A DNA stretch of 64,000 bases from Kovacikia minuta CCNUW1 (GTDB lineage: Bacteria; Cyanobacteriota; Cyanobacteriia; Leptolyngbyales; Leptolyngbyaceae): contig NZ_CP083582.1 of the NCBI RefSeq assembly GCF_020091585.1, positions 1,240,001 through 1,304,000 on the forward strand, read 5' to 3'. Positions 1-64,000 of the stretch are shown piece after piece (positions within the stretch are counted from its first letter, which is position 1; the number at the start of each line of letters is the position of its first letter). Both the position numbers and the translations under genes were made by a program. The notes below the pieces were generated by a model. That model did not search any database. It worked only from the letters and a program-made list of their open reading frames with translations, and was not told the origin of the DNA.

Positions 1-1036
1 GCTGGTGGAGCTGTTCCCAGGTGAGCGATCGCAGGTTTTTCCAGGGAAAGTGTTGTCCATTGCTGGCGATGACCCACTGCACGCCATCCTTGAGTTCGGC
101 TCCGATGATTGGGCAACCCTGGCTTTGGGCTTTGCGGTACCAGTGGTTGAATTCGGGGTTGAGGTTGGTTTCGGGTTGCCAGTTCTCGCGGATGGCGGTT
201 TCCAGGAAACGGGTCGGGCTTCGGACGGTGCCCTCTGGTTTCTCTGTGAGGGCGGCGAGGGCGGTTGGGACTCGTTCCGGGAAGGTGGTGATCGCGGTTT
301 TTAGTCTGGCATCGTTCAGGTTCACCTTCAAGGCTTTTGCCTGTTGTAGCAGGGGCGGCAGTTGGGAGTTCTGAGGGCTGAGTTTTGAGGGCTGAGTGAG
401 GGATGAAGGGGTGAGGGGGTAAGGGGGTGATAGAGTGAAAGTTCCTCGTGTCTCCATATCATCTATGTGTCTCCCCGTTTCCTGTTGCCTGTCCTCCATT
501 CCCTGTTCCATCTCCGTTCCTCCCTGTTCATTGTTTTCCACACACCTCTCTGTTTCTAGTGATTTAAAGGTTTTAAAGGTCTGGGACGATCGCGGTCTGG
601 AACCCTTAAGAGACCTGGATTTTGAGGCTGACTTTTCCGGACTTCCGGAATGCTCTCCAGGATCTCGGAAGGGGCTATGAGATCCCAGAATGGATTCCGG
701 ATTCCCAGAATAGCCTTCTTGTTGAGAATTCCATTCGATGACCAGTTCGCGGGTGTGGATTTTGATGACTTTCTCCCGTTTGAGGGTAGCGATCGCCTCA
801 TACAGGCTGCTTTCGGGAATGCCCCATTCGATGCTGAATTCTTTGGTACGGATGCGGATAGGGCGATCGCTGTAGGGATGCTCGTATCGGACTGCCAGGT
901 AGACAAACGCGGTATTGTTGATCAGTTTGGCTTGGCGAAGGGCAATCAGTTCTACTTTTTGCAGGGGGTAAAAGTCGCCCTTTACCCTGAACCTGGGTGT
1001 CCCGGATGTTATCGGGTGGGGGTCTGAATTTGTCAT
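1..1036 (-). CDS. Winged-helix DNA-binding protein, 3' end off window (replication-initiator-like)
   Basis: Read on the minus strand, one frame stays open from an ATG at 1036 to the left edge (345 codons), so the gene is partial. Residues of roughly 20-95 look like a winged-helix domain of the kind seen in plasmid or phage replication and regulatory proteins (a helix-rich start, then a segment containing EWGIPESSLYEAIATLKRE and a short strand pair). A long polar linker follows, encoded by tandem-repeat DNA around 365-540, then a second conserved C-terminal segment rich in Trp/Tyr/Asn. The rightward readings over this stretch are shadows of this gene. The function is inferred only from the fold-like pattern; no catalytic motif is visible. 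Confidence 0.7.
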   Translation of the reverse strand, partial: MTNSDPHPITSGTPRFRVKGDFYPLQKVELIALRQAKLINNTAFVYLAVRYEHPYSDRPIRIRTKEFSIEWGIPESSLYEAIATLKREKVIKIHTRELVIEWNSQQEGYSGNPESILGSHSPFRDPGEHSGSPEKSASKSRSLKGSRPRSSQTFKTFKSLETERCVENNEQGGTEMEQGMEDRQQETGRHIDDMETRGTFTLSPPYPLTPSSLTQPSKLSPQNSQLPPLLQQAKALKVNLNDARLKTAITTFPERVPTALAALTEKPEGTVRSPTRFLETAIRENWQPETNLNPEFNHWYRKAQSQGCPIIGAELKDGVQWVIASNGQHFPWKNLRSLTWEQLHQ

Positions 1037-1108
1037 GATGCACTCAGAGAATACAAGTTTTGCCCCGTGACTACTGGCGTGTAGTCCGGGGCATTTTTTG
1101 GAAAGGTG

Positions 1109-1291
1109 TCAGGAGGCTTTCTGGGAGAGGTAGAGATGCGCGGCATCTTCGATCAGGTCGGAGAGGTCACGCTCTTCATGAACTGCGCGGATCTTGAGGG
1201 CTTTCTTGAGTGCGGGTTCCATTCGAATCGTGAGGTTTTCGCGGGTTGACTTGGCTTTGGCAACGGTTTTCATGAACGGTAAAGCATTCAT
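1109..1291 (-). CDS. Ribbon-helix-helix protein (antitoxin/CopG-like)
   Basis: A 60-residue protein with the layout of a ribbon-helix-helix regulator: a strand segment (NLTIRMEPALKKALK) followed by two short helices ending in SDLIEDAAHLYL. Met at 1273 (reading MKTVAKAKS) is an equally plausible start. Such proteins dimerise and bind operator DNA, often as antitoxins or plasmid copy-control factors. No toxin-like gene is adjacent: the left neighbour is the winged-helix gene and the right neighbour is a divergent XRE regulator. A role in regulating this intergenic region is an inference. Confidence 0.65.
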   Translation of the reverse strand: MNALPFMKTVAKAKSTRENLTIRMEPALKKALKIRAVHEERDLSDLIEDAAHLYLSQKAS

Positions 1292-1363
1292 TTCTGCTAT
1301 GAACGATAGTTCGATCAGATTATACGTGACTAATCATTCATGTAAATATTTGATTTCAGGTTT

Positions 1364-1843
1364 ATGATTTTGAGTGGAAAGATTGGTTATGGACCTGGTT
1401 TACCTGTGGATGAAGGGGTTCTGAAAAAGCTGGCAATAGCGGTACAGGAGGCGCGGGGCGATCGCTCTCAGCGGGAATTTTCTAAGCTGCTGGAGGTATC
1501 TCAATCGACAGTGCAGCAGTGGGAGAACGGGAAAAATGTCCCCAGCCTGGAGAACCTGGAGAAGATCGCCCGCATGAAAGGGATGCTGGTTGAGGATTTT
1601 GTAGCGTACCTGTATGACCGGACACGGGGAATTACGAGTAAGGACATCCTGGATCGGGTTGAGGTAATGCCATCAAGGGATTTTGCCCAGATTCTGCATG
1701 TGATTGGCGATCGACTGGCTCCACCGGAGGAAGGGAGTCAGGGGAAGGGAGCGGAGAAGGGAAAGGGGAAGAGGGTAAAGGCGGAAAAGCGGCTGCGGTT
1801 GGTGCGGGAACGGCAGAAGGATGCGGTGGAGTTGGGAGAGTAG
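1364..1843 (+). CDS. XRE-family helix-turn-helix transcriptional regulator
   Basis: A 159-residue protein whose residues of about 20-75 form a classic Cro/C1-type helix-turn-helix: SQREFSKLLEVSQSTVQQWE then NGK and PSLENLEKIA. A middle segment (about 80-125) follows, and then a strongly basic, low-complexity tail of Lys/Glu/Gly, encoded by purine-rich repeat DNA at 1735-1800 and probably disordered. It is divergent from the ribbon-helix-helix gene at 1109-1291, so the shared 70 bp gap may carry both promoters. The target genes are unknown. Confidence 0.85.
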   Translation: MILSGKIGYGPGLPVDEGVLKKLAIAVQEARGDRSQREFSKLLEVSQSTVQQWENGKNVPSLENLEKIARMKGMLVEDFVAYLYDRTRGITSKDILDRVEVMPSRDFAQILHVIGDRLAPPEEGSQGKGAEKGKGKRVKAEKRLRLVRERQKDAVELGE

Positions 1844-1961
1844 GGTGTGGGGTGTGGGGTAAAGATCCACGATCGCCCTAAGCCAGAGCAGAGGGAGGAA
1901 TGCTGGTTAGAATTGCGATAGAACCTCAATCTCATTAAGGCGATTTCTGAGAATCTCATTT

Positions 1962-2561
1962 GTGAACGTAGCTATGACTCAAACCGCTGCATCAAAGCCG
2001 AAGATTCTGACTTTTGAGGAGTACCTTGCCTACGACGATGGTACGGATACACGGTATGAATTGGTGGATGGGGAGCTAGTGGAGATGCCGCCGGAGAGTT
2101 TAGAGAATGATGCGATCGCGGTCTTTCTGCTGTTTGAATTGGGGAAGCTCTTACCGACCAGGCTGTTATCGCTCAAGACAGAGATTGAGACGTTAGGACG
2201 ACGGGCACGTTGCCGAACCCCTGATTTACTGGTTCACTCGGAGGAGTCACGGGCAGCGCTGGAAGGTGCAACTCGTGCCACGATTACCCGCGATATGCCG
2301 CCGCCTGCATTGGTGATTGAGGTGGTGAGTCCCGGTGCGACGAATCGGACTCGCGATTATCGGCATAAGCGCACGGAGTATGCGGCACGGGGTATTGCTG
2401 AATATTGGATCGTGGACCCGGAGGAGAGGCGGGTTACGGTGTGTCGGTGGGTGGATGGGCAGTATGAGGATAGGGTAGTTCGGGGTGCGGAACGGCTTGA
2501 ATCGGATGTGGTGCCTTTGTTTGAGCTAACGGTTGAGCAGATTTTTGCAATGGTTGGTTGA
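1962..2561 (+). CDS. Uma2 family endonuclease (DUF820), copy 1
   Basis: A PD-(D/E)XK-fold protein of the Uma2 family, very abundant in cyanobacteria. Family hallmarks: [20 protein letters not shown] near the N-terminus, the acidic RTPDLLV-like strand, PPALVIEVVSPG, the RDYRHKRTEYAARGIAEYWIVD block and a C-terminal VEQIFAMV. The start is either GTG at 1962 or the in-frame ATG at 1974; the ATG fits the family better. It is closely related to the copy at 18873-19448 (same opening and the same conserved block). The biological role of Uma2 proteins is not settled; nuclease activity is predicted from the fold. Confidence 0.9.
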   Translation: MNVAMTQTAASKPKILTFEEYLAYDDGTDTRYELVDGELVEMPPESLENDAIAVFLLFELGKLLPTRLLSLKTEIETLGRRARCRTPDLLVHSEESRAALEGATRATITRDMPPPALVIEVVSPGATNRTRDYRHKRTEYAARGIAEYWIVDPEERRVTVCRWVDGQYEDRVVRGAERLESDVVPLFELTVEQIFAMVG

Positions 2562-2952
2562 GGTCGATTTTGCGCTTACATTGGTTGGCGTTTCTCACTC
2601 CGGGATTACCTACTGTGTTCAGAGGAGCTGTTCAGTGGGTAAGATTATCCGGGGACTTGTTTTGGTTTGGGAGTTGTTGGAACCGGAGGGGATGATGGGA
2701 CGAGTGGAGTTTTTGTAGAGGCGCTCTGCATCGTGTGAGATCCCGCTAGTGAGAGCAGATGAAGGGCTGGCTGAGAGTGCCGGGGTGTTTGGAGTTGAGG
2801 TGCAGTTGTTGCAACCCTCGGAAGAAGGTTAGCCGCTCACGTAATTAACTCCTTACGTAACTAAATTGTTAAGTAATCAATTGATTCAGGTTGGAAAATG
2901 CTAGAACTCATATCTAGAAGACCAGTCGTTTAGTCAGGATCAGGAGTAAGTT
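2562..2952. other. Intergenic region with AT-rich promoter-like segment
   Basis: I see no convincing gene here. The last 120 bases before the STAND locus (about 2835-2950) turn AT-rich, with TTACGTAA and several TTAAGTAATCAATTG-like runs, and end in an AGGAG ribosome-binding site just upstream of the ATG at 2953. This is probably the promoter region of the STAND operon. Confidence 0.4.
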
Positions 2953-3381
2953 ATGAGCGATACCCAGCAGCCCAGCCAAAATCGCTCGGTTTCTGTGGGT
3001 GGTAGTGTAACAGGGAGTGCTATTCTCACCGGAGATAGCAATACGGTATCGGTGCAGTATCAGCAGGCAGCTTTGCCCCCGCCGGAAAGTGTGGATATGG
3101 CAACGGAATTGAAGGCGCTACGAGAAGCCCTGGCAAATTTGCAAACACCCGATCGCCGCAAGATTGACAATGCGCTGGATGAGGCGGAAGACGAGTTGAA
3201 GAAGCCCCAACCGGACAAGGATGAAGTTGGCAAAGCGATGGAACGGGCTTTAGGCTATGCCCAGAAAGCAGAAGGGTTTAGTGGGGCTTTGGAAAAGATC
3301 GCGCCTCGCGTGGAGAAGGCAGCAGCCTGGTTGGGAGAGAACTGGTACAAGCTTTTGGGGTTGGTTCATCTGGTTGTCTAG
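2953..3381 (+). CDS. Small protein with glycine-rich N-terminal tag, STAND-associated
   Basis: A 142-residue protein in two parts. Residues 11-34 form a glycine/serine-rich repeat-like tag (RSVSVGGSVTGSAILTGDSN) that recurs in variant form at the start of the next gene, the STAND NTPase (DRSIGIGGDVSGSIIASGDAN). Residues of about 50-130 are helical and charged (ALREALANLQTPDRRKIDNA, then DEAEDELKKPQPDKDEV), ending in a short hydrophobic stretch (YKLLGLVHLVV). The gene lies 24 bp before the STAND gene. In published surveys of STAND conflict systems, proteins sharing such N-terminal tags are coupled to the NTPase. I infer that this is its partner or adaptor; its molecular activity is unknown. 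Confidence 0.6.
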   Translation: MSDTQQPSQNRSVSVGGSVTGSAILTGDSNTVSVQYQQAALPPPESVDMATELKALREALANLQTPDRRKIDNALDEAEDELKKPQPDKDEVGKAMERALGYAQKAEGFSGALEKIAPRVEKAAAWLGENWYKLLGLVHLVV

Positions 3382-3405
3382 TGATTCCCAATATAGGTAG
3401 GTGCG

Positions 3406-5133
3406 ATGGCAGAAGGAAGTACATCCGATCGCAGTATTGGAATTGGTGGTGATGTCAGTGGAAGTATTATTGCTTCAGGTGACGCAAATACAATCACACA
3501 GATTATTCAGATTGCATCATCCGAGGTTAAAACTCGAAAGTTCATTGCTGCTTCCCCTTACAAGGGGTTGAAGAAATTTGAACAAACCGACAGAAATCGT
3601 TTTTTTGGGCGAGAGCAATTTGTTCGCCAGTTGGTGAATGACCTGAACCAGACTAATTTGTTATTGCTGTTGGGGGCTTCGGGTAGTGGAAAGTCATCGG
3701 TGGTACGAGCCGGATTGATACCTCAGTTGGCGCAGCAGTGGGGCGATCTCTTTGTTAATCTGACTTTTAACCCAGACAATGATCCGTTTGAATCATTGTA
3801 TGCCAGCTTGTTGAACCGCTATGGACAAACAAAGACACAGTTTGTCCGGCAGGGCAGGGCGGGAACGCTGGTGCAGATGGTCGAAACGCTGAAATCAACT
3901 GATGCTTACTGGCTAATTTTTGTTGACCAATTTGAGGAATTGTTCACCACAAGTCAGGTAGAGAAGTGCAATCAGTTTATTGCGGGGTTGGTGCAGTTAA
4001 ATCGATGGCTGCTGAAGCGGTTTCGGTTGCAGGATTGTCGCGTCAAGGTTGTGGCATCCATGCGATCGGATTTTTTAGACCGTCTGAATCCATATCCGGA
4101 CTTGATAAAAGCCACTGACCAATCTCGCCCAATTATTGCGGATTTACAATTGGATGAGTTGCGATTGGCGATCGAAGAACCCGCTGCTCAACACGGGATG
4201 GTGTTTGAAGATGGCTTAGTTGAGGAAATAATTAAAAGTGTGCAAGGTCAGGCAGGGGATTTGCCATTGTTACAGTACACCTTGAAGCTGCTATGGGAGA
4301 CAGAGGTAGGGATGAGCAGCATTCACGATCGCACGTTGAATAATCGCACATTGAATATCAGTACCTATCGAAAATTGGGTGGAGTGCGGGGAGCGTTGCA
4401 AAAGCATGTGGATCAGATCTATGGGGCGCTATCGAAAGAAGAGCAGTTAGCCGCACAGCGCATTTTCTTGAAACTGGTGGGTGGCGAGAGTGCAAAGTCA
4501 GAAATAGATTGGAAACCTTTGCGGAAACGGGCGCTAGGTTCTGCGTTTAGTAATGGGCTAGAACCACAAGTGCTGAAGCAATTGATTGATGCCAATTTGT
4601 TGGTGAGTGACCGCCCGTCGCAAGCCAACGAATCAACTGTGGAAGTAGCGCATGAAATCCTGCTGACAGCTTGGGAAAAACTGAAAGGTTGGATTCAGGA
4701 TTATCGGGAGGATATCAACCTACGAAATCGGATCAATGAAGATTTAACGCATTGGCAGAAGGAGAAAAAAGAAGGGGATTTGTTGCCTGATTCGCGGTTA
4801 GCTCAGGCATTGGATCTGAGAAAAAACGTGACATTTCAGCAAGTGCTGGGAGGGTTTAGTGAAGATGCAAATCAGTTTATTGATGTGAGTAAAGGAAAGC
4901 GCGATCGCCAAAAACGGAATCAAACGATCATCAGATGGGGTGCCGTTTCAGTGGCTGTTACCTTTCTCTTGGGCATTATTTATATTCAACAATGGCAAAG
5001 ACAACAGGAGATTCAATCTATTGAAATGTTTTTTCTAAACACCAATGAAATCAATATAGATACACTTTTTAAGATTAAGAATTTAGCAGAGATTCGCAGA
5101 AGAAATGAAGATAAACCGCCAATTCAAATCTGA
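3406..5133 (+). pseudogene. nSTAND1-type NTPase, 5' part, truncated by IS30 insertion
   Basis: The N-terminal 570 codons of a STAND NTPase (AP-ATPase relative used as a sensor/switch in immunity and cell death). Residues 8-30 carry the glycine-rich tag shared with the upstream protein. PYKGLKKFEQTDRNRFFGRE at 51-70 is the usual nSTAND entry motif. Walker A (GASGSGKSS) is at 90-98 and Walker B (WLIFVDQFEELF) at about 169-180. DLPLLQYTLKLLWE and a winged-helix-like region follow, then one membrane segment near residue 520. Translation now runs into the inserted element and stops at 5133 within its terminal repeat. The rest of the gene is at 6207-6760 in the same frame. Confidence 0.9.
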
Positions 5134-5142
5134 AGTGCACCA
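5117..5142 (+). repeat. IS30 left terminal inverted repeat
   Basis: 26 bp, matching the reverse complement of 6178-6203 exactly. The last codons and the stop of the transposase lie within it (ending GALQI-stop), so the transposase C-terminus is encoded by the repeat itself. Confidence 0.9.
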
Positions 5143-6107
5143 TCACCTGACTGACCCCAGAATACCTCATGAGGAGTTCGATAACCTAACGATTGTCTCG
5201 GTCGATGATTAATCAATTCAACTACTTGATCGACTTCATCTTGCTTGACGATTCTAAAATTCGTTCCTTTTGGGAAAAACTGTCGAATCAATCCATTCGT
5301 ATGCTCATTCAACCCACGTTCCCAAGAATGATATGGATTGGCAAAATAACATTGCACTCCCAACCTCGCTGTTAGTTGCTCATGCTTGCTAAACTCCTTG
5401 CCATTATCAAACGTCATCGTCTTACGTCGCTCTTTTGGAATCGACTCAAACGCTGCAATACTGACACGGTTCATCTCCCCTGCTGTTCGGTCTTTCATCA
5501 CTCGTGCAACCAGAAACTTTGAGGCTTTGTCTACATGCGTCGCAATCGCTCCCAAATGATTACCCCCGACGATCGTATCGCCTTCCCAATGCCCAATTTC
5601 ACTCTTTTGTTCTGCAATCACAGGTCTGTGTTCAATCCCAACTCGATTGGGAATCAATCCTCGTTTCTGTCGCTTGGCGCTCCGATGCTGCCGTCGGATG
5701 TGAGAGTGCCGTAAATAGCCACGATAGGCACCCATATCGGCATAGTTGTGATAAATCATCTGATAGATGGTCTCATGGCTCACCCACTCCAGTCCTTTGA
5801 GCTTGAGTGAACCGGCAATCTGTTGCGGGCTATGGTACTGCCGAAGTTGCGCTTTCACCCTCGCCAAACAACCCTCAGAGATGCCCACAAACGGTTGCTT
5901 GGACTGCTGCCGACGAACGTGCTGCTGAGCTTGAGCCAAGTCCGGTAGATAGATCTGCTCTGAGCTTTGGTTGCGTTTGAGTTCACGAGAAATGGTGCTG
6001 TGGGAACGTCCCATTCGAATGGCAATTGCCCGCAGGGACAAATCACCCCTTTGTCTCAATCGATAGAGTTCCAGGCGCTCATCTGCGCTAAGCTGCGTAT
6101 AGCTCAT
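5124..6107 (-). CDS. IS30 family transposase
   Basis: A 327-residue DDE transposase of the IS30 family. The N-terminal helix-turn-helix carries the family signature (DERLELYRLRQRGDLSLRAI, then RMGRSHSTISRELKRN). The catalytic core follows with GHWEGDTIVG (first Asp), TFDNGKEFSKHE (second Asp) and a late Glu in ERGLNEHTNGLIRQFFPKG, ending in RPRQSLGYRTPHEVF. All three acidic positions are present and there is no internal stop, so it looks functional. It is oriented against the STAND gene that it interrupts. Confidence 0.95.
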   Translation of the reverse strand: MSYTQLSADERLELYRLRQRGDLSLRAIAIRMGRSHSTISRELKRNQSSEQIYLPDLAQAQQHVRRQQSKQPFVGISEGCLARVKAQLRQYHSPQQIAGSLKLKGLEWVSHETIYQMIYHNYADMGAYRGYLRHSHIRRQHRSAKRQKRGLIPNRVGIEHRPVIAEQKSEIGHWEGDTIVGGNHLGAIATHVDKASKFLVARVMKDRTAGEMNRVSIAAFESIPKERRKTMTFDNGKEFSKHEQLTARLGVQCYFANPYHSWERGLNEHTNGLIRQFFPKGTNFRIVKQDEVDQVVELINHRPRQSLGYRTPHEVFWGQSGDGALQI

Positions 6108-6177
6108 TAGGGTTTCCTGTTGTTGTGATAAATGCCAGGTTACCCTTTTGAGTCCCTCTAGGGGAAGCTTCTAGAGG

Positions 6178-6203
6178 TGGTGCACTTCAGATTTGAATTG
6201 GCG
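6178..6203 (-). repeat. IS30 right terminal inverted repeat
   Basis: 26 bp, perfect inverse of 5117-5142. It lies 70 bp upstream of the transposase ATG and so probably overlaps or borders its promoter. It is followed directly by the AAC duplicate and the resumption of the STAND reading frame. Confidence 0.9.
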
Positions 6204-6206
6204 AAC

Positions 6207-6760
6207 TCCCAGAGAATTCAGGTAAAGACAAAGCTGTTAGGTACTACGAGAAACACAAGGATAAAATTGATCTATTGTTTGATTATTATCGAAGCATTAT
6301 AAGAGCTACACATCGACTCAAAGATTCAGACAGACTTTCAGAAGCAGATAAGAGAGCAAGCAGAGAAATTGGGAAGAGAACGGAGAACTCACTAGCTGAA
6401 ATGCTTCATAAATATCGAATTCCACAGCTAGAGATTGACTTAAACAATAAACAATTTGGCAGTAGAAAAATTGGAGTTCCTTTTACATCTTCTGGGGATC
6501 ACTTTGAAGAGGGTGCGCTGAAAACCACCTATACGATTTTGCTGCGAGAAACTGGAGCAGGTGCAGACTTAAATAAAAATGGTGAAATTGATACCCGTGA
6601 GGAAGCAAACCAAATGCCGGGCGAAACTCTTAGAGAAATTGAAGATTTGTGGCGAAAAGCTACAAGTAATAATTGTGGATGGATTGGAGATATCAATCAA
6701 TTTAATGATCAGCACTGTATGTTAGGCTCTGAGCCACAATTAAATAACACTTTTAAATAA
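6207..6760 (+). pseudogene. nSTAND1-type NTPase, 3' part, downstream of IS30
   Basis: The C-terminal 184 codons of the interrupted STAND gene. Joined to 3406-5116 it gives one frame of 754 residues. The segment is helical and charged at first (KDKAVRYYEKHKDKIDLLFD), then has an EF-hand-like calcium loop (DLNKNGEIDTRE), and ends in a Trp/Cys/Asn-rich tail. A TTG-initiated reading exists from 6275, but I see no ribosome-binding site, so independent translation is doubtful. Base composition is more AT-rich than in the 5' half. The C-terminal sensor or effector part is not one I recognise. Confidence 0.8.
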
Positions 6761-6914
6761 CACTTTGACATATCTTATTTTCGGTACCAACCCTGTTCCT
6801 GCTGAACGAGTTGAAGTATGCATTGAACAGAAATGCGAATAACTTCATTAAGAATTAGAGTAAGTATGCAATTAATAAAGCTGGATTTTAATTAGAATTA
6901 AATGACATCTGAAA

Positions 6915-8066
6915 ATGCTTAATCAATTATTTTCATTTTTAGAGCATCTGATAAAAAAAATAAGAGGATGGTTTTTTCAACCCAAATATCACTTTGATTC
7001 AACTTTTAACTTGATTTTCACACTCTTGTATTACTGGCTTTTTACACTAATTTTCGTATATTTTTTCACCGCTCTTATCATAAATTTGATGGACAATAAT
7101 GTTCCTCCATCAATTGATCCTAAGATTGTTATAATAAAAAATAAAGATAAGAAAAGTAAGGATAAGTTGCCTCAAAACTTTCCTGATTCAGCTACCTTTA
7201 TAAATGTTAGATATACTGTAGAGGTATTACCTGGTAGTGATAGAACTGCCCCAAGAAAAGCTCAATACTATTTAGAAAATAATCAAAGGCTTACGAGGAT
7301 TCAAGAATATCCAGATATAGTGAGAGTTGCAGGAACAACTCAAAAAGCTCTAGGAAAATTTAGAAACTGGTTTCAGTTTGGAAATTGGGCACAATTGAGG
7401 TTGTGGAAGGGTTCTTCTCCAGTTTCTCCAATCGTGCAAGCGGGACCTGATTCTACTGCTACAGAGTACACTTTCCCTTGTAGATTTACAAAATTAGGGC
7501 AGGCTGTTATTCTATGGGGAATCAAGAGAGAAGAAGATGCTTCTTGTATCTTTAAGCCAAGTAATTTAAAGGCGGATAAAATAAAAGCAGATAAAAATAC
7601 CACACTATTTGAAACCGCTTTCCTACAAAAGGAAGTACGACCAATTAGCATTGTTAGAATGCAGCTATTTGAAAATAAGATTTTTCAATATAAGTTTGCT
7701 CAAACTGATGAAAATAGTAACACCATAAGTGATTTAAACCAACAGCAAATTATCGTTTCTGGGAATGCCAGTGAAACTTTAGTTTATATTCATAGGTCAA
7801 ATGGAAGCTTTAAAGCTGATGTACTAACAGGATCTGCCATTATCCAAGCTGGTGAAAACCCAAGAAAAATAGTAAGAGAAGATAGCCGATTCACTTATCG
7901 AGGTTACGGAGATCGCGGAAAGGTAAGTCAAATAGATTCTAAAGAAGTAGCCAAAACAGAAGCTGTTCAAATCTTTTTGAATACACAGAAATCACCAGAC
8001 ATAGATCCCGTGGTTGAGCGATTGCGATTACGTCTAAAAAAACGCCCCGTTAATGGAGGCTGGTAA
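6915..8066 (+). CDS. Membrane-anchored protein of unknown function (possible FecR-like domain)
   Basis: A 383-residue protein with a single strong membrane segment at about residues 30-55 (LIFTLLYYWLFTLIFVYFFTA). The rest is a polar, beta-rich exterior part. A segment including GNWAQLRLWKGSS and, later, VLTGSAIIQAGENPRKIV faintly recalls FecR-type domains, but I am not confident of this. Codon usage is clearly AT-rich, as in the 3' part of the STAND gene 150 bp upstream and unlike most of the window. I take it to belong to the same imported locus, perhaps as a membrane partner or effector; that is inference from position only. Confidence 0.7.
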   Translation: MLNQLFSFLEHLIKKIRGWFFQPKYHFDSTFNLIFTLLYYWLFTLIFVYFFTALIINLMDNNVPPSIDPKIVIIKNKDKKSKDKLPQNFPDSATFINVRYTVEVLPGSDRTAPRKAQYYLENNQRLTRIQEYPDIVRVAGTTQKALGKFRNWFQFGNWAQLRLWKGSSPVSPIVQAGPDSTATEYTFPCRFTKLGQAVILWGIKREEDASCIFKPSNLKADKIKADKNTTLFETAFLQKEVRPISIVRMQLFENKIFQYKFAQTDENSNTISDLNQQQIIVSGNASETLVYIHRSNGSFKADVLTGSAIIQAGENPRKIVREDSRFTYRGYGDRGKVSQIDSKEVAKTEAVQIFLNTQKSPDIDPVVERLRLRLKKRPVNGGW

Positions 8067-8180
8067 GAAATGAAACGAGGGTTAAAAATAGTTACATGGG
8101 TCACAGAAATCTGTAATTCCTATGCAGAAAATTTTAAGCTAGATTTCCATTGTGTTCCGCAAAATGAGTCTGATTAAGGA

Positions 8181-8213
8181 AGGGCATGCTAACTTCAATG
8201 TCATGTCCTTTTT
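8181..8213 (+). terminator. Rho-independent terminator candidate after the STAND locus
   Basis: The stem AGGGCATG (8181-8188) pairs with CATGTCCT (8202-8209), allowing one G-T pair, and is followed by a T run. It lies 115 bp beyond the stop of the membrane protein, and just before the end of the convergent gene at 8217-8495, so it may serve both directions. Confidence 0.5.
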
Positions 8214-8216
8214 GCT

Positions 8217-8495
8217 TCAAGCTGATTTGGGAGACTGGTACTTTTCAACGACACGATCGCGCCCCTGTTCCTGAAAACTGCGGGCAGCGTCCTTGATTTC
8301 CTCCTGTGATAGCAAACTTCCCAGGCGATCGCGTAACAATTCCAGCAGCTTTTCATGATCCACGTAGCTGTTGGCACTTGCCAAAAAACTTCCCAAACCT
8401 GCTCCCCAGTCAAAGCCTGCGCCAACATCACACCCTGCTGACTCCTCCAGGTATGCAAACTCCTGTGCTTCTGCCTCAGTAATTTTGAATTCCAT
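8217..8495 (-). CDS. Conserved small protein, 92-residue family, copy 1
   Basis: A 92-residue acidic protein with no recognised domain. It is the same length as, and clearly homologous to, the product of 17798-18076. Both begin MEF, share a central AGFDWG-GLG-like segment, then a D-H-KLLE-LR block, LLSQEE and an ending resembling VVEKYQSPKSA. Here it stands alone on the minus strand, whereas the second copy sits in an operon. The conservation of two copies argues that it is a real gene. Function unknown. Confidence 0.75.
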   Translation of the reverse strand: MEFKITEAEAQEFAYLEESAGCDVGAGFDWGAGLGSFLASANSYVDHEKLLELLRDRLGSLLSQEEIKDAARSFQEQGRDRVVEKYQSPKSA

Positions 8496-8579
8496 GATTT
8501 CCTCCTAGGCGGTTACCTATAGCAGGTGTCAGATGTCAGGTGTCAGATCCCGACGTTCCCGATCAATTTCAGCCGCTTC

Positions 8580-9176
8580 TTATCTCTCCTGAATTCCCTT
8601 ACGGAACTCCCGCATTGCTTCCAGCCTGGAAGTCTCACCCATCAACACACACCGAGTCAGCAACTCAATGTCAAGTCTTGCCAGTTCGGGAATCTCACTG
8701 CGGTTGATCCGTTCGTACCCCATTTCACGCAAACGATACAGCGTAAATACCCCATCCTGCCAGAACCACACCTCCGGTACTCCCAAAGCCTGATAGCGTG
8801 GCAATTTGTTGGGTCCACCGCTGGCGAAGATAACTTCGATCGATAGATCAGGTGTAGGCTTGGATACCCCAATGCAATAGGATTCGTCTGCTTCAGCCGA
8901 TGCTATCCCTTCATGCTCCTGAGTCATCGATCCGGTTGGCTCAAACTCAATGCCATTCTTCTCAAAGTAGATGACCAGCAGTATGGCAATGATGCCTTTG
9001 AACACTTCATGTTCACGTCCGGGCATAAGAATCTCGATGGTTCCATCAAAATAAAATAGGCGAGTACCGGGGGAGTCCTCAAACCCCTTCTGAATCAGCT
9101 TAAACTGCTCCCAGGTCCGTCCTGAAAGCACAATCCGCTGATCCGTTGTTTGGGCTACCGTCGCAATGGTCATCAT
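8580..9176 (-). CDS. Uma2 family endonuclease (DUF820), copy 2, divergent subfamily
   Basis: A Uma2 nuclease-like protein of the subfamily opening with an RTWEQFKLIQKGFEDSPGTR-type segment and FDGTIEILMPGREHEV, followed by PDLSIEVIFASGG, LPRYQALGVPEVWFWQDG and a C-terminal LDIELLTRCVLMGETS. I chose the ATG at 9176 (MMTIATVAQ) because the 15 residues before it do not look like the family. The PD-(D/E)XK residues appear as PDLS and IEV. It stands alone on the minus strand and is not closely related to the other two Uma2 copies of the window. Confidence 0.88.
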   Translation of the reverse strand: MMTIATVAQTTDQRIVLSGRTWEQFKLIQKGFEDSPGTRLFYFDGTIEILMPGREHEVFKGIIAILLVIYFEKNGIEFEPTGSMTQEHEGIASAEADESYCIGVSKPTPDLSIEVIFASGGPNKLPRYQALGVPEVWFWQDGVFTLYRLREMGYERINRSEIPELARLDIELLTRCVLMGETSRLEAMREFRKGIQER

Positions 9177-9325
9177 TCGCCTCACTTGCTGCGATCGCAC
9201 AATGTTTCTCAAATAGATCACTGCTCCTCATTACCAACCTGATAGCGTGTTTCAACTTACTCTGCCATCAATGCCTGAATGGTACTTTAAGCGTACAATC
9301 TTTGCTGGGATACAGGTAGACGATG

Positions 9326-9652
9326 CTAAAGATCGATAATCTCCATGCAAGCCATCTGAAACCGACATCCTACAGCCGCCGCCAACGCGATCGCCGTATC
9401 CACCGTGCAACTTCCCACCTCAAACACCCGTTCTATTTGCGACTTCCGCGTGCGTACCGTTCCCTCACCCATAATTTTGCAATATTCCCGCACTAATTCT
9501 AGTAGCCATTTCTCCTCGCCCCAGCGGGCGATCGCTCTCTCCCTTATCCGCTCCAAAATGGCTTTAGCTGTCGTTAATTCCAACTCACCAACCCAGATCA
9601 ACTTAGTTGATTCTAGATCTAAAGTTAGTGCCTGAATACGATAACCCTGCAC
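9326..9652 (-). CDS. Conserved cyanobacterial hypothetical protein
   Basis: A 108-residue protein that I do not recognise by function. The middle contains a charged helical stretch (AKAILERIRERAIARWGEEK) followed by WLLELVREYCKIMGEG. The C-terminal half ends in a Cys-containing segment (VEVGSCTVDTAIALAAAVG-like, then CRFQMACMEI). There is no signal peptide. Its arrangement, a small gene among other small leftward genes up to 10667, looks like mobile-element cargo. Confidence 0.6.
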   Translation of the reverse strand: MQGYRIQALTLDLESTKLIWVGELELTTAKAILERIRERAIARWGEEKWLLELVREYCKIMGEGTVRTRKSQIERVFEVGSCTVDTAIALAAAVGCRFQMACMEIIDL

Positions 9653-9738
9653 ACCATTTCAATTGATCGCACAATTGATTCTTCTGAAAAATCTGGAATA
9701 TCGAACCGGGGCACGACTCCCGGTTCCGTGCATTGGGT

Positions 9739-10105
9739 TTATGCAGCGCTGCTGGCATGGAGTTCCATTGCGGCGATCGCCCTGCGTTCCTCCAGTTTCA
9801 AAACTGAAAATTGGTTCCTCAGCAGTTGCAGGTCAATGTCCAGGATGGTGCGCTTCTCCTGGGTGTGCCTTCAGCTTGACCGAGGCTTTGTAGTAGTCAG
9901 CGTCAGACTGCTGTAACTCCAGGCGCTTGGCTTTGCGTTTGGTGTCATTGGTCAGGCTGGCATCAGCAATCACCTGTTTCTCAATCTCAACCGAGATGAT
10001 GCTGACGGTTTCCTGCAACCCAATAATTTCCTGATCCAGGGTTAGAAGTTGGCGTTCCAGTTTGGCGATCGCCTCCGGGTAGTGATTCAGGCTCAAAGTT
10101 TGCAT
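9739..10105 (-). pseudogene. Coiled-coil hypothetical gene with a single-base frameshift
   Basis: Translation from the ATG at 10105 gives a coiled-coil protein (EAIAKLERQLLTLDQEIIGL, later DYYKASVKLK) that suddenly turns into a short nonsense tail ending at 9833. If one C of the CC pair at 9868-9869 is skipped, the frame continues sensibly (HTQEKRTILDIDLQLLRNQF, then LEERRAIAAMEL) to a stop at 9739-9741. I therefore call it one gene of about 121 codons with a one-base insertion. The insertion may be real or a sequence error. Function unknown. Confidence 0.65.
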
Positions 10106-10185
10106 AATTGATTCACCATTTGGTTAGTGGGCTGAGTGGTGCCCCTGCTTTCCGTGGAACGTTGGCAGGGGCTGATCGCGAGGCT

Positions 10186-10428
10186 TCAGGCGGCGGCTAC
10201 CTCAACGTGTGGATGTTCCTTTGCTGCTTCTACAGGCTGCTCATGCTGTGCCAGCACTTTGACTTCCAGATTGACGCTGACAAGGTAATTGCCGGGATTG
10301 TTACCAACGGCTTCCGCCACTAGCTCAGAAAGATTCGGGGAGTCATGCGTCAACGGATCACGCAGATCGCAACGTTGCCAGTCAAATTTGGCAGCGGGGT
10401 CGATGGAGAGAACGAGATGCTTTGCCAT
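10186..10428 (-). CDS. Small hypothetical protein
   Basis: 80 residues, starting MAKHLVLSIDPAAKFDW, with a central acidic-hydrophobic stretch (LSELVAEAVGNNPGNYLVSV) and an Ala/Glu/His-rich tail. No domain is recognised. It is third in a row of small leftward genes (10667, 10428, 10105) and lies 30 bp after the gene at 10458-10667, so the two are probably co-transcribed from the palindrome-rich promoter region at 10683-10832. Confidence 0.55.
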   Translation of the reverse strand: MAKHLVLSIDPAAKFDWQRCDLRDPLTHDSPNLSELVAEAVGNNPGNYLVSVNLEVKVLAQHEQPVEAAKEHPHVEVAAA

Positions 10429-10457
10429 GTGTCGTAGTTCCTTTTTGTGTCAGTAGA

Positions 10458-10667
10458 TTAGAAGTAACCAAGCGTGCGGAGAACCTTACGCTTGCTGATC
10501 AGGGTTGGGCGATCGCCAATGGAATAGACCCAAAGGACATCAGCCCAAACCTGAATCTGGTGTGAGTCATCGCCAGTGAGAGCGGCGATCGCTCTGCGTA
10601 CCTGTGCCTCGCTGATCTGCACCGAACGAGGACCGTAGCGATTGGGGTTAATCACAATTGAAAGCAT
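10458..10667 (-). CDS. Small hypothetical protein downstream of the palindrome array
   Basis: I place the start at the ATG at 10667 (MLSIVINPNRYGPRSVQISE); a longer reading from 10721 would overlap the palindromic sites. The 69-residue product has a segment QVRRAIAALTGDDSHQIQVW followed by VLWVYSIGDRPTLISKRKVL. It shows no membrane segment and no domain that I can name. It is the first gene leftward of the palindrome cluster and so likely controlled by whatever binds there. Confidence 0.55.
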   Translation of the reverse strand: MLSIVINPNRYGPRSVQISEAQVRRAIAALTGDDSHQIQVWADVLWVYSIGDRPTLISKRKVLRTLGYF

Positions 10668-10682
10668 CAGAGCAACCAAACT

Positions 10683-10832
10683 CACTAAATTTAGTGTACT
10701 AAAATTAGTGGATGAACGCACTAAAAATAGTGCTAATTAAGATGAAGATTGTATGAGTTTTCGGGATATATAACGCATAAAATGTAACTAAAAATAGACA
10801 GACAAAATGGAGAATTGCACTAAAAATAGTGC
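10683..10832. repeat. Array of CACTAAAAATAGTG-type palindromes between divergent transcription units
   Basis: Copies seen: CACTAAATTTAGTG at 10683-10696 (perfect palindrome), TACTAAAATTAGTG at 10697-10710 (abutting), CACTAAAAATAGTG at 10719-10732, a half-degenerate ACTAAAAATAGA at 10787-10798, and CACTAAAAATAGTG at 10819-10832. The third and fifth copies are both embedded in GCACTAAAAATAGTGC. The array fills the gap between the leftward gene at 10667 and the rightward T-poor unit starting at 10844. It looks like a set of operators or iterons. The binding protein is unknown. Confidence 0.75.
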
Positions 10833-10843
10833 ATAATAGAACT

Positions 10844-11170
10844 ATGGCAAGGAGGAAAGGGGAGCCATCAGACGCGAAGGGCACCAACGGACACCAGCGC
10901 AACCTGACGAGAGCGACAAGCCGGAGGGGGGACGCACTGGACGAAAACAAGACACCCGCCAGCGGGGGGAGCCGCAAAGTAGGCGCAGGCAAAACCAACC
11001 CAGCCACCAACCAACGGAAACCGACCGGAGGAAACGCGAGAGCTAACCAGGGGCGCAAGGAAGGCAGCAGCGGAGCAACGGCAGCAGACGCAAGGAGGAT
11101 GGAACGGCAACCCTACCAGACCCCGTATACAGGGACTGGAAAAGCCTGGGCAGGGCAACAGAGTTTATAG
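10844..11170 (+). other. T-depleted transcription unit; possible disordered basic protein or noncoding RNA
   Basis: An ATG at 10844, 12 bp after the last palindrome, opens a frame of 108 codons beginning MARRKGEPSDAKGTNG. The product would be almost free of hydrophobic residues and very rich in Arg/Lys/Gly/Asn/Thr. The DNA itself is extraordinary: positions 10861-11100 contain only 6 T in 240 bases, and 10981-11043 contain none. Because T is missing at synonymous third positions as well, the bias acts on the nucleotide strand rather than on the protein alone. Either reading, disordered protein or U-poor RNA, is open; overlapping leftward frames are artefacts of the bias. Confidence 0.45.
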
Positions 11171-11235
11171 GGCACCCTGCCCCACCACTACCAGGTCAGC
11201 CGTCTGGAGACTGGGAACCGCAAGGAGAGGAAGGT

Positions 11236-11391
11236 ATGACAACCACCCTTTCTCTCCCTGATTATTCTTCTTCAAGGTGGAGGGTGGGAGAAGGTGGGGC
11301 GGGACTTAGTTTTACATCGACATCCTTCCTACGCGATGGCTGGAGGATTAAGGCTCTCGGAGGAACAAATACCCCTGTTTGTGAGTGGTAG
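11236..11391 (+). CDS. Candidate 51-residue protein with strong ribosome-binding site
   Basis: An ATG at 11236 is preceded at good distance by AAGGAGAGGAAGG. The short frame includes SSSRWRVGEGGAGLSF and GWRIKALGGTNTPVCEW before the stop at 11389-11391. Gly-, Trp- and Arg-rich patterning looks protein-like, in contrast to the T-poor unit just upstream, and the ribosome-binding site is the best in this region. No known domain. It could be expressed with the upstream unit. Confidence 0.4.
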   Translation: MTTTLSLPDYSSSRWRVGEGGAGLSFTSTSFLRDGWRIKALGGTNTPVCEW

Positions 11392-12097
11392 GGGGGTGAG
11401 ACAGATATCCTCGGCGATCGCAGACAAGATTTCATCGAGCCTCCCCTGCCCGACTAAACGAGCATTAAATCAGCACTTCTCACCGACCTCGGAAAGGTTT
11501 AATTCCAGAAGTTTATTACTGTTAATAAATCAGTCTATAAATTGAAGGTTTCTATTAGTAAGAAATTCGTTGGTTTCTGATAGTTCCTCATCTGCGATCG
11601 CAGGGTGGGCTTTGCTCACGATGCCTTGTTTGAAATAGTCTTAACATCGAATAAGCGCGGCTCTTAGCGGCGCGTGTTACTGGTATTTAATCTGTTTTCC
11701 ATGAAGCGAGAAAGGTTTCATTCCGATCTGCTATGGGAAGGGACGACAGACCTGGGAACCGGGAGGCTTGGGAACTGCCCACAGTTTCGCTGCATCAGGG
11801 CGATCTTCGCTCGTCTAATCCTTCCCTTTGAATAATTCTGAACTGTTTAGATGGAAGATAAAGACTCATTGCCCTACAAGCCTTCTCTGCCAGGACTCGC
11901 TCCACAAAGGGTTTTTTAAGTTGTTGCCAGCGCTTGCCCGTCCAGACCTGAATGAAATAGTAGGAAGTCATTGTGTAAGTTCTGTAAATTCCAGAAATTT
12001 CGACCCCATACTTGTATCACAATGATTCACTTAGAATCAATCTAGAGCAATACAAGTTAAAGTGAGTCAAATAGAACAGAATAATGAGGAGTAAGCT
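11392..12097. other. 700-bp region without a supported gene
   Basis: No frame here looks coding. Local GC-rich stem-forming stretches occur, for example around 11730-11790 (a gggaaccgggaggc stretch near a ggcttgggaactgccc stretch), and HIP1 sites are present. A structured RNA is possible but not demonstrated. The last 40 bases lead into an AGGAG ribosome-binding site for the gene at 12098. Confidence 0.35.
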
Positions 12098-12295
12098 ATG
12101 GAAAGTAATCGAGTAACTAGATTCGTGGCAGATCGAGTTCCAGTGGATATTGAGGGTTTACGTGAGCGTGTTGCCAAAGCTCATGCCAGTAACCCTTTGT
12201 GGGAAAAGCTTTCCCTTTCTCAGCAACTCCGGCAATTAATCGAGGAGGGTTTAGAGGTTGCTGAGACGCGACAGGATAAAAAATCTAAGGAGTAG
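12098..12295 (+). CDS. Small hypothetical protein, ribbon-helix-helix-like
   Basis: 65 residues with a good ribosome-binding site (AGGAG) 7 bases before the ATG. The sequence (FVADRVPVDIEGLRERVAKA, then LSLSQQLRQLIEEGLEVAE) has a possible strand followed by two helices. This would fit a ribbon-helix-helix or similar small DNA-binding protein, but the match is weak. It precedes the helix-turn-helix gene at 12427 by 130 bp, a gap that contains the GTCCTACAGGAC-type repeats. Confidence 0.6.
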   Translation: MESNRVTRFVADRVPVDIEGLRERVAKAHASNPLWEKLSLSQQLRQLIEEGLEVAETRQDKKSKE

Positions 12296-12318
12296 AGGGT
12301 TGGCTTGAAGGTCAATTT

Positions 12319-12409
12319 GTCCTACAGGAACAGGACGTAGGAAAGGACACGAGACAAACCAAAAAATAAGCATTTAGCGCATTTGAGATATCCTGTCTTA
12401 CATAGGACA
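12319..12409. repeat. GTCCTACAGGA-type palindromes upstream of the helix-turn-helix gene
   Basis: GTCCTACAGGA at 12319-12329 (last base of the full palindrome changed), several AGGAC/GGACA half-sites up to 12355, and the imperfect palindrome TGTCTTACATAGGACA at 12394-12409. Perfect copies GTCCTACAGGAC recur inside the following gene at 12656-12667 and 12678-12689. Spacing and symmetry suggest binding sites for the product of that gene or of the preceding small gene. Confidence 0.6.
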
Positions 12410-12426
12410 AGACACGGGACAGGGCG

Positions 12427-12999
12427 ATGAATACTGAACTTGATTTAATTCCCGTCAGCAGCCTGAGCGATCGCTACGGGGTTGCCCGCTCCAACATCTA
12501 CAATCGGTTATCAGGTTTGGACATCGAACCTGAGAAGCAGGGCGGCAAGGCTTATATCAATGCTGACCAATTGAAGCAGATGGATTCCCTCGATCAACAT
12601 CTCAAAGCCGGAGGAACCATTGCCGATTTTCAAACTGAGGGTCAACTGTCCTACGGTCCTACAGGACAAGCTGAAAAGTCCTACAGGACACAGGACAATT
12701 TACCCAGCTTGCCTTTCACCAGCAAAGGGGATCAGTCCCTCGCCCTGACGCTAGTGGTGGATGCGATCGCAGGGAAACTCATCGACCTCAAACCTGTAGA
12801 CCCACTGGCTAATCTGGAGCTGCTAGAAAAGGCGTGTAGTCATAGATGGTTACTCAGCACTTCACAGCTTGCGCCCCTGCTAGGGTTAAAGTCCCTAACA
12901 AGTAAAGAATTTCATCGCTACGGATTTACATTTACCAAAGTTGGAAGGAATGGAGCTGAGAGTGCCTGGGCGATCGCCAAAACTTCAGGAAATTCCTAA
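12427..12999 (+). CDS. Helix-turn-helix DNA-binding protein, probable autoregulator
   Basis: 190 residues. The N-terminus (PVSSLSDRYGVARSNIYNRL, then AYINADQLKQMDSLDQHLKA) looks like a MerR-like or excisionase-like winged helix that reads palindromic DNA. The middle is a polar linker encoded by DNA carrying two perfect GTCCTACAGGAC palindromes. The C-terminal 90 residues (LTLVVDAIAGKLIDLKPVDP onward) look like a separate helical domain. The repeats in its promoter region and in its own coding region suggest that it binds them; this is inference. Confidence 0.7.
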   Translation: MNTELDLIPVSSLSDRYGVARSNIYNRLSGLDIEPEKQGGKAYINADQLKQMDSLDQHLKAGGTIADFQTEGQLSYGPTGQAEKSYRTQDNLPSLPFTSKGDQSLALTLVVDAIAGKLIDLKPVDPLANLELLEKACSHRWLLSTSQLAPLLGLKSLTSKEFHRYGFTFTKVGRNGAESAWAIAKTSGNS

Positions 13000-13002
13000 T
13001 CT

Positions 13003-14157
13003 ATGCGCCAGCTTAAGCGTTACCTTTCAGATGCCCCAAAGCCTTTGCTGTTGCAGGTTGGGATTGTTGTCCTGTTAGTGTTGCCGCCACTCTGGTGGGT
13101 GCAGCAGAACAACGTCAATGCATTGAGCCAGCGAATTGACCAATTAGAGCAGCAGATTAATAACCCGAAACTGGCGATCGCTCCCAAAGACCGACTGGCT
13201 CTAAAGAAGGATTTGGCAGGGCTGGAGAAAGATAGGGTTAGTTTACAGAACAATATTTATACGACCCTGGTTCAGGCTCTAGGAGGAGCTTTCTTCTTTG
13301 TGACCGCCTATCTAACCTGGCGCAACGTGAAGGCAACGGAGGAAAAGCAGATCACAGAGCGCTTCAGTAAAGCAGTTGAGATGTTAGGTAGTGACAAAAT
13401 AGAAGTTCGCTTGGGAGGAATTTATGCTCTAGAGCGAATTTCCAAGGATTCAGTCAAGGATTATTGGACAATCATAGAAATCCTTACAGGGTTTGTGCGT
13501 GAGCGTTCCAGATCACGTTGGGAGCAAGAAAAACCCCAATTAGGAGGCATAAAAGAAGCTACTCATCCTCCAACTGACATTCAAGCAGTTTTGACAGTTC
13601 TAAAACATCGGGCACTGTCCTATGGGAAAGGAGAAGAATATCGTCCTAACTTGAGGCTTGCAGATTTTAGTCGGTTGATTTTGCCTAAGAGCACCCTTAA
13701 AGAAATGGATCTATGGGGTGCTAACTTCCAAAACTCTGTCCTTCAAGAAAGTAAGCTCATGGGAGCCAACTTGGCTGAAGCAAATTTAAGTAATACTAAC
13801 CTTAATCTGGCTGATTTTAGTAATGCCACCCTTGCAGGAGCCAATCTTAGTGGTGCTGAAATGAGGGGTGCCGATTTAAGTGGAGCCGATCTTAGTGGCG
13901 CTGATCTTCGTGGAGTGGCTCTCAATGGAGCCGACCTTAGTGGGGCAAATCTCGAAGGAGCAGACTTGGAGGGAGCTACTCTGTGGAACACAATTCTGCG
14001 TGGGGCAAAACTGGGAGCATCAAGGAATCTTACAGGTGAGCAGATTAAACGAACTGTCATAGACCAGAAGACTGAGATCCCAGCCCATCTACTTCAGACG
14101 CGCACATCGCAATCGGAACCCTCGCAAGCAGAGCTACCAAACTCGAAGCAACCATAA
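13003..14157 (+). CDS. Membrane-anchored pentapeptide-repeat protein
   Basis: 384 residues. One membrane segment lies at about 17-33, a coiled coil at 40-85 (LSQRIDQLEQQI, LKKDLAGLEKDR), and a second membrane segment at about 95-108. Then comes the conserved cyanobacterial block ERFSKAVEMLGSDKIEVRLGG with IYALERISKDS and a WTIIEILTGFVRERS-like stretch. About 20 pentapeptide repeats (A-N/D-L-X-X) follow at 235-350, predicted to form a right-handed beta helix. It starts 3 bp after the stop of the helix-turn-helix gene, so the two are co-transcribed. The role of this family is unknown. Confidence 0.85.
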   Translation: MRQLKRYLSDAPKPLLLQVGIVVLLVLPPLWWVQQNNVNALSQRIDQLEQQINNPKLAIAPKDRLALKKDLAGLEKDRVSLQNNIYTTLVQALGGAFFFVTAYLTWRNVKATEEKQITERFSKAVEMLGSDKIEVRLGGIYALERISKDSVKDYWTIIEILTGFVRERSRSRWEQEKPQLGGIKEATHPPTDIQAVLTVLKHRALSYGKGEEYRPNLRLADFSRLILPKSTLKEMDLWGANFQNSVLQESKLMGANLAEANLSNTNLNLADFSNATLAGANLSGAEMRGADLSGADLSGADLRGVALNGADLSGANLEGADLEGATLWNTILRGAKLGASRNLTGEQIKRTVIDQKTEIPAHLLQTRTSQSEPSQAELPNSKQP

Positions 14158-14250
14158 CTTCGTAGTGCATTGACTTCAAGAAGAATTAGTTGCCTTCTAC
14201 AGATCAAACTAATTTACTTCTAAAGAAGCTGTAGAGACTCAAACGGACAA

Positions 14251-14470
14251 TCACGCAGGAAAGTGTCTTCTCATAGCCTGCATAAAAGTCTCTAGCTGCT
14301 GGAGGCGCTGTTTTACATGAGCGAGTTCATCAGTTGAAGGTGACGGTTGCAAGTAGGCTTTAAGAGCCTCGATGGTGATGGCGCGATCGCTCCCCTCGTT
14401 CTTTGGGCAGTAGTTCATCCAATTTGGGCGGGATACGCACACTCAAAAGTGGGTTTCCTTTTCCAGGCAT
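14251..14470 (-). pseudogene. Ribbon-helix-helix regulator gene with a single-base frameshift
   Basis: From the ATG at 14470 the frame reads MPGKGNPLLSVRIPPKLDEL and then degenerates into a His-rich dead end. Removing one base from the C run at 14392-14395 joins it to GSDRAITIEALKAYLQPSPS and the coiled-coil tail (VKQRLQQLETFMQAMRR) up to 14251. The joined product is a typical ribbon-helix-helix protein of about 72 residues with a C-terminal coiled coil. Directly repeated decamers lie just upstream (14505-14582) and are probably its operators. Confidence 0.65.
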
Positions 14471-14504
14471 AGGCGATTACAAATGCTGACAATTTAACAA
14501 TAAG

Positions 14505-14582
14505 GGTGATGACACCCCGCAATCGAGGTGATGACAGCGGGTGATGACAGGGTGAAGACAAAACCTGCGATCGCTGATGACA
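14505..14582. repeat. Phased GGTGATGACA decamers upstream of the ribbon-helix-helix gene
   Basis: Direct repeats GGTGATGACA at 14505, 14527 and 14540, the variant GGTGAAGACA at 14551 and GCTGATGACA at 14573. Steps between starts are 22, 13, 11 and 22 bp, close to whole helical turns, so bound proteins would line up on one face of the DNA. The array lies 35 bp upstream of the ribbon-helix-helix start codon on the minus strand. This is the arrangement of iterons or operator arrays in plasmid partition and copy-control systems. Confidence 0.65.
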
Positions 14583-14748
14583 TTTTGCCCAATCAGCGTT
14601 CCAAAATCAGCCCCATTTTTTGCACTTCTGCGCTGTGGCGCAATGATACAACAGGGGTTATAGAGACTTCCAGCAATAGTGCAAATAGCAAAAAATTACC
14701 TGAAACCATTATCCTAAAGACATCAGGGGGAATATTTGTGAACTAACG

Positions 14749-14804
14749 TACTACAACCTCTGGACTGAATTTGGACTAAAACGCTCTAATTTTGAGTTGT
14801 AGTA
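14749..14804. repeat. Inverted repeat TACTACAAC / GTTGTAGTA
   Basis: Perfect 9-bp arms at 14749-14757 and 14796-14804, with a third ACTACA half-site at about 14811. The arms are 38 bp apart, too far for a simple terminator. It lies in the 420-bp gap between the decamer array and the ParE gene, in which I see no gene. It could be a binding site or the scar of a small mobile element. Confidence 0.35.
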
Positions 14805-14889
14805 TGCGAAACTACAGGATTTTTTTGAGGTGACAGCGCGATCGTGCTGACAGATCCCTTATGGGGAAAAATTTGGCTCATCCCTAATG

Positions 14890-15192
14890 TCATTGCCGCT
14901 CTGCAAACAATGCTTCAATATCCCGATACCCACTCACCACCGCAATCACTTCAATCCCGCTTCTGGCACCGGGACGATAAAAAATCAAATAGTTGCCAAC
15001 AGGAAAACTGCGAAGGGGTGGATTCAATTCCTCCCACAGCCGCCCCATCTCTGGAAAATCAGCTAGAGTCTTGCATTGCGCTCTAATTTGGGCTATCAAC
15101 CGCCGAGCCGCCTCTGGATTATCTTGAGCAATGTAGCGATTAATTGCCTTCAAGTCCTCTTTGGCAAGAGGGGTGAACCGGGCACGCCCCAT
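14890..15192 (-). CDS. parE: ParE/RelE-family toxin
   Basis: A 100-residue type II toxin. It reads ARFTPLAKEDLKAINRYIAQ at the N-terminus, DFPEMGRLWEELNPPLRSFP in the middle and YLIFYRP followed by IEVIAVVSGYRDIEALF at the end, the standard ParE pattern. ParE toxins poison DNA gyrase; RelE relatives cleave mRNA. The resemblance to ParE is stronger. It begins 3 bp after the stop of the antitoxin gene, so the pair is one operon with the antitoxin first, as usual for ParDE. Confidence 0.92.
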   Translation of the reverse strand: MGRARFTPLAKEDLKAINRYIAQDNPEAARRLIAQIRAQCKTLADFPEMGRLWEELNPPLRSFPVGNYLIFYRPGARSGIEVIAVVSGYRDIEALFAERQ

Positions 15193-15195
15193 TGC

Positions 15196-15462
15196 TTATC
15201 CTCGCTGCATCTCGATTTGGCGAATGTCCGCTTCCAGTTCAGCAAACACATCGTCCTCATCGATCAACTCATCCCGGTCAGCCTGTTCTACGCCCACAGA
15301 GACTTTCTGTTGCAGATCAGCAAGGCGCATTTCAAACAGGCGATCGCGTTCCTCCAACAACCGTAACCCTTCGCGGATCACCTCACTGGCAGAGAGATAG
15401 CGACCACTCTTGACCTTGGCGTGAACCAGTTGCTCCAGTTCAGGGGTAAGGGAAACGTTCAT
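15196..15462 (-). CDS. parD: ParD-family antitoxin
   Basis: An 88-residue antitoxin opening MNVSLTPELEQLVHAKVKSG, then RYLSASEVIREGLRLLEERD, the ParD ribbon-helix-helix signature. The acidic tail (VEQADRDELIDEDDVFAELE) would wrap the ParE toxin. It is first in the operon and 3 bp from the toxin gene. It is expected to repress its own promoter together with the toxin. Such modules stabilise islands and plasmids, which fits the accessory nature of this half. Confidence 0.92.
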   Translation of the reverse strand: MNVSLTPELEQLVHAKVKSGRYLSASEVIREGLRLLEERDRLFEMRLADLQQKVSVGVEQADRDELIDEDDVFAELEADIRQIEMQRG

Positions 15463-15501
15463 AGGCTAACGATGGGTTGCACAGCTAGCTCAATTGTAAT
15501 G

Positions 15502-16005
15502 TCAAAGTTTGTTATTGGGTTGTTCTCCCATATAAAAGATCGGGTTGACGGCTCCTTTTCCCGGAAGACGAATTTCAAAGTGGCAATGTGGTCCGGTTGA
15601 TCTGCCAGTACTGCCCACAAAAGCAATGATTTGCCCCTGCTCAACAAAGTCGCCTTCCTGCACCAGGATACGATTATTGTGGGCATACAACGTCGTGCTG
15701 CCATTCAGATGTTTGATTTTGACCAAAAGACCGTAGCCTCCATCGTTCCAACCCGAATGGTTCACAGTTCCTTCTGCACTCGCCACAATCGGCGTTCCGG
15801 TTGGTGCTGCAATGTCGATGCCCTTGTGCAATCTCCCCCAGCGCCAACCGTAGCCAGAAGTGAGAACACCGTGAACCGGATAAACGAAGGTTGGGTAAGG
15901 ATCAATTGGGTCAGGAGTCGCAATGGTTGAAGGGAGAGCTTGAGCCAGATTGGGAGCCGCCGCAAGCAGCAAGCCCAACAGAAAGGCAGCGATCGTCTTT
16001 TTCAT
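15502..16005 (-). CDS. Secreted M23 family peptidase (LytM domain)
   Basis: I start at the ATG at 16005 because MKKTIAAFLLGLLLAAAPNL followed by AQA is a clean signal peptide; the 13 residues of the longer reading are not. The mature part is one LytM domain with the zinc ligands of the HKGID and HCHFEIR motifs, plus YAHNNRILVQEGDFVEQGQ and GSTGRSTGPHCH. These enzymes cut peptide cross-links in cell-wall peptidoglycan outside the cytoplasmic membrane. At 167 residues it is a minimal, single-domain form. It stands upstream of the ParDE pair on the same strand but with its own start. Confidence 0.9.
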   Translation of the reverse strand: MKKTIAAFLLGLLLAAAPNLAQALPSTIATPDPIDPYPTFVYPVHGVLTSGYGWRWGRLHKGIDIAAPTGTPIVASAEGTVNHSGWNDGGYGLLVKIKHLNGSTTLYAHNNRILVQEGDFVEQGQIIAFVGSTGRSTGPHCHFEIRLPGKGAVNPIFYMGEQPNNKL

Positions 16006-16068
16006 CGGTGTGGGTGTGAGGTGCCCACAATCCCTACTCACCAAGCCTGTCTGATGCCTACAGTGAAG

Positions 16069-16941
16069 TCACCGAGTTTGCTCATCATCCACTCTGGCTT
16101 CAATCACATCTTGAATCGCAGCAGACACATTAGATAGGAAGTTATAGCCCGTCAGGGCCTCAATTTCATCCACCGACTTTCTAAAGGACTTCCAGCTATT
16201 TTGCTTAATCCCCTGCTGGTTCGGCATCAGCACAGCAATCACGCGGCTATTTTCGGTAATACCGCTCAATCGAGAGCCAGGTTGGTCAAGCACCAGCACA
16301 ATTTTCCAGGTACTTGCAGGAACAGTCACTTTCCCCTCTGCCAGCGTCTCCTTCGCTCCCTGTTCTCCCATGCCACCCACTCCGGCGGGTCCTGCAATGA
16401 TGTAAAGCTCATGCCCCTGTTTGGTGACGAGTTCCCGGCAGTAGGCTTCGAGTTGCACCCAGGGACCACGATTGTTATCTGGGGACTGGGGGATGATGTT
16501 GGGCATCAAAAAGGTGGCAGAGTTGTCATCGGGACTGGCTCCCCGATCTTCTGAGGAAATCAGGTGCCCGCGATCGAAGCCGCTGCCTGTATAGTCTTTG
16601 GGAGTGACCCGATACCACTTCTTTGGGAGGGTCAGGTCGGCACGAAAGTCATCCTGTCGCGGAGTATTGCCTAACCAGGATTTGTTTAGCTCCCAGCTCA
16701 CCCAGTTGGGAATTCCTTTGCTGTGATTATAGGACAGGGCATATTGCCGCTTGATCATCAGGTAGTTGTCGGGCTGATCCCCTGCTCGCGTGGCACTGCT
16801 GGGGTTGCCCATGAGGAGATGAACCGAACCAAAGTTCAAATCTCCCCAGGAGACAGAGGCATGCAGGATAATCAGCAGGCAGACGAGGCTACCCAGCAGC
16901 CTCCAGCGCGATCGCCGCAAAAATCTGAAAATATTGGACAT
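16069..16941 (-). CDS. NucA-type DNA/RNA non-specific endonuclease
   Basis: 290 residues. The N-terminus is basic followed by a membrane or signal segment (LLGSLVCLLIILHASVSW), so it is exported. The domain is of the endonuclease G/NucA family: the catalytic DRGHL motif at residues 123-127 (His 126), the metal-binding Asn in NIIPQSPDNN, and conserved YIIAGPAG. It would degrade DNA and RNA outside the cytoplasm. Related secreted nucleases are well known from Anabaena, where a cytoplasmic inhibitor protects the cell. I see no inhibitor gene beside it. Confidence 0.92.
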   Translation of the reverse strand: MSNIFRFLRRSRWRLLGSLVCLLIILHASVSWGDLNFGSVHLLMGNPSSATRAGDQPDNYLMIKRQYALSYNHSKGIPNWVSWELNKSWLGNTPRQDDFRADLTLPKKWYRVTPKDYTGSGFDRGHLISSEDRGASPDDNSATFLMPNIIPQSPDNNRGPWVQLEAYCRELVTKQGHELYIIAGPAGVGGMGEQGAKETLAEGKVTVPASTWKIVLVLDQPGSRLSGITENSRVIAVLMPNQQGIKQNSWKSFRKSVDEIEALTGYNFLSNVSAAIQDVIEARVDDEQTR

Positions 16942-17160
16942 TAAAATGAGCCTGGCTGGTGAATAGGCAACCAGACCACCAGGTCTTCAGGTTCAATATT
17001 CCCAATTCGACTGGTCAGCAAGCACCTTTTTCATCCAATCCATTGTTAATGCCCTTTGGTGCAGTAGAGAGATTGGTTTGAGGTGGTGAGGTGAGAATGT
17101 TCTTGAGGTCGAATCTCGAAAATGCAAAATAGTATATTTGTACTATGATATGGTAAAAGG

Positions 17161-17847
17161 TTGTTAGCAACAGCCTTGTGGGGTGGGGTAGAGGTGAGGC
17201 AAACAATCAACCTACTACAAGTTCTAAATAACCAGCTAGTGGAGGGAATTTTAACGAAGCTATCTCAAAAGCACCTGGATGATTTTGAAACGTTTTGGAA
17301 AGCTCGTTTGCAGTGTTCAACCCAGGAAGATCAGTTTTGGAACTGGGAATTAAAAAATCGGGTGTATCTGTCTGAAGCAATCTATGAAGGCTATGCCATT
17401 GAGTGTGAGGGAATCACCCAGGGGTTAATGCTATTAGCCACAGGAGGGCACCGATCGCGGTTTGAACCAGATCGCCGGATCGTTTATGTTCATTCTCTGG
17501 CAACGGCTCCCTGGAATCGTCCCAGCCTTCAGGCTCCGATAACTTATCGATTGGTGGGTTCAGTAATGCTTCGGTTTGCCCAATATCGCAGTGAAGAGTT
17601 GGGCTATGGCGGGTTAGTGGGACTACATGCCCTACAGGAAGCAGAGGCGTTTTATCAACGAATGAACATGATTAACTGTGGTGCAGATGAAGCAAAGGAA
17701 AATTTAACGTATTTTGAGTGGTACAAACGCCGAGAATCGGTGTTTGATGAACTTGGGCATTTAGAACCCGGGTTTACACACTGTTGGAGGAGTCGCAATG
17801 GAGTTCAGACTAGACGAGGCAGAACTGAGGGAATTAGCCCAGATTGA
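17161..17847 (+). CDS. GNAT-family acetyltransferase-like protein
   Basis: Up to 228 residues; GTG at 17194 (VRQTINLLQVLNNQ) is a likelier start than TTG at 17161. The core (GGHRSRFEPDRRIVYVHSLA, then TYRLVGSVMLRFAQYRSEEL and GYGGLVGLHALQEAEAFYQR) follows the GNAT pattern of a central acceptor strand and a final helix. NLTYFEWYKRRESVF at the end is common to cyanobacterial members. The tail overlaps the next gene by 50 bp in another frame, so the real C-terminus may be shorter or the two genes may be translationally coupled. The substrate is unknown. Confidence 0.75.
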   Translation: MLATALWGGVEVRQTINLLQVLNNQLVEGILTKLSQKHLDDFETFWKARLQCSTQEDQFWNWELKNRVYLSEAIYEGYAIECEGITQGLMLLATGGHRSRFEPDRRIVYVHSLATAPWNRPSLQAPITYRLVGSVMLRFAQYRSEELGYGGLVGLHALQEAEAFYQRMNMINCGADEAKENLTYFEWYKRRESVFDELGHLEPGFTHCWRSRNGVQTRRGRTEGISPD

Positions 17848-18076
17848 AGCAGAAACCAACTGTGATATCAGTGCGGGCTTTGATTGGGGTCAAAGCCTGG
17901 GAAATTATCTATCGCAGGCAACGCGCACGATTGACCACGGGAAGCTCTTGGAAATTTTGCGAGAAAGTTTGGGAAATGTGCTATCACAGGAAGAGCTGGA
18001 AGATGCTGCCAATAGCATTCAAGCGCAATTACGGAACCGGGTAATTGAAAAGTTCCAGTCTGCCAAGTCTGCTTAA
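17798..18076 (+). CDS. Conserved small protein, 92-residue family, copy 2
   Basis: A homologue of the product of 8217-8495 with identical length. It opens MEFRLDEAELRELAQIEAET, keeps SAGFDWGQSLGNYL, DHGKLLEILRESLGNVLSQE and the ending VIEKFQSAKSA. Here it lies between a GNAT-like gene (50-bp overlap) and a hypothetical gene 10 bp downstream, a three-gene operon. Function unknown; the operon suggests that it acts with the acetyltransferase-like protein. Confidence 0.8.
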   Translation: MEFRLDEAELRELAQIEAETNCDISAGFDWGQSLGNYLSQATRTIDHGKLLEILRESLGNVLSQEELEDAANSIQAQLRNRVIEKFQSAKSA

Positions 18077-18085
18077 GCGCTCTTA

Positions 18086-18616
18086 ATGTCCTCACCTTCT
18101 GGATCGAACTCAGACCAGCCTATTCCATTAAGTCAGGCTCATGCAAAGCGCAGAGAGAGCCAACGGATAGAGACGACTGAAGACCAGTTGGAAGCGGTTG
18201 TATCCAGGGTGGTAGATCGAGCGGTAACTGCAAAAATTGTGCGGTTAGAGAACAGCATCAACCTCATGATGGCTCACTTTGAAGCAGTGAAACGAGGTGA
18301 GGTTGAAGATTCTGCCCTGAGAGTAACGACTGATCATCAAGCCTCAGATTTAGCATTGGCGGCCGTTGGGCTGTGCCCGGAGGACTACTATATTTACACC
18401 TGTGGGTTGCTCGCAGAGAAACTGAATGTACGGTCTTACGATGTTCAGCAAATGATTAAAAAGCTGAAGTTGCAGGGCGATCGCCGCTACCATAAATCCA
18501 TCAGTACCGGAAAAACGAGTGAAGTCCAGAAGTATTCAGAAGAAGCATTGATCAGGATGAAGCAGGCATTGGAAACTGGGGAGTATAGCCTGCCAGGACA
18601 GCAAACACCCTCCTGA
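18086..18616 (+). CDS. Conserved hypothetical protein, third gene of the GNAT operon
   Basis: 176 residues. The N-terminal half is polar and coiled-coil-like (TTEDQLEAVVSRVVDRAVTA, then ENSINLMMAHFEAVKRGEV). The C-terminal half (LNVRSYDVQQMIKKLKLQGD and YHKSISTGKTSEVQKYSEEA) resembles a winged-helix DNA-binding region. It starts 10 bp after the small-protein gene. I do not know its function. Confidence 0.65.
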   Translation: MSSPSGSNSDQPIPLSQAHAKRRESQRIETTEDQLEAVVSRVVDRAVTAKIVRLENSINLMMAHFEAVKRGEVEDSALRVTTDHQASDLALAAVGLCPEDYYIYTCGLLAEKLNVRSYDVQQMIKKLKLQGDRRYHKSISTGKTSEVQKYSEEALIRMKQALETGEYSLPGQQTPS

Positions 18617-18653
18617 AACGTTGATTCTCACCTTCAGCGTTCTACTCATGCGC

Positions 18654-18790
18654 CTAAAGCCAGGTGAGCAGTTCTGTCTGAGTCGAGAAATCTAACAATG
18701 CTTCACCGAGTTCTTCTAGCTGATCATTGGAAAAAGGCTTTATCCAAAAGCGAAGGCAATAGCGCATCCAGTCCTCCAATGTCTCGGCTT
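18654..18790 (-). pseudogene. 3' remnant of a DUF4351 (Rpn-like) gene
   Basis: On the minus strand the frame reads AETLEDWMRYCLRFWIKPFS and then NDQLEELGEALLDFSTQTEL before the stop at 18654-18656. This is the usual C-terminal end of DUF4351 proteins, which in cyanobacteria are often attached to Rpn-type nuclease domains. Upstream the frame is closed within about 20 codons and nothing of the nuclease part is left. A short palindrome (GGCTTG...CAAGCC, 18786-18810) marks the edge. Confidence 0.55.
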
Positions 18791-18872
18791 GCGTTGCGTT
18801 CGCTCAAGCCAGCACCCCCCGAGCCTGCGACCTCTGATTGAATTGGGTTAGGAACAATTTGAACCTTAACTC

Positions 18873-19448
18873 ATGCGGAGTACATCTCAGAAACTCACCT
18901 TTGAAGAATACCTGGCTTACGACGATGGTACGGATAATCGCTACGAGCTAGTGGATGGGGAACTGGTTAAGATGCCGCCGGAAGATCGGATTAACTCAAA
19001 AATTGCCCTGTTCCTGTTGGCGAAGTTATTAGAGGTTTTCCCTGAAGATCGGCTGTGTTACAAAGACACGGAAATCGAGGTCAGCGGCTCTCTGGCAAAA
19101 ACGCGCCTGCCCGATCTGATGGTGTTGTCAGAAGAGTTAGCGATGATTTTGGGAGATGGGCGCGGCACCATTACCCGCGAGATGCCACCCCCTGATCTAA
19201 TTATTGAAGTGGCTTCACCGGGCAAAACGAACGAGGAGCGCGATTATCGCTACAAGCGTTCTGAGTATGCGGCAAGAGGGGTGCCGGAGTATTGGGTGAT
19301 TAGCCCCAGCGATCGCAACATCACTGTTTTCAGTTTAGAAGCGGGATTCTATGAATCCGCCGTTTACACGGGCGAAATGGTCATCCAATCCCGGTTTGAA
19401 GCATTGCGGTTGACAGCGGATCAGGTGTTGAAACGAGGACGGCTTTAG
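18873..19448 (+). CDS. Uma2 family endonuclease (DUF820), copy 3
   Basis: 191 residues, close relative of the copy at 1962-2561: [26 protein letters not shown], then the nuclease core with [19 protein letters not shown] and [20 protein letters not shown]. The predicted PD-(D/E)XK residues are present, so the fold and metal site look intact. It faces away from the upstream DUF4351 remnant and towards the large leftward operon. Target and role are unknown, as for the whole family. Confidence 0.9.
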
Positions 19449-19531
19449 TCTATTGCCCGTAGTGTATCCAACTTATTTCATCTGGTTCATCTGGTTACCA
19501 AGCTGGAACTTGGTAACGAGTAAATGAAGTA

Positions 19532-20734
19532 CTACATGAAAGCAGCAACCATTGGAAGAATAGAGCCTTTTTGGCGGGTCTTTGCAGTCGAACAAACAAT
19601 CCGAAAACCGACATAGTCGAAGCGATCGCCCGGAAGATAGTAGCCGCGGTAAGCAGAACGACAAGTCACGGGAATGTTGACCCACGAACCACCACGCAGC
19701 AGCCTAGAAGCCTTTTGATCATCAGATAGCCATGCACTTCCATCAATAGGAGCACCTCCATAGTTTTTGTGCCAGTGATCTGCACACCATTCCCACACGT
19801 TCCCATGCATATCGTACAGTCCAAAGGCATTCGCTACCTTAAAGCTGCCGACATTAGTAGTCTCTTGACGGTAAATGCCCTTCGGTCCTCTGCCATAGGA
19901 ACCTGACCATTTGCCATCTTCGCTATCCGTACCATCGTAGTTTGCCAGATCTGTCGTTATCGTTTCCCCAAAGTGAAAGGGAGTAGTTGTTCCGGCTCTA
20001 CAGGCATATTCCCATTCAGCCTCACTGGGTAAACGGTAGGTACGTCCTGTATGGTCAGAAAGGCGATCGCAGAACTCCACTGCCTCCAGCCAGGACACCC
20101 GCTCTACAGGACGATCTGCTCCTTTGAAGCGTGAAAGGTCAGATTCAAGCGCCTGGTTGACCTGGGGCAACGCGGCTATCACCTGCCATTGTGCCTGAGT
20201 GACGGGATACTTACCGAAACAGAAGGTCGGGACAGTGACAGTGTGCTGTGGTCCTTCGGAGGTCGATCGCTCCAATTCATCTCCTGCAGAACCCATGAGA
20301 AAGCTACCACCAGGCAAGAGCACCATCTCTAGCTCAACCCCATCCCCTAAGTCTTCTACATAAAATTGTGCCCGGTGTTGCTGACGCTTAATCACCAGCT
20401 TGAATTGATTTTGCTGAGTCCTTATTTTATTATTTTTGAAACGCGCGGCATTGTATCGCCACTCAATTTGTCTGCGTAAGTTGTTCTTTGTAATCTTTTC
20501 GCCTAGCGCTTCGCTGAGGTCCCGCCATAATCGCGGCCCCGCATTTCGCATCAAGTAATCTAAACTGAACTGACTGTGTTCACGATGAATTTCTTTGTAG
20601 TCTTTACCCTGCCATGCACCTTGAAATACTGCCCGCTCAGCATCACTCAGGTGCTTTCTATTCTCACTTAGCAGTTCTTCAATGAACTGTAGTGCTTCCC
20701 CAGTTGGCACTTTAAGTGAAGAAATGATCGCCAT
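19532..20734 (-). CDS. VMAP-type HTH plus FGE-sulfatase domain protein
   Basis: 400 residues in two parts. Residues of about 10-95 form the helix-turn-helix found at the N-terminus of vWA-MoxR-associated proteins (LSDAERAVFQGAWQGKDYKE, then GPRLWRDLSEALGEKITKNN). Residues of about 125-385 are a formylglycine-generating-enzyme/sulfatase-modifying domain (MVLLPGGSFLMGSAGDELER, RLPSEAEWEYACRAG, LYDMHGNVWEWCADHWH, LRGGSW). Where the human enzyme has its second active-site Cys, this protein reads CRSAYR, so classical Cys oxidation is doubtful. It is a tandem paralogue of the C-terminal half of 20864-23431, 130 bp upstream. Confidence 0.88.
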   Translation of the reverse strand: MAIISSLKVPTGEALQFIEELLSENRKHLSDAERAVFQGAWQGKDYKEIHREHSQFSLDYLMRNAGPRLWRDLSEALGEKITKNNLRRQIEWRYNAARFKNNKIRTQQNQFKLVIKRQQHRAQFYVEDLGDGVELEMVLLPGGSFLMGSAGDELERSTSEGPQHTVTVPTFCFGKYPVTQAQWQVIAALPQVNQALESDLSRFKGADRPVERVSWLEAVEFCDRLSDHTGRTYRLPSEAEWEYACRAGTTTPFHFGETITTDLANYDGTDSEDGKWSGSYGRGPKGIYRQETTNVGSFKVANAFGLYDMHGNVWEWCADHWHKNYGGAPIDGSAWLSDDQKASRLLRGGSWVNIPVTCRSAYRGYYLPGDRFDYVGFRIVCSTAKTRQKGSILPMVAAFM

Positions 20735-20863
20735 AGCATAGTACTCATTGGTGTTTTCACACTTTCCATCTTGCTATCAATATATAATCTACCTTATTGA
20801 AAATTCCCTCAGTTTCAAGTCGCGATCGCGCGAGGGGAGAGGGTAAAGGGCTACCAAGAATCT

Positions 20864-23431
20864 TCACGCAGAACAGGCAACCCGAAAACCGAAATGGTCG
20901 TACCTGACGACCGCATCGTTCCTGCCACGATAAGCAGAGCGGCAGAGGTGTGGATCATTGCACCACGACCCGCCGCGTAGCACTCGGCGATCTCTCTCTC
21001 TGCTAGTTACCCAGGCACTTCCATCAATCGGGGCACCCTCATAGCTCTCATGCCAGTGATCCGCACACCAGTCCCACACATTCCCGTGCATATCGTACAG
21101 CCCAAACGCATTGGCAACACCAAAGCTACCGACTGGAGTGGTTTCCTCTTGATAGATACCCTTGGGTTCAGCGCCATAAGTGTACTCTCCATTATAGTTT
21201 GCCAGGTCAGACGTAAGCGTTTCACCAAAATGAAACGGGGTTACCGCTCCACTCCCCACAGCTTCACCTGCTCTCAAGCTTCCAGCTCTAGAAACGGGGC
21301 TTGCCCGACAAGCATATTCCCATTCGGCTTCGCTGGGCAGGCGGTATTGTTTTCCAGTGTGGCGAGAGAGACGATCGCAAAACTCCACCGATTCCCACCA
21401 GGAAACTCGTTCGACGGGGCGATCGTCACCTTTGAAATTTGACGGGTCAGGCTCAAGCTCTAGATTCACCTGGGGCAATGCTGCCACTGCCCGCCACTGG
21501 CTCTGTGTTACCGGATACTTGCCAATAAAGAATGTTGAGACAGTCACCAGATGTTGGGGTCTTTCATTATCAGAGCTTTCTGTCTCGTTTTCGGGCGCTC
21601 CCATCACAAAGCTTCCACTACGGATTTGCACCATTTCTAATGTGAACCCATTTCCCAAATTTTCAATAAAGCACCAAGCTTGCTGGCGGTGGTAATGGAC
21701 GTATGAACTTGATCTGTCTCTGCGGGCAATCCAACGAGTGAATTCATTCGGAAAGTTGTTTTTGGAAACCTTTGCTTGAAAGGCTGTCGAGAATAGTTTC
21801 CATAGTTGAGGACCTACATGTTGTCTGATATAAGCCGCGCTATTAGGGCTATCATCTGCAATTTCCTCATAAGTTTTGCGATACCAGGTACCTTCCAGAA
21901 CAAGCTGTTGATCACCATTTAAGCCTTTCCCTGTCTGGTTAAGAACGATCTCCTCAGTCTTTTTAAGAACCTCTCCAATGCCTAAAATAGTTGGAGAGAT
22001 TATTTCCCTCAATTGCTGAGAATCAATTACTGCCACTTCAAATTCAAAGGCTTGCAGGTCAATTGCTAGAAATGGATCGAATGTACTTTCAAAGTTGATA
22101 GTTGCCACTTTAAACTCAAAAGTGTGCAGGGGGGGAGTTAGATCGGAATAGTCAGCACTAGGAGATCTAGGAACAATCAAATTAATTAGATCAACTAGTA
22201 TGGGCTGCTCTACTCTAAGCTGCTCTAACTCAGTCTCAACCTCATTTCTACCCTTCTCAGAGAAAAATAGGTTGATCTCTGCAACCCCATTAGCTGTTTG
22301 ATTGGAAATGCTTTGCCTACCTGCTCCAATCTCATCTAAATTTGGAATCTCATCAATATTTAGAACCTCATCAATAATATCTCGATCAAGGATTCCATTA
22401 TTAGGATATCTGATCTCCGCAGAGAAATTGATTGTGACAGATAGCTCAAAAGACACAACCTTTTCCAATCGCTCAATCAGAGTTTTTGCCAAAATCTCAA
22501 CCGAAATCTCCCCATCCTGATCCAAAATCACCTCATGAATCTCGTTTTCCCAAGGATGGACGCTCAACCGAAATTCATGCTCCTGCTGGGAAAAGGCATC
22601 TTCAATTAGCCTCCGAATAACTTCCAGGTTTTGCTCTAAAGCCTCATAAGCAAAGGCAGTTTCTTCATCTTGAACTTCCAATCTCGCGGGATGATCCTCT
22701 GGAAGCAATTCCTGCGGTAACTGTAGCGCTATATCTTCCACAATTTGAAACGAGCGGTTTAACTGTTCCCCACTCACCTGAGATGGCTCCGTCAATACTC
22801 GCCTGACTAGCTCCGCATAGGCTAACAGACTGGCATAATCATTGAGCCGGGGGGCAAGCTCCTGCGTAATCCGAGCCAGTCGTGCCATTTCTGCTCGACT
22901 GGCAGGAGATAGATTCCCTGCCGCCTCAGTTGCAGTCGCACATTCCTGGTATGCTCTGGAAATCTGGCGCACCGCCTCTGATCGCTGGTTCTCAATGTAA
23001 ACCATCGCTGCCCACTGCTGGGTTTCTAGCTCCCGCTGATCGATGTATGGGTTATTGGCAAGCTGCCGGATGTATCGAACGATCAGGCGGGCAACCGCCT
23101 CCAGCCGATCCTGACCCAGCACCTGCTCCATCTCATTCAATAAATAGGCTTTTACAGCCGCATCCATTGCATATTGCTCAAACCCCACCGGACGGCACAG
23201 GTCAGACAGCAACAAGTCAACCTCCGCAATCCAGGGAACGTTCTCTTCCCGCAAAAATTGGTTTCGCAAATAGTTGAGCAACTCTGGCGTCAAAACCAAC
23301 GGCAGCGCTGCATGGTAAGCCAGGTAGCGGTAGGACGGCTCAAAGCGACGAACGAACCGTTCCACCCGTTGTCGAGCCTGTTCCCGTTCCTGTTCCAGTA
23401 ATGCAGCGTTACTCATACGTCTGGAGGTCAA
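20864..23431 (-). CDS. Large VMAP protein: helical N-terminus, HTH, FGE-sulfatase domain
   Basis: 855 residues. Residues of about 1-270 are a long helical region (RQRVERFVRRFEPSYRYLAY; EVDLLLSDLCRPVGFEQYAM). The middle is acidic with beta-rich repeats. About 500-570 is the VMAP helix-turn-helix (VLEGTWYRKTYEEIADDSPN, QLWKLFSTAFQAKVSKNNF). About 590-855 is an FGE-sulfatase domain with PSEAEWEYACRAS, LYDMHGNVWDWCADHWH and CRSAYRGR. Its start overlaps the stop of the vWA gene by 4 bp. In vWA-MoxR-VMAP ternary systems this third member is the variable recognition or effector component; the exact activity is unknown. Confidence 0.85.
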   Translation of the reverse strand: MTSRRMSNAALLEQEREQARQRVERFVRRFEPSYRYLAYHAALPLVLTPELLNYLRNQFLREENVPWIAEVDLLLSDLCRPVGFEQYAMDAAVKAYLLNEMEQVLGQDRLEAVARLIVRYIRQLANNPYIDQRELETQQWAAMVYIENQRSEAVRQISRAYQECATATEAAGNLSPASRAEMARLARITQELAPRLNDYASLLAYAELVRRVLTEPSQVSGEQLNRSFQIVEDIALQLPQELLPEDHPARLEVQDEETAFAYEALEQNLEVIRRLIEDAFSQQEHEFRLSVHPWENEIHEVILDQDGEISVEILAKTLIERLEKVVSFELSVTINFSAEIRYPNNGILDRDIIDEVLNIDEIPNLDEIGAGRQSISNQTANGVAEINLFFSEKGRNEVETELEQLRVEQPILVDLINLIVPRSPSADYSDLTPPLHTFEFKVATINFESTFDPFLAIDLQAFEFEVAVIDSQQLREIISPTILGIGEVLKKTEEIVLNQTGKGLNGDQQLVLEGTWYRKTYEEIADDSPNSAAYIRQHVGPQLWKLFSTAFQAKVSKNNFPNEFTRWIARRDRSSSYVHYHRQQAWCFIENLGNGFTLEMVQIRSGSFVMGAPENETESSDNERPQHLVTVSTFFIGKYPVTQSQWRAVAALPQVNLELEPDPSNFKGDDRPVERVSWWESVEFCDRLSRHTGKQYRLPSEAEWEYACRASPVSRAGSLRAGEAVGSGAVTPFHFGETLTSDLANYNGEYTYGAEPKGIYQEETTPVGSFGVANAFGLYDMHGNVWDWCADHWHESYEGAPIDGSAWVTSRERDRRVLRGGSWCNDPHLCRSAYRGRNDAVVRYDHFGFRVACSA

Positions 23432-24510
23432 TCCTCATGCAGATGAGCAAGGGGTTGTCCGCGCACAATATCAATCACATTACCAAATCCATCCTCATCC
23501 ATCTGTTGCATTCGGACAAGATAGGCAATCACCTCGGCAGACGTGGCTTGCCAGCGATCGACAGGCATCGGGTTTAACCAGCCAATCAGATTGGTTCGTT
23601 GCTTGAGCTGTACCAGAAATTCTGTCGTTGCCCGAATCCGTTCCATCCGGCGATAGCCCCTGGCGGCTCCCGCATCACTCACAACCAACAGACTGGTATC
23701 AGCATCACACCCAGCGATCACCGCTTCCAAAGGCACTGGTTGAGTCAGACGAGCATCCTGATACACATAATCATCCGGCACGTTATGGAAGTAGTAAATC
23801 GCAACCCGCTCCAGCTTTCCTTCTTCCTGAACCGTCTCTACCAGATCCCGCGTAAAGCGATGGAAGGGAGTCATAGAGCCATCCTGGTCAATCAGCAGCA
23901 GTAGCTGAGCATGGTTCACCTCCCTACGACGATAGACCGGAGCCAGGAAAAACCCCTGACGGGCAGCCTGCTCCACAGTCAACTCAATATCCAGCACATC
24001 CGCTGGACCATCTGCAACCGGACGCCGCAGGTAACGCCAGATGTAAGCCATCGAACGGCGAGAGACGGGTAGATAAACGTGTAAGTCAGGGGTATTGTCA
24101 ATATCGATGGGAACGTAGGGCGATCGCACAGGTAAAGGAGTCAGGGTCGGAGCCAGATCCTGCTCAGGCGGGGGAAGTTCCGGTAATGGAGGCGGTAGCT
24201 GCTCAAGGGGTTTGGGTGGGTCGGGTAACGGGGTTTCGTCCTTTTGCTGCTGGGTCGTCTCTCTCAAAGGCGCTGGCGAAAAGTCTGCACTGATTGCTTC
24301 CCACATCACAGCAAACTGGCTTTGCTCGGCGATCGAATGGCACCAGAGCAACAGCAAAATCAGTCTGAGGGCATCCAGGCTGTCAGCACCCATTCCCCCT
24401 CTTACAGCATCCACCGCAGCCAGATATTCGCTGATACCCAGATTGAAGCCGTTCTTGCGTAAACGGCTAAAGACTGGCTCCAAAATTTGCTCTGGGTTAA
24501 ACTCACTCAT
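23428..24510 (-). CDS. vWA domain protein of a vWA-MoxR-VMAP system
   Basis: 360 residues. A helical N-terminal region (residues 1-75) is followed by a proline-rich linker (92-135, including LEQLPPPLPELPPPEQDLAP). A von Willebrand A domain starts near 200; its metal site reads DQDGS at 208-212 in place of DxSxS. SDAGAARGYRRMERI and LVQLKQRTNLIGWLNPMPVD are typical of this vWA group. The gene overlaps both neighbours by 4 bp (ATGA). It is expected to pair with the MoxR ATPase and present or restrain the VMAP protein. Confidence 0.87.
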   Translation of the reverse strand: MSEFNPEQILEPVFSRLRKNGFNLGISEYLAAVDAVRGGMGADSLDALRLILLLLWCHSIAEQSQFAVMWEAISADFSPAPLRETTQQQKDETPLPDPPKPLEQLPPPLPELPPPEQDLAPTLTPLPVRSPYVPIDIDNTPDLHVYLPVSRRSMAYIWRYLRRPVADGPADVLDIELTVEQAARQGFFLAPVYRRREVNHAQLLLLIDQDGSMTPFHRFTRDLVETVQEEGKLERVAIYYFHNVPDDYVYQDARLTQPVPLEAVIAGCDADTSLLVVSDAGAARGYRRMERIRATTEFLVQLKQRTNLIGWLNPMPVDRWQATSAEVIAYLVRMQQMDEDGFGNVIDIVRGQPLAHLHED

Positions 24511-25475
24511 GAGGCAGACGCATGCTTTTGCCAGTCAGCCCGTAGCTTAAACAGCAACTCTCGGTAGGGAACTGCCTGAGGCGACTTCAGTTTCGATACC
24601 GCATAAGGTTTAGCACCAAAGTTCTGTAAGGCATCGACCCAATCTAAAAATTCACTGGTGCCCGGAATCTTAAACAGTCCCCCCGTCCTGCGGATCTCCA
24701 GGAATCGATTAGCCGCAGCCTCTACTAATTTTTCCGAAGGGTGGGGAGTTTCTGTCTGATGGGAATAGTGAGCGGTGACAATCTCGCGTAGGCGCTCTGA
24801 ACTATCCGGGAACTTGAGAAAATAGTAGATACAGCGTCTCAGAAACGGGAACGGCAGATTCCCCTTTTCTTTATTGCTGGTGATAATGACGATCGGTCGA
24901 TGACTGGCTCGAATTTTGGCTTCACCCGTCTCACCCGTTTCGGGAATTTCAAACTCCCACGGTTCATCCAACACTGCCAGAAGGTCATTCGGAAAGTCTA
25001 AATCAGCCTTATCGATTTCATCAATCAGAACCACCGCTGGAACGTCTTTCAGACCGAATGCTTTACCCAACGCTCCAAACTTGCGGTAATCCTTAGGGTT
25101 AGCTGGATCGCGATTGAGTGAAGTGCCCGTTTCCCTTGCCTGAACATCATGCAAGCGCAAAATCGCATCATATTCGTACAGCCCTTCCCTTGCCTTACTG
25201 GTAGAGCGCACATCCCAGCGATAGAACGGCAACCCCAACTCATGGGCAACCGCAGCCGCCAAGCGTGTCTTCCCACATCCCGCCTCTCCCTCCAGTAACA
25301 AAGGACGCCTGAGATAAATTGCCAGATTGACCGCCTGAATTAACTCCTCGTTGGCAATATAGGGTTCTGCCTTTTGAGGCGAGTCCTTGTGAGGCTTCTT
25401 CGGACGGAGGCTGAGATCACCCCGAAATGTGTATTGTTTAGTGGAATTCATAGGCTCGGCTTTCTCGTGGCTCAA
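24507..25475 (-). CDS. MoxR-family AAA+ ATPase
   Basis: 322 residues. Walker A GEAGCGKT at 63-70, Walker B VVLIDEIDKA at 148-157, sensor-1-like ITSNKEKGNLPFPFLRR and arginine-finger region RRCIYYFLKFPD. The length and layout fit MoxR ATPases, which work with vWA proteins as chaperone-like remodelling pairs. The start overlaps the previous gene by 4 bp; an internal Met at residue 9 (MNSTKQYTF) is possible. It sits between the iSTAND gene and the vWA gene in a tightly overlapping operon. Confidence 0.93.
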   Translation of the reverse strand: MSHEKAEPMNSTKQYTFRGDLSLRPKKPHKDSPQKAEPYIANEELIQAVNLAIYLRRPLLLEGEAGCGKTRLAAAVAHELGLPFYRWDVRSTSKAREGLYEYDAILRLHDVQARETGTSLNRDPANPKDYRKFGALGKAFGLKDVPAVVLIDEIDKADLDFPNDLLAVLDEPWEFEIPETGETGEAKIRASHRPIVIITSNKEKGNLPFPFLRRCIYYFLKFPDSSERLREIVTAHYSHQTETPHPSEKLVEAAANRFLEIRRTGGLFKIPGTSEFLDWVDALQNFGAKPYAVSKLKSPQAVPYRELLFKLRADWQKHASAS

Positions 25476-26476
25476 CTAACCAACTTAGACATCTCATTCA
25501 TTAACTCACTATGAACATCGTTAGGTCTTCCTTTTGCAACTCGATGAATTGATTGAGCCATCTGCTTCATATCGGCAACCTGAATATTTAACCCTGAAAA
25601 CTTGACCAGCCAATTGTGGATTTCCGGCTCTGTCCAATTTTGCAGCGGCAATTCCAAAATCTTTTCTCCATGAAACGTCTGTTTCCTACAGCAAAGGGAA
25701 TTGGGCAGGGAATCTTTTGGCAAGGAGTCACGCACCATTAAAACGGCTATCAGCCGAATCAAAGGATGCTCATGACACAAGCCCGATAACCTTCTCACTA
25801 ATGGGCACCAGAACTGGTTCACAAACCAATTGAGAAAGTCATCTTGGGCGTGAAGAGAGTAAATCTCAATTTGAATATAAAAAATGTTCCCTCGACGCAG
25901 CGAACCGCAGATGCGATCGACAATCATATCCAGATACGTTTGACTATCTCCTGGAGCCTGTTGAACCTGAAACTTTTCTGCTAAGAAGTTCAGGAAAAAT
26001 TGGGGACGGGTCTGCTGGTGTGATAAAAACTCAAATTCACAGGGAGGGTACATTTTCCCCAAATCTTGAAGCTGAGATTTGATATTTTTGGCACACCACT
26101 TTGCTCCCATAGATCGACTGTTTTGCATCAGAAAGAGAGCCGCTCCCTCTTTGTTCTCAAACTTATTAAGAATACTTGTGATAATTTTATTGGCTTTTAT
26201 AAAATTAATCTTTGGTAGCTTTTCTTCCCATTCGGTGGAATAAGCTCTATAGGAGTCTGCATCACTACTTCCTGAAAACTGAAACTGTTTGATTTCTGCC
26301 TCAATTTCCTGAATTTCAACCTCTAGATTCCGAATAGAATCTCTAATAGGAACTTTATCTACTTCATTCAATGTGCCAGATAGCTGGGTATACAAAGCCT
26401 TATATTTTTGAACTAAGCTTTCTAAATATTTTTTCTTCTCTCCAATCAATGGTTGACTATTAACCAGACTTGTCAT
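25472..26476 (-). CDS. iSTAND protein with N-terminal effector-associated coiled coil
   Basis: 334 residues. Residues of about 14-65 form a helical domain (KKKYLESLVQKYKALYTQLS, then VPIRDSIRNLEVEIQEIEAE) that is recognisably the same as the C-terminal domain of the protease encoded next upstream. From about 80 on there is an inactive-STAND-like domain: ALFLMQNSRSMGAKWCAKNI, EFEFLSHQQTRPQFFLNFLA, and a late RVAKGRPNDVHSELMNE. I see no Walker A motif, consistent with iSTAND. In published systems such proteins dock onto effectors through matching effector-associated domains. Confidence 0.75.
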   Translation of the reverse strand: MTSLVNSQPLIGEKKKYLESLVQKYKALYTQLSGTLNEVDKVPIRDSIRNLEVEIQEIEAEIKQFQFSGSSDADSYRAYSTEWEEKLPKINFIKANKIITSILNKFENKEGAALFLMQNSRSMGAKWCAKNIKSQLQDLGKMYPPCEFEFLSHQQTRPQFFLNFLAEKFQVQQAPGDSQTYLDMIVDRICGSLRRGNIFYIQIEIYSLHAQDDFLNWFVNQFWCPLVRRLSGLCHEHPLIRLIAVLMVRDSLPKDSLPNSLCCRKQTFHGEKILELPLQNWTEPEIHNWLVKFSGLNIQVADMKQMAQSIHRVAKGRPNDVHSELMNEMSKLVS

Positions 26477-26492
26477 AAGTAACTATTCTCAA

Positions 26493-27371
26493 TCAGTTAG
26501 ACAATTGGTTCATCTGCTGCTCTACCTGTGAAATCTCACTGTCTAGAGCCTTAATTTGTTCTCGAATGCTTATTGCATCAGCCTGACTCAGCATGTAATT
26601 TAACTGGTTATAAGCCGCCTCATACTTGGCACAGAGAACCGAGTAGTTCTTCTTAAGCGCGTTCAGCTTAACCTGGCGAAACGAGGGTAAAGTGTCCGTT
26701 GAGTCCTTGACTGAAGGTTGCTGAGATGAGATCCTCTGCTCCACATCTGACCAGGCAGAACTGAGAACCGATGTCGGAATCATAAATGCCGCTTTGACAT
26801 TTTCCCGCCGCTTTTCGGCTGCCACCGCCATCCCCACCACCCCTTGCAGCGATTCATCCCACACAAGCGCACCACTAAATCCAGGCTCTACCTGATAACC
26901 CGCTGCCTTAATATCTTCTATCTGTATCCAGCCATTTGCCCGCTGATCGCGCAGAACCCCACTTGCCCAAACTCCCTCATCATGCCCCTTCGGAAATCCA
27001 AAAATCCTGAAAGGGTGCCCCCAGTAATCACTCGTTTTGAGCAGCCGGACAGGTTGAACAGCCTCATGGGACGTGTCTTCCAGCTCCAGCCCCGCGATAT
27101 CTTCCCCTAACTGGGACGGATTAACAGGTTGCCAAAATTTCACGATTGCCCTCTTCCGTTGCCCTGCGGCAACCAGTGGAAAATCGAGTTCGATCGCTCC
27201 ACTAGGTATCTCTTGGGTATTCTGAGGAAGACCGAGCGCAACCGTCACTACATGAGCACAGGTGAGAAGTTGGCGATCCGATATCAAAAACCCCGCTCCT
27301 ACAACCGCGTTTCCCTGGTAAATGCGGGCGATCGCTGATCTGAAACTGCGAATGTAATTCTCTGGGGACAT
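26493..27371 (-). CDS. Trypsin-like serine protease with C-terminal effector-associated coiled coil
   Basis: From the ATG at 27371 (MSPENYIRSFRSAIARIYQ) the product is 292 residues; longer readings run into the previous gene. The protease part has the His of TCAHVV (residue 40), an Asp in GEDIAGLEL and a Ser in GFSGALVWD, so the triad looks complete. Cytoplasmic, since no signal peptide precedes the domain. The last 55 residues (LNALKKNYSVLCAKYEAAYN, then ISIREQIKALDSEISQVEQQ) match the N-terminal domain of the iSTAND protein. I infer an immune-type protease effector activated through that shared domain. Confidence 0.87.
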   Translation of the reverse strand: MSPENYIRSFRSAIARIYQGNAVVGAGFLISDRQLLTCAHVVTVALGLPQNTQEIPSGAIELDFPLVAAGQRKRAIVKFWQPVNPSQLGEDIAGLELEDTSHEAVQPVRLLKTSDYWGHPFRIFGFPKGHDEGVWASGVLRDQRANGWIQIEDIKAAGYQVEPGFSGALVWDESLQGVVGMAVAAEKRRENVKAAFMIPTSVLSSAWSDVEQRISSQQPSVKDSTDTLPSFRQVKLNALKKNYSVLCAKYEAAYNQLNYMLSQADAISIREQIKALDSEISQVEQQMNQLSN

Positions 27372-27384
27372 AGCACACCGATTC

Positions 27385-27715
27385 CTAATCCTCTTTCCAC
27401 TTGAGGGTAATTTCAAAGTTGACATCCCCACCCACTGAAGCGATGATTGCCCCTGCCTCAGCACTCAGACTTCAGACCAAACTTGACCTCAACCTCATTA
27501 GCAGGTGTCGTCAATCCCCTTTTCAATTTAGAAATCAACACGGAAGCCACAGGCTTCACAATTTCAATCGCTTCTTCAAAGGACTCCCTCGCCTGAAGCA
27601 CCATTTGCCCTGTATCGATGGCAACCCGTTCAACTGCAACCCCTTCGGGTTCATCAACTTCCACCAGAAATTTAGTGCCATCCTCTAGAGAGAACTGAGC
27701 AATTTCCTTATCCAT
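27385..27715 (-). pseudogene. Trypsin-co-occurring (CU044_2847-like) protein gene with a frameshift
   Basis: The frame from the ATG at 27715 reads DKEIAQFSLEDGTKFLVEVD, later FEEAIEIVKPVASVLISKLK and EVEVKFGLK, and then stops at 27458. Skipping the single base at 27469 continues it as LSAEAGAIIASVGGDVNFEI and TLKWKED to a stop at 27385-27387. This is the normal ending of CU044_2847/trypco1 proteins, small partners that accompany trypsin-like proteases in conflict systems. The base could be a true mutation that disables the partner, or a sequence error. It sits 13 bp before the protease gene. Confidence 0.8.
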
Positions 27716-27896
27716 TGACTCCTGACTCCCGATTCCTGACGCCTTCCCGTTGCCGCAATCGCCGGATGAAAGACCGGATCACCTGCCGTTTACTCTCCTG
27801 ACGCGATCGACAGTAATCCTCCAAAACCTGGTACTCACTCTCCGGTAACTCCACCGTCAACCGCTTAACTGGTTCAGCAGACACCTTTCTGGACAT
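27708..27896 (-). CDS. Ribbon-helix-helix regulator heading the leftward conflict operon
   Basis: 62 residues: KRLTVELPESEYQVLEDYCR then SRQESKRQVIRSFIRRLR, a clear ribbon-helix-helix arrangement. It overlaps the trypsin-co-occurring gene by 8 bp and is the first gene of the leftward operon, so it probably represses that operon. A similar protein heads the divergent operon at 28147. Confidence 0.8.
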   Translation of the reverse strand: MSRKVSAEPVKRLTVELPESEYQVLEDYCRSRQESKRQVIRSFIRRLRQREGVRNRESGVNG

Positions 27897-28125
27897 GGAT
27901 TACCCACAAAACTCATGCATCGCACCCACCATAGCACCTGCATTCAGCAACGGGTAGAGGCAACCACCATAATTATTCTTTCTTCACTTTTTGGGTTAGC
28001 ACTCTACTTAAACCACGTCATCACCCAAAAAAGTGACTTCAACGATCGCCGCATACTTCTCCCCCAAAGTGCCCATCCAGCAATACAGGTATCGATTAAA
28101 TCCCTTACAATAGTTGGCTAGTTCC

Positions 28126-28144
28126 GTAACTCGTCGTCAGTTAC
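28126..28144. promoter_or_regulatory. Inverted repeat GTAAC-N9-GTTAC before the divergent RHH gene
   Basis: Arms at 28126-28130 and 28140-28144, ending 2 bp before the ATG at 28147. It sits in the 250-bp gap between two divergent genes encoding related ribbon-helix-helix proteins, and is a plausible operator for one or both. Confidence 0.4.
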
Positions 28145-28146
28145 AT

Positions 28147-28329
28147 ATGGCAACCACTGAGCAACGAAAGGTTGAGCACCTCAACGTCCGGCTCCCCGTC
28201 TCCGAAATGGCAATCCTGAGAAACTACTGCGAAGCCAATCAGCGATCGCAGTCCGATGTCATCCGCGAATTTATCCGCAGCCTGAGTGCAGCCGTCAACC
28301 CCTCCTCCACTCTTCCACCAGATTCATGA
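28147..28329 (+). CDS. Ribbon-helix-helix regulator heading the rightward operon
   Basis: From the ATG at 28147 the product is 60 residues: KVEHLNVRLPVSEMAILRNY then QRSQSDVIREFIRSLSAAV. It is similar in layout to the divergent protein at 27708-27896 (strand, then two helices, with V-IR-FIR in helix 2). Its stop overlaps the next ATG by 4 bp. Probably an autorepressor of the rightward operon, perhaps cross-acting on the leftward one. Confidence 0.8.
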   Translation: MATTEQRKVEHLNVRLPVSEMAILRNYCEANQRSQSDVIREFIRSLSAAVNPSSTLPPDS

Positions 28330-29078
28330 ATCCTCCTCTCAGTGGCTCCTTGGAGACTGGAAATAAGTTTCCCAACTGTGTATCCTTCAAGCTGCATTGT
28401 ACCCCCGTTCAATCCCCGAATGGTTCTGCACTAGGGTTTCAAGCATTAGAGACTGTGCTTACTACTCCAGCGGTCGAACAAATTGATTTGAAACTGACGA
28501 TCCGGTTTGGTAAGCAGATCATCAAATTTCCTGGGGGTACTGTCGAATTTGGCTTGAAGCGAGGGGAACTTGCTCTCCGGTTCTGGAATGGCAAGATGCC
28601 TATGGAAAAAGTGCAGTTGAAATTCGATTTTCTCAAAGCTTTGGAAGTGGAAGACCAACGGGAGTACGGTCAGGAATTGGAGGGAGTGATCGCGGTAGCT
28701 CCGGGAGTAAAGATAAAGGATGCGAATAAACTTTCCAGTAAGACGAAGCGATCGGTTTCTCAGGTGCATAATCGCGGTACGGAAGAACAACCAGTATGGG
28801 AGTTTCAAGCTCACTCCAGCCAAGACCCCCCTATTTTGCTGGGACAATTGACTAGAGAACACCTTGGTACTGTAGAAATGGCAGGAACCCCCTGCTCTTG
28901 CACCGCCATCTTCACAATTCGGAACCAAAACGATTTGTATCTGTTTGACGCGAGTGGACTGATTTCCGGTAAAAACCTGAGCCGTAATCAACTCGCCTTG
29001 ATAGAACGGAAATTCTTTCTGCGCTTTATTGCACCCAAGCTTCAGCCTCATCTAAGTCAAGTTGAGGAGGTGTTATGA
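28326..29078 (+). CDS. Conserved hypothetical beta-rich protein
   Basis: 250 residues, no recognised domain. The first half alternates strands (IDLKLTIRFGKQIIKFPGGT, VEFGLKRGELALRF), the middle holds a basic stretch (NKLSSKTKRSVSQVHNRG), and the last third has CSCTAIFTIRNQNDLYLFDA. There are no membrane segments. ATGA overlaps on both sides couple it to the ribbon-helix-helix gene and to the pentapeptide protein, so the three act together. Function unknown. Confidence 0.65.
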   Translation: MNPPLSGSLETGNKFPNCVSFKLHCTPVQSPNGSALGFQALETVLTTPAVEQIDLKLTIRFGKQIIKFPGGTVEFGLKRGELALRFWNGKMPMEKVQLKFDFLKALEVEDQREYGQELEGVIAVAPGVKIKDANKLSSKTKRSVSQVHNRGTEEQPVWEFQAHSSQDPPILLGQLTREHLGTVEMAGTPCSCTAIFTIRNQNDLYLFDASGLISGKNLSRNQLALIERKFFLRFIAPKLQPHLSQVEEVL

Positions 29079-30250
29079 GTAACCCTAGCTTTGAAATTAG
29101 CCCGGAAGAATTCCAAGAATTTCAAACTCTGGTGCAGCAGGTGGAATCTGCTAAAACCGACGACTTCATCCAACTTGCGGCAGTTCTGGGAATCAATCCC
29201 AAAAGCGATCTCATTGGTGCTGACCTCAGCCAGGTTTACCTTTACGATGTCAATCTCAGCCATGCCGACCTTAGCGGTGCCGATCTCAGCGGTGCCAACC
29301 TCAGCAATGCCAACCTCAGCAGTGCCATCCTCAGACGTGCCAACCTCAGCGGTGCCATCCTCAGCGGTGCCACCCTCAGTGGTGCCACCCTCGTCAGTGC
29401 CAGCCTCAGCGGTGCCAGCCTCAGCGGTGCCAGCCTCAGCGGTGCCAGCCTCAGTGGTGCCAGCCTCAGCGATGCCACCCTCAGCGGTGCCGACCTCAGA
29501 CGTGCCAACCTTATCACCGCAACCCTCAGCGGTGCCGACCTCAGACGTGCCTATCTCAGACGTGCCTATCTCAACTTTGCCAACCTCAACCGTGCCAACC
29601 TCAGTGGTGCCGACCTCAACCGTGCCATCCTCATCGGTACCAACCTCAGTAGTGCCAACCTCAGAGGTGCCAACCTCAACCGTGCCAACCTCAGAGGTGC
29701 CGACCTCAGACGTGCCGACCTCAGACGTGCCGACCTCAGACGTGCCGACCTCAGACGTGCCGACCTCAGATGTGCCGACCTCAGCGATTCCATTATCGAT
29801 TTCAATACCCAGATTTCAGATAAGTGGCGGCTAGTTCATCAACTAATTAATCAGGGCACACAAGATAGAAACCTCAGCGGTGCCGACCTCAGCGGTGCCT
29901 ACCTCAGTGGTGCCTACCTCTTCGATGCCAACCTCAGCCGTGCCAACCTCTTCAATGCCAACCTCAGCCGTGCCAGCCTTAGCGGTGCCAACCTCAGTGA
30001 TTCTGATCTTAGCGATGCTGACCTTAGCCGTACCAACTTCAGCCGTGCCAACCTTAGCGGTGCCAACCTCAACCGTGCTGACCTCAGCGATGCTGACCTC
30101 AGCCGTGCTATTGTGATGCAATGCCGATTTGGGATAGGTATCGGATTGAGAGAGACCGAAAAAGTTGATTTGCAACGGCGGGGAGCCATTTTTGATGATG
30201 CAATGGGCGATCGCGCTTCCTCTAGTTCCCCTGTCCCCTCACGCCGTTAA
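29075..30250 (+). CDS. Pentapeptide-repeat protein with near-identical 15-bp DNA repeats
   Basis: 391 residues. A 45-residue helical lead-in ([20 protein letters not shown]) is followed by two blocks of A-N/D-L-S/R-X repeats: residues of about 47-238, then a short spacer ([14 protein letters not shown]), then about 265-350. Such proteins form a beta helix, and some mimic DNA to protect gyrase. Repeats are almost identical at DNA level (CTCAGCGGTGCC units; three exact tandem units around 29417-29461), suggesting recent expansion by slippage. It is the last gene of the rightward operon. Confidence 0.88.
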
Positions 30251-30283
30251 GGGGGAATCTGGAGAATTGAGCAATCCAGTTAT

Positions 30284-30874
30284 CTATCGTTGCTGCTTCC
30301 GGTAATCCCACGGTCGCTGATAATTTCCTGCCCACACTCCCAGATGCTTTGACTGAGCCAGCCGCTCTGCTTGAGCGATCGCTTCCCGGTTGGGGCAACT
30401 ACCAGAATAGCGGGTGTACTCATAAGCCATCCCGGATGCCACCATCTCGTAGTTGATGAATCGCTCCTGCTCTGGTTGCTCACGGGTCGGTGCTTTGACA
30501 AAAACTTCTCCAACGGTACGACCGTACCGATCCTTCTCCACAGAAACTACCATCACCTGATTGTTGGCACTGGCAAGCAGCGATCGCAGCTTCTCCCTCG
30601 CTTCCTTTCCAAACGGCTGCCCCAGATTACGACCGTGAGCAACTTCCGGCGCATCAATCCCACACAACCGGATCGTCTCCCGCCTCCCACCACTCTGAAC
30701 TTTGATCGTATCCCCATCACTCACCCTCACCACCTGCCAGCTTTCCGACTGGGAAAACCGCGATTGCTGCCAAACCCCACTTCCCAAATGGGCAATAATT
30801 ACTGCTATCACACAGACTAATCCCACGATCGCAACCAAACCCCACCGAACTTTCACAGCATCCCCCATTCGCAC
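30284..30874 (-). CDS. Thermonuclease family protein (staphylococcal-nuclease-like), membrane-anchored
   Basis: 196 residues. The N-terminal membrane segment at 12-30 (LVAIVGLVCVIAVIIAHLG) exports or anchors it. The SNase domain follows: WQVVRVSDGDTIKV, the active-site Arg in ETIRLCGIDAPEVAHGR, FGKEAREKLRSLL, then KDRYGRTVGEVFV with the second Arg, and a C-terminal Cys/Tyr-rich piece with WDYRKQQR. All key residues are present. It degrades nucleic acids outside the membrane. It lies tail to tail with the pentapeptide gene. Confidence 0.9.
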   Translation of the reverse strand: MRMGDAVKVRWGLVAIVGLVCVIAVIIAHLGSGVWQQSRFSQSESWQVVRVSDGDTIKVQSGGRRETIRLCGIDAPEVAHGRNLGQPFGKEAREKLRSLLASANNQVMVVSVEKDRYGRTVGEVFVKAPTREQPEQERFINYEMVASGMAYEYTRYSGSCPNREAIAQAERLAQSKHLGVWAGNYQRPWDYRKQQR

Positions 30875-31020
30875 CTACCACACCTACCACACCTATCACC
30901 CCACACCCCAATTCCGTAACTTCTCTGATGCACCGCAAAAGGATTGGTGAGTACAGCTTCTAAAGTTCCCAAATGCGGGAATCTGACTCCAATCTCTAAA
31001 CCTTTCTCCGGAGAAACATA

Positions 31021-31641
31021 ATGAACAAAACACTTGTGAGGAGAGCTGCTGCTGCTCTTGGTCTAATTGTGGCGATCGCACCTACCCTGGCTCAAGCTGC
31101 CCCTGCCAGCTACGCCCCATTTAAGGACTCTGAAGGTAACATCTGGATTTCGGGCACTCCCAATACTGAAACCATTGTCACCTTTGGGTCAGTCGAAAAA
31201 ATGAAGGATGTTAAGGCTGATGCTTGTGGGCTGGTCAAGCTAACTCCTTCCACCTCAGTTCCCCTAACCTCACCATTTAGAGTCGATGGCACGACGATCA
31301 ATCCCGCTACTCTCAGCACAGATATTCTGCCCAAATGCACCAATGGCACCCTGGAACAATCCCGACCCAGTAACTTTAAGACCTCGGATGGCAAAATCTA
31401 TGTGGTCGGTAAGACTGCTGGCAGCTACTACAAACTTGCCTACAACGTGCCTGTCGAAAAGCGGGTCAAAGCAAATGCCTGTGGAATTGGGCGGATTGCC
31501 AGCAGTGCTTCAATCCCCTTCACATCAACGACTCAGTTTGCTGTAGGAGTTAATGACCCCATCACCTACGGCAATCTCTCAACCAGTGAACCCTGGGTCT
31601 GTCGTAGTGGTGTGACCTACATGCCCTACGGTGGCACCTAA
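31021..31641 (+). CDS. Secreted protein with two tandem repeats of unknown function
   Basis: 206 residues. A signal peptide (RRAAAALGLIVAIAPTLAQA) is followed by two related domains of about 85 residues. Each opens FK-S-G-I, contains a KADACG/KANACG-like segment and a final Cys (ILPKC and EPWVC). Two cysteines per unit suggest one disulfide each. A ribosome-binding site (GGAGAAAC) lies before the ATG. A terminator follows at 31672. The protein family is not recognised; an extracellular or surface role is inferred from the signal only. Confidence 0.7.
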   Translation: MNKTLVRRAAAALGLIVAIAPTLAQAAPASYAPFKDSEGNIWISGTPNTETIVTFGSVEKMKDVKADACGLVKLTPSTSVPLTSPFRVDGTTINPATLSTDILPKCTNGTLEQSRPSNFKTSDGKIYVVGKTAGSYYKLAYNVPVEKRVKANACGIGRIASSASIPFTSTTQFAVGVNDPITYGNLSTSEPWVCRSGVTYMPYGGT

Positions 31642-31671
31642 ACAATAGCCACATTCTGTAAGTCGCCTTTT

Positions 31672-31696
31672 AGCCTTCCAAATGGAGGGCTTTTTT
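31672..31696 (+). terminator. Rho-independent terminator
   Basis: The stem AGCCTTCC (31672-31679) with loop AAAT pairs with GGAGGGCT (31684-31691), allowing one G-T pair, and is followed by TTTTTA. It ends the transcript of the secreted repeat protein. Confidence 0.75.
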
Positions 31697-32590
31697 AGTT
31701 CCTGGTTCCCATCAAGTGTCATTTGAAGACGGGGCAAACTCTCAATTATTTAATTGCAGTTCAGTGAAGCAAAAGCTCTGGTTGCCAAGGAATCAAGGTA
31801 CGCAGTAGTTTATTAAAACATATCTAACTACGGATGCCGTGCCCTTAAAGTAACCATAAGTTCTCTGAACTCATAGATTAAGAAATTTAGAGCAATTGCT
31901 GATTGGATGACCGATACCCTCAGTCTGATCAAATGCCTTAGCGTCAGTGCAATGGATCAGATGCCAGTACGTTTCGCCTCGACACAATTTAGCTTGAGTG
32001 TTTCCTACTTATCCTTTACAAAACACCTTTGGAGCAGGAGCAAAAGCTGCGGATGACAGGGCAGAAAAGCCCAGGGGTGGAAGAAGGGGAACCGAATACA
32101 TCCCAAACCATGCATCGGTAGAACTTAAGGCAATTCCTATCTTAGAAGTGGATGCCAAGGATATCCTCACGCATGCTTTTGTACCGTATCTCTAAATTCA
32201 GATTTTCTTCTTCCGCATCAACTGAAAATTCTTAAAACCCTTGTCTTCAGGGGTTTTAAGCCCAATGGGTTAGATGGACATGTCCTGATTAGCTGCTTGA
32301 GTGTCCGTATCAGGAATTAGAACTTTGACACAGGAACACTTAGCGCCTTGGAGGTGACCAGCACCAGGAACAAACTTAGACCTCTCTACCGAAAGTTTGG
32401 GAAGGGCAACAACACACAGGATGTCAGGCCAGAGCGTTGTTTGTCCATTCCCGCTAACTTTCGATCCTCTAGTTCACTATGACCAAAAGGAGCATCTGTC
32501 TTGAGCTTAACTAATTACGCCTTCAAAGGAACTTGTCAGCATCCGGACATTTCAGACATAACTCTCCCAAAGAGTATTTTACTGGCTGAA
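31697..32590. other. 900-bp region without a convincing gene
   Basis: A 65-codon frame at 31998-32195 has no sensible start context or family resemblance, and I do not call it. The only strong structure is the hairpin at 32231-32260. The region may hold remnants of earlier insertions or untranslated RNA. Confidence 0.35.
32231..32260. repeat. Perfect 10-bp hairpin CTTAAAACCC / GGGTTTTAAG
   Basis: Arms at 32231-32240 and 32251-32260 with a 10-base loop. There is no T tract, so it is not a standard terminator. It resembles the subterminal hairpins of IS200/IS605-type elements, but no transposase remnant is visible nearby. Confidence 0.4.
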
Positions 32591-32734
32591 ATGTCGATGT
32601 CAAAACCAGATACTGCTGCAATTCTTCAGAACGGAGATACTGCCGTTTCAATCATTCTGGCAGTTAGTATGCTCGTCGGAGCAGTGTTTAGTGGTGTAGC
32701 CACTCTTATCCTTGCCCAAAAGATGAAAGGCTAA
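32591..32734 (+). CDS. Small membrane protein
   Basis: From the ATG at 32591 the product has 47 residues: MSMSKPDTAAILQNGDTAVS followed by one hydrophobic helix (IILAVSMLVGAVFSGVATLI) and a short basic tail. A longer reading from TTG at 32501 adds an unconvincing N-terminus. A terminator follows directly, which supports a real small transcript. Function unknown. Confidence 0.5.
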   Translation: MSMSKPDTAAILQNGDTAVSIILAVSMLVGAVFSGVATLILAQKMKG

Positions 32735-32757
32735 TACCGGAGATTCAGCTATCTTAT

Positions 32758-32793
32758 GCCCTGTTGAGATTTAATTGTTAAACAGGGCTTTAT
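32758..32793. terminator. Bidirectional terminator between convergent genes
   Basis: GCCCTGTT (32758-32765) pairs with AACAGGGC (32781-32788), a perfect 8-bp stem, followed by TTTATT on the plus side and preceded by an A/T-rich strand usable on the minus side. It separates the small membrane protein from the leftward operon that ends at 32790. Confidence 0.7.
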
Positions 32794-33794
32794 TCATTAT
32801 CTGTCCCCAGTACCAACAGTTTCACCCGTGCCAGTTGCGATCGCAGCCGTGCCCACTGTCGGAACGTCTCTGCCTTCTGCTTATCCATCGCTGACAGGTT
32901 CCCCAGATAGCTAACGGTGTTGCCGTCGCCGAATCGATACCCGACCTCAATCACCTTCATCCGCAACACTTCCCGTTTAGCAATTTCCTGGCTCACCTGA
33001 AAATCCCGCCGGATGGTATCGAAGTCCAGCACTTGCAGGATCACCTGTTCCCGTAATTTATCCTTCAACTCATCCCGTTGCTTCTCCACTTCGGCAACCT
33101 TCACCTGGAGGTCAGCGATCGCAATACTCCGCTGTTGAGCTGCGGCATCCCCACCCGTGAGGTTCCGAAACAATGGAACGCCCACCAGAGAAAGGATTTC
33201 ATTAATCGTTCCAGTGGGTTTTACGAAGAAATCAAACACTCGATCGAGGAATCCCCGTTTCCTCGGTTCCTGCCCCTGCTGCACAGGTACATCTTCCACC
33301 TTCAGATAGCTCTGTACCAATGGCTCAAATACACTGAGCGCGATCGTCTTCTGGTTGTTCTTCTTCGCCTCATCAATTTTCTGATTGATTACCGTAACCC
33401 TTTCATCAATTGCCTTCAACGTTTTGGAACTGGCGATCGCCCTTCCCTGCAACTGTCTAATACATGCTTCAGTTGCTTCCAGACAGGGCAGTTCCCCTAA
33501 CATCGTTTTCCAAACATCATCGTTGAACTGCATCTGAATCAGTTTGTCCAACGAATCGCCAGCCGGGTTGAGGGGATTGGGATCGGTTTTGAGAGCGTCC
33601 GGGTCATCAGCAACCGTTGGCTTTTGATCACTCTCTTCTTCAGGTGGTGGCTCATCACCTGGAGACATTTTCACCTGGGGCGTTGTTGATTTTGCCGGGG
33701 GAGACGGTTGGACTTGGGGGGGGTTGGACTGCGCCAGGGTGGGAACTGATGTCAGCCACAACCAAAACAAGCTCCACACTAAGAGCCTGGTCAT
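32790..33794 (-). CDS. Secreted coiled-coil protein, last gene of the HerA/TraD-like operon
   Basis: I start at the ATG at 33794 because MTRLLVWSLFWLWLTSVPTL followed by AQS is a clean signal peptide. The product has 334 residues: a proline/acidic linker (PPPEEESDQ), a region with two Cys (ELPCLEATEACIRQLQG), and long coiled coils (DLQVKVAEVEKQRDELKDKL; LDFDTIRRDFQVSQEIAKRE). It overlaps the upstream lipoprotein gene by 140 bp in another frame. A periplasmic scaffold for the operon's export-like machine is possible; no family is recognised. Confidence 0.7.
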   Translation of the reverse strand: MTRLLVWSLFWLWLTSVPTLAQSNPPQVQPSPPAKSTTPQVKMSPGDEPPPEEESDQKPTVADDPDALKTDPNPLNPAGDSLDKLIQMQFNDDVWKTMLGELPCLEATEACIRQLQGRAIASSKTLKAIDERVTVINQKIDEAKKNNQKTIALSVFEPLVQSYLKVEDVPVQQGQEPRKRGFLDRVFDFFVKPTGTINEILSLVGVPLFRNLTGGDAAAQQRSIAIADLQVKVAEVEKQRDELKDKLREQVILQVLDFDTIRRDFQVSQEIAKREVLRMKVIEVGYRFGDGNTVSYLGNLSAMDKQKAETFRQWARLRSQLARVKLLVLGTDNE

Positions 33795-34587
33795 TCTGCC
33801 CACTGAACTTAATGCGTTGAATTCTGCCACTGTAAGGACTCCTGACCGCTGAAAGGGTGGATAGTTGGGTTTCAACCTGGGATAGTTGCCCCTCCAGTTG
33901 GGCAAGCTGCCCTTGCTGCTGAATCTCCTGTTGCCGCAGGGAGATCGCCCGTTTACTCATCTCCAACGAATGCTCATACTCCTGAAATTGGCGATCGTTC
34001 TCTGCCTTTGCCAGTTTCCCCTTTGCCGTTTCCACCTCTGCTAATGCCTGGTCGAGTAGCCGTTGTTTTTGATCCAGCAAAGCCTGCTCATGGGGAATCG
34101 TCGCCTCTGGTAGATCACTTTTTGGCATCGACTGAAGCAGATCTAACTTCCGTTGCTGTTGTTCCTTCACCCGTTGGGCATCGGTTGCCTTAATCTTGAG
34201 CCGTTCCACCTCTGCCACCTCTGAAAGAAAGGAGGATGTGGGCAATCCTGCTACTTCAGGTATAGGCTGCTCCAGTTGCAACCGCAATCGTTTGATCTGC
34301 CCCTGTAACTGCTGCTGCTGGAACTCCAGGCGAGAGCGATCGTGCACCCGATCCGCAATAATCTGCCCTTCCTGCACCTGATTACCTTCCTGCACTTTCA
34401 AATCATTGGGACTGCTCAATGTCAGCTTGATCTGAAACCGTCTCTGTGGGGCAACATCAACACTCTCAGTGGGGGGATTAACTGAAGCGGTGGGACTGGG
34501 TAACGATTGCGAGACAGCCTGAGCTGTACAGCCCGAAAGAATCAAGCCAATGCCCCACCAGCAATAACGAGCCACATACTGTTTCAC
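33655..34587 (-). CDS. HlyD-like coiled-coil lipoprotein
   Basis: I start at GTG 34587, which overlaps the stop of the ATPase gene (GTGA) and gives a lipoprotein signal with the lipobox LILSGC. The body has long coiled coils (LEFQQQQLQGQIKRLRLQLE; LAQLEGQLSQVETQLSTLSA) enclosed by two half-lipoyl-like segments (LKVQEGNQVQEGQIIADRV and SPYSGRIQRIKFSGQN), the layout of membrane-fusion (HlyD) proteins. It would sit on the outer face of the inner membrane as part of a transport or secretion device. Confidence 0.75.
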   Translation of the reverse strand: MKQYVARYCWWGIGLILSGCTAQAVSQSLPSPTASVNPPTESVDVAPQRRFQIKLTLSSPNDLKVQEGNQVQEGQIIADRVHDRSRLEFQQQQLQGQIKRLRLQLEQPIPEVAGLPTSSFLSEVAEVERLKIKATDAQRVKEQQQRKLDLLQSMPKSDLPEATIPHEQALLDQKQRLLDQALAEVETAKGKLAKAENDRQFQEYEHSLEMSKRAISLRQQEIQQQGQLAQLEGQLSQVETQLSTLSAVRSPYSGRIQRIKFSGQNDQALSVELVLVVADISSHPGAVQPPPSPTVSPGKINNAPGENVSR

Positions 34588-35681
34588 TGCACCCTCTCGT
34601 AATAGGGAATAATGTCTACCTGTTTGGCATCTGTCCCAAATCGACACAATGCCTGGAGTGGTTGCAGTCCTGCCACCTTTGCCTCAGCAAACCGGAACTT
34701 TTTCGCCACCCTGCCCACCTCAGTTTGATCAACTGGAAGCACAATCTTGGTACTAGAGTTCCCAATTACATCGGCTGAGAGATGCCGCTCCGATTGGGAG
34801 GCAAGCATCAGAGCCAGCCCATACTTCCGACCGTCCGCAATAATGCGATCGCAGGCTGACCCCTTCCCATTCGGCATCTCCTTCGCCTCATCGATGCCCA
34901 AAAAGGTTCGAGGAATTTTGCCCGTCATCTCCCCCAGCAGCCGGTGATTATCCATCAATTGCTTTGCCAGCGACTCTGCCGCGATCGATTGAATTGCCGG
35001 GGGCAACTTCGACAGGTCAACCCGAATATGTTTGGCATCCAGGGGAAACTGGGGACGGGAAAACACCCCATATTGAAACGTTGCTGCCAGCTTCAGCCTT
35101 AACCGTTGGGATTCCTTACAGCCTTCCTCAATCCGAGCCTGTAACTCTTGTTCCACATCAGCGAAGTTGGGCGGCTCCTTAGACCAGGTAGCTTGCTCTG
35201 CCTGAACGATGCCCCTCTGCCGATAGCAGGCACCCAAGACATCGAGTAACATCCCTTCCTGATTCGGTCCCATTTGTAGCGACTTCTTGAGTACCGCAGC
35301 AACCGCGATCGCCTGCAAGTTGGGTCCGCCTCCCTCTGGGTCCAGGTTCACCATTAGCGGATTGATGCCCCAGGGAGAAGTCATGTGCAGCGGATAGACG
35401 GTTTCGCCCTCGATATCCTGATCACCGTGGAAGTCAATTAAAATTTTTTGCGATGCCATATATATAGTTAGCAGCGCATAAAAAAATCCTTTGAGGGTTT
35501 GCGTTTTACCACTACCAGAGGCTCCAATGCAGACTGTGTGGGCATTTGGGAGCTTTTCAGGATTCCAATAAACACCCCTTCCCAGCAGAATGCCGCTGCT
35601 CTCCGTACCCTCATTCCCTCCCCTCTGTCTGACTGGAAGTACCGCGATCGGGGGCAATGGCTTCTCATTACGGCTGAACAT
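34584..35681 (-). CDS. HerA/TraD-like P-loop ATPase
   Basis: 365 residues. Walker A GASGSGKT at 53-60 in the setting NAHTVCIGASGSGKTQTLKG, KILIDFHGDQD as the first acidic strand, RTFLGIDEAKEMPN as Walker B, and ALMLASQSERHL as the sensor-like end. This is the layout of FtsK/HerA-superfamily ATPases such as TraD coupling proteins and VirB4-like motors. No membrane segment is present, so it would be recruited by the neighbouring membrane proteins. It overlaps both neighbours (4 bp and 14 bp). Confidence 0.82.
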   Translation of the reverse strand: MFSRNEKPLPPIAVLPVRQRGGNEGTESSGILLGRGVYWNPEKLPNAHTVCIGASGSGKTQTLKGFFYALLTIYMASQKILIDFHGDQDIEGETVYPLHMTSPWGINPLMVNLDPEGGGPNLQAIAVAAVLKKSLQMGPNQEGMLLDVLGACYRQRGIVQAEQATWSKEPPNFADVEQELQARIEEGCKESQRLRLKLAATFQYGVFSRPQFPLDAKHIRVDLSKLPPAIQSIAAESLAKQLMDNHRLLGEMTGKIPRTFLGIDEAKEMPNGKGSACDRIIADGRKYGLALMLASQSERHLSADVIGNSSTKIVLPVDQTEVGRVAKKFRFAEAKVAGLQPLQALCRFGTDAKQVDIIPYYERVQ

Positions 35682-36702
35682 GGATCGACCTCACAACTAG
35701 GTTTCCGGTAGCAAAGGCTTCTCCCAGGACTGCCATCACTTCACCCGGAGAAGCAGACTCCAGTTCAATCTGTTCGCCAAACTGTTGGATGGGTTGAAAG
35801 TATTGTTTGGAACCATGCAGACTAATTTCAGCCCGGTCTAATGCGTCAATCGTGAGTCTGCCTGAGATGTAGGTATGGGGCAGTTTCAGGGGAGCGATCG
35901 CCGCTCTTACACTCTGGTTATCGAGAAACACCTCACGAGTCACCAGGGCGATCGCTGCCCTGACCGTGACTTGTACTTTTTCTGGGGCAATCTGAGCTTC
36001 TGGGCTGCTACCTACTCGATACAGCCTCGCCTGTGAGTCCTTCACCAACAAATCCTGGTTAACCGTACCGATGACCTCATAGCTACCTGCGATCGCCTGT
36101 TGGGTGATCGTATGCCGTCCCTGGATATTGGCAAATACCTGATGCTTGCTGCTCTCCCGCTGGTAGATTTCCATCGCTCCAGACTGGGAGCCTAACACCT
36201 GGTCAAAGCTCCGCATGATACCACCTGCGCTGTTGATATTGATGCTTACAACTGCGACCAGCACTAGCACACCGAGCACGATCGATTCTGCTTTACTACC
36301 GCTTGCCAGTCTCAGCCGGGGGTTTGCCGGGATGACGAGCCGCGCCTGGTGGGGAAAGAATGCAGCAACCCCAGATTTTGTGAACACATCCCCAAACCAG
36401 CCCATCCAGTAGCCAATCACCAGTGCCCAGTAGAACTCGGACTTGTTGAAGTACCACAGGGGCAGGAGAGCGATCGCCACTAGCAGGGTTGCCAGAAAAC
36501 TATGAGTAGCGGATCGATGGGGATAGCGGGCTTCGAGCCAGCGGCTAACTGGAAAGAAGATTCTGCCGGGGACACTGCCTGTCGTATCAATGTCGGGCAG
36601 TTGGGAAGCGATCGCCGCTGTGCCCAATACCCAGGGGTCAGATGTACCCATCAGCAAAGACGTAGACGCGATCGCCAGGGTGGCATGAGTCACGGATAGC
36701 AT
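35668..36702 (-). CDS. DUF457/YdjM-type membrane protein with extended C-terminal domain
   Basis: 344 residues. The N-terminal 185 residues are a DUF457 membrane domain with conserved acidic and His residues (HATLAIASTSLLM, SQLPDIDTTGSVPGR, RSATHSFLATLL, WMGWFGDVFTKSGV), related to metal-dependent membrane hydrolases. The C-terminal 160 residues are soluble and beta-rich (SYEVIGTVNQDLLVKDSQAR; KVQVTVRAAIALVTREVF) and are not part of the usual family. The gene shares one base with the AAA gene upstream. The role within the operon is unknown. Confidence 0.78.
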   Translation of the reverse strand: MLSVTHATLAIASTSLLMGTSDPWVLGTAAIASQLPDIDTTGSVPGRIFFPVSRWLEARYPHRSATHSFLATLLVAIALLPLWYFNKSEFYWALVIGYWMGWFGDVFTKSGVAAFFPHQARLVIPANPRLRLASGSKAESIVLGVLVLVAVVSININSAGGIMRSFDQVLGSQSGAMEIYQRESSKHQVFANIQGRHTITQQAIAGSYEVIGTVNQDLLVKDSQARLYRVGSSPEAQIAPEKVQVTVRAAIALVTREVFLDNQSVRAAIAPLKLPHTYISGRLTIDALDRAEISLHGSKQYFQPIQQFGEQIELESASPGEVMAVLGEAFATGNLVVRSIHVQP

Positions 36703-37511
36703 CAGCCCAACCTCGCAGACTTCTTGGGCAATGAGTAGAAGATCAGCCGCAGGATGCCCACACAGACGGTCAGGATGCCACCGATCAGGTACATGCTGGT
36801 AGAGTTCAGCCCAATCCCCACCACCCGCACAATCCCGAATACCATCAATGCTGCAATCAGGTAAGGGGTGCCATCAATCCACTGGGTATGGTCGGGAGCG
36901 GTATCCTCCAGTCCCAGATACTCTTCTTCAATCACCCGCTTTGCCAGCATGGGGTTGCCACCGCAGCGCTGCTGGAGTCCTGCCAGTTGAGCCGTACTGA
37001 TACTTAATCCAACTTCTAAGGCATGAGCTGCCATGATGTCTCGGATCTGGATATCCGTCATCGGTTTGAGTTCCAATCGGGGCAGTTTCAGGAAAATGTC
37101 TTTGGCGGGAGGTGCGGTTGCCAGCAGCAATAGGGGTTGATTCTGCTCATGCAGGATTTCCAGGAAGCGGCGAAACTCTGGCGTATAGTGGTGGGCACTA
37201 TCGCAAACGAGGAAAGCGGTATTCGCTTGCAAGAATTGGGCGATCGCATGCCTGAGTCCCACAGTCGATAGGTTCTTCCCTTCCAGGTCTTGAGTCTCTA
37301 CACCAAGTTGTTCAGCAATGCGGGTGAGCAGTTGCTTGGTACTGGCAGGTTGAATCAGGGCAACAGAGTAGCCTTCATCCTTCAGTTCCTGGGCAACCGC
37401 TTCACCCAACATACTTTTGCCAATACCAGCCTCACCCACAATCAGCAGGCTTGACCCTGAACGCAGAACTGCGGTAATCCTGCGTTTTTCAACGACACGA
37501 TAGAGGTTCAT
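36702..37511 (-). CDS. ExeA/TniB-like AAA ATPase with C-terminal membrane segments
   Basis: 269 residues. Walker A VGEAGIGKSM at 25-34 and Walker B-like FLVCDSAHHY at about 100-109, followed by LLLLATAPPAKDIFL and a C-terminal lid (AGLQQRCGGNPMLAKRVIEE). Two membrane segments at about 215-260 (LIAALMVFGIVRVVGIGL; LIGGILTVCVGILRLIF) anchor it. The soluble part resembles ExeA/TniB-type ATPases, which power secretin assembly or transposition. It is the next gene after the frameshifted small gene and just upstream of the DUF457 gene. Confidence 0.78.
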   Translation of the reverse strand: MNLYRVVEKRRITAVLRSGSSLLIVGEAGIGKSMLGEAVAQELKDEGYSVALIQPASTKQLLTRIAEQLGVETQDLEGKNLSTVGLRHAIAQFLQANTAFLVCDSAHHYTPEFRRFLEILHEQNQPLLLLATAPPAKDIFLKLPRLELKPMTDIQIRDIMAAHALEVGLSISTAQLAGLQQRCGGNPMLAKRVIEEEYLGLEDTAPDHTQWIDGTPYLIAALMVFGIVRVVGIGLNSTSMYLIGGILTVCVGILRLIFYSLPKKSARLG

Positions 37512-37513
37512 GG

Positions 37514-38015
37514 TCAGGCCGCTTGCGTTTCAACCAGTTGGCGAGAGGTCTTCCAGCGGGCGATCCGCTCGTCTGCTGCACCCTTCCCCGGTTTGCTCTT
37601 TGATATACCCAATCAGTTGGGGGTAGGTCTTCAATCCTTGCTGCCATGCTTCATCAAGCAATGCCTCAACCAGTGTTGAGCGATCGGGTTTGGATTGGTT
37701 TTCTTCGATTTGTAGTTCTGGCAGGGAATCAAAAATTTGTTGCAGGTCAGTACTTTGCTCAAGCTCTGGTGCTGTTGGAGGGAGGGAAGGAACCATTACA
37801 GCCGCGACAGTTTCAGCGACCTGAAGGGCTTCCCTTTCCGTGGCAGAGAGTGTTGTTGAAATCGTGACAACCGTTTCAGGTTTTCTTACCAGTGCTGGCA
37901 TGGGTCGGCTGATGGGTAGAGGTTTACGCCGTTGCTGTCGAGCCACGATCGTGTGGTGAATAGCAATTGCGACTAACCATAAGCTCCGTAGGGTTTTTCT
38001 CAGAATGATCATCAT
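37514..38015 (-). pseudogene. Small operon gene with single-base frameshift near its 3' end
   Basis: From the ATG at 38015 the protein has a hydrophobic start (LRSLWLVAIAIHHTIV), a polar middle, and then the conserved-looking YPQLIGYIKEQTGEGCSRRA. There the frame derails at GCGGATCGC. Removing one G of the pair at 37565-37566 (which recreates the HIP1 core GCGATCGC) continues it as IARWKTSRQLVETQAA to a stop at 37514-37516, just before the ATG of the AAA gene. The ending resembles a helix-turn-helix recognition region. It overlaps the preceding gene by 92 bp. Confidence 0.6.
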
Positions 38016-38337
38016 CGTCAGTTCCAGGAATGTTTGACATGCCTACTGGTACTGACCAAGCAAGCGCTAAAACCATGCAAGAAACACTGATTTTGCTGAC
38101 GTTCTGTATGAATTTTTGACGAAGGTAGTATCGTCGTCCCGTCTCTTCCCGTTGGGAGTAGATTTGCCGTTCAAAGATCAGGTTTTCGGTTTGCCGTCTT
38201 ACCTGCTCATAGGTAAGCGTACCGTTGGAGGCTTTGACAATTTCGTTACGGGTGAGTCCGTCTTGTTCTTGGAGGACTTCGAGGAGTTGCGATCGTGTTT
38301 GTTGACCCTGCTGGGTCGTTTCATAGATGCTGAACAT
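37924..38337 (-). CDS. Winged-helix protein, first gene of the HerA/TraD-like operon
   Basis: From the ATG at 38337 (MFSIYETTQQGQQTRSQLLE) the product has 137 residues: a winged helix at about 12-65 (LLEVLQEQDGLTRNEIVKAS, then LTYEQVRRQTENLIFERQI and RRYYLRQ), one membrane segment (ISVSCMVLALAWSVPVGMS), and an acidic His-containing tail. It could be a membrane-tethered regulator of the operon. The C-terminal 30 codons overlap the next gene in another frame. Confidence 0.65.
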   Translation of the reverse strand: MFSIYETTQQGQQTRSQLLEVLQEQDGLTRNEIVKASNGTLTYEQVRRQTENLIFERQIYSQREETGRRYYLRQKFIQNVSKISVSCMVLALAWSVPVGMSNIPGTDDDDHSEKNPTELMVSRNCYSPHDRGSTATA

Positions 38338-38586
38338 ACACAAGTGGTGAAACAATACTTCACCCTTGCTGACAGGTACCAGGAGTTCAAGTCAATCGTG
38401 GAAATCCTGACATCAGAGAGTTTTCACAAAAGTACTTGACAAAAGATATACTGATCCATGTTGTCACCCCTTTTCAGCGCTAATAAACTGCTGAGTGAGT
38501 TTAGGCGGATTCGGGGAGATTTTGGGGAAGAGGTTCCTACAGGTTTCTAAAAGTCCTAAGCCACAAAGGTTTTACAGACTGGCTGG

Positions 38587-38644
38587 GCAGACTCGAAATC
38601 TGTTTTGGGGCAACCCAACGGGGGTTCGAATCCCCCCCTCTCCG
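38587..38644 (+). tRNA. 3' fragment of tRNA-Ser(CGA), probable attachment site
   Basis: The anticodon stem GCAGA/TCTGT encloses loop CTCGAAA with anticodon CGA at 38594-38596. The long variable arm TTGGG-GCAA-CCCAA is typical of serine tRNAs. The T arm GGGGG-TTCGAAT-CCCCC and the 3' acceptor strand CCTCTCC plus discriminator G end at 38644. The 5' acceptor strand and D arm that should precede 38587 are absent: the upstream bases do not pair. I read this as the copy of the tRNA 3' end left by site-specific integration, marking the right end of the accessory region. Confidence 0.75.
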
Positions 38645-38980
38645 TTTTTAGAAGCTAGTCTGGCTGTATATTGTGGTATCGATCGCCGATTGATAGGCGT
38701 GAAATCGCCCGGAACCAGCGATCTGGGCGATGCAACACCTAAGCAAAATGTAGTTCAATCGCGATCGTCAGCGTGGCACCAGAGTATTCTTTATCACCTT
38801 CATCCGGTTTCTACCCTAGCTTTTGTGATCACTCCATCTCTCAATAGTGGTGATCCCTATCTCTTTCGAAAGCAGGGTTAATTACTATTTGAGGTTTATT
38901 AACTTTCATAAAGGAAGCAGAAAGCAGCTTCTACTCTGGCTCTTAAGCCAGGAGGTTGACGAATTTGTTAGGAGATCTTT
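38645..38980. other. Intergenic region after the attachment site
   Basis: No gene seen. HIP1-type sites occur at about 38680 and 38760, and an AGGAG ribosome-binding site precedes the ATG at 38981. The promoter of the carotenoid protein gene must lie here. Confidence 0.4.
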
Positions 38981-39442
38981 ATGACTTATACCGTTGATAA
39001 AACCACGCAGGAAGCTCTGAATGCATTTAAGCAATTTGATGTAGATACTCAGCTTGCTTTGCTGTGGTTTGGCTACTTGGATATCAAGGACCAGCTCCAG
39101 CCTGCTCCCCCCAATTCCGTCGCTGAACCTGCAAACGCAGTATTTGACCAAATTAAAGCGCTGCCTCAAGAACAACAATTGCAGGCGCAACGGGATATTG
39201 CCAATTGTGCCAATACTCCCGTTAGTCGCGCCTACGGTGCTCAAAGCGCCAATGGCAAACTGCAAGTCTGGCTATCCCTGGCTCAGGGGATGGAAGAGGG
39301 CACGATCATCAACCTGCCCGAAGGCTACCAGCTTCCCTCTGAAACCAACAATTTTGTGAATCAGGTGAAAGGGCTGAGCTTTGAACAGCGAATCAATTTC
39401 TCGCTGAGCGCTGTAGAAGCAATGGGAGCGACAGTCCGGTAA
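38981..39442 (+). CDS. Helical carotenoid protein (OCP N-terminal domain homologue)
   Basis: 153 residues, all of it an orange-carotenoid-protein N-terminal domain without the C-terminal regulatory domain. Family signatures: [18 protein letters not shown] (with the carotenoid-contacting Trp/Tyr), a central [33 protein letters not shown] and [14 protein letters not shown]. These stand-alone proteins bind a ketocarotenoid and act as singlet-oxygen quenchers or, in one clade, as permanently active quenchers of the phycobilisome. I see no carotenoid ketolase or fluorescence recovery protein nearby. Confidence 0.92.
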
Positions 39443-39445
39443 AGA

Positions 39446-39468
39446 GGTGTCAGGTGTCAGGTGTCAGG
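39446..39468. repeat. Heptamer tandem repeat (GGTGTCA)n
   Basis: Three tandem copies directly after the carotenoid protein stop codon. The same unit recurs at 46484-46507 and, on the accessory side, near 8525. These are short tandemly repeated repetitive sequences of the kind common in filamentous cyanobacteria. Confidence 0.7.
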
Positions 39469-39682
39469 GAAATCGGAATTGAGAATCAATCGATTTGCGC
39501 TGCATCCTGTTCTCAACCTGGTAGCTGTAAATGATCGATACCGGATCAGTTTGATGAACAACTGTTAGCTTAAAACTTGTGCTGGAGTTGTAGCAGTGGG
39601 CAAGATAGTTAGGGCAGTTGTTAGGAAACGAACCCGCTAACATGGGTTAGTTCAAACCTATCAGCTATCACCTACCACCAGC

Positions 39683-39775
39683 TATAGCAGTCCTAAATCA
39701 GTTGTGAGATTAAGAGGCTTTGTGAGCAAGGATTCTAATGGAATCCTTGCTCACAATCCATTTAGGATCGCTATA
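39683..39775. mobile_element. MITE-like element (93 bp) with TA-ended inverted repeats
   Basis: The ends TATAGC...CCTAAAT (39683) and ATTTAGG...GCTATA (to 39775) are near-perfect inverted repeats. Inside is a perfect 15-bp hairpin with arms at 39721-39735 and 39741-39755. No coding capacity. TA at both outer edges suits a Tc1/IS630-type non-autonomous element. It lies immediately upstream of the oxidoreductase gene at 39804 and may supply or disturb its promoter. Confidence 0.6.
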
Positions 39776-39803
39776 TATCCTCTGGCACAAGTTTCCTGGT
39801 TTT

Positions 39804-41003
39804 ATGATGAATTCAGGGTTTAGTCCAACTCAGAAGGATTTGGTGTTAGTGGGGGGTGGGCATGCCCATGCGATCGCCCTCCGGATGTTTGGCATGAAAC
39901 CCTTGCCAGGTGTGAGACTCACGCTAATTACCGAAGCTTCAGATACTCCCTATTCGGGGATGGTGCCAGGGCATGTGGCGGGCTTTTACACCCATGCCGA
40001 ATGTCACATTGATCTGCGTCCGTTAGCCCAATTTGCCGGGGCACAGCTTTACATCGATCGCGCAGTCGGGCTGGATTTGGAAAATAACCAGGTGATTTGT
40101 GCGACTCGACCCACCGTAAGGTTTGATTTGCTGGCGATCAACATTGGTAGCACCCCCAAACTGCCCGATCGGATTGGGGATTTGGATGCTGTCATTCCGG
40201 CAAAACCCGTTTCCCAGTTTCTAAGCCGATGGGACCAAATTGTGCAGCAAGTGGCGCAGAATCCCACTTCGCCCATCTGCCTGGGAATCGTGGGTGGGGG
40301 AGCCGGAGGGGTGGAACTGGCGTTGAATATGCAGCACCGTTTACAAGAGATTTTGCAGACGGCTGGGCAACCATTCACCAATTTGACAATTCATCTGCTG
40401 CAACGAGACCCGGAACTGTTACCCAACCATAACCGCTGGGCGCGTCAGCATTTCCAAAAATTGCTCATCCAACGGGGCATTCAGCTCCACTTTCAGGAAG
40501 AAGTTGAAGAAGTTAAACAAGCTTATCTCCGTTGCAAATCAGGATTGAGATTAAATTGTGACTTTACTGTTTGGGTGACTCAGGCATCAGCTCCTAACTG
40601 GCCTGGCAAAGCCGGGTTGGCAGTGGATCAGGACGGGTTTGTGTTGGTCGATGATGGGTTGCGATCGCTTTCCCATCCCCAGGTTTTCGCCGCGGGTGAT
40701 ATCGCCACAATGGTCAACCATCCTCGCCCCAAAGCCGGAGTTTTTGCTGTGCGCCAGGGTAAACCGCTGTTTCAAAACCTTCAGCGTACTCTGCAAGGCA
40801 AACCCATTAAGTCTTTCTATCCACAGAAACAATACCTCAGCCTGATCGGGACAGGCGACGGTTCAGCCGTTGCTTCCAGAGGTTCCTGGGGCTGGCAATC
40901 TGCCCTTCTGTGGCATTGGAAAGATCATATCGATCGATCATTCATGCAGAAGTTTAAGCAATTGCCAGTGATGCAGGCAGGGGGCAGAAGCGGACACGGA
41001 TAG
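39804..41003 (+). CDS. NDH-type FAD oxidoreductase, SelD fusion partner lacking SelD
   Basis: 399 residues from the ATG at 39804 (the extra upstream codons lie in the MITE). The FAD-binding motif DLVLVGGGHAHAIALRMFG opens the protein, the NAD site GIVGGGAGGVELALNMQHR lies in the middle, and LSHPQVFAAGDIATM near the end. In many cyanobacteria this domain is fused to selenide, water dikinase (SelD) in a protein of about 730 residues. Here it stops 25 residues beyond HWKDHIDRSFMQKF, where SelD should begin. Its substrate is uncertain. Confidence 0.8.
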   Translation: MMNSGFSPTQKDLVLVGGGHAHAIALRMFGMKPLPGVRLTLITEASDTPYSGMVPGHVAGFYTHAECHIDLRPLAQFAGAQLYIDRAVGLDLENNQVICATRPTVRFDLLAINIGSTPKLPDRIGDLDAVIPAKPVSQFLSRWDQIVQQVAQNPTSPICLGIVGGGAGGVELALNMQHRLQEILQTAGQPFTNLTIHLLQRDPELLPNHNRWARQHFQKLLIQRGIQLHFQEEVEEVKQAYLRCKSGLRLNCDFTVWVTQASAPNWPGKAGLAVDQDGFVLVDDGLRSLSHPQVFAAGDIATMVNHPRPKAGVFAVRQGKPLFQNLQRTLQGKPIKSFYPQKQYLSLIGTGDGSAVASRGSWGWQSALLWHWKDHIDRSFMQKFKQLPVMQAGGRSGHG

Positions 41004-41007
41004 AAAG

Positions 41008-41094
41008 GCGGAGGGCGATCTCAGCCTCATTGCCCTCCAAAATTCAGGCTACCCCCACAGCACCATCATCGGACGCACGGCTCCATTCGTCATT
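41008..41094 (+). pseudogene. Possible remnant of the SelD C-terminus
   Basis: One base out of frame with the preceding gene, the DNA reads EGDLSLIALQNSGYPHSTII and then GRTAPF before running into repeat DNA. This recalls the C-terminal end of cyanobacterial SelD (an ALQ-AGY-A-IIG pattern). If correct, nearly the whole SelD domain was deleted between 41000 and here. The identification rests on about 25 residues. Confidence 0.4.
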
Positions 41095-41097
41095 ATT

Positions 41098-41160
41098 AAC
41101 TGCTACCTACCACCTACCACCTGCCACCTATCCCCTACCACCTATCCCCTACCACCTGCT
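41098..41160. repeat. CTACCAC/CTATCCC heptamer repeat tract
   Basis: About eight degenerate heptamer units fill the gap before the cupredoxin gene. The same family of units is found at 42430-42465 and, inverted, at 44008-44040. Confidence 0.65.
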
Positions 41161-41190
41161 ATATGTAGAATCAAAGGCGTTCCAGGTAAG

Positions 41191-41763
41191 ATGATGCGCT
41201 TCATATTTTCCCCTTTGAGTTTTGAATTTGCGATTTGGAATGGTGCAAAGCCCGTACTCCATGCCCTTCGACAAGCTATCGGTTGTATTCTTGGTCCCAA
41301 TCAGCGTGATTTGAAATGGATAGGATTGCTTCTGTTCATGGGTTTGAGTATCATGCCAGCGGCGATCGCTGCGCCCACCTCCGTAACAGGAGATTTGTCG
41401 AAACAAGCTGCGATCGAAGTTCAGGTTAGCCTGGGCACTGCTACCGATGAGTTAAAGTTTGTGCCTGACAACCTGGAGTTTGTCACCGGAAAGCGCTACA
41501 AACTGGTACTGAATAATCCCAGTTCCCAAAAGCACTACTTCACAGCAAAGGATTTTGCCGATGGCATTTGGAGCCAAAAAGTCGAGGCAGGCAAAGTGGA
41601 AGTGAAAGGAGCGATCCACGAACTGGAACTAAAACCGACCGCAACAGCCGAATGGGTGTTTGTGCCCATCAAACCCGGAAGCTACCCACTCCGCTGCACC
41701 ATTCCTGGACACGCGGAAGCTGGGATGACTGGAGTAATCAACATTTCTACTGGAAGAAAGTAA
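41191..41763 (+). CDS. Cupredoxin-domain (plastocyanin-like) protein
   Basis: 190 residues. A membrane or signal segment lies at 44-62 (WIGLLLFMGLSIMPAAIAAP), preceded by an unusual 40-residue N-terminus; an internal start is possible. The cupredoxin part has the type 1 copper ligands: His in NPSSQKHYF and Cys, His and Met in RCTIPGHAEAGMTG. It would bind copper on the far side of the membrane and carry electrons or store copper. It is related to stand-alone cyanobacterial cupredoxins rather than to PetE itself. Confidence 0.87.
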   Translation: MMRFIFSPLSFEFAIWNGAKPVLHALRQAIGCILGPNQRDLKWIGLLLFMGLSIMPAAIAAPTSVTGDLSKQAAIEVQVSLGTATDELKFVPDNLEFVTGKRYKLVLNNPSSQKHYFTAKDFADGIWSQKVEAGKVEVKGAIHELELKPTATAEWVFVPIKPGSYPLRCTIPGHAEAGMTGVINISTGRK

Positions 41764-41835
41764 TAGGATACCCCTTGTTAGTTTTCCTCCCACCTGGGGA
41801 ATTATGCACTGATACTGGTTAATCAGGAGGCATTT

Positions 41836-42300
41836 ATGTCCAGTGTTGGGTTGAATAAGTGGATTGTGAGTGGCAACCTTGCCGCCGATGCAGAAATTAA
41901 GACGGTTGACCTCAAAAGTGGAGAGAAAGCTCAAGTGGCTGAAGCAACCCTCTACGTTCGTAAAGTCCGCAACTGGAAGGAGTCTTTCACCGTTTCCTTA
42001 AGTATCTGGGAACGTTCTCCAGCATGGCGTAAGCTTCCCTATTTGAAAAAAGGGTCGCTGATTATTTGTACAGGAAATGTTGAACCTAATCCCTATATTA
42101 CTAAAACGGACAAAACTGCTAAAGCAGGTTTGGCAATGACTGTAGTTGATATTGATCTGGATAATGTGAAGAGTGGCGAAGAGGAAGATGAACAACCTCA
42201 AACAGAATCCCTTGAGGAGCCTACTGGGCAGGAGGCGCAGCCTGCACGATCGCAGAATCGCAAAAATGGCAAAGCGGCTGAAGCCGCAACATCAGCATAG
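41836..42300 (+). CDS. ssb: Single-stranded DNA-binding protein
   Basis: 154 residues. The OB fold is recognisable from NKWIVSGNLAADAEIKTVDL, EATLYVRKVRNWKESFTVSL and KKGSLIICTGNVEPNPYITK. The C-terminal third is an acidic, disordered tail, but the usual DDDxPF tip that recruits partners is missing (it ends KAAEAATSA). An AGGAGG site precedes the ATG. It is likely an accessory SSB rather than the only one of the cell; that is inference. Confidence 0.85.
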   Translation: MSSVGLNKWIVSGNLAADAEIKTVDLKSGEKAQVAEATLYVRKVRNWKESFTVSLSIWERSPAWRKLPYLKKGSLIICTGNVEPNPYITKTDKTAKAGLAMTVVDIDLDNVKSGEEEDEQPQTESLEEPTGQEAQPARSQNRKNGKAAEAATSA

Positions 42301-42466
42301 AGAAGAGAGGAGGCAGGAGCCAGGAGGGGATGGGGGATGGGGGGATGAAAGGGTAGATGGGTAAAGATAGGGGGCGAGGCTTCTAACCTCTGTCTTCTGC
42401 TTTCCTCTTATCCTTCATCCCTCATCCCCCATCCTTCCCCTATCACCTACCACCTACCACCTTTCC
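42301..42466. repeat. Tandem-repeat-rich spacer
   Basis: Purine-rich (AGGAGG, GGATGGGG) and pyrimidine-rich (CTCATCC, CTACCAC) heptamer-like units face each other and can fold into a long imperfect hairpin. No gene. It separates convergent genes and may act as a terminator. Confidence 0.55.
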
Positions 42467-43459
42467 CTACGGTTGGTCGATCGACAACACCGCTGCCCCC
42501 TGAATCTTGCCATGACGAAGGGCATCCAGGGCTTCATTTGCCGCCGTTAACGGAAAGGCTTCTACCTGGGTCAGGATTGGAATTTTGGGAGCCAGTGCCA
42601 GGAATTCTTCGCCATCGCGTCGGGTCAGGTTTGCCACCGATCGCAACACCCGCTCCTCCCACAGGAGTTCGTAAGGAAAAGCTGGAATCTCACTCATGTG
42701 AATTCCAGCACAGACCACGGTGCCGCCCTTTGCCACCGCTTTCAAAGAGATGGGTACCAACTCACCGACGGGGGCAAAAATGATGGCTGCGTCCAGGGGT
42801 TCGGGTGGTCGTTCATCGGAACCCCCTGCCCAGACAGCCCCCAAATCTTTGGCAAACTGCTGTCCTTCCGTATCGCCAGGGCGGGTGAAGGCAAAAACCT
42901 GTCGTCCCTGATGGCGGGCAGTTTGAATCACAATATGGGCAGCCGAACCAAAGCCATAGAGTCCGACCCGTTCCGCGTCTCCCGTCATTTTCAACGATCG
43001 GTAGCCAATTAAGCCTGCACAAAGCAGGGGGGCGGCTTGCAGATCGGGATAACCTGTGGGAATGGGAAAGCAAAACTGTTCGTTAGCAACGGTATATTCG
43101 GCGTAGCCACCGTTGATTTGATAACCCGTAAACTGGGCATTGTCACAGAGATTTTCGCGGTTTGTCAGGCAGTAGCGACAGTGGTTGCAGGTATACCCCA
43201 GCCAGGGAACACCGACCCGATCGCCCCCTTTAAACCGTTTTACTGTTTCACCCACTTCCATCACGGTTCCCACAATCTGATGACCGGGAACCAGCGGCAG
43301 TTTGGATTGGCCTAATTCACCATCCACCACATGCAAATCGGTTCGACAGACGCCACAGGTATGAACCCGAATCAGAACCTGCTCCGGATTGGGTTTGGGA
43401 ATTGGCAAATCGGCTAGCTGTAGGGGCTGACCGGGAGTTTCTAAAATCATTGCACGCAT
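42467..43459 (-). CDS. Zinc-dependent alcohol dehydrogenase
   Basis: 330 residues of the medium-chain dehydrogenase family. The catalytic zinc site lies in GVCRTDLHV and PGHQIVGTV, the structural zinc site is the four-Cys CNHCRYCLTNRENLC, and the cofactor site is GLYGFGSAAHIVIQTA in place of the usual GxGGxG. It lies close to prokaryotic zinc-binding alcohol dehydrogenases (AdhA-type). It oxidises alcohols or reduces aldehydes with NAD(P) in the cytoplasm. It stands divergent from the gene at 43520. Confidence 0.9.
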   Translation of the reverse strand: MRAMILETPGQPLQLADLPIPKPNPEQVLIRVHTCGVCRTDLHVVDGELGQSKLPLVPGHQIVGTVMEVGETVKRFKGGDRVGVPWLGYTCNHCRYCLTNRENLCDNAQFTGYQINGGYAEYTVANEQFCFPIPTGYPDLQAAPLLCAGLIGYRSLKMTGDAERVGLYGFGSAAHIVIQTARHQGRQVFAFTRPGDTEGQQFAKDLGAVWAGGSDERPPEPLDAAIIFAPVGELVPISLKAVAKGGTVVCAGIHMSEIPAFPYELLWEERVLRSVANLTRRDGEEFLALAPKIPILTQVEAFPLTAANEALDALRHGKIQGAAVLSIDQP

Positions 43460-43519
43460 AGTTCAATCGTCCGTGGCATGATGAATTGGCTGAGTTCTGC
43501 ATAACAGGGATAAACAACG

Positions 43520-44002
43520 ATGGAACTCAAATCTATCAGTTTAGAAATACCAGAGGGAGCGAATCTCATCCTCGGTCAATCCCACTTTATAAAAACGGTC
43601 GAGGATTTGTACGAGATTATGGTGGGCACATCGCCTCAAGTGAAGTTTGGCATCGCATTTTGTGAAGCTTCGGGGCCGTGTTTAATTCGGGTAACAGGGA
43701 ATGATTCGGCATTGCAAGAGGTTGCAACGAAAAATGCTCAGGCGATCGCCGCTGGACATAGTTTCACGATTCTCATGCAGGAAGCTTACCCAATTAATTT
43801 CCTAAATGCCATTAAACAATGCCCTGAAGTTTGCACCATCTACTGTGCTACGGCAAACCCGGTTGAGGTGATTGTGGCTGAAACCGCTCAAGGTCGGGGC
43901 ATTCTGGGTGTGGTTGATGGCTTTTCTCCCCAGGGGGTGGAGGGAACGGAAGAAGCCACCGCTCGCCAAACGTTTTTGCGGCAAATTGGCTATAAGCTTT
44001 GA
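43520..44002 (+). CDS. Adenosine-specific kinase family protein
   Basis: 160 residues, full length for this small family (DUF355). Conserved segments: VKFGIAFCEASGPCLIRVTG, NAQAIAAGHSFTILMQEAYP, INFLNAIKQCPEVCTIYCAT, ANPVEVIVAET and GRGILGVVDGFSP. An archaeal member was described as binding adenosine and AMP and as adenosine-specific kinase; activity in cyanobacteria is not established. It is divergent from the alcohol dehydrogenase gene. Confidence 0.85.
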   Translation: MELKSISLEIPEGANLILGQSHFIKTVEDLYEIMVGTSPQVKFGIAFCEASGPCLIRVTGNDSALQEVATKNAQAIAAGHSFTILMQEAYPINFLNAIKQCPEVCTIYCATANPVEVIVAETAQGRGILGVVDGFSPQGVEGTEEATARQTFLRQIGYKL

Positions 44003-44132
44003 TAGAGGAGGTGGTAGGTGATAGGTAGTAGGTGGTAGGAGCGACCGCTGGAGGAGTGGGTGACACTTGATAGATTAAAACAAGTGTACTAGGCTGGTTT
44101 CATCAGTTCGATTCCTACCAGGGAGGTGATTT

Positions 44133-44600
44133 ATGGTAAACGAAGTAAAACCTATTCCTGATGGTTATCATTCCGTTACCCCGTCACTTGCCATTAAGGG
44201 GGCAGCAAGCGCGATCGAGTTTTACAAACAAGCCTTTGGGGCAACGGAAATCATGCGTCTGGCAGAAACTGACGGCACCATTGGGCATGCCGAACTCCAG
44301 GTCGGCGATTCGCGCATTATGCTTGCTGACGAGAACCCAGACTATAATGCGAGCCCACAGTCCCTTGGTGGCTCGTCAGTCATCATTGCCCTTTATGTGG
44401 AAGATGTAGACAAAGTGATTGACCAGGCTGTTGCAGCGGGTGCAAAGGTTGTCTTTCCAGTTCAGGATCAGTTTTATGGCGATCGCTCAGGCAGAATCGT
44501 AGACCCCTTTGGGCATGTTTGGATTATTTCAACCCATAAGGAAGACGTATCTGTAGAAGAAATGCAGAAGCGGTTTGATGCCTTGCTGGCGAGTAAATAG
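44133..44600 (+). CDS. VOC family protein (PhnB-like)
   Basis: 155 residues. A glyoxalase/bleomycin-resistance fold of the PhnB type: HSVTPSLAIKGAASAIEFYK, EIMRLAETDGTIGHAELQVG, IMLADENPDYNA, GSSVIIALYVEDVDKVID and RSGRIVDPFGHVWIIST. Possible metal ligands are His and Glu of GHAELQ and His of GHVWII. An AGGGAGG site precedes the ATG. Substrate unknown. Confidence 0.87.
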   Translation: MVNEVKPIPDGYHSVTPSLAIKGAASAIEFYKQAFGATEIMRLAETDGTIGHAELQVGDSRIMLADENPDYNASPQSLGGSSVIIALYVEDVDKVIDQAVAAGAKVVFPVQDQFYGDRSGRIVDPFGHVWIISTHKEDVSVEEMQKRFDALLASK

Positions 44601-44625
44601 CATGGGGATGGAATCAGGGTTGCCA

Positions 44626-45978
44626 TCAGTAACGGTCTAGCAGAAGGCTGACTTCTTCTGAAAGCTCAGCGTCTTTTAAGGCTTCCCACTCGGTTCTACG
44701 AACGGCTAAATAAGCCTGTGCCAGGTCAGGTCCCAATGCATCCAGCAGGATTTTGTCCTGGCTCAGGTGGGCGATCGCTTCACCCAAGTGAGTCGGTAAT
44801 CGATCCATTCTGCCTGCCTGCCGTTCTGCTTCTGACAGCGTTCCCGGATCAACCGTTACCGGATCTCCCAGTTCCAGTCCCCGTTGAATGCCGTCCAACC
44901 CCGCTGCAATCACTGCGCCAAGTGCCAGATAGGGATTGGCAGAAGCATCGACGGTTTTGAGTTCAAAATGGGTTGGACTGGGAGGAACGGGATTACTCGG
45001 CACCCGCACCGCTGCTTCCCGGTTATCCCAACCCCAGGCACGAAACGCGCCACTCCAGAAGTGGGGATGAATTCGCCGGTAGGAATTGGAACTGGGAGTC
45101 GTCAGTGCCATGAGTGCGGGCAGATGCTCCAGGATCCCAGCGATAAAAGCCTGGGCGGTAGGTGAGAGGGGTGTGGGGTGTGGGGTGTGGGGTGTGGGGT
45201 GAAGGGAATTTACAATGTTTTTCCCATCGCGCCAGAGGCTCAGGTGCAGGTGGCAACCGTTGCCTGCTTTGTCAGCAAAGATTTTGGGTAGAAAGGATGC
45301 CTTCAGGTTGTGGCGCAGTGCGATCGCCCGCACGGTTTCGCGGAAGGCAATTTGTTGATCCGCTGCCTGGAGTGCCTGGGTGTAGCGCACGGAGATTTCA
45401 TGCTGCCCCGGACCCGATTCCGGGTAATACCGTTCAACTGCAATTTTTTGGCTAATGAGCGCATGGGCGATCGCATCAATAATTTCCTGATTTAAGTCCA
45501 TTGCAAGGGTGGAGGCAAATACTGTATCGTCTGCGGGAACCGGATCTCCAGGATTTTGTTGCAGCAGATAAAACTCATTCTCAAAGGCTGCCATCACGTC
45601 CAATCCCTCTACTTTGGCGGCGGCTATCATTCGCTTCAGAAAATGGCGTGGACAAAAGAGCCAGGGATGTCCCTGATGGATCATGTTGCCCATTACCCGT
45701 GCATGGGTTGGTGCATAGGGCAAAATCCGTAAGGTAGACCAATCCGGCACCAACCACACCTCTCCCACTGGACCTAAGCCACTGTTGGGTGCAACGGCAT
45801 CATACAGGGCAGGAATCGCCTGTTGAGCCATTGAAATGCCAATCCCATGCTCCCAATGTTCATCAAATAAGTTGAGATGAAACGCTTTACCTCGAATGAT
45901 ATTGGCGTTGTCACACCACAACACTCGGACAAATTGGACGCCAGCATCTTTAAGGAATTCAAGTACTTCGCTAGACAT
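44626..45978 (-). CDS. Glutamine-synthetase-family protein with in-frame repeat insertion
   Basis: 450 residues. Glutamine-synthetase fold markers: RVLWCDNANIIRGKAF, AAFENEFYLL (metal Glu pair), PGQHEISVRYTQALQAADQQ, GNGCHLHLSLW, then NREAAVRVPS and FELKTVDASANPYLALGA. This group is related to gamma-glutamylpolyamine or other amine ligases rather than to GlnA itself. Residues of about 260-275 (LHPTPHTPHPTPLSPT) are not part of the family: they are encoded by tandem GTGTGGG-type heptamers at 45170-45205, in frame, in a surface loop region. Confidence 0.85.
   Translation of the reverse strand: MSSEVLEFLKDAGVQFVRVLWCDNANIIRGKAFHLNLFDEHWEHGIGISMAQQAIPALYDAVAPNSGLGPVGEVWLVPDWSTLRILPYAPTHARVMGNMIHQGHPWLFCPRHFLKRMIAAAKVEGLDVMAAFENEFYLLQQNPGDPVPADDTVFASTLAMDLNQEIIDAIAHALISQKIAVERYYPESGPGQHEISVRYTQALQAADQQIAFRETVRAIALRHNLKASFLPKIFADKAGNGCHLHLSLWRDGKNIVNSLHPTPHTPHPTPLSPTAQAFIAGILEHLPALMALTTPSSNSYRRIHPHFWSGAFRAWGWDNREAAVRVPSNPVPPSPTHFELKTVDASANPYLALGAVIAAGLDGIQRGLELGDPVTVDPGTLSEAERQAGRMDRLPTHLGEAIAHLSQDKILLDALGPDLAQAYLAVRRTEWEALKDAELSEEVSLLLDRY
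45170..45205. repeat. Heptamer repeat (GTGTGGG)n inside a coding sequence
   Basis: About five tandem units within the glutamine-synthetase-like gene; read on the minus strand they encode the PHPTP-rich loop. The same unit lies between genes at 1842-1862. Copy-number change would need multiples of three units to keep the frame. Confidence 0.8.
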
Positions 45979-46092
45979 GGGAAGATCAGGAGTTAGGAGC
46001 CAGGAGTTAGGAGCTAGAAGTTAGGAGTTAGGAGCTAGGGAGAATTAAAAATTTATTTCATACCCCACACCCTATTCTCTAACTAGAAGATC

Positions 46093-46479
46093 ATGAAAAC
46101 CCACGGATTTCATCATGTCGCAATTATTTGTTCTGATTATCAGCGGTCAAAGCGTTTTTATGTCGAGGTTCTAGGATTTCCTGTGATCCAGGAAACCTAT
46201 CGTTCCGCCAGGAATTCCTACAAGCTGGACTTACAGGTGGGAGAAGGGGATGCGATCGAACTTTTCTCCTTCCCCAATCCCCCTCCCAGACCCAGTACAC
46301 CAGAAGCTTGCGGGTTGAGACATCTGGCGTTCAAAGTGGCTGATCTGGATGCATCCGTTGCTGCCCTGCAAGCCAAAGGGGTAGACGTGGAAGCAATTCG
46401 TCTGGATGAGCTGACCGGCAAGCGATTTACCTTCTTCAAAGATCCAGATGGGCTGCCGCTTGAAATGTACGAAATATAG
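46093..46479 (+). CDS. VOC family protein (GloA2/SMU1112c-like)
   Basis: 128 residues, full length for the small metal-binding VOC group. HGFHHVAIICSDYQRSKRFY carries the first metal His, DAIELFSFPNPPPRPSTPEA holds a Glu, GLRHLAFKVADLDASVAALQ the second His, and FTFFKDPDGLPLEMYEI the last Glu. It is related to glyoxalase I but the substrate is unknown. Tandem repeats flank it on both sides. Confidence 0.9.
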   Translation: MKTHGFHHVAIICSDYQRSKRFYVEVLGFPVIQETYRSARNSYKLDLQVGEGDAIELFSFPNPPPRPSTPEACGLRHLAFKVADLDASVAALQAKGVDVEAIRLDELTGKRFTFFKDPDGLPLEMYEI

Positions 46480-46596
46480 GGGGTAGGTGTCAGGTGTCAG
46501 GTGTCAGTGAAAGGATAAAAGGGAGTAGAAAATGGGGCAATACATTTGGCAATTTCTGTTCCTGATGACCCCATTACCAAACTTAAAACTTAGAAC

Positions 46597-47007
46597 TTAA
46601 AACTCCTCTATCCCCTTGTTTCCCTGATTCTCAGCACTCAGCGCTTTGCTATAAAATTCAATTTTTACGGGGATGATTAACTGAATTGGCGTTGATTGGT
46701 GAAAATCGGCAAGCATGGCATTTGCTTCCTGCGGTTCAACATCGATTCGATGGGAAATCGTGATGTGGGGATGGGGATTGATGCAGGGAATTGTAGTGGG
46801 CAATGTCACTTGTAGAGCCTGGATACGATCGCTCCAGCACTCTTCGGTTGCGATCGCTTCAAATTCATATCCTACCCACTGCGCCCAGGTTGCCAACTCA
46901 ACCCCGTACTGCAACGTGATGTGGTGGGATTGCACCACTTCAAAGCGTGGCACCATTGTAGACAACGAATCAGAAGCTTGAATCACTGCCCAAAGAATTC
47001 CTTGCAT
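46597..47007 (-). CDS. 2H phosphoesterase-like protein
   Basis: 136 residues with two H-x-T/S-x motifs: HHITLQYG near residue 29 and HPHITISH near residue 82. This is the signature of 2H phosphoesterases (2'-5' RNA ligase/cyclic phosphodiesterase relatives). Between them is a mixed alpha-beta stretch (LATWAQWVGYEFEAIATEEC). It probably acts on 2',3'-cyclic phosphate or similar nucleotide ends in the cytoplasm. The last 15 residues are repeat-encoded and not conserved-looking. Confidence 0.75.
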   Translation of the reverse strand: MQGILWAVIQASDSLSTMVPRFEVVQSHHITLQYGVELATWAQWVGYEFEAIATEECWSDRIQALQVTLPTTIPCINPHPHITISHRIDVEPQEANAMLADFHQSTPIQLIIPVKIEFYSKALSAENQGNKGIEEF

Positions 47008-47034
47008 CCTCTGTCTTCTACCCTCTGCCTTTAG

Positions 47035-48693
47035 CTACTGACGGGTATAGCGATGCTTAACCCCAACTGGAAAATATTCTGGATCACCTGGGGGCGTGAG
47101 GGTAATTTCAGGTACCTGATTGATTGCGGGGATGTAATTTGCAAATTCGCTGTTGAGACGACAGAGATGATGGTGAATCGCGTTTGCGATCGCTTCCCGC
47201 TTGGCATCGTTCCCTTCCACTCCCGGTGCCAGTTCGACCACAATGGATAAATACTGGTTGCGATCCGCATCTTCCTTCACCTGCATCACAAATTTACCTG
47301 TGACCCAATCACAAATTGGGGTTTGTTCCAATCCTACGGTCACATTCTCTGGATAAATGTTGGCACCAAAGTAGGAAACGGTGAAGTGCGATCGACCAAA
47401 TACATAAACAAAGGGTAGGGGATGAATGCCACGAGGGGGGGGAGAATTTTGAGTTTTGAGTTTTGAATGTTGAATGTCAGAATCCTCCCTATCTTCCCCT
47501 GCTCCCTGCTCCCTGCTCCCTGCTCCCTGCTCCTCTGCCTTTCTCTGTGCGTCTCCGTGTCCCCGCGTCTCCGTGTCCCCCTGTCCCCAGGAAGTTTCCT
47601 GTAGCGTTTCGATTGGATCAAATCCCTGATCTGCCAGGAATTGGAGCATCTCGTCATAGGAAATAATGCCACCGTTATCCGAGATGTGATAGCGAATCAG
47701 GGGAATGCCATTATCGCCAGAAAATAACAGGGTGCCCTCCTGTTCTTCAAAGAAACGGACGCATGGATCGTACTGAACCAGGGTGGGTAAGCGGGACTCG
47801 CCAAACAATTGACGAGCGATCTCTGGATGGTTGGCTAACCAGCGGCGAATGCAAATACTTAAGGGCGTTTCGTTGCCCAACACACCCGCATCAGCCGTGC
47901 CATACAGGGAAGCGGAGTCGTAGCAGGGGTTTGCGGAACCGACCCGATCGCCCACCAGCGATCGCCACTCTTCGCTGAAGACTTCGCCCGCCATCACCCA
48001 TTTGATGTGGTATTGTTTCCAGTCGATCCCCTGGGCAATGCCCGTATCAACCACATCCTTTAGAAATGGGGGATAGCCTAAGAGCACCGTCTGTTCAAAC
48101 CCTGGGGCAAGTGCCTGAATCACCCGAAAGATCTCAGTTTTGTTGTTGCCGGGAGTAATCACCGTAATCGGGTACCCTTTGCTTGCCAGATGGCGGCAGC
48201 AATCAGCGGTATACATTCCACCCACCCAGGTTCCCAGGGCAAAACAAATTACTGCCAGCGTTCGACGCTGATCGGCTTTAAAGCTGTCATAAAAGACTTG
48301 CTCAAACCGAGTCGCAATTTGCAATTCGTCGGTCAGCGATCGCAACCAGAAGGAAGGTTGCCCAGTTGAACCAGAGGAAACCGCGATCATGTCGCAGCTT
48401 TCCAATTTTCCATCGCGGCACAGTTGCGCTAAAGAATAACGCTGAAGATAGTTTTGTTTTGTGGTCAGTGGAAGCTGTTGAAAATCCTCAAAGCCTTTCA
48501 CATCAATTGGATCAATTCCCTGTTCCTGCAAAAAAGCCTGGTAAGCGGGCACAGTGGCAGCAACTCGATAGAAAAACTCCAAAATCTCTGTTTCAGCATT
48601 TGCTTCGGCGCGCTGTTTCAGCAATGCCTCCAGTGGCGTCGAGAAAAACGTCTGCAACGCATCGACAATCTGTTGCGATCGAGGTTCTGGCAT
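47035..48693 (-). CDS. Phenylacetate-CoA-ligase-like adenylate-forming enzyme with in-frame repeat insertion
   Basis: I start at the ATG at 48693, which has AAAGGAG at the right distance (MPEPRSQQIVDALQTFF). The ATP-binding loop is AVSSGSTGQPSFW, then LGYPPFLKDVVDTG and a YGTADAGVLGNETPL motif, as in PaaK-type enzymes. Residues of about 405-450 (such as EEQGAGSREQGAGEDRED and SKLKTQNS) are foreign to the family and are encoded by tandem-repeat DNA at 47436-47590. The C-terminal domain resumes with FVYVFGRSHFTVSYFGANIY. The acid substrate is unknown. Confidence 0.82.
   Translation of the reverse strand: MPEPRSQQIVDALQTFFSTPLEALLKQRAEANAETEILEFFYRVAATVPAYQAFLQEQGIDPIDVKGFEDFQQLPLTTKQNYLQRYSLAQLCRDGKLESCDMIAVSSGSTGQPSFWLRSLTDELQIATRFEQVFYDSFKADQRRTLAVICFALGTWVGGMYTADCCRHLASKGYPITVITPGNNKTEIFRVIQALAPGFEQTVLLGYPPFLKDVVDTGIAQGIDWKQYHIKWVMAGEVFSEEWRSLVGDRVGSANPCYDSASLYGTADAGVLGNETPLSICIRRWLANHPEIARQLFGESRLPTLVQYDPCVRFFEEQEGTLLFSGDNGIPLIRYHISDNGGIISYDEMLQFLADQGFDPIETLQETSWGQGDTETRGHGDAQRKAEEQGAGSREQGAGEDREDSDIQHSKLKTQNSPPPRGIHPLPFVYVFGRSHFTVSYFGANIYPENVTVGLEQTPICDWVTGKFVMQVKEDADRNQYLSIVVELAPGVEGNDAKREAIANAIHHHLCRLNSEFANYIPAINQVPEITLTPPGDPEYFPVGVKHRYTRQ
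47436..47590. repeat. Intergenic-type repeats inside a coding sequence
   Basis: GAGTTTT units at 47450-47470, four GCTCCCT units at 47500-47530 and GTCTCCGTGTCCC units at 47548-47585 follow each other within the adenylate-forming enzyme gene. Such tracts normally lie between genes. They read through in frame and add about 45 residues. Confidence 0.8.
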
Positions 48694-48933
48694 CGGTTTC
48701 TCCTTTAAAACTGCCACTGGAGCAGCAGAAACCCACTGCCCCAGCGACAAACGACAGATTGCCAATCTTTGCTTATCGTACTTTGCGAGAAAGGATAAAG
48801 GATGAAGGATGAAGGATAAAAATTTTGAAGTTCGAGTTCGTCATTTGTCATTGATTTGTCTCCTCCATCCTCCCCATCTCCCCTACCCCCTCTGCCCTCT
48901 GCCTTCAAACCAAAACTGTTGTAACCTAAAAGC

Positions 48934-49581
48934 ATGGAAGCTTCAACTGTTCCTCAATCTGTCAGCAATCTAACCTTGAGTGATCTCAGGGAGAGATATA
49001 GCCTGATCCGCGATCGCTCCGATCCTTTTTTTGATCAATGGCTTTTAGAAGCTGCCGCGCTCTCAGACTTTGAGCAACAAGCCCTCGATCGGCTCAAACG
49101 CAATTACGAGAACATCATTGAAACGAACCCACTGGAGGAAGTGGTTAAACGGGTAGTCGTTGCGCCATTGCTTGATCTGGCGGGCTTCTTCTATCAACCT
49201 CCCTTTTCGATTCGGGCAGAAGTACCCACCAGACTTTTAGCAACGGAAGCGAATCAGACTTACACCAGCAGCATTGATGTTTTGGATGTCAAACAGCAAT
49301 TTTGGGTGTTGGTGGTCGAATCTAAACAGTCCCGATTTGATGTGACATCAGGAATTCCGCAAGCCCTCAGTTACATGCTGAGTCAACCCTCCGTTTCCCA
49401 GTCTCCCAACCGCCTGACTCAGTTTGGCATGGTTACGAACGGTCGAGAAGTGGTGTTCTTAAAGCTCAATGCTCAGCCACAGCCCGTTTTTGCCCAGTCA
49501 AGGATATACCAGGTAATTGAGGCACGGGAAGATTTGCCCCAAATTCTGCAAGGGCTGAAGACGATCGGACAACAATCCTGA
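48934..49581 (+). CDS. HsdR-N-like restriction-endonuclease-fold protein
   Basis: 215 residues. The C-terminal two thirds match the N-terminal nuclease domain of type I restriction subunit R as it occurs alone in cyanobacteria: VVKRVVVAPLLDLAGFFYQP, YTSSIDVLDVKQQFWVLVVE, then SKQSRFDVTSGIPQALSYML. The PD-(D/E)XK residues are the Asp of SIDVL and the Glu-Lys of VVESK. No modification or specificity subunit is nearby. DNA cleavage is predicted, not shown. Confidence 0.82.
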   Translation: MEASTVPQSVSNLTLSDLRERYSLIRDRSDPFFDQWLLEAAALSDFEQQALDRLKRNYENIIETNPLEEVVKRVVVAPLLDLAGFFYQPPFSIRAEVPTRLLATEANQTYTSSIDVLDVKQQFWVLVVESKQSRFDVTSGIPQALSYMLSQPSVSQSPNRLTQFGMVTNGREVVFLKLNAQPQPVFAQSRIYQVIEAREDLPQILQGLKTIGQQS

Positions 49582-49670
49582 TGTAGCCCCCTAACGGTTA
49601 GGATGCTTTGTGGCACCACACCCCTGGCGATCAGTTGCCTTCGCCCTTCGCCCTTCCCCCTTTCTGCAAT

Positions 49671-51158
49671 ATGGCTGAAACACGAATCTTAATCTGGTTT
49701 CGCAATGATTTGCGCTTACAGGATCACGAACCTTTATATCGGGCTGTAGAGACTCAAAGGAATGCGGCTCTGATCCTTCCGCTGTATTGTTTTGACCCCC
49801 GTCAGTTTGGCACAACTCCTTTTGGGTTTCCCAAAACCGGAGCATTTCGTCTCCAGTTTTTGCTGCAAAGCGTGGCAAACCTGCGCGAGTCGCTGCGATC
49901 GATTTCCAGCGACCTGGTCATTCGACAGGGTTTTCCAGAGGTCATCATTCCCGAATTGGCAAAACAATGGGAGATTTCTACGGTCTACTATCACCGGGAA
50001 GTCACCGCTGAAGAACGGGCAGTTGAAACAGCCTTAAAAACTGCCCTGGATGCTTTGGGCGTTCAAATCCAATCCTTTTGGGGACACACCCTCTACCAGC
50101 CGGATGATTTGCCGTTTGAGATCAGCCACCTCCCCGAACTGTTTACCAATTTCCGCAAACAGGTCGAAAAGGAATCGACGGTCAACCCACCTTTCCCTGC
50201 TCCAGAGAAATTACCTTCCCTGCCTGCGATCGACCCTGGCGAACTTCCCCAAATCTCAGATTTCGACCTCTGCGATTCCCCACTCCCCATTCCCCACTCC
50301 CCATTCCCTCCTCTATTTCAAGGTGGCGAAACAGCAGGTCTAGCACGCCTCGATCACTACTTCTGGCAGCAAAATTGCCTCAAAACCTACAAAGAAACCC
50401 GCAACGGTATGTTGGGGATGGACTACTCCTCCAAGTTTTCCCCCTGGCTGGCGTTGGGCTGCTTGTCGCCGCGTACCATTTACAACCAGGTGCAGCAGTA
50501 TGAATCTCAGCGGGTGAAGAATGATTCGACCTACTGGTTAGTGTTTGAGCTGTTGTGGCGGGACTACTTCCGGTTGATCTGCGCCAAGCATGGCGATCGC
50601 ATCTTTCGCTCTTCTGGGTTGCAGGGGGTCAAGATTCCCTGGAAGCAGGACTGGCAAAGGTTTGATCTGTGGCGGGAAGGAAAAACAGGGTTCCCCCTGG
50701 TGGATGCCAACATGCGGGAACTGGCAGCGACCGGGTTTATGTCGAATCGGGGCAGACAAAACGTTGCCAGCTTTTTGACTAAAAATCTGGGGATTGACTG
50801 GCGCATGGGTGCCGAGTGGTTTGAGTCGATGCTAGTTGACTACGATGTGTGCAGCAACTACGGGAACTGGAACTATACCGCTGGTGTGGGCAATGATGCC
50901 CGTGGGTTTCGCTTTTTCAACATTCTGAAGCAGTCAAAGGATTACGACCCCCAGGGGGAGTATGTCAAACACTGGCTACCAGAGTTGGCAAATGTGCCTG
51001 CTGCCAAAGTTCACGAACCGTGGAAACTGCTTCCCGTTGAACAACAACGGTTCAATGTCCGGCTGGGTGTGGATTATCCGAATCCCGTCGTGGATTTGTT
51101 CAAATCTGCTAAAGCAAATGAGCAGGTTTACAACACAGCCTTGGGGCGATCGTCATAA
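49671..51158 (+). CDS. DASH-type cryptochrome/photolyase with repeat-encoded loop
   Basis: 495 residues from ATG 49671. Photolyase N-domain: ILIWFRNDLRLQDHEPLYRA and LPLYCFDPRQFG. FAD-binding C-domain: RNGMLGMDYSSKFSPWLALG, YWLVFELLWRDYFRL, NANMREL-type DANMRELAATGFMSNRGRQN, then WFESMLVDYDVCSNYGNWNY and AGVGNDARGFRFFN, the DASH signature. It repairs cyclobutane dimers (mainly in single-stranded DNA) in blue light. Residues PLPIPHSPFPPLFQ are encoded by CCCCATT/CCCCACT repeats at 50275-50315. Confidence 0.93.
   Translation: MAETRILIWFRNDLRLQDHEPLYRAVETQRNAALILPLYCFDPRQFGTTPFGFPKTGAFRLQFLLQSVANLRESLRSISSDLVIRQGFPEVIIPELAKQWEISTVYYHREVTAEERAVETALKTALDALGVQIQSFWGHTLYQPDDLPFEISHLPELFTNFRKQVEKESTVNPPFPAPEKLPSLPAIDPGELPQISDFDLCDSPLPIPHSPFPPLFQGGETAGLARLDHYFWQQNCLKTYKETRNGMLGMDYSSKFSPWLALGCLSPRTIYNQVQQYESQRVKNDSTYWLVFELLWRDYFRLICAKHGDRIFRSSGLQGVKIPWKQDWQRFDLWREGKTGFPLVDANMRELAATGFMSNRGRQNVASFLTKNLGIDWRMGAEWFESMLVDYDVCSNYGNWNYTAGVGNDARGFRFFNILKQSKDYDPQGEYVKHWLPELANVPAAKVHEPWKLLPVEQQRFNVRLGVDYPNPVVDLFKSAKANEQVYNTALGRSS
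50275..50315. repeat. CCCCACTCCCCATT repeat inside the cryptochrome gene
   Basis: Two and a half tandem units in the linker between the N-domain and the FAD domain. The same heptamer type is otherwise intergenic in filamentous cyanobacteria. The frame is maintained. Confidence 0.7.
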
Positions 51159-51216
51159 CACCTGCCACCGGTTATATCATCCAGGATTCTGGGACCGAAT
51201 GTTGCCCATCGAGAAA

Positions 51217-52227
51217 TTACTGACCAAACAGGCGATCGATGTCTGTGTTGGATGAACTCCCAAAGCGAGAATTAATCCGCAGGGAAACCCCATCTCTGGA
51301 AAGGTCATAGGTGAGGGGTTTGGTTTTACTGAGTTTTTGTTTACCTTCACCTGCGAGAGAGGTGGGTGGATATTTGACGCTTAATTCCTTTAGGGCAGCG
51401 ATTCGCCTGGGTACCGATGGATGATCCGTATCGAACTCTGCTCCAGGAGTCCGCGCCAAAACATCCATTGCTCTCATGCAACCGTCTGGCTCAAACCCTG
51501 CCCTTACTGAGTAAGTATACCCCGTCTCATCTGCTTCAAATTCCTGCTGGCGAGCAGTTTCAGCGATTTTTTTGTCCAGATCCTCTTGCTTCTTCTTGAC
51601 AATCTCTTGAACCCGCTTTTGAGCCGTTTGTATGCGTTGATTACTGGCTCCCTGAAGGGCTGAACTACCGATACCGCCAAAAATTCCACCCACAACACTA
51701 CCGACGACGCTACCTGCCACCGAAGTTGCTGTTGCTTCCGTCGTTGCACTGCGGACTTCTCGCCCAACTTCATCCTCGGCTTCTTTCTGGTATTGCGCAA
51801 TCAACGTTGCCCGTTGAGATTGGCTAAGTGCGATATGGCGTTTGATACTATGCCCCATTTCGTGCCCAACGATGCAGGCTAAAGCAGATGCATCTCCTTC
51901 AACCTGATCCAGGATGCCTGAGTAAAGTGCAACCAGGTTGACATCGGTAGAGAAGGCGTTGATATCGTATTTAGGTACGACTGCAACGCGCCAGGGTCGT
52001 TCATCTAACCCGTTTGCCCGTGCCAGGCGATCAACAATCCGGTAAAGCACATAGAGATCCTTCGGCAACTCCTTCTTGGCTCGCTCATAGGTGGAAGAAG
52101 TTGGTTGCTGTGCAGCAGGCTTTGCCGAAACAAAAAGTGGAGTGGTTGCAAGCAGTAGTGTGCAGAAACCTGCAACCTGAGAAAATCTGCTTAGAAGCGA
52201 GTAATTAGGGAAATATTTAGCAAGCAT
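51217..52227 (-). CDS. M48 family metalloprotease, exported
   Basis: 336 residues. A signal-like segment (VAGFCTLLLATTPLFVSAKP) is followed by the M48 domain with the zinc motif CIVGHEMGHSIKRH and the later Glu in QQEFEADETGYTYSVRAGFE. A glycine-rich hydrophobic insert (VAGSVVGSVVGGIFGGIGSS) is probably membrane-seeking. It is related to BepA/LoiP-type periplasmic proteases of outer-membrane quality control. It stands alone on the minus strand. Confidence 0.9.
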   Translation of the reverse strand: MLAKYFPNYSLLSRFSQVAGFCTLLLATTPLFVSAKPAAQQPTSSTYERAKKELPKDLYVLYRIVDRLARANGLDERPWRVAVVPKYDINAFSTDVNLVALYSGILDQVEGDASALACIVGHEMGHSIKRHIALSQSQRATLIAQYQKEAEDEVGREVRSATTEATATSVAGSVVGSVVGGIFGGIGSSALQGASNQRIQTAQKRVQEIVKKKQEDLDKKIAETARQQEFEADETGYTYSVRAGFEPDGCMRAMDVLARTPGAEFDTDHPSVPRRIAALKELSVKYPPTSLAGEGKQKLSKTKPLTYDLSRDGVSLRINSRFGSSSNTDIDRLFGQ

Positions 52228-52337
52228 TGATCCGATTTGGAATTATTTACTTCCACAAAATCATTCCAAACTGAATTCAATCTCGCCAGAGTTTTCACAA
52301 AGCTTCGCCGAATCTTCACAGGGTTTCAGTATTTTTG

Positions 52338-53129
52338 CTAAATCCAGCCTCGCAGCCAGTAAAATCCAATTCCGACATACTCCTTCAAGGCTCGGGTTGT
52401 GTGGCGTAATCGTTCCGCTTCGGGCAAGGCGTTGAGCACGATCGCTGCCGTACTGCTGTTCATCTCATGCCTCCCCTGCGCCGTTGAAAGAAAATCGGTT
52501 GGAGCAGCGATCGGCTCAATCCCCAATTTTTTAAAAATCATCAGTGAGCGCGGCATGTGCATGGCTGAAGTCACCAATAAAATCCGTTTGATGCCTTGAG
52601 TCTCCATCATCTTTTTGACATTGACCGCATTGTCGCGGGTGTTGAGGGACGTGGGATCTTGCAGGATGGCTGTTTTGGGGACTCCCATTGCCTCAACAAT
52701 TTCTGCCATATCGCCCGATTCCGGTGGTCCTCCCCCGTGCCACTCGATCCGCCCGCCACTCAGGATGACGCGGGGTGCTTTTCCCTCTCGATAGAGCTTT
52801 GCGCCGTAAAGAACCCGATCGCCCTCATCGCTGACCTCTACCCAGGGACGGGGGGGCAATGCCGGGTTAACGCATCCCCCCAAAACCACGATCGCGTCTG
52901 CCTTGGGAATTTCCTTTAAGGGTAAATTTTGGAATTCCAGCGATCGTACCAGCCAGTCACTCACCCAACCATTCCCGCCTGCCAGCAAAATGATTAATCC
53001 TAACAGGATGGGAATGGTTGCCAGACGGGGCCGTTTCCACAGCATCACCGCTGCAATCAGCATCAGTACACAGGTCAACCCCAACGGGTAGAAGAACAGC
53101 GGCAACAGTTTCGACAGAAATAAACTCAT
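52338..53129 (-). CDS. YdcF/SanA family (DUF218) membrane protein
   Basis: 263 residues. Two membrane segments at the N-terminus (FYPLGLTCVLMLIAAVMLW; IPILLGLIILLAGGNGWVS), then the DUF218 domain: KADAIVVLGG, RVLYGAKLYREGKAPRVILS, NTRDNAVNVKKMM and ILLVTSAMHMPRSLMIFKKL. Family members (SanA, ElyC) affect envelope integrity and peptidoglycan assembly in other bacteria. It lies 13 bp after the Rieske gene on the same strand, so the two may be co-transcribed. Confidence 0.9.
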   Translation of the reverse strand: MSLFLSKLLPLFFYPLGLTCVLMLIAAVMLWKRPRLATIPILLGLIILLAGGNGWVSDWLVRSLEFQNLPLKEIPKADAIVVLGGCVNPALPPRPWVEVSDEGDRVLYGAKLYREGKAPRVILSGGRIEWHGGGPPESGDMAEIVEAMGVPKTAILQDPTSLNTRDNAVNVKKMMETQGIKRILLVTSAMHMPRSLMIFKKLGIEPIAAPTDFLSTAQGRHEMNSSTAAIVLNALPEAERLRHTTRALKEYVGIGFYWLRGWI

Positions 53130-53142
53130 GGGGAATTGGAAA

Positions 53143-53547
53143 CTAAGCTGTTGTCACCTGAATCTTATCCTCCACGACTTTTGCCGTATAGACGGGAAGC
53201 GGCTTTTCGGCTGGACCTCGAAGCACTTTGCCATCGGGAGCAAACCGTGCCTGATGGCAGGGACAGACGAATGCTTTTTGGTCTGCTTTCCAGTCAACCG
53301 AGCAACCTTTATGCGTACAGGTAGAACTCAGCGCCAGAATTTTACTGGGAGTAGCGGGGTCGCGAATGATGATGGCAATTTTGTCGTTTACTTTTACTCT
53401 TACAAATCCAGCAGTGTCCAGCTCGGTTACTGGAGGGGGATAGGCAGAGAGTTTAGGACCCTGGGGCGTGCAAGCAGCGATCGCCACGGGTAAAGAACTT
53501 GCCAACCAACCCAGCCCAACCCAATTGATAAAATCACGGCGTTTCAT
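53143..53547 (-). CDS. Rieske [2Fe-2S] protein, Tat-exported
   Basis: 134 residues. A twin-arginine-like start (MKRRDFINWVGLGWLASSLP) leads to the Rieske cluster motifs CTHKGC and CPCHQARFAPDGKVL, both complete. It is smaller than the cytochrome b6f Rieske protein and lacks its long membrane anchor, so it is a soluble or lipid-linked redox protein of the periplasm or thylakoid lumen. Its partner is unknown; the next gene upstream (53718-53991) encodes a small PepSY-type membrane protein. Confidence 0.9.
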   Translation of the reverse strand: MKRRDFINWVGLGWLASSLPVAIAACTPQGPKLSAYPPPVTELDTAGFVRVKVNDKIAIIIRDPATPSKILALSSTCTHKGCSVDWKADQKAFVCPCHQARFAPDGKVLRGPAEKPLPVYTAKVVEDKIQVTTA

Positions 53548-53636
53548 AGCATCTTACAGAATCGTTTGTGAGGTATCTAATCGAACAGCGCCCACCAGCC
53601 TAGCATAGGAAAAGGCAGAAGGCAGGGGTGGGGGAA

Positions 53637-53714
53637 AGGAAGGATGAAGGATGAAGGATGAAGGATGAAGGATAAAAAAACCTTCTTCCCTCGTCCCTCG
53701 TCCCTCGTCCCTCC
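53637..53714. repeat. Opposed heptamer tracts (GGATGAA)n and (CCCTCGT)n
   Basis: Four GGATGAA units (53641-53672) face three CCCTCGT units (53694-53713) across an A-rich loop and can form an imperfect long hairpin. It separates two minus-strand genes and may act as a terminator or mRNA end structure. Confidence 0.65.
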
Positions 53715-53717
53715 CCA

Positions 53718-53991
53718 CTACCTTGCCTGGGAACGTGGACGAAATAGTCCGGTCATACTGACGCCTGTAATTAGTAGCCCCAGCAGCCCTAAACCGTTCA
53801 GGATGGGAAAAATTGCACCCAGTTTCAAAATTTCAAACGTGTGAATGCCTCCGTAAAAACTCTCCGAACTCCGACTGATGCAGCCATTCGTCGGCAATTG
53901 TGTAAGCCATTCCGGTCAAAACAGTGATGAAGAGTGGCAAACAAAGGACGATCGCAATCCAGCGGTGATATTTCCGAAACAGACGATTCAT
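53718..53991 (-). pseudogene. PepSY-associated membrane protein gene with a frameshift
   Basis: The ATG at 53991 opens MNRLFRKYHRWIAIVLCLPL with a first membrane helix (LFITVLTGMAYTIA), then DEWLHQSEFGEFLR. There the frame ends in a short nonsense tail. Dropping one base near 53850 continues it as GIHTFEILKLGAIFPILNGL and GLLGLLITGVSMTGLFRPRS to a stop at 53718-53720. The two-helix product of about 90 residues is a common cyanobacterial PepSY-associated small membrane protein. It precedes the Rieske gene and may share its electron-transfer or metal context. Confidence 0.7.
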
Positions 53992-54077
53992 AGATTCCTC
54001 GTAAATTTAATGGTGAGATAAAGTTTTTCCTGGGGAAAACTGGACATGTTAGGCTAAAACCTCGAATATTTACGGTT

Positions 54078-55226
54078 ATGAAGCGACCAGGAAACGCTCG
54101 ATTTACACCTCATTACTTAACACGCCGACAATTTACATTCTCCCTACTTTCGGGCATTTCATTCATAACATCGTTGGGTGCGGGTGGCACGATGGCAACG
54201 CCCTCCTCCTATCAAGTAAATTCCGATCCAGCCCATCCAATTACTTGGATTATGCGTCCAGCCTATTTAGGAACGACTTTTAGCCAGCTTCAATGCCGCT
54301 ACATCGGCTTAGATTACCGGGACACCTTCAACCAGGTTTGCTCCCTTGGTTTTGACCGTATTCGATTGTGTAGCTATTGGAATGAAATTGAATCGATCGA
54401 AAATCAGTTCGACTTCAGTGCTTTGGATTGGTTGTTAGAGGAGAGCGATCGGCGGGGAATCGAAGTGGTGCTGACGGTAGGCATGAAGGCACCCCGCTGG
54501 CCTGAATTTCATTTTCCCGATTGGCTCTCTGCCCGGTACGACACCTCTGGCAATCCAAAACCTGTGGATCGAAATCCGGCGATCGCCGATTTGACGCTCC
54601 ATTTCATCGATCGGGTGATGACCCACACCCGTAACGCGCCCAATCTGAAGTATTGGCAGATTGAAAACGAACCCTTCACCCACCTGGACATTACGGCTGG
54701 GCGTTTTCTCAGCTACGAGTTTGTCCGTCGGGAAGTGGAACTGGCGCGATCGCTGGCTTTGCCCGGACAAAAAATTTTGTTAACCAATGCTTTGACCTTG
54801 CCCGCTGCTCAATTTATCGAAGACGAACATGCCTTTCGGGAAAGTGTTGCCCTCGCCGATGCAGTTGGCATCAACGTCTACAGCAAAGTTCCTGCCGGAA
54901 ATACTCCCTTTTACGTCCAGCCCCTGGGCCCCTATTGGAAAAAACTGAGAACGTGGCAGCAAACCCTGTCGAAAAATGGTAAGGAAGGCTGGATTGCGGA
55001 GTCTCAGGCAGAACCCTGGGAACCGAATGAACTGGTCGCCATGAAAAAAAACGAATATCCCAGTTCCTCCCCAAAACAGGCGGAAACTCTGGTTACCTCC
55101 TTAACCGATATCGGCTACGGAACGGTGATGCTGTGGGGCTGTGAGTATTGGTACTGGCAAAAGCAAAACGGTCGCGATTCCTGGTGGTCAATGATGCAAC
55201 AGTTGGTAGAGCGGGAGAATGGGTGA
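54078..55226 (+). CDS. Exported glycoside-hydrolase-like protein (beta-galactosidase-type TIM barrel)
   Basis: 382 residues. The N-terminus (RRQFTFSLLSGISFITSLGA) is a Tat-like signal. The barrel has RIRLCSYWNEIESIENQFDF, ALDWLLEESDRRGIEVVLTV, the acid/base Glu in LKYWQIENEPF and a second Glu in GWIAESQAEPW, the two catalytic positions of clan GH-A enzymes. GMKAPRWPEFHFPDWL and YGTVMLWGCEYWYWQ are also typical. The sugar substrate cannot be told. It is a single gene, divergent from the PepSY gene. Confidence 0.82.
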   Translation: MKRPGNARFTPHYLTRRQFTFSLLSGISFITSLGAGGTMATPSSYQVNSDPAHPITWIMRPAYLGTTFSQLQCRYIGLDYRDTFNQVCSLGFDRIRLCSYWNEIESIENQFDFSALDWLLEESDRRGIEVVLTVGMKAPRWPEFHFPDWLSARYDTSGNPKPVDRNPAIADLTLHFIDRVMTHTRNAPNLKYWQIENEPFTHLDITAGRFLSYEFVRREVELARSLALPGQKILLTNALTLPAAQFIEDEHAFRESVALADAVGINVYSKVPAGNTPFYVQPLGPYWKKLRTWQQTLSKNGKEGWIAESQAEPWEPNELVAMKKNEYPSSSPKQAETLVTSLTDIGYGTVMLWGCEYWYWQKQNGRDSWWSMMQQLVERENG

Positions 55227-55291
55227 AGGGAGGCAAAAAAATTCCCCTGGTGCATCACCAGGGGAACGAAAAGTCAAAGCAATTGAAGAGT

Positions 55292-56416
55292 TTATGCAGG
55301 GATTGCCTGAGTCTGGTTTTGAAGCAAACGGATGATTGAGGTTTTTTCGAGTAGGCCCACCAGAACGCCGTTATCTCGAATCACAGTTAGGGCATTCAGT
55401 TGCTTTTCTTCCAGCAATTTGACCACATCTAGTAGGGGTTGTTGGGAAGAAACGGTTTTGGATGAATCAATCGGTTGAACCAAGTCGCGCACCTGGGTTT
55501 CTGACCAGCGATCGCTGGGAATCGTCTTCAAGGCATCGACATTCATTTCTCCGACCAGATGCCCTTCTGCATTGGTGACTAAGAACTTGTTCCAGCGATC
55601 GCTGCTTAAAATCCGCTGATCGGCAAATTCTCGCAACGAAAGGGAATCGGATATAACAGGGCTATTGGGAGTCACAGCATCAGCAGCAGTTAAACCCGTC
55701 AGTTGTTCCTGGACAGTGGCAAATTGGGCTGCCCGACCCGCATTTTGCAGCAAGAACCAGCCAATTAATAGGTTCCAGAAATTACCAAAGTTACCGTATA
55801 AAAACAAAGGCAGTAACCCAGAGGCAATTGCGACCCAGCCAAAGATCTGTCCCACGCGGCTAGCAAACCTTACACCCTTGTATGGATTCCCCGTGATTTT
55901 CCAGATGGCTGCTTTCAGGATGTTTCCGCCATCCAGCGGCAAACCAGGAATCAGGTTAAAGGTTGCTAGTGCCAAATTGATATAGGCAAGCAAACCTAAA
56001 ATAGCGCCGATCGGCCCCGTGATGCCTGTGGTAGCACCGATTAAGCTAAAAAGCCCAAATAGTAAGAAGCTAACCAGCGGACCTGCGATCGCCACCCAAA
56101 AGGCTTCAGCGGGGGTTTTTGACTCTTTTTCTAAACTGGCAAGACCCCCAAACAGAAATAGCGTAATAGAATTAACGCCAACCCCCTGACTGAGCGCAAC
56201 AAAGCTATGCCCCAGCTCGTGCGCCAGCACAGAGGCAAACATCAGTAGGGCAGCGGACAGCCCCAGTAGCCAGGGAACCCCTGTGGCTAATCCTGGAAAC
56301 TGGGCAGCTAACCCACCACCATAACTCAGCGTCACCAAACCCAGGACTAAAAACCAGGATGGGTTGACATAAAAGGGAATTCCAAATAAGTTGCCGACAC
56401 GGATATTACCGTTCAT
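55292..56416 (-). CDS. Site-2 protease family protein with CBS domains
   Basis: From ATG 56416 (MNGNIRVGNLFGIPFYVNPS) the product has 374 residues. Membrane zinc-protease core: FASVLAHELGHSFVALSQGV with the HELGH motif and the later Asp in FNLIPGLPLDGGNILKAAIW. The C-terminal third is a pair of CBS domains (VNAEGHLVGEMNVDALKTIP-like segment and LLDVVKLLEEKQLNALTVIR) that may sense nucleotides. It cleaves proteins within the membrane, releasing regulators in other bacteria. It sits alone on the minus strand. Confidence 0.92.
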   Translation of the reverse strand: MNGNIRVGNLFGIPFYVNPSWFLVLGLVTLSYGGGLAAQFPGLATGVPWLLGLSAALLMFASVLAHELGHSFVALSQGVGVNSITLFLFGGLASLEKESKTPAEAFWVAIAGPLVSFLLFGLFSLIGATTGITGPIGAILGLLAYINLALATFNLIPGLPLDGGNILKAAIWKITGNPYKGVRFASRVGQIFGWVAIASGLLPLFLYGNFGNFWNLLIGWFLLQNAGRAAQFATVQEQLTGLTAADAVTPNSPVISDSLSLREFADQRILSSDRWNKFLVTNAEGHLVGEMNVDALKTIPSDRWSETQVRDLVQPIDSSKTVSSQQPLLDVVKLLEEKQLNALTVIRDNGVLVGLLEKTSIIRLLQNQTQAIPA

Positions 56417-56576
56417 ACTGCCTCCTGCGAAACACGCTATGGAGCATTTGCTCCGTTGCATGCTTTTATCGTAACGAAATGTTAACGATAGTCTCAGAAT
56501 TTAGTGGACGTGAAATCCGTCAACTTTTGTTCGGTTGGAAGGGGAGTGAAGGCAGAATGCAGAGGGTATTTACTCC

Positions 56577-56885
56577 TCAGGGTCGCCATAGATAATGGCG
56601 TAAGCTGACTCGTCCTTTGGCATCAAACTGAATGCCTTCCGCTTCCAGGAGCGATCGCTGCAAATAATCGCTTCCGTACCGCACAGGGGACTCTGAAATT
56701 TCTCCTTTCGCATTGATCACGCGATGCCAGGGAATTTCTGCGTCGGGTGCAATTCGAAACAGCGCATAACCAACCAGCCTCGCTCTCCCCGGTAAATTTG
56801 CTAATTCCGCTACCTGTCCGTAGGTTGCCACCTGACCGTAGGGTATCTGGCAAACAACTTCATAAATCTTGGCGTAGGAAGACAT
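56577..56885 (-). CDS. Alkyltransferase-like (ATL/MGMT family) protein
   Basis: 102 residues. A DNA-binding domain of the MGMT type: IYEVVCQIPYGQVATYGQVA, GRARLVGYALFRIAPDAEIP, WHRVINAKGEISES. The active-site PCHRV motif reads PWHRV, so the acceptor Cys is replaced by Trp. This is the mark of alkyltransferase-like proteins, which bind O6-alkylguanine and hand it to nucleotide excision repair instead of repairing it directly. Confidence 0.9.
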   Translation of the reverse strand: MSSYAKIYEVVCQIPYGQVATYGQVAELANLPGRARLVGYALFRIAPDAEIPWHRVINAKGEISESPVRYGSDYLQRSLLEAEGIQFDAKGRVSLRHYLWRP

Positions 56886-57027
56886 GGAGGGGGAGGCGTA
56901 GGGAAGGCAGAAGGCGAGAGGGATTCAGGCACCAGGAATTAGAAACCAGAGGCAATTCAAGATTCAAAATTCTCTCTCAACCCTCAGCACTCAGTCCTCA
57001 GCACTCAGCACTCAGCACTTTTGTGCC

Positions 57028-57381
57028 CTACCGTTTTCCAGCAAAAGTAAAGGCACGAAAATAGCTGGCTTGTTGTTCGATTCGACTGGCGAGGCGATCG
57101 CACACTAAATTGCAAAGATCAAAGATCAAATCATCTTCAACGCTGTAATAAGCCAGCGTTCCCTCACTACGACGGCTTAAAATCCCCGCCTGTACCATTA
57201 CTTTCAGATGTTTGGAGACGTTTGCTTGACTGGTATCTGTCGCCTCAACCAGATCTTGCACACATTTCTCGCCATCTCGAAGCAAATTCAGAATCTTCAG
57301 GCGCATCGGCTCACCTAAAACACTGAAGTATTCAGCGACTTGTTGTACGACCTCTTGAGGAACAGGTTTCACAGATTTCAT
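57028..57381 (-). CDS. ArsR-family metal/stress regulator
   Basis: I start at the ATG at 57381 (MKSVKPVPQEVVQQVAEYFS); the longer frame has no family resemblance upstream. 117 residues: LGEPMRLKILNLLRDGEKCV, then the helix-turn-helix QDLVEATDTSQANVSKHLKV and MVQAGILSRRSEGTLAYYSV. There is a single Cys in EKCV at the usual metal-sensor position (ELCVCD in ArsR), so metal sensing is uncertain. It may regulate an adjacent or distant gene; the neighbour accB is constitutive in type. Confidence 0.85.
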   Translation of the reverse strand: MKSVKPVPQEVVQQVAEYFSVLGEPMRLKILNLLRDGEKCVQDLVEATDTSQANVSKHLKVMVQAGILSRRSEGTLAYYSVEDDLIFDLCNLVCDRLASRIEQQASYFRAFTFAGKR

Positions 57382-57605
57382 GCATATTGTGTGAGAGAGG
57401 AACTGATCCCCAGATTTTAGCCAGTTGCTCCCGTCATCGCAATAGACTGCTAAATTCAGCTGACAAATTTTGTTCAGAACTTCACAGTAGAGGTCTTGCA
57501 CAATGCGATCAACAGTGGTCTGGTCGGCTGTAACTTTAGGGCTGATAACTGATAGCTGCCAGTTAAGCACTGAATAAATTTTTAACTCCGTCAAGTAAGG
57601 GAAAC

Positions 57606-58145
57606 CTAGTCTGGGTTGACTTTCATCAAAAGCTGCCCATATTCAACGGACGTTCCATTCTGAACCAGAATCTCGACAATTTCTCCGCCCACTTCTGCTT
57701 CTAGCTCATTCATCAGCTTCATGGCTTCAATAATGCAGACCGTCTGTCCCTTGCGGATGCGATCGCCCACTTCCACGAATGGCGGATCATCAGGGCTGGG
57801 GGAGCGGTAGAAGGTACCAACCATGGGCGAAACGATCTCGATGAAGCGACGATCGCTGGTGGGTGGAGGCACCGATGGAGCCGTTGGAACATAATTGATT
57901 TCGGGGACTCCATCACTTAAAGACGGACTACCAGAAGTGGCAGGCAGCGATGTCCTTGCCCCACGGGCACTGCTCGCTTCACTTCCCTGAAGCCGAATTG
58001 AATCCAGCAGGTAAGACTGCTCCTCAACCCGCACCCCTCGACGCACCGTTAATTCAAAATCACTACTCTTAAGCGTCAGTTCTGCGATATCTGTCTGATT
58101 AATCGCCGCCAATAACTCACGGAGTTCGTTCAAATCCAAGGACAC
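57606..58145 (-). CDS. accB: Acetyl-CoA carboxylase biotin carboxyl carrier protein
   Basis: 179 residues. The N-terminus [20 protein letters not shown] and FELTVRRG is typical of cyanobacterial AccB, followed by a Pro/Ser-rich linker. The C-terminal 80 residues are the biotinyl domain with [20 protein letters not shown] and [14 protein letters not shown], the lysine of EAMKLM (residue 143) being biotinylated. It carries CO2 in fatty-acid synthesis. It lies downstream of efp, the arrangement conserved in cyanobacteria. Confidence 0.96.
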
Positions 58146-58343
58146 AGATAGCTAACTCCTTATTAATAAGCTTTCGTCATTTATGAATTATTCGCCGTTT
58201 GTCATTTGTTATTTGTCATACGTCATTTGCTACGAAATCAGCAGTGCAGAACTGAGGATTACTGACTACTGATCCCATAAACAATTGTGACCAGACCAAT
58301 AACCAGAGCTAATGACCAACAACTAATAACTAATGACCAATCA
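58146..58343. repeat. Spacer with CATTTGT-type repeats
   Basis: Units of the TCATTTGT/TTATTTGT kind at 58175-58230 and TAATGACCAA/ACTAATAAC units at 58305-58345 fill the gap between efp and accB. No gene. The 198-bp spacing suggests that accB keeps its own ribosome-binding site and perhaps its own promoter. Confidence 0.5.
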
Positions 58344-58901
58344 CTACTCTCGCCCCAAATAGGAATCTGAACGAGTATCAACCCGTATCCGCTCTCCTAC
58401 AGAAATAAACAGGGGCACCATAATTTGGGCACCTGTTTCCACAATCGCAGGTTTGGTTCCTCCTGTTGCGGTGTCGCCCTTAACCCCAGGATCGGTTTGG
58501 GTCACTTCTAAGACAACGGAGTTGGGTAACTCAACTTCCATGACCTGTTCGCCCCAACGAACCACATTGACTTCCATCCCTTCCTTCAGGTACTTGACGC
58601 GATCGCCAATTTGTCCTGCATTCAAACGGGCTTCCTCGTAGGTTTCCATTTCCATAAAAACGAAGTCGTCTCCGTCCTTATAGGTGTGCTGCATTGTGCT
58701 TTTTTCCAGGTTTGCCTGGGGCACCGTTTCCCCCGCCCGGAAGGTTCGCTCGATCACGTTCCCTGACTGCACATTTTTTAACTTTGTTCGGACAAAAGCT
58801 GAACCTTTTCCTGGCTTGACATGTAGAAATTCCACAACTCGCCAGACACCCCCGTCTAATTCAATGCTGACGCCTGGTCGAAAATCATTACTTGAGATCA
58901 T
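58344..58901 (-). CDS. efp: Translation elongation factor P
   Basis: 185 residues from the ATG at 58901 ([20 protein letters not shown]). The KOW-like first domain has [20 protein letters not shown] with the conserved Lys of the PGKGSAF loop, then [20 protein letters not shown] and [20 protein letters not shown], ending in [17 protein letters not shown]. Full length. EF-P relieves ribosome stalling at proline runs. The gene precedes accB as in other cyanobacteria. Confidence 0.97.
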
Positions 58902-59202
58902 GGGTCTTCTATCTGGAGAAAATGCTTGGCACCCCATTTTACCGCTCAGGGGATGCTCACGAAAGGATCAAGGATAAAGGCGAAGAAAGTAGGAGAGTTT
59001 TAAGTTTTGAGTTTTAAGTTTTGAGTTAATTCTGACTCCTGGCTTCTGACTCCTCCATCTCATCCTTTTTTCCCTTATCCCCCATCGCTCCCTTCTCTGT
59101 CCCTCCCTATGGCAAGATAAGAAGTGGTTTACTTCTGCGATCGCCCACGTCGGGGAAAAAGCCTCGCTTCAGATGAATGCCGAACTTTAAGTAACGCCAG
59201 AT

Positions 59203-60315
59203 ATGCAATTAAAAGGATTTGACCGTTTCAAATACTGGCTAAGAACAGGACTCACCCTACTGCTAGTAGCCATCCTGTCCTTAGGGTTAGATGCGGCAGC
59301 AAAACGCCCCAGTAGCATGCCCGCTGGAAATGCCATCACGGATGGTCAGACGTTGCTCCGGGATGCCCTTCCAATCAATAATCCAACCATCCGGGAACTG
59401 CAAAGAAGCTTAGAGGACATTTCCACCCAACTGCGGGCAAGTCGGCGTTGGGGGGCTGTTGCTTCAGATGTCAGCAAAGCCACCAGAATCCTGAACGATA
59501 AGCAGTCAGCCCTGCTGGCCAGCATTCCAGAAGCAAAACAAGCCGAAGCGGAAAGCTTGATTGCCCAATTAAAAGACGGCATCACTAATATTCAAGGATT
59601 TTTGGAAGCAAAGGATAGGGAGCAAACCCTGCTCCAACGAGCTGCACTGCTGGATTTGGTTGGGCAATTGGAAGAAGACATGGTGCAGCAATTTCCCTTT
59701 GAAGTGCCCTCCGCCTACAGCAATCTGCCCCAACTAAAGGGGCGTGCCACGATCGAATTTACTACCAGCAAGGGCAAAGTGACCGCTGTAGTAGATGGCT
59801 ACAGTGCCCCTGTAACCGCAGGCAATTTCGTCGATCTGGTACAACGTGGGTTTTACAATGGCTTACCTTTCACCCGCGCGGAAGAATCCTATGTGCTCCA
59901 GGTAGGCGATCCACCTGGGTCAGAAGTTGGATTTATTGACCCGAAGACAAAACAATACCGGGCAATTCCTCTGGAGGTGTTGGTGCAGGGAGATGAAGTC
60001 CCTACCTATGGGATTACCCTGGAGGACGCTGGACGGTACAAAGATCTGCCAGTTTTGCCCTTTTCCGCTTACGGTGCCCTGGCAATGGCACGTCCCGGTG
60101 ATGACCCCAATGGCGGTTCCTCCCAGTTTTTCTTTTTCCTATTTGAACCGGAGCTGACCCCGGCAGGACTCAACCTGCTGGATGGGCGCTATTCCATATT
60201 TGGTTTCGTGGTTGAAGGTAAAGAAGTACTTGGAAAACTGAAAGCAGGAGACAAAATTGAATCTGCAAAAGTCATTCGTGGTTTAGATCATCTGGTGCCG
60301 CCACAGGCAGCCTAG
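59203..60315 (+). CDS. TLP40-like cyclophilin-type peptidyl-prolyl isomerase, exported
   Basis: 370 residues. A signal-like segment (WLRTGLTLLLVAILSLGLDA) is followed by a helical coiled region with a leucine-rich stretch (TIRELQRSLEDISTQLRASR; EAESLIAQLKDGITNIQGFL). The cyclophilin domain is at about 195-365 (RATIEFTTSKGKVTAVVDGY, APVTAGNFVDLVQRGFYNGL, PNGGSSQFFFFLF, LLDGRYSIFGFVVEGKEVLG). This is the arrangement of thylakoid-lumen TLP40, which assists photosystem II turnover. The next gene starts 12 bp downstream. Confidence 0.9.
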   Translation: MQLKGFDRFKYWLRTGLTLLLVAILSLGLDAAAKRPSSMPAGNAITDGQTLLRDALPINNPTIRELQRSLEDISTQLRASRRWGAVASDVSKATRILNDKQSALLASIPEAKQAEAESLIAQLKDGITNIQGFLEAKDREQTLLQRAALLDLVGQLEEDMVQQFPFEVPSAYSNLPQLKGRATIEFTTSKGKVTAVVDGYSAPVTAGNFVDLVQRGFYNGLPFTRAEESYVLQVGDPPGSEVGFIDPKTKQYRAIPLEVLVQGDEVPTYGITLEDAGRYKDLPVLPFSAYGALAMARPGDDPNGGSSQFFFFLFEPELTPAGLNLLDGRYSIFGFVVEGKEVLGKLKAGDKIESAKVIRGLDHLVPPQAA

Positions 60316-60327
60316 ACAACTGCCCCT

Positions 60328-60630
60328 ATGCCTATTCTGGAATGGATTGTTGCGGCGGGTGCTTTTTTGCTCGTCGCCTCCACCCTGGCCAATTCCATCA
60401 AATCCAGCCAGCAACAACAACGTCTGGAGCAGGCGTTCTATCAGTTGTTGGAGGCTGAAAATGGCTATATCTCTCTAATTCAGTTGGCAGTAGCTGCCAA
60501 AGTGAATGCAGATTTAGCGAAGCAATATCTCGATGCCCAGGCAAAGGTATTTAAGGCAGAGTTAGAGGTAGATACGGATGGGGATCTGTTTTATCGATTT
60601 CCCAAGTTAAGGCGATCGCAGAACGCTTGA
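60328..60630 (+). CDS. Conserved cyanobacterial small membrane protein
   Basis: 100 residues. One membrane segment at the N-terminus (LEWIVAAGAFLLVASTLANS), then an alpha-helical region (QQQRLEQAFYQLLEAENGYI; QLAVAAKVNADLAKQYLDAQ) resembling a winged-helix fold, ending in DTDGDLFYRFPKL. It probably shares the transcript of the cyclophilin gene (12-bp gap). The family is conserved in cyanobacteria but without a known role. Confidence 0.75.
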   Translation: MPILEWIVAAGAFLLVASTLANSIKSSQQQQRLEQAFYQLLEAENGYISLIQLAVAAKVNADLAKQYLDAQAKVFKAELEVDTDGDLFYRFPKLRRSQNA

Positions 60631-60914
60631 ATTTATATCTCGCTTTTTGGGGAACTATGAGAGATGGTAGGAGCTAGGAGCTAAAGACATTTCTTGCAGC
60701 CCCCTAATTGCCAATCCCCTATCCCGATGGAGCCAGTTTTTGCTGATTAAACTGTTAAATGGGGGATCATAGAAAATACAGAGCGCAGTCCTGGCTACAA
60801 GCGTTAGTTCAGTTGTAGTCATAATTCCTGTGCCCCTGACTTATCAATCCCGACTACCTGACACCTGGCACCCGTCATCTGCACCTGCTTCCACCTAGTA
60901 AGAGGTAACCCCGG
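60631..60914. other. Intergenic region before corA
   Basis: No gene seen. It contains a short repeat (AGGAGCTAGGAGCTA) near 60670 and an AAGAGG ribosome-binding-like site just before the ATG at 60915. Confidence 0.4.
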
Positions 60915-62136
60915 ATGGTTGAGAACCGCACCTATATCGCCGCACCGGCAACCACCGACGAACCTGAAGAGGAAGAGTCCTACGCGGACGACTACTTTTA
61001 CGATGAACCGGGTAGCGTACCAGGGACACTCACGATCGCCCTGGATGCTGAACCTCCCGTTATTGTTCTGATTGACTACAACGAAACCACTGCTGTCCGC
61101 AAAGAAGTAGAACGACCAGAAGATATCGCCCCTTATCTGGATAGTGAGTCAGTCTCTTGGGTGGATGTCAAAGGGTTAGGCAGTGAAGATATTTTGCAGC
61201 GAGTTGGAACCGTATTTAATCTTCATCCCCTGGTTTTGGAAGATGTCGTCAATGTGCCCCAGCGTCCCAAAGTAGAAGAATTTGATGATCAACTCCTGAT
61301 CATTGCCCGCATGGTGACTTTAAAAAAATCAGGAAGCGGCTTTGTCAATGAACAGGTCAGCTTGATCCTGGGACAGCACTATTTACTGACCGTTCAGGAA
61401 GAGCCAGAATACGACTCCTTTGGACCGATCCGAGAGCGGATTCGCCTCAACAAAGGAACCATTCGCCGCCACGGAGCAGATTACCTCGCCTATGCATTAA
61501 TTGACTCAATTGTGGATGGCCTTTTTCCCAGTGCTAGAAACCTATGGGGAACAACTAGAAGAATTGGAAGATGAAGTCGTTGCCAATCCGACGCGCCAAA
61601 CCCTTGAAAGAATTCATTCGCTAAAACGTCAACTCCTGATGTTGCGACGGGCAATCTGGCCCCAACGCGATGCCATCAACTCTTTAATTCGGGACGGGAA
61701 TGAGCTGATCAGTTCCGATGTTCGTGTTTATTTAAGAGACTGCTACGACCACACGATTCAAGTCCTGGATATGGTTGAGACCTACCGGGAGTTGGCTTCC
61801 AGTTTAATGGATGTCTACCTATCCTCAATTAGCAACAAGATGAACGAGGTGATGAAGCTCCTCACGGTTATCTCCTCCATCTTCATTCCGTTAACCTTTA
61901 TTGCTGGGGTTTACGGCATGAACTTCAACCCCGACAAGTCTCCTTTTAACATGCCCGAACTGAACTGGTACTGGGGCTACCCGGTTTGCCTCGCCGTAAT
62001 GGTTACAACGGGTATTGTAATGGTCTTTTTCTTCTGGCGGCGGGGCTGGTTCGAAAACTTTTCCACAATCACAGTGAAAGAGCAATATAAAGAGAACGCG
62101 GTTAAAAAATTTCTTAAGGGGTTGCGTCGTCAATGA
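60915..62136 (+). pseudogene. corA: CorA magnesium transporter gene with a single-base frameshift
   Basis: Two overlapping frames (60915-61574 and 61501-62136) together encode one CorA protein of about 405 residues. N-part: VSWVDVKGLGSEDILQRVGT, LHPLVLEDVVNVPQRPKVEE, LLTVQEEPEYDSFGPIRERI. After LAYALIDSIVDG the frame derails at GGCCTTTTTCCC. Removing one C of the pair at 61520-61521 gives FFPVLETYGEQLEELEDEV in frame with the rest, including the pore signature YGMNFNPD and two C-terminal membrane helices. It is either a real disabling insertion or a sequence error. Confidence 0.9.
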
Positions 62137-62837
62137 ACCCTGTCGATCCAATCATTCTTACGGCTTACCTGATCTGTCTTGCCTATTTCATCTATAAAAT
62201 CATTGATTCCTTTAATGATGAGTACACCGCTCGTGTTGATGAAGAGCCACTAAAGCAGCATTTATCAGACAATAATTTACAAGATGTGATTGGCATCAGT
62301 TTTGGGTTTGCTAAACGGTACGAATTCAACAAACTCGATCGCCTTCCCATCAGTATCAGCAATAAATCAAATAATTATTCCATTTATGTCGATTGGGACT
62401 ACAGTACGTTTACCGATTTCGAGAAGCGCGCCCGCCGGGTTACCCGCTTAGCTCCTGGGACAACGTTAGATCTATCTCAAACCCAGGTATTTAGTGCCGT
62501 TGCTCCTAATACAACCTTAAAAGAAACCATTACGGCTGAAGATTTGCTGCAACGAAAAGGAGAACGCAAAGACGATAAATTAGACACGGCTTCCCCCCTG
62601 AACTTAGAGGTAGAAATTACAAAACCGCTGGTTGATTTAACCAAGCCCCCCGACTCCATCAAAAAACAGTTTCAAAAATTTAAAAAGCGAAAAGCAGACC
62701 TGGACTTTTCTCTGGAACTGGTGTTTCGAGTTGTCGGTCCGGATCGGGCATTAAGCGGCGATCGTATCCGCATTCCCTGCAAGTTCATCCTCAAAAAACT
62801 CCCCTGGACTGCGGGCTTACCCTGGAATCCAAAATAG
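62133..62837 (+). CDS. Conserved hypothetical protein with N-terminal membrane anchor
   Basis: 234 residues. A membrane segment (IILTAYLICLAYFIYKIIDS) is followed by a soluble beta-rich part (GFAKRYEFNKLDRLPISISN, YSIYVDWDYSTFTDFEKRAR, LDFSLELVFRVVGPDRALSG). It overlaps the corA stop by 4 bp (ATGA), so the two genes are translationally coupled. I do not recognise the family; the coupling suggests a role with the magnesium transporter or in the membrane. Confidence 0.65.
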   Translation: MNPVDPIILTAYLICLAYFIYKIIDSFNDEYTARVDEEPLKQHLSDNNLQDVIGISFGFAKRYEFNKLDRLPISISNKSNNYSIYVDWDYSTFTDFEKRARRVTRLAPGTTLDLSQTQVFSAVAPNTTLKETITAEDLLQRKGERKDDKLDTASPLNLEVEITKPLVDLTKPPDSIKKQFQKFKKRKADLDFSLELVFRVVGPDRALSGDRIRIPCKFILKKLPWTAGLPWNPK

Positions 62838-62909
62838 AGATACAGCCCCCACTTTTCCGAAATTCATCCCCCATTTCCCCTCTCCCTCCTTTACCGATAA
62901 ACTGAACCT

Positions 62910-63384
62910 GGGGAGAGTAAGCGCAGGTGGTTGCAGTCGCTCAAAGAGCCTTCGGGTTCTTGAAGGTGGCTGAGGAAAGTCCGGGCTTCCCAAAGACCAA
63001 ACTTGCTGGGTAACGCCCAGTGCGGGTGACCGTGAGGATAGTGCCACAGAAACATACCGCCAATGGGAGGGATGAAGGATGGGGGATGGGGGATGAATTT
63101 CCTCCCTCATCCCTCCGATCTCATCCCTCCACAGGTAAGGGTGCAAAGGTGCGGTAAGAGCGCACCAGCAGTATCGAGAGGTGCTGGCTCGGTAAACCCC
63201 GGTTGGAAGCAAGGCCGCGGAACAACGGTTGGTCTTTTCCCAGTTCCATTGCAGAAGTAGGGGTTCCTGCTTCTGCCAGCCCGCTTGAGGTGTTTGGTAA
63301 CAAACATCCCAGATAGATAACCGCCCTCCCGATTGCATGGCATTCAGGACAACAGAACCCGGCTTATGTCTTGCTCTTCCCCTT
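62910..63384 (+). ncRNA. rnpB: RNase P RNA, type A, with repeat insertion
   Basis: Helix P1 is formed by GGGGAGAGTAAG (62910-62921) with CTTGCTCTTCCCC (63370-63382). The conserved core GAGGAAAGTCCGGGC is at 62972-62986 and its partner ACAGAACCCGGCTTA at 63352-63366, with AGAAACATACCGCC, GGTAAGGGTGCAAAGGTG and GGTAAACCCCG in between. It matures the 5' ends of tRNAs. A T run follows directly (TTTTCCC). At about 63062-63131 opposed heptamer tracts extend one helix, a feature known from other cyanobacterial rnpB genes. Confidence 0.95.
63062..63131. repeat. Heptamer tracts forming an extra hairpin within rnpB
   Basis: GGGATGAAGGATGGGGGATG on one side and CTCATCCCTCC units on the other pair to lengthen the RNase P RNA helix at this place. 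Published work reports short tandem repeats in rnpB of heterocyst-forming cyanobacteria at a comparable helix. Confidence 0.75.
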
Positions 63385-63601
63385 TTCCCAATCCCAACAG
63401 GAGATCAACGTTCGGATTTCAGATTTATGGAAGCTTGTGATTAAGTTCAATAAACATATAGATTCAGCAAAGCAATCCTGGATGAACGGTGTGATACTTT
63501 AAACCTGCATTAGGATTAATTCACGGAGAGCCAGTCTGTCCGCAGTCATGTCACAGGATTCGTAAGGTAAGCGTGTGCATAGCTCGACTTCCCACTTTGC
63601 A

Positions 63602-64000
63602 ATGACAAACGAGTCAGGAACTGCGCCCGACTTCTGCTCACTCCTGGCAATTAGTGAACATAAACGGAGTGGTTTAATTCTGTGTAAGTCTTACCACGCA
63701 GAATTTGCCGGTCCCGGTGCAGCCGTTAGTACGGTTGTGGATCAATACTGTTTAGGAATTATTGCGATCGGCTCTCCAGAAATTATTGAACTGCAAACCC
63801 ACGAAGACCGACGGCAGGCATACGGGCGCAGAATTCAGTGGCAGCGCTGGCTACAACGGATTACCGATCATCCAGACCCAATGCAAAGGGCAGAAAAGCT
63901 ATTCTCCGGTTTTGAGGCATTTTTTGGTGAACAGGTTTTAATCAGGTTGCCGGACGATGTCCTGGCGCTTCTTGCAGGTGTTCTGCCTCAAACGATCACC
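63602..64000 (+). CDS. Conserved cyanobacterial hypothetical protein, 3' end off window
   Basis: The ATG at 63602 (MTNESGTAPDFCSLLAISEH) opens a frame that stays open to the window edge (133 codons), so the gene is partial. Segments such as YCLGIIAIGSPEIIELQTHE, DRRQAYGRRIQWQRWLQRIT and FFGEQVLIRLPDDVLALLAG look like a well-conserved protein, but I cannot name a function. It lies 220 bp after rnpB. Confidence 0.65.
   Translation, partial: MTNESGTAPDFCSLLAISEHKRSGLILCKSYHAEFAGPGAAVSTVVDQYCLGIIAIGSPEIIELQTHEDRRQAYGRRIQWQRWLQRITDHPDPMQRAEKLFSGFEAFFGEQVLIRLPDDVLALLAGVLPQTIT

Follow-up and report, generated by a model that had tools for sequence, protein, structure and literature searches.

Ternary conflict systems are predicted to act as immune or cell-death switches of multicellular bacteria. 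The description of the iSTAND ternary class is due to Kaur et al. 2020 (PMC7159879), whose available text counts EAD9 as one of the EADs recruiting signalling components. A separate vWA-L gene was described by Kaur et al. 2021 (PMC8195603) for what the available text gives as a minority of iSTAND systems. For the targets of diversity-generating retroelements (DGRs), Dore et al. 2024 (PMC10907252) favour a sensor-first direction and cite the reverse order of Kaur et al.; in the accessible parts of that paper, the VMAP domain is found in only a subset of cyanobacterial DGR loci. In Nostoc punctiforme, four of the genes Npun_F4885-F4892 are reported as co-expressed, with low-level adenine-specific mutation (available text of PMC12691664). 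The published accounts of ternary systems, as far as their available text goes, consist of predictions, expression data and resequencing, without a test of mechanism. A literature search pairing iSTAND with diversity-generating retroelement returned nothing beyond Kaur et al. 2020 and 2021.

The operon described here lies in a window, the whole 64-kb stretch of DNA that was analysed, from a genome of 8.56 Mb in three contigs (completeness 100, contamination 4.11), whose relatives suggest that it is cyanobacterial. A first-pass annotation had placed a seven- to eight-gene operon on one strand in this part of the window, and eight minus-strand ORFs are present at its coordinates (Table 1). Pfam bears out its protease, its iSTAND protein, an AAA+ ATPase, the vWA protein, both FGE domains and the trypsin-co-occurring gene, which is Trypco1. 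Pfam itself says AAA+ ATPase, and the MoxR type was assigned via alignment with relatives. The iSTAND domain scored 56.4 bits against a cut-off of 24 (PF19995, Pfam). The gene annotated as an RHH regulator encodes a protein with a weak RHH_9 match under the cut-off of that model; it is a possible autoregulator, and no homolog was found at E<=1e-3 among ORFs of at least 60 aa in 15 related neighbourhoods, a search that shorter homologs could escape. The protease gene has an alternative start candidate at aa 32 (27371).

Table 1. Features of the operon, listed in the direction of transcription, with the variable regions under their genes.
Feature	Position	Strand	Evidence
RHH-like small protein, 62 aa	27708..27896	-	RHH_9 E=0.028, below cut-off
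Trypco1 (trypsin-co-occurring domain 1)	27458..27715	-	PF19493 3.8e-11
Trypsin-like serine protease, C-terminal EAD9 aa 261-321	26493..27464	-	Trypsin_2 1.1e-11, EAD9 5e-13
EAD9-iSTAND, EAD9 N-terminal	25472..26476	-	EAD9 1.6e-9; iSTAND PF19995 6.2e-15
MoxR-type AAA+ ATPase	24507..25475	-	AAA 7e-8, AAA_5 1.1e-6
vWA protein, CoxE type	23428..24510	-	PF05762 5.8e-11, 42.7 bits, cut-off 26.4
Large FGE protein P7: vWA-L + insert + HTH-like module + FGE	20864..23431	-	FGE-sulfatase 1.6e-53
Variable region (VR) of P7, aa 819-850	20882..20977	-	homology to relatives' DGR templates
Second FGE protein P8: HTH-like module aa ~11-97 + FGE aa 136-380	19532..20734	-	FGE-sulfatase 1.1e-54
Variable region (VR) of P8, aa 347-378	19601..19696	-	homology to relatives' DGR templates

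The 4-bp overlaps annotated from 25475 onward are present, although ATGA, the sequence given for all of them, occurs only at the MoxR/vWA junction, and the iSTAND/MoxR and vWA/P7 junctions read TTGA. Two overlaps ahead of the protease gene measure 8 bp and 7 bp, and the spacer from P7 to P8 is 129 bp, one less than the 130 bp first given. P7 comprises vWA-L (aa ~8-281), an insert within aa 283-448, the HTH-like module (aa 477-570) and FGE (aa 599-852). P7 and P8 had been described as HTH-FGE proteins. Their FGE part stands; the HTH-like module, which is internal in P7 and N-terminal in P8, drew no convincing match from any Pfam model. EAD9 on the protease and the iSTAND protein, as well as the hypermutation-type C-termini of both FGE proteins, had escaped the first-pass annotation.

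The operon is almost certainly one MoxR-vWA-iSTAND ternary conflict system with proteolytic output, as judged by its conserved gene order and its domain content: a MoxR and vWA pair in the operon, an iSTAND protein as third component, a vWA protein of CoxE type and an EAD shared by iSTAND and enzyme. It adds a new example to an already described class, the iSTAND ternary systems. The earlier reading of a vWA-MoxR-VMAP system joined to a second, protease/iSTAND system does not hold. A VMAP ternary system is defined by a VMAP protein with VMAP-C, and at E<=1 none of the eight proteins here matched a VMAP model; iSTAND fills that slot, and the system is single. A search of the genome with PF20028 (VMAP-C) was empty, and likewise empty in all 14 controls, so that it carries no weight. 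Other classifications were tried and set aside. PADLOC returned partial matches only, namely RT-Protease_XI to the trypsin part (1e-7), IetA to the P-loop, PDC-M35A and some weaker ones, and the NCBIfam families MadB (84 bits, cut-off 475) and MadC (15.8, cut-off 600) matched distantly, far below cut-off. For SAV_2336_NTERM, the vWA protein scored 59.5 bits against a cut-off of 200, and the vWA-L protein gave a weak match at its start (E 0.004); a literature search for SAV_2336 returned no paper.

Of the 42 genomes of the order, 8 yielded an iSTAND homolog, as did 8 of 386 genomes sampled across the phylum, the own genome counted in both; one match in the latter sample (G230) is weak, in a frame with stops. 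In 15 neighbourhoods iSTAND is followed by MoxR, vWA, vWA-L and FGE as far as the contigs extend, with the exceptions that L027 lacks FGE, iSTAND is split in L034 and trypsin/Trypco1 is often absent. A scan of genome contigs with the single iSTAND protein as query gave 21 pattern stretches, of which none was confirmed. Because an alignment of MoxR replaced this query, the counts that follow are conditioned on MoxR. They refer to the best 80 of 457 relatives, several of which are the same contigs as L027-L041 (L097 = L040) and which we take to belong to Cyanobacteria, Chloroflexi, Gammaproteobacteria and Acidobacteriota.

Among these best 80 of 457, iSTAND lies upstream of MoxR in 55 of 72 loci with at least 900 bp upstream; the other 17 (L071, L130-L135, L137, L138, L140, L142-L146, L148, L149) are without iSTAND at the profile threshold. 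The vWA gene is present in 70 of 72 loci with at least 1500 bp downstream. vWA-L is an ORF of its own in all 47 iSTAND loci of this set with at least 3500 bp downstream, where FGE is fused to vWA-L in 41, present in any form in 43 and encoded by a separate gene in 24. Searches that started from iSTAND agree with the MoxR-conditioned scan on the adjacency of iSTAND and MoxR, and the core gene order recurs in relatives more than by chance. The first-pass annotation had proposed a count of conserved co-occurrence; it is borne out for iSTAND, MoxR, vWA and vWA-L, found together in most loci with room, but not for trypsin/Trypco1, often found apart. In some relatives vWA-L bears a caspase, TIR or NB-ARC-TPR. 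In L080 a single 950-aa ORF, on a contig that stops short of the upstream gene, comprises vWA, vWA-L and FGE and is a natural fusion of the operon's vWA and P7 genes.

Active-site residues are kept in the protease and in MoxR. In an alignment of 8 sequences, the own included, all 8 have the protease residues His71, Asp122 and Ser197. MoxR has an intact Walker A (GEAGCGKT) and Walker B (LIDE), and G66, G68, K69, T70, D152 and E153 are invariant in 15 rows. The usual metal site of vWA domains is DxSxS; in the vWA protein its first Ser is replaced, and D208, G211, S212 and T272 are kept (alignment of 12). The iSTAND protein is poorly conserved, with 29% mean column identity. Its predicted model (mean pLDDT 88.9), in which EAD9 forms two long helices, resembled in a VIA search Cdc6/Orc1 (Z 14.8, rmsd 4.4, 231 residues), the plant NLR NRC2 (Z 12.8, rmsd 4.0, 216 residues) and other AAA+ proteins, TnsC and RFC among them (Z about 12); Foldseek TM-scores on the query were low, at 0.30-0.45. 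In the model of P7 aa 1-599, vWA-L is confidently helical and the HTH-like module is also confident, with pLDDT below 50 at residues 283-396 and 410-448. The P7 insert is missing from 29 of 29 aligned relatives (alignment of 30). No PDB match to the vWA-L fold was obtained at E<=0.001; novelty of the fold is not asserted, since the sole query was the multi-domain model of 599 residues.

The trypsin/Trypco1 pair is one option in a swappable enzyme slot ahead of iSTAND. Within the best 80 of 457 relatives, 42 iSTAND loci have at least 2800 bp before MoxR, and trypsin and Trypco1 occur in 7 of them; when every iSTAND locus of the MoxR scan is counted, the figure is 10 of 58. Ten upstream proteins picked from 37 trypsin-less iSTAND loci comprised CHAT (5), TIR (3) and DUF4062 (2, one of which, L074, sits below cut-off). 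EAD9, which forms the end of most of these slot proteins, was detected at E<=0.001 in 8 of the 10, L074 again being below cut-off. In L101 a CHAT domain is fused straight onto iSTAND.

The pairing of EAD9 copies was analysed in 63 iSTAND loci, of which 41 have a same-strand upstream gene, 16 have none and 6 were left out for want of an iSTAND ORF under a stricter cut-off. With the own operon added to the 41, 31 of the 42 upstream genes and 35 of the 42 iSTAND proteins have an EAD9-like stretch; 30 loci have one in both partners. Over these 30 loci the cognate EAD9 scores sum to 4064; the highest sum in 20,000 permutations, with the kinship of genomes uncorrected, is 2430. In 16 of the 30 (own operon included) the cognate partner takes first rank, and in 26 it is among the top three, with poor ranks in L081 (13), L105 (8) and L087 (16). 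Cognate identity ranges from 0.19 (L087) to 0.89 (L083); in the own operon it is 0.38 over 50 residues, with rank first. A smaller test on 14 loci, with one sequence (L093) masked, gave rank 1 in 7. Cognate EAD9 copies thus match beyond permutation expectation.

In the relatives the C-terminal part of FGE follows a shared frame, RGGSW...CRSA.R...GFR, within which the positions that vary are fixed. A local DGR is present in five of the first 15 loci, and the reverse transcriptases (RTs) of these DGRs carry GLPIGNLTSQ. Differences between template and VR fall at template adenines in 12/16 and 13/16 cases (L030), 10/11 and 10/12 (L035), 12/12 (L036), 13/15 and 12/15 (L040) and 18/23 and 11/14 (L041). 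Of the best 80 of 457 relatives, 36 iSTAND loci have at least 7 kb downstream; a DGR RT is present in 7, and in 29 no RT was found within the available downstream sequence. The corresponding adenine counts in this 80-locus set are 13/16 and 12/16 (L101), 11/12, 9/10 and 15/16 (L102), 17/17 and 18/19 (L104), 16/17 (L105), 19/21 (L122) and 10/12 and 11/13 (L136), and outside those 36 loci 13/17 and 4/12 (L094), 16/18 and 12/18 (L107) and 17/18 (L146). In five of six scored comparisons between close relatives (three with L041), VR identity is 0.50-0.66 as against 0.82-0.94 elsewhere. L078/L081 shows no VR excess (0.97 and 0.97), and L085/L090, which was not scorable, is left out of this count. 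These patterns indicate that a local hypermutation element, the DGR, acts on the C-termini of the FGE proteins in relatives.

P7 and P8 carry a similar footprint. Measured against the template of L104, amino-acid changes fall at AAY codons in 10 of 12 (P7) and 11 of 12 (P8), and at other codons in 2 of 20 and 3 of 20. Changed AAY codons end in C or T in 9 of 10 (P7) and 11 of 11 (P8) cases; elsewhere in the two genes the proportions are 401/818 and 168/346. Among the ten templates that could be used, L104 gives the most favourable result; L094 and L146 were dropped because of a motif misfit. Over the ten templates, and uncorrected for multiple tests, P in the codon test ranges from 6e-5 to 0.1 (P7) and from 3e-5 to 0.02 (P8); in a single-base test, likewise uncorrected, it ranges from 0.002 to 0.1 and from 3e-5 to 0.08. 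P7 and P8 are identical at 19 of 32 VR positions and at 149 of 216 FGE positions outside the VR, a small contrast. Two FGE relatives in the same genome, at C2:993364 and C1:2595430, show a similar, weaker VR pattern, weakest at C2:993364. A fifth FGE gene of the genome lies at C1:1521958.

A search of the own genome for VR templates of P7 and P8 at E<=0.001 matched both genes and other FGE genes and found no template. RVT_1 was detected in four places, two of them seemingly parts of one interrupted gene. No DGR RT was found in the genome, where the best RT scored 98 bits, whereas five full-length DGR RTs from the order reach 573-607, and an RT profile gave no match at E<=1 among the ORFs of the 64-kb window. 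With the line drawn at 185 bits or more, a DGR RT is present in 7 of 42 genomes of the order and in 4 of its 8 iSTAND genomes (G006, G010, G011, G022). P7 and P8 are therefore likely former DGR targets, to judge by their codon footprint, in a genome without a DGR. Since no DGR was found, both sensor specificities are probably fixed today. Loss of the DGR and acquisition of the operon without one are equally possible, with the absence resting on one assembly.

The best overall explanation, held with moderate confidence, is an FGE-sensing ternary system that fires an EAD9-docked protease and whose sensors are former DGR targets. The two FGE proteins, with their C-type-lectin fold, would serve as invader sensors that bind through their variable C-terminal surface; their diversification by a DGR would have taken place in an ancestor or a donor. 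Ligand binding would alter the vWA-L/vWA complex, which the MoxR ATPase would remodel, freeing or re-orienting the STAND protein, which is catalytically dead. EAD9-EAD9 pairing would hold the trypsin-like protease on iSTAND, and the protease would then become active and damage or kill the cell before the invader spreads; Trypco1 and the RHH protein would probably restrain or regulate it. The first-pass annotation had proposed one unit in which an NTPase-driven relay gates the protease. That a conflict-type operon acts as a unit is upheld, and the gating is plausible.

The direction from FGE sensor to enzyme effector is slightly favoured. The FGE end of the operon is hypervariable and near-constant in presence (43 of 47 iSTAND loci among the best 80 of 457 relatives), the enzyme end is swappable, and the FGE-first direction is favoured for this reason. 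Less probable, with perhaps half the weight of the preferred scheme, is the opposite direction proposed in the available text of PMC7159879 and PMC8195603, by which foreign nucleic acid is sensed by iSTAND, the trypsin docked through EAD9 is activated and cuts vWA-L, and the FGE domains set free act as effectors, binding and neutralising the invader. The similarity of the iSTAND fold to Orc/Cdc6 and the low conservation of iSTAND agree with this order. Some relatives carry a caspase, TIR or NB-ARC at the C-terminus of vWA-L, which fits an effector end and therefore keeps the reverse direction alive. However, besides the near-constant FGE end, the upstream slot swaps enzymes of cell-death type and the hypervariation falls in what is, in C-type lectins, the ligand-binding part of the fold.

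A decayed or domesticated operon, in which the FGE proteins bind a fixed self ligand and the genes form a stress or development switch and not a defence, is unlikely. It would agree with a genome in which no DGR was found, but the ORFs are intact, the active-site residues of MoxR and protease are kept, and 29 of 36 other iSTAND loci among the best 80 of 457 relatives are likewise without a local RT. It is highly improbable that a Trypco1-trypsin-EAD9-iSTAND group and a MoxR-vWA-FGE group are independent neighbours by chance, as the sparse trypsin might suggest (just 7 of 42 iSTAND loci with room, from the best 80 of 457), given that 55 of the 72 loci in the same set with enough upstream sequence have iSTAND ahead of MoxR and that EAD9 ties the enzyme to iSTAND.

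The FGE-sensing scheme may extend to a second ternary system of the same genome. EAD9 occurs in three places there: the protease, the iSTAND protein and C1:2564167, where it ends a vWA-L-FHA-TIR protein, its vWA-L called by our own profile. This protein belongs to the second system (C1:2564137-2570470), which has MoxR, vWA and a caspase. In that system the caspase and the third component have EAD10 matches below cut-off, a downstream protein has a strong EAD10, and the third component gave no match to the iSTAND profile. The EAD9 alignment scores are 95 for protease/iSTAND, 66 for protease/TIR and 53 for iSTAND/TIR, with a shuffled maximum of 52 for both TIR pairs. As 66 and 53 exceed this maximum, docking of the TIR protein on the iSTAND of this operon is possible. 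The TIR protein ends in the adaptor used by this operon, and so a single sensor set might, if this is true, fire both the protease and the TIR enzyme. It is tentatively suggested that a DGR-made pair of FGE receptors has become fixed as germline-like innate sensors in an intact, mutator-free operon, together with EAD9-matched cross-wiring of ternary systems. The HTH-like module also recurs, near the N-terminus of seven other proteins of the genome and inside 8 vWA-L-FGE proteins among 95 relative loci. Of three of the seven that were scanned, L168 (below cut-off) and L171 (above it) matched NB-ARC, and the third matched AAA_35.

The operon makes the signalling direction of ternary systems testable, as well as the fate of a hypermutated receptor after its mutator is gone, and a pairing code of EAD9 could predict which enzyme docks on which iSTAND. 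The closest described systems are the iSTAND systems of Kaur et al., which in the available text share MoxR, a CoxE-type vWA, iSTAND, an EAD on iSTAND and on the neighbouring trypsin, FGE/FGS as the commonest C-terminal domain, and a gene of its own for vWA-L and its C-terminal domain. Compared with these accounts as available, this operon differs in EAD9 as the shared adaptor, a second HTH-FGE gene and a vWA-L insert unseen in 29 relatives. The separate vWA-L, given there for a minority, is the rule here (47 of 47 in the MoxR-conditioned sample from the best 80 of 457 relatives). The DGR ternary systems of Dore et al. are alike in having FGE/CLec beside MoxR, vWA, Trypco1 and trypsin and in the sensor-to-effector direction; the word iSTAND is absent from the available text of PMC10907252, and in the genome of this operon no DGR was found. 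By its locus tags in the available part of PMC12691664, Npun_F4885-F4892 resembles the operon in CHAT, MoxR, VWA, two DGR targets and RT. It has a DGR, in contrast to this operon, in whose genome none was found. Npun_F4886, between CHAT and MoxR and unnamed in that part of the text, is predicted by position to be the iSTAND protein. The VMAP ternary systems of Kaur et al. 2020, as far as described in the available text, share the MoxR-vWA core, Trypco1-trypsin, FGE and a link to DGRs, whereas this operon has iSTAND in place of a VMAP protein, which was not found among its eight products. iSTAND systems with DGRs may explain part of the cyanobacterial DGR loci without VMAP.

An HTH-like module of about 85 aa is common to the two FGE proteins of the operon and to seven other proteins of the CCNUW1 genome. 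Pfam gave no convincing model for the module itself. When three of these seven other proteins were scanned, NB-ARC was matched in two (one match below the cut-off) and AAA_35 in one.

The operon is flanked by a divergent gene set, whose 250-aa member had no Pfam match at E<=0.01, and by a Uma2-family gene. The same genome holds a second ternary system, in which the EAD10 adaptor match on the third component is weak. Elsewhere in the genome, a reverse transcriptase (RT) gene, of non-DGR type and with a PQGLSISN motif, is apparently split by a transposase-like ORF.

Locations of features within and beyond the window
Feature	Location	Strand
HTH-like module copies in FGE genes	window 20449-20734; 21722-22003	
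Other own-genome module carriers	L168-L171, L173-L175	
RHH_1 protein; 250-aa protein; long pentapeptide-repeat protein	window 28114-30250	+
Uma2-family putative restriction endonuclease, adjoining operon end	window 18873-19448	+
Second ternary system: caspase; third component; MoxR; vWA; vWA-L-FHA-TIR-EAD9	C1:2564137-2570470 (= L183:6138-12471)	
Apparently split RT gene	C1:4223139-4224932 (L007, L008)	
Tandem pair of iSTAND-MoxR-vWA-vWA-L/FGE sets, single contig, related locus	L116:2454-12376	

Among the related loci, L040 and L041 have an RT cassette placed between both FGE genes. At this position L039, from the same genus, has a gap of about 50 bp (L039:14032-14084), which parallels the 129-bp gap of the window.

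Follow-up and report, generated by a model that had tools for sequence, protein, structure and literature searches.

A seven-gene cassette with a HerA/FtsK-type motor on cyanobacterial plasmids and in a Kovacikia minuta island: a candidate machine for relaxase-free DNA donation

ICETh1 of Thermus thermophilus is a tRNA-integrated element whose FtsK-HerA ATPase, TdtA, is needed together with nucleases for donation into competent recipients (PMC5365140). In Streptomyces, the FtsK-type motor TraB transfers DNA without a relaxase (PMC5365140); it acts alone in monoderms, is membrane-bound and carries its own C-terminal DNA-binding motif. Live Synechocystis donors pass plasmid and chromosomal markers to competent recipients, and this transfer is largely DNase-sensitive (PMC10667661).

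The locus analysed here lies in a 64-kb window, G000:C1:1240001-1304000, the whole stretch of DNA that was analysed, from Kovacikia minuta. Like ICETh1 with its TdtA (PMC5365140, PMC7767461), the island in this window has a tRNA 3' end, direct repeats and a site-specific recombinase, and it combines an FtsK-HerA superfamily ATPase with linked nuclease genes, without a relaxase or a type IV secretion system (T4SS). Unlike ICETh1, the operon has no NurA-like or TthHB27I partner, its genes having other domains, and it holds a HlyD/TolC-like pair, an AAA protein with transmembrane (TM) helices, YdjM proteins and DNA-binding adaptors that are no part of ICETh1 as described. It also resides mostly on replicating plasmids, and donation is only proposed for it. 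The two share just a general plan. Compared with TraB, the motor is predicted to be soluble, the adaptors are separate proteins and an envelope pair suited to diderms is present.

Seven open reading frames, g1 to g7, run along the minus strand from 38337 to 32790, overlapping or nearly so, as one cassette; all seven ORFs that an earlier note on this DNA had read as an operon with overlaps or minimal gaps were confirmed. The features, in window positions, are as follows.

38584-38651 (approximate), plus strand: right attachment site, a duplicated 3' part of tRNA-Ser(CGA), about 68 nt long and with 97% identity to the intact gene
37924-38337, minus strand: g1, winged-helix (wHTH) protein with TM helix; ATG start, a TTG start would give 38355
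37530-38015, minus strand: g2, small adaptor with a C-terminal HTH ('CSRRAI.xWK'), its C-terminus frameshifted in the Kovacikia minuta copy
36702-37511, minus strand: g3, AAA_22 (ExeA/TniB-like) ATPase; PF13401, 1.6e-14
35668-36702, minus strand: g4, YdjM/DUF457 membrane protein; PF04307, 2e-22
34584-35681, minus strand: g5, HerA/FtsK-superfamily ATPase motor, 365 aa; PF10412, 21.4 bits
33655 to about 34584, minus strand: g6, HlyD-like periplasmic adaptor with the lipobox LSGC and a lipoyl motif split by a coiled coil
32790 to about 33794, minus strand: g7, secreted helical protein, provisionally short TolC/OEP-like, with conserved LPC..C and YxxG motifs
31021-31641, plus strand: g8, secreted Cys-containing protein, 206 aa, beside g7 on the opposite strand; probable accessory
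30284-30874, minus strand: SNase (thermonuclease) with an N-terminal TM/signal segment (13-31); PF00565, 2e-24; probable accessory
12427-12999, plus strand: stray relative of the plasmid adaptor; profile match of 4.5e-18 to residues 10-89

In the g1 product a winged-helix domain precedes a single C-terminal TM helix (predicted at 89-107 in the 143-aa reading), which suggests a membrane-tethered DNA-binding protein. It is 64% identical to g1 of the related locus L023, and the g1 position in Synechocystis plasmids and in L040 likewise encodes a wHTH with a C-terminal hydrophobic segment. The frameshift noticed earlier in the small protein g2 is real when compared with the relatives L022 and L023, from whose '...CSRRAI.xWK' HTH ending the reading frame departs. 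Because g2 is frameshifted within its HTH, the Kovacikia minuta copy of the machine may be impaired. Two C-terminal TM helices (217-235 and 240-258) are predicted in g3, which is 84% identical in L023 and 39% in pSYSX. The g4 product carries an additional C-terminal domain of about 180 aa, and its residues H6, PD..D and HR..TH are invariant in the alignment.

The motor g5 is present as a single copy in the 8.56 Mb genome. It scores above the cut-off for PF10412, TrwB_AAD_bind (21.4 against 20.5 bits), and the alignment shows an intact Walker A (GASGSGKT) and Walker B/DEAKE, the Walker motifs being invariant. No TM segment was predicted in its 365 aa, and no extra C-terminal domain was found in the alignment. 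In a PDB profile search the closest solved structures were DptH (7es4, 4.8e-21) and then HerA structures (7e-12 and weaker). In Gloeocapsa, Stanieria and G005 the motor contains a GIY-YIG nuclease domain as an in-frame insertion at a single site; in the Stanieria protein this domain reaches 32.5 bits against a cut-off of 22.6. Distant motor homologues occur on Pseudomonas and Paraburkholderia plasmids, and the cassette was not found beside them. Viral contigs yielded no g4 or g7 homologue and one distant motor relative, which lies within a long Dnd-like protein.

The TrwB_AAD_bind match is the feature that the cassette shares with T4SS conjugation (VirD4-VirB4-relaxase; pCC7120alpha in cyanobacteria). 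Relaxase, VirB4, VirB6-10 and pilus genes were not found in the island. Membrane-anchored VirD4/TraD proteins have a T4CP transmembrane domain that the motor lacks, its closest PDB relatives being DptH and HerA. The relaxase scan covered every island protein of sufficient size apart from one that is evidently an IS30-like transposase, and no relaxase, VirB4 or T4SS gene was detected among the proteins scanned. On related plasmids the picture is the same: all 14 cyanobacterial module plasmids examined were typed as non-mobilizable. The absence of a relaxase and of the usual type IV genes, claimed in the earlier note, is borne out by both results. The suggestion that the locus is a reduced conjugation helper is not, as neither the island nor the typed plasmids show a conjugation system that it could assist. 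Membership of a known conjugation system, named earlier as the outcome that would overturn the reading, was sought with Pfam, NCBIfam, PADLOC, PHROGs and PDB profiles; none was found, and the motor gave only superfamily-level HerA/DptH/VirD4-like matches.

In the g6 alignment the lipoyl motif is conserved in two halves that flank a coiled coil, a hallmark of HlyD-like adaptors. The NCBIfam matches of g6, TIGR01730 (9.6e-5) and DevB (1e-3), both fall under their cut-offs, and one orthologue carries the NCBI name 'HlyD family secretion protein'. In L025, L035, L036 and L045 the N-terminus of g6 carries a fused HTH, a homologue of the g2 C-terminus, with a predicted TM segment between the HTH and the HlyD-like part in three of the four fusions examined. 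For g7, the earlier description as a secreted coiled-coil protein holds as to secretion and was corrected to a short TolC/OEP-like protein: PF02321 (OEP) matches 7 of 17 members (best 1e-5; one orthologue above the Pfam cut-off), and several orthologues are named 'TolC family protein' by NCBI. This assignment is provisional because profile-profile comparison gave no significant score and the g7 model failed. Using hhalign, g7 aligned with the host TolC and with 15 OEP domains in a plausible register, without significance, and an unrelated coiled-coil control, A2, outscored these comparisons. AlphaFold2 models built from only 3-4 sequences reached a pLDDT of 48 for g7 and 40 for g4, and were discarded. 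PDB profile searches with g4, g6 and g7 returned nothing relevant.

Side-by-side HlyD-like and TolC-like genes recall the tripartite exporters (HlyD and TolC in type I systems, RND efflux). The cassette differs from them in having a HerA/FtsK motor with AAA and YdjM membrane proteins instead of an ABC, RND or MFS pump; no such inner-membrane pump was found among the seven genes with Pfam or NCBIfam profiles, and g7 is about half the size of TolC. With its AAA-TM, YdjM, HlyD-like and secreted TolC-like parts, the locus agrees well with the earlier proposal of a trans-envelope device.

Among 386 cyanobacterial genomes sampled, 17 carry the motor at E<=1e-10, so that about 4% of the sample has the module. 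The test of co-occurrence that had been asked for shows that g4 accompanies the motor in all 17 genomes and g7 in 16, the exception being Synechococcus elongatus G036; S. elongatus plasmids are without g7. Of the 36 cyanobacterial loci examined, which are not all independent, some 24, pSYSX of Synechocystis 6803 among them, keep the order g3-g4-g5-g6-g7 on one strand. Judged by these comparisons, the cassette is not a chance cluster, because it recurs across the phylum at protein identities of about 22-84%, depending on the gene. In three related loci (G060, G058 and G083) g3, g4, g6 and g7 are present and the motor was undetected. Close plasmid relatives are all cyanobacterial and include pSYSX of Synechocystis 6803 and plasmids of S. 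elongatus, Nostoc, Anabaena, Tolypothrix, Fischerella, Microcystis, Gloeocapsa and Stanieria. A literature search of open-licence papers found no description of the cassette.

The module is probably wider than seven genes, with at least two further members, g8 and a membrane-anchored SNase. An SNase gene lies within 15 kb of the module in 8 of the 17 motor genomes against 0.29 expected (P~1e-9). Some 18 of the 36 loci have a g8 homologue next to the module, mostly on the strand opposite to g7; this count leaves out L027, whose protein was aligned by position and does not truly belong to the g8 family. When a genome has Endonuclease_NS genes, most of them lie on the replicon that carries the module. 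On many plasmids g3 is preceded by a DNA-binding adaptor; its C-terminal domain is conserved, its N-terminal DNA-binding domains are exchangeable, and in two cases the N-terminus is KfrA_N above the Pfam cut-off. The stray relative at 12427-12999 has the N-terminal DNA-binding domain only, the module-specific C-terminal domain being absent. Module plasmids also carry ArdA/ERF and an ArdC-like zincin-domain protein, which suggests a transfer lifestyle.

In Kovacikia minuta the cassette forms the right end of an island of about 40.5 kb, with no other feature between it and the right attachment site. The intact tRNA-Ser(CGA) is at G000:C1:1238092-1238178 (L052:6092-6178), 1.8 kb left of the window, and is followed, still just left of the window, by a tyrosine recombinase (phrog_1, 1.8e-11; PF00589 weak). 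The size of the element follows from the tRNA-Ser duplication together with the recombinase after the intact tRNA. The cassette had been placed next to the tRNA end of the island: its mobile-element position stands, and the tRNA there is only a duplicated 3' fragment of tRNA-Ser(CGA), ARAGORN finding no tRNA within the 64-kb window. No convincing oriT-like or iteron repeats were seen beside the operon. Comparison with an empty site via ChlH in family relatives found the locus not syntenic. At four chromosomal cassette copies elsewhere no tRNA adjoins the module, and integration at a tRNA is therefore not general. In L023 an intact tRNA-Pro lies about 180 bp from g1, which is not taken as proof. 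The cassette resides on plasmids and also in a chromosomal, tRNA-associated island, and the proposed mobile-element function is strengthened by this plasmid residence and by the tRNA-Ser repeat and tyrosine recombinase of the island.

Taken with anatomy, conservation, linkage, mobile context and domain fusions, these data lead us to infer, at about even chances, a relaxase-free DNA-donation (DNA secretion or transfer) machine that belongs to cyanobacterial plasmids and to integrated forms of them. The earlier note left DNA and protein movement side by side. DNA is favoured as the cargo because of the GIY-YIG domain in the motor, the KfrA-type adaptors, the HTH-HlyD fusions and the membrane-tethered winged-helix g1; protein is less so. 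In the proposed mechanism, g1 and the HTH/KfrA-type adaptor g2 would mark element DNA and deliver it to g3, the AAA protein in the membrane. There the motor g5, which presumably docks as a hexamer on g3 and g4, would pump the DNA outward through the inner membrane, and g6 and g7 would provide the passage via the periplasm and outer membrane. Periplasmic SNase, or in some lineages the GIY-YIG domain built into the motor, may cut or trim the DNA, and the recipient would take it up by natural competence. The best functional parallel is Thermus transjugation.

A bolder claim, to which we give somewhat less than even chances, is that of a distinct DNA-translocation class, in which a HerA/FtsK motor, an AAA/YdjM complex of the inner membrane and a tripartite conduit of HlyD-TolC-like type would export plasmid DNA, with nucleases (SNase or motor-inserted GIY-YIG) replacing relaxase processing. 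To call it categorically new would be to speak of its architecture, the function being predicted. Several observations count against the DNA-donation reading: the related loci without a motor, the S. elongatus plasmids without g7, the failure to find an oriT-like site, the non-significant g7-TolC comparison, the low pLDDT values, which leave it without structural support, its restriction to about 4% of sampled genomes and the frameshifted adaptor of the Kovacikia minuta copy. We also know of no precedent for DNA passing through a TolC/HlyD conduit.

A rival reading is a protein secretion system. HlyD/TolC parts usually carry proteins or small molecules, EccC/YukB are among the weak motor matches in the PDB search, and the module has g8 and nuclease genes linked to it, one module plasmid also having a nuclease A inhibitor gene. 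The ATPase could then drive export of g8 or a nuclease via g6/g7, in the manner of EccC in type VII secretion. But g8 and SNase have their own predicted Sec-type signals and need no additional exporter, the cassette has no ABC transporter or peptidase gene, and the motor's GIY-YIG domain and the DNA-binding adaptors indicate DNA, so we consider protein secretion unlikely. An envelope-anchored system of plasmid maintenance or segregation, with adaptors bound to a centromere-like site while g3/g5 tether the plasmid DNA to the membrane or move it there, would account for the KfrA_N-type adaptors and for the ParA/ParB genes that often adjoin the module. ParAB is already on those plasmids, however, partition needs no HlyD-like or secreted TolC-like protein, and the cassette also occurs in a chromosomal island; such a role seems rather unlikely.

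The nucleases could instead process incoming DNA, as in competence. A DNA import machine of this kind would resemble the crenarchaeal Ced importer, whose CedB is a HerA/VirB4-like ATPase moving DNA over a membrane; in its favour are weak motor matches to CedB/CedD (2-3e-8) and the association of SNase and Endonuclease_NS with the module. The motor match is no more than weak, CedA was not seen, and the direction proposed here is the opposite one. HlyD/TolC assemblies operate outward, an element-borne importer would not aid the element's own spread, and competence genes in cyanobacteria are chromosomal, which counts against import by an element-borne machine and makes it improbable. By sequence the nearest relatives of the motor are DptH of Dnd restriction, Mad8 of MADS and HerA, and PADLOC returned mad8 (5e-19) and DndH (2e-18), with DptH the closest solved structure; a defence reading drawn from these matches was rejected on gene context. 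PADLOC found no DptF/G, mad1-7, NurA, Sir2 or DUF4297 in a scan of all seven genes. The partners differ wholly from those of the Dnd, MADS and HerA systems, being proteins of the envelope or secreted ones, and on plasmids the conserved module lies beside replication and partition genes. This neighbourhood lends nothing to the defence machine that the earlier note had also entertained, and anti-phage or anti-plasmid defence appears very improbable. Compared with T4SS conjugation, type I and RND exporters, TraB and Dnd/MADS/HerA defence, the cassette lacks what defines each and, on its gene content, appears to be undescribed.

Returning to the DNA-donation reading, under the current model 88% of cyanobacterial plasmids appear immobile and only pCC7120alpha has been reported as transmissible, and an unknown conjugation mechanism has been proposed for cyanobacteria (PMC8600333, citing Smillie 2010). 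The cassette is a concrete candidate for the spread of these 'immobile' plasmids and may explain it. The question is directly testable, because the cassette is on pSYSX of Synechocystis 6803, the strain in which a comEA-minus donor assay has been published (PMC10667661). If DNA does pass through the HlyD/TolC-like conduit, this would be a new route for DNA through the diderm envelope.

The motor ATPase of the module (g5, of the HerA/FtsK type) carries a GIY-YIG domain at three loci, and the point of insertion is one and the same site across all of them.

L026, 15001-16416: motor ATPase with GIY-YIG domain
L045, 3729-5147: motor ATPase with GIY-YIG domain
L123, 10001-11461: motor ATPase with GIY-YIG domain

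A functional fusion is one possible explanation of this domain, a domesticated homing insertion another.

Divergent cassettes at loci L058, L059 and L060 possess the AAA (g3), YdjM (g4) and HlyD-like (g6) genes, joined in two of the three by the adaptor, the TolC-like g7 and the SNase, and no motor of the g5 family was recognisable in the genomes of these loci. In another locus, the motor is deleted and some of the other parts are merged.

L061, 8070-10409, minus strand: single open frame that runs through g3 and g4 into the C-terminal portion of g6

Distant relatives of the motor are encoded on proteobacterial plasmids, and these plasmids lack the cassette.

L053, 11977-13269: distant relative, Paraburkholderia plasmid, adjoining ParAB
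L054, 11944-13428: distant relative, DUF5710 protein of a Pseudomonas plasmid

The island itself encodes two putative conflict systems and a nuclease of the Endonuclease_NS family; nucleases of this family are likewise carried by the module replicons of five genomes (G105, G125, G233, G058 and G083).

15502-16941, minus strand: M23 peptidase adjoining Endonuclease_NS nuclease
19532-27464, minus strand: two FGE-sulfatase-domain proteins, VWA/CoxE protein, AAA ATPase, iSTAND-EAD9 protein and trypsin-EAD9 protein
2953-5133, plus strand: small protein followed by a 575-aa nSTAND1 NTPase

Directly beyond the right end of the island lies what we take, by eye, to be a likely helical carotenoid protein gene (38981-39442, plus strand).

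The nSTAND1 NTPase shares an N-terminal motif with the small protein preceding it, and the pair is a possible conflict module. The 19532-27464 cassette, cargo of the same island as the module, looks like an NTPase/protease conflict system.

Follow-up and report, generated by a model that had tools for sequence, protein, structure and literature searches.

An orphan 3' half of tRNA-Ser(CGA) as the far end of a 40.5-kb integrative element in a cyanobacterial chromosome

The 3' half of a tRNA-Ser(CGA) gene, standing alone in the 64,000-nt stretch analyzed here (the window, C1:1240001-1304000 of the 8.56-Mb genome G000), is almost certainly the far end (attR) of a single 40.5-kb integrative element. 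The other end of the element lies just left of the window, where a second copy of the same sequence forms part of an intact tRNA gene that is followed by an integrase gene.

The tRNA fragment and its intact partner

In the fragment, the anticodon stem-loop reads CAGA-CTCGAAA-TCTG, the variable arm forms a perfect TTGGG/CCCAA stem, the T arm pairs as GGGGG/CCCCC, and CTCTCC makes up the 3' acceptor strand. These are the parts that a reading of the window's sequence alone (the sequence-only reading) had described. This reading also held that the 5' acceptor strand and the D arm are missing, and we agree, since the sequence before 38586 shows no match to the 5' half of the tRNA and ARAGORN calls no tRNA anywhere in the 64,000-nt window. 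The span of 38587-38644 that it gave locates the fragment correctly, but the limits are slightly wider, with the tRNA part at 38586-38645 and the repeat described below at 38586-38653. Searched against the whole genome, the fragment matches the intact tRNA-Ser(CGA) gene with E = 5.5e-26 over 67 nt, which excludes chance, and this copy is the only comparably strong match apart from the fragment itself. The support is one of homology; folding energy, calculated for the fragment by itself, proved unremarkable (z = -0.4). The fragment also drew Rfam matches to a psbl-rps4 UTR (minus strand), mir-33, and tmRNA, all of which fell under the gathering score, and we discarded them as tRNA cross-matches or chance.

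The two tRNA sequences belong to a direct repeat of 68 bp, identical at 66 of 68 positions (97%), with both copies on the plus strand. The attR copy (38586-38653) consists of the displaced 3' tRNA part and 8 bp beyond the tRNA end, and its partner (G000:C1:1238119-1238186, or about -1881 to -1814 in window numbering) lies outside the window. One mismatch falls inside the tRNA part, and relatives show both variants in the ancestral-copy comparison.

The sequence-only reading had predicted an intact tRNA-Ser(CGA) gene and an integrase beyond the left edge, and both are there. ARAGORN places the tRNA gene 1.9 kb outside the left edge of the window, at G000:C1:1238092-1238178, and a tyrosine-recombinase gene starts 65 nt downstream of it on the same strand (405-aa ORF, plus strand, G000:C1:1238244-1239461, equal to L024:13244-14461). 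Its product matches the PHROG integrase profile, a phage family profile, with E = 1.8e-11, and Pfam Phage_integrase weakly (E = 5e-4, below the cut-off). Since the first codons overlap putative arm sites, the true start may be slightly further in than the ORF start. Convergent with the integrase gene, and sharing its 3' end region with it, is a 166-aa gene on the minus strand (G000:C1:1239427-1239927) that is retained beside the closest integrase relatives; our guess is that this gene encodes a recombination directionality factor. Directly upstream of the intact tRNA, a ChlH-like gene contains an in-frame TAG (L024:12088-12090, G000:C1:1237088-1237090) that splits otherwise continuous parts of 1089 and 243 codons, which may reflect a sequencing error, a pseudogene, or readthrough. 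Other matches to this gene in the genome are far more distant (29-52% identity over parts).

The repeats bound an element of 40,467 bp, of which 38.6 kb (1..38585) lie in the window and the remaining 1,882 bp to its left, consistent with the earlier estimate of an island of at least 38.6 kb. In line with the core-type genes that the sequence-only reading saw to the right, the right flank looks chromosomal by eye, with OCP-N-domain-like and glutamine-synthetase-like proteins, and a bacterial class A RNase P RNA at 62914-63381 serves on this side as a landmark of the chromosome. GC content fails to set the island apart and is weak as island evidence. A search for an empty site via the synteny of tRNA-Ser and of chlH found none, the flanks not being conserved in the family.

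In the mechanism that we propose, the element in its circular form would have brought with it a copy of the tRNA 3' part. With the anticodon stem providing its core sites and tandem repeats its arm sites, the integrase would have exchanged strands within the 7-nt anticodon loop, so that the whole tRNA gene was rebuilt with the element's 3' half and the chromosomal 3' half was displaced to the far end. Because the 5' edge of the repeat falls at the anticodon stem, the crossover site was probably the anticodon loop.

Gene content and a sister element

At the left edge of the window, a minus-strand gene (1..1036 in the window; L024:14810-16036 as a whole) encodes a 408-aa protein with an slr1353-family C-terminus (NCBIfam slr1353_fam E = 1.4e-17, yet below that profile's cut-off) and, by eye, a helix-turn-helix-like N-terminus. 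It has partial matches on cyanobacterial plasmids, and Pfam and NCBIfam recognize no Rep domain in it; a replication initiator is a possible role. An XRE-type regulator (Pfam HTH_3; 1364..1843, plus strand), a Uma2 gene, and a 190-aa gene whose start looks helix-turn-helix-like by eye (12427..12999, plus strand) are also present, together with a staphylococcal-nuclease-like gene (Pfam SNase; 30284..30874, minus strand).

Other genes would represent cargo, namely those for STAND, vWA-MoxR-FGE, and EAD-protease proteins. Specifically, these are an nSTAND1 NTPase (3406..5133, plus strand; Pfam nSTAND1 E = 7e-107) and a minus-strand cluster (19532..27464) in which Pfam recognizes two FGE-sulfatase-domain proteins, a CoxE-like vWA protein, a MoxR-type AAA protein, an iSTAND+EAD9 protein, and a trypsin+EAD9 protein. 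The cluster resembles effector-associated-domain conflict systems. The cargo named in the sequence-only reading is thus broadly borne out, with STAND and vWA-MoxR systems carried along with the XRE and Uma2 genes, although for its toxin-antitoxin part a classical pair could not be demonstrated. An IS30-family-like transposase gene (5124-6107) lies on the strand opposite the nSTAND1 gene and overlaps its end by 10 bp; the STAND protein may have been truncated by an IS30-family insertion.

A sister element is found in G032, a genome from another genus of the same family. There, an intact tRNA-Pro(GGG) gene (C11:47338-47413) and a displaced tRNA-Pro half ending near 89642 delimit 42.2 kb. ARAGORN calls a "tRNA-Pro" at the right end of this element, and we rejected it as a whole gene because its 5' half mismatches the intact tRNA-Pro; it is the displaced half. 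The intact tRNA-Pro gene is followed by a tyrosine recombinase (Pfam E = 4e-17) other than the one described above. The G032 element is collinear with the window in its XRE regulator, Uma2, 12427, 28326, SNase, and 31021 genes and in the operon at the right end, and proteins of the two elements are 45-84% identical (62% for the XRE-type regulator and 74% for the 190-aa protein). In G019, the right-end operon and the tRNA-Pro junctions are as in G032, on separate contigs. This collinearity, with another integrase at tRNA-Pro, implies one backbone with two integrases at two tRNAs. Judging from the sequence comparison, the integration module appears to have been exchanged on a common backbone, and the element appears plasmid-like, as its backbone, chiefly the right-end operon, is common to cyanobacterial plasmids and the sister element.

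The same comparison bears on whether the 40.5 kb are instead a composite, with several elements or later insertions gathered between the repeats. The IS30-family transposase, the heterogeneous cargo, and a left part whose content is unlike that of the sister element would fit such a history, which we consider rather unlikely, given that a genome-wide match search placed no third tRNA-Ser fragment between the element ends and that collinearity with the tRNA-Pro element runs from the XRE gene at 1364 through the right-end operon. We therefore prefer a single element.

The right-end operon

The operon occupies the minus strand next to the att repeat, with two small genes at its promoter end (37530..38355; 37530-38015 and 37924-38355) that have homologues in the corresponding position of the sister element. 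These are followed by genes for an AAA_22 ATPase (36702..37511; Pfam E = 1.6e-14), a YdjM-type inner-membrane protein (35668..36702; Pfam YdjM E = 2e-22), a DNA-translocase-type ATPase of the HerA/FtsK/TrwB superfamily (DUF87; 34584..35681; Pfam TrwB_AAD_bind just above the cut-off), an HlyD/RND-adaptor-like protein (33655..34647; a weak NCBIfam RND_mfp match, E = 1e-4, and a homologue with Biotin_lipoyl_2), and a TolC-like protein (32790..33905). Homologues of the last are annotated as TolC family, the one from Microcystis matching Pfam OEP with E = 3.5e-5, and the upstream part of the TolC-like ORF is probably untranslated. The DUF87 ATPase, which has homologues on plasmids as well, matches DptH, HerA, DndH, and Mad8 profiles, with the defense ATPases Mad8 and DndH among the nearest, and Pfam FtsK_SpoIIIE below the cut-off.

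The operon is also borne by plasmids, including one from Microcystis and pSYSX of Synechocystis PCC 6803. In pSYSX and its relatives, the order is likewise AAA, metal-dependent hydrolase (YdjM), DUF87 ATPase, HlyD-like, and TolC-like, with a thermonuclease gene nearby, as the SNase gene is here. However, pSYSX is an autonomous plasmid, whereas the element described here is chromosomal and has an integrase and tRNA att sites.

A coupling-protein-like ATPase with a TrwB domain, encoded together with a tyrosine integrase at a tRNA site as is typical of ICEs, raises the possibility of a canonical ICE or a mobilizable element working through a relaxase and a type IV secretion system, either its own or with parts from a helper. 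We find this improbable: among the larger proteins of the element, Pfam and NCBIfam recognize no relaxase and no full VirB4, and 29 of the 30 plasmids bearing a homologue of the TolC-like protein are typed as non-mobilizable. A temperate-phage satellite or remnant is much less probable still. The integrase matches a phage family profile and the DUF87 ATPase has one terminase-like profile match, but no capsid, portal, or tail proteins were recognized, and the ATPase is part of an operon known from plasmids.

We speculate, at low confidence, that the operon could encode machinery for DNA transfer with a new layout, in which a HerA/FtsK-type ATPase and its inner-membrane partners would act with an HlyD-like adaptor and a TolC-like outer-membrane channel, in an AICE-like strategy fitted to a two-membrane envelope. 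Its role may also lie in secretion, plasmid maintenance, or defense. AICEs of the pSAM2 type transfer double-stranded DNA by an FtsK-based mechanism without relaxase or T4SS (PMC3158045). The element resembles them in its tRNA site, tyrosine integrase, DNA-translocating ATPase, and lack of a recognized relaxase or T4SS, and by this analogy an AICE-like transfer route is possible. It differs, or may differ, from them in several respects: AICEs are actinobacterial, whereas the host here, judging by its relatives, is a two-membrane cyanobacterium; the AICE translocase is an FtsK-type TraB, to which the ATPase here, HerA/TrwB-like within the wider superfamily, may not correspond; and the possible counterpart of the AICE replication initiator, the 408-aa gene, has no recognized Rep domain.

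Related integrases, attachment sites, and known islands

Relatives of the integrase were drawn from 291 genomes of the class, giving a tree set of 29 that includes the window's own. For 23 of these 29, a co-oriented tRNA gene lies upstream at a distance of 68-243 nt. A single clade (support 100/99) unites all nine tRNA-Ser-linked integrases (anticodons CGA, GCT, and TGA) with the one tRNA-Leu-linked integrase, and the remaining tRNA-linked integrases are found at tRNAs for Met, Thr, Glu, Phe, Trp, Lys, Tyr, and Ala. For nine related integrases, each directly after its tRNA, we located the 3' half that had been displaced, lying on the strand of the tRNA itself: at 35 kb in G182, 149 kb in G058, 34 kb in G211, and 89 kb in G205, also in G040, G142, G116, and G099, and on another contig in G252. 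No displaced fragment was found for three relatives within the 60 kb read in each of G173 and G122 and the 20 kb read in G249. At tRNA-Ser, tRNA-Thr, and tRNA-Lys, the repeat starts within the anticodon stem or next to it, and at tRNA-Glu and tRNA-Ala it starts near the T loop; both are known as attachment subsites of tRNA islands (PMC4383910). Duplication can yield tRNA fragments, but a decayed or duplicated remnant bearing no relation to the integrase is scarcely credible here, given an intact copy and an integrase at the exact expected place and on the same strand, a precise 68-bp repeat that runs 8 bp past the tRNA, and nine parallel cases among related integrases.

At both inner ends of the element, one motif recurs as tandem direct repeats with a spacing of about 11-12 bp, located just before the integrase gene on the left and inside of the fragment on the right. 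The right repeat (38509-38530, plus strand) reads ATTCGGGGAGATTTTGGGGAAG, in which the putative arm-type sites are arranged in tandem as ATTCGGGGAG-ATTTTGGGGAAG, and the left repeat (L024:13260-13281, outside the window) reads TTTGGGGGAAGTTTTGGGGAAG; the best shared 22-mer is identical at 18 of 22 positions. Relatives repeat this layout with different motifs, e.g., TTAGATCAAAA in G211 and TTTAGTCAAAC in G040. Nine of the 10 elements have their best shared 22-mer at +82 to +137 from the tRNA on the left and at -70 to -86 from the fragment on the right, with 16-21 of 22 positions identical. In shuffled controls, the mean was 14.3 (sd 0.86) and the maximum 18, and for left versus right ends of different elements the mean was 15.0 (sd 1.4); pairs at 16/22 are therefore unremarkable singly, and the constant position is the stronger argument. 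The exception is G182, where the automatic best 22-mer (14/22) lies elsewhere and motif repeats are visible by eye at the expected place. By analogy with lambda-type integrases, the tandem repeats are likely the integrase arm sites.

The kind of element is already known. As in Islander-class tRNA islands (PMC4383910), an intact tRNA gene and an integrase stand at one end and a same-strand 3' fragment at the other, with an anticodon-loop subsite; the tRNA and its downstream 3' fragment share one orientation at a distance of 40,467 bp, within the 2-200 kb range for such islands, and the tyrosine integrase gene lies between them. Nothing essential differs, the additions here being a plasmid-shared backbone seen with two different integrases. 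Tycheposons of Prochlorococcus, as described in PMC10872708, are similarly cyanobacterial, with a tRNA at the border, a tyrosine recombinase, and cargo, and they differ in host group and in the cargo itself. What is of interest is the apparent exchange of the integration module on a shared backbone, together with the possible relaxase-less transfer operon. A 60-nt remnant fixed the exact ends of a mobile element, and it leads to a rule for an integrase family that is widespread in cyanobacteria, in which the integrase directly follows the tRNA, tandem arm-like repeats lie inside both ends, and a tRNA half marks the far end. Such ends allow island mapping and PCR tests of excision. The backbone common to plasmids and to elements at two tRNAs points to exchange of the integration module, and the uncharacterized operon may be relevant to the movement of cyanobacterial plasmids that lack a relaxase.

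Two further observations concern the relatives. A second short repeat array, of ACCTAATAC or ATATACCT type, occurs in several members of the family on the integrase side only, in the gap between tRNA and integrase (left ends L071, L077, L080, L082), and possibly represents directionality-factor sites or second arm sites. In G252 and G182 (L058 and L059; right ends L128 and L126), the sequence after the tRNA of each resembles the sequence after the fragment of the other, crosswise, as if the ends had been swapped or the elements stacked.
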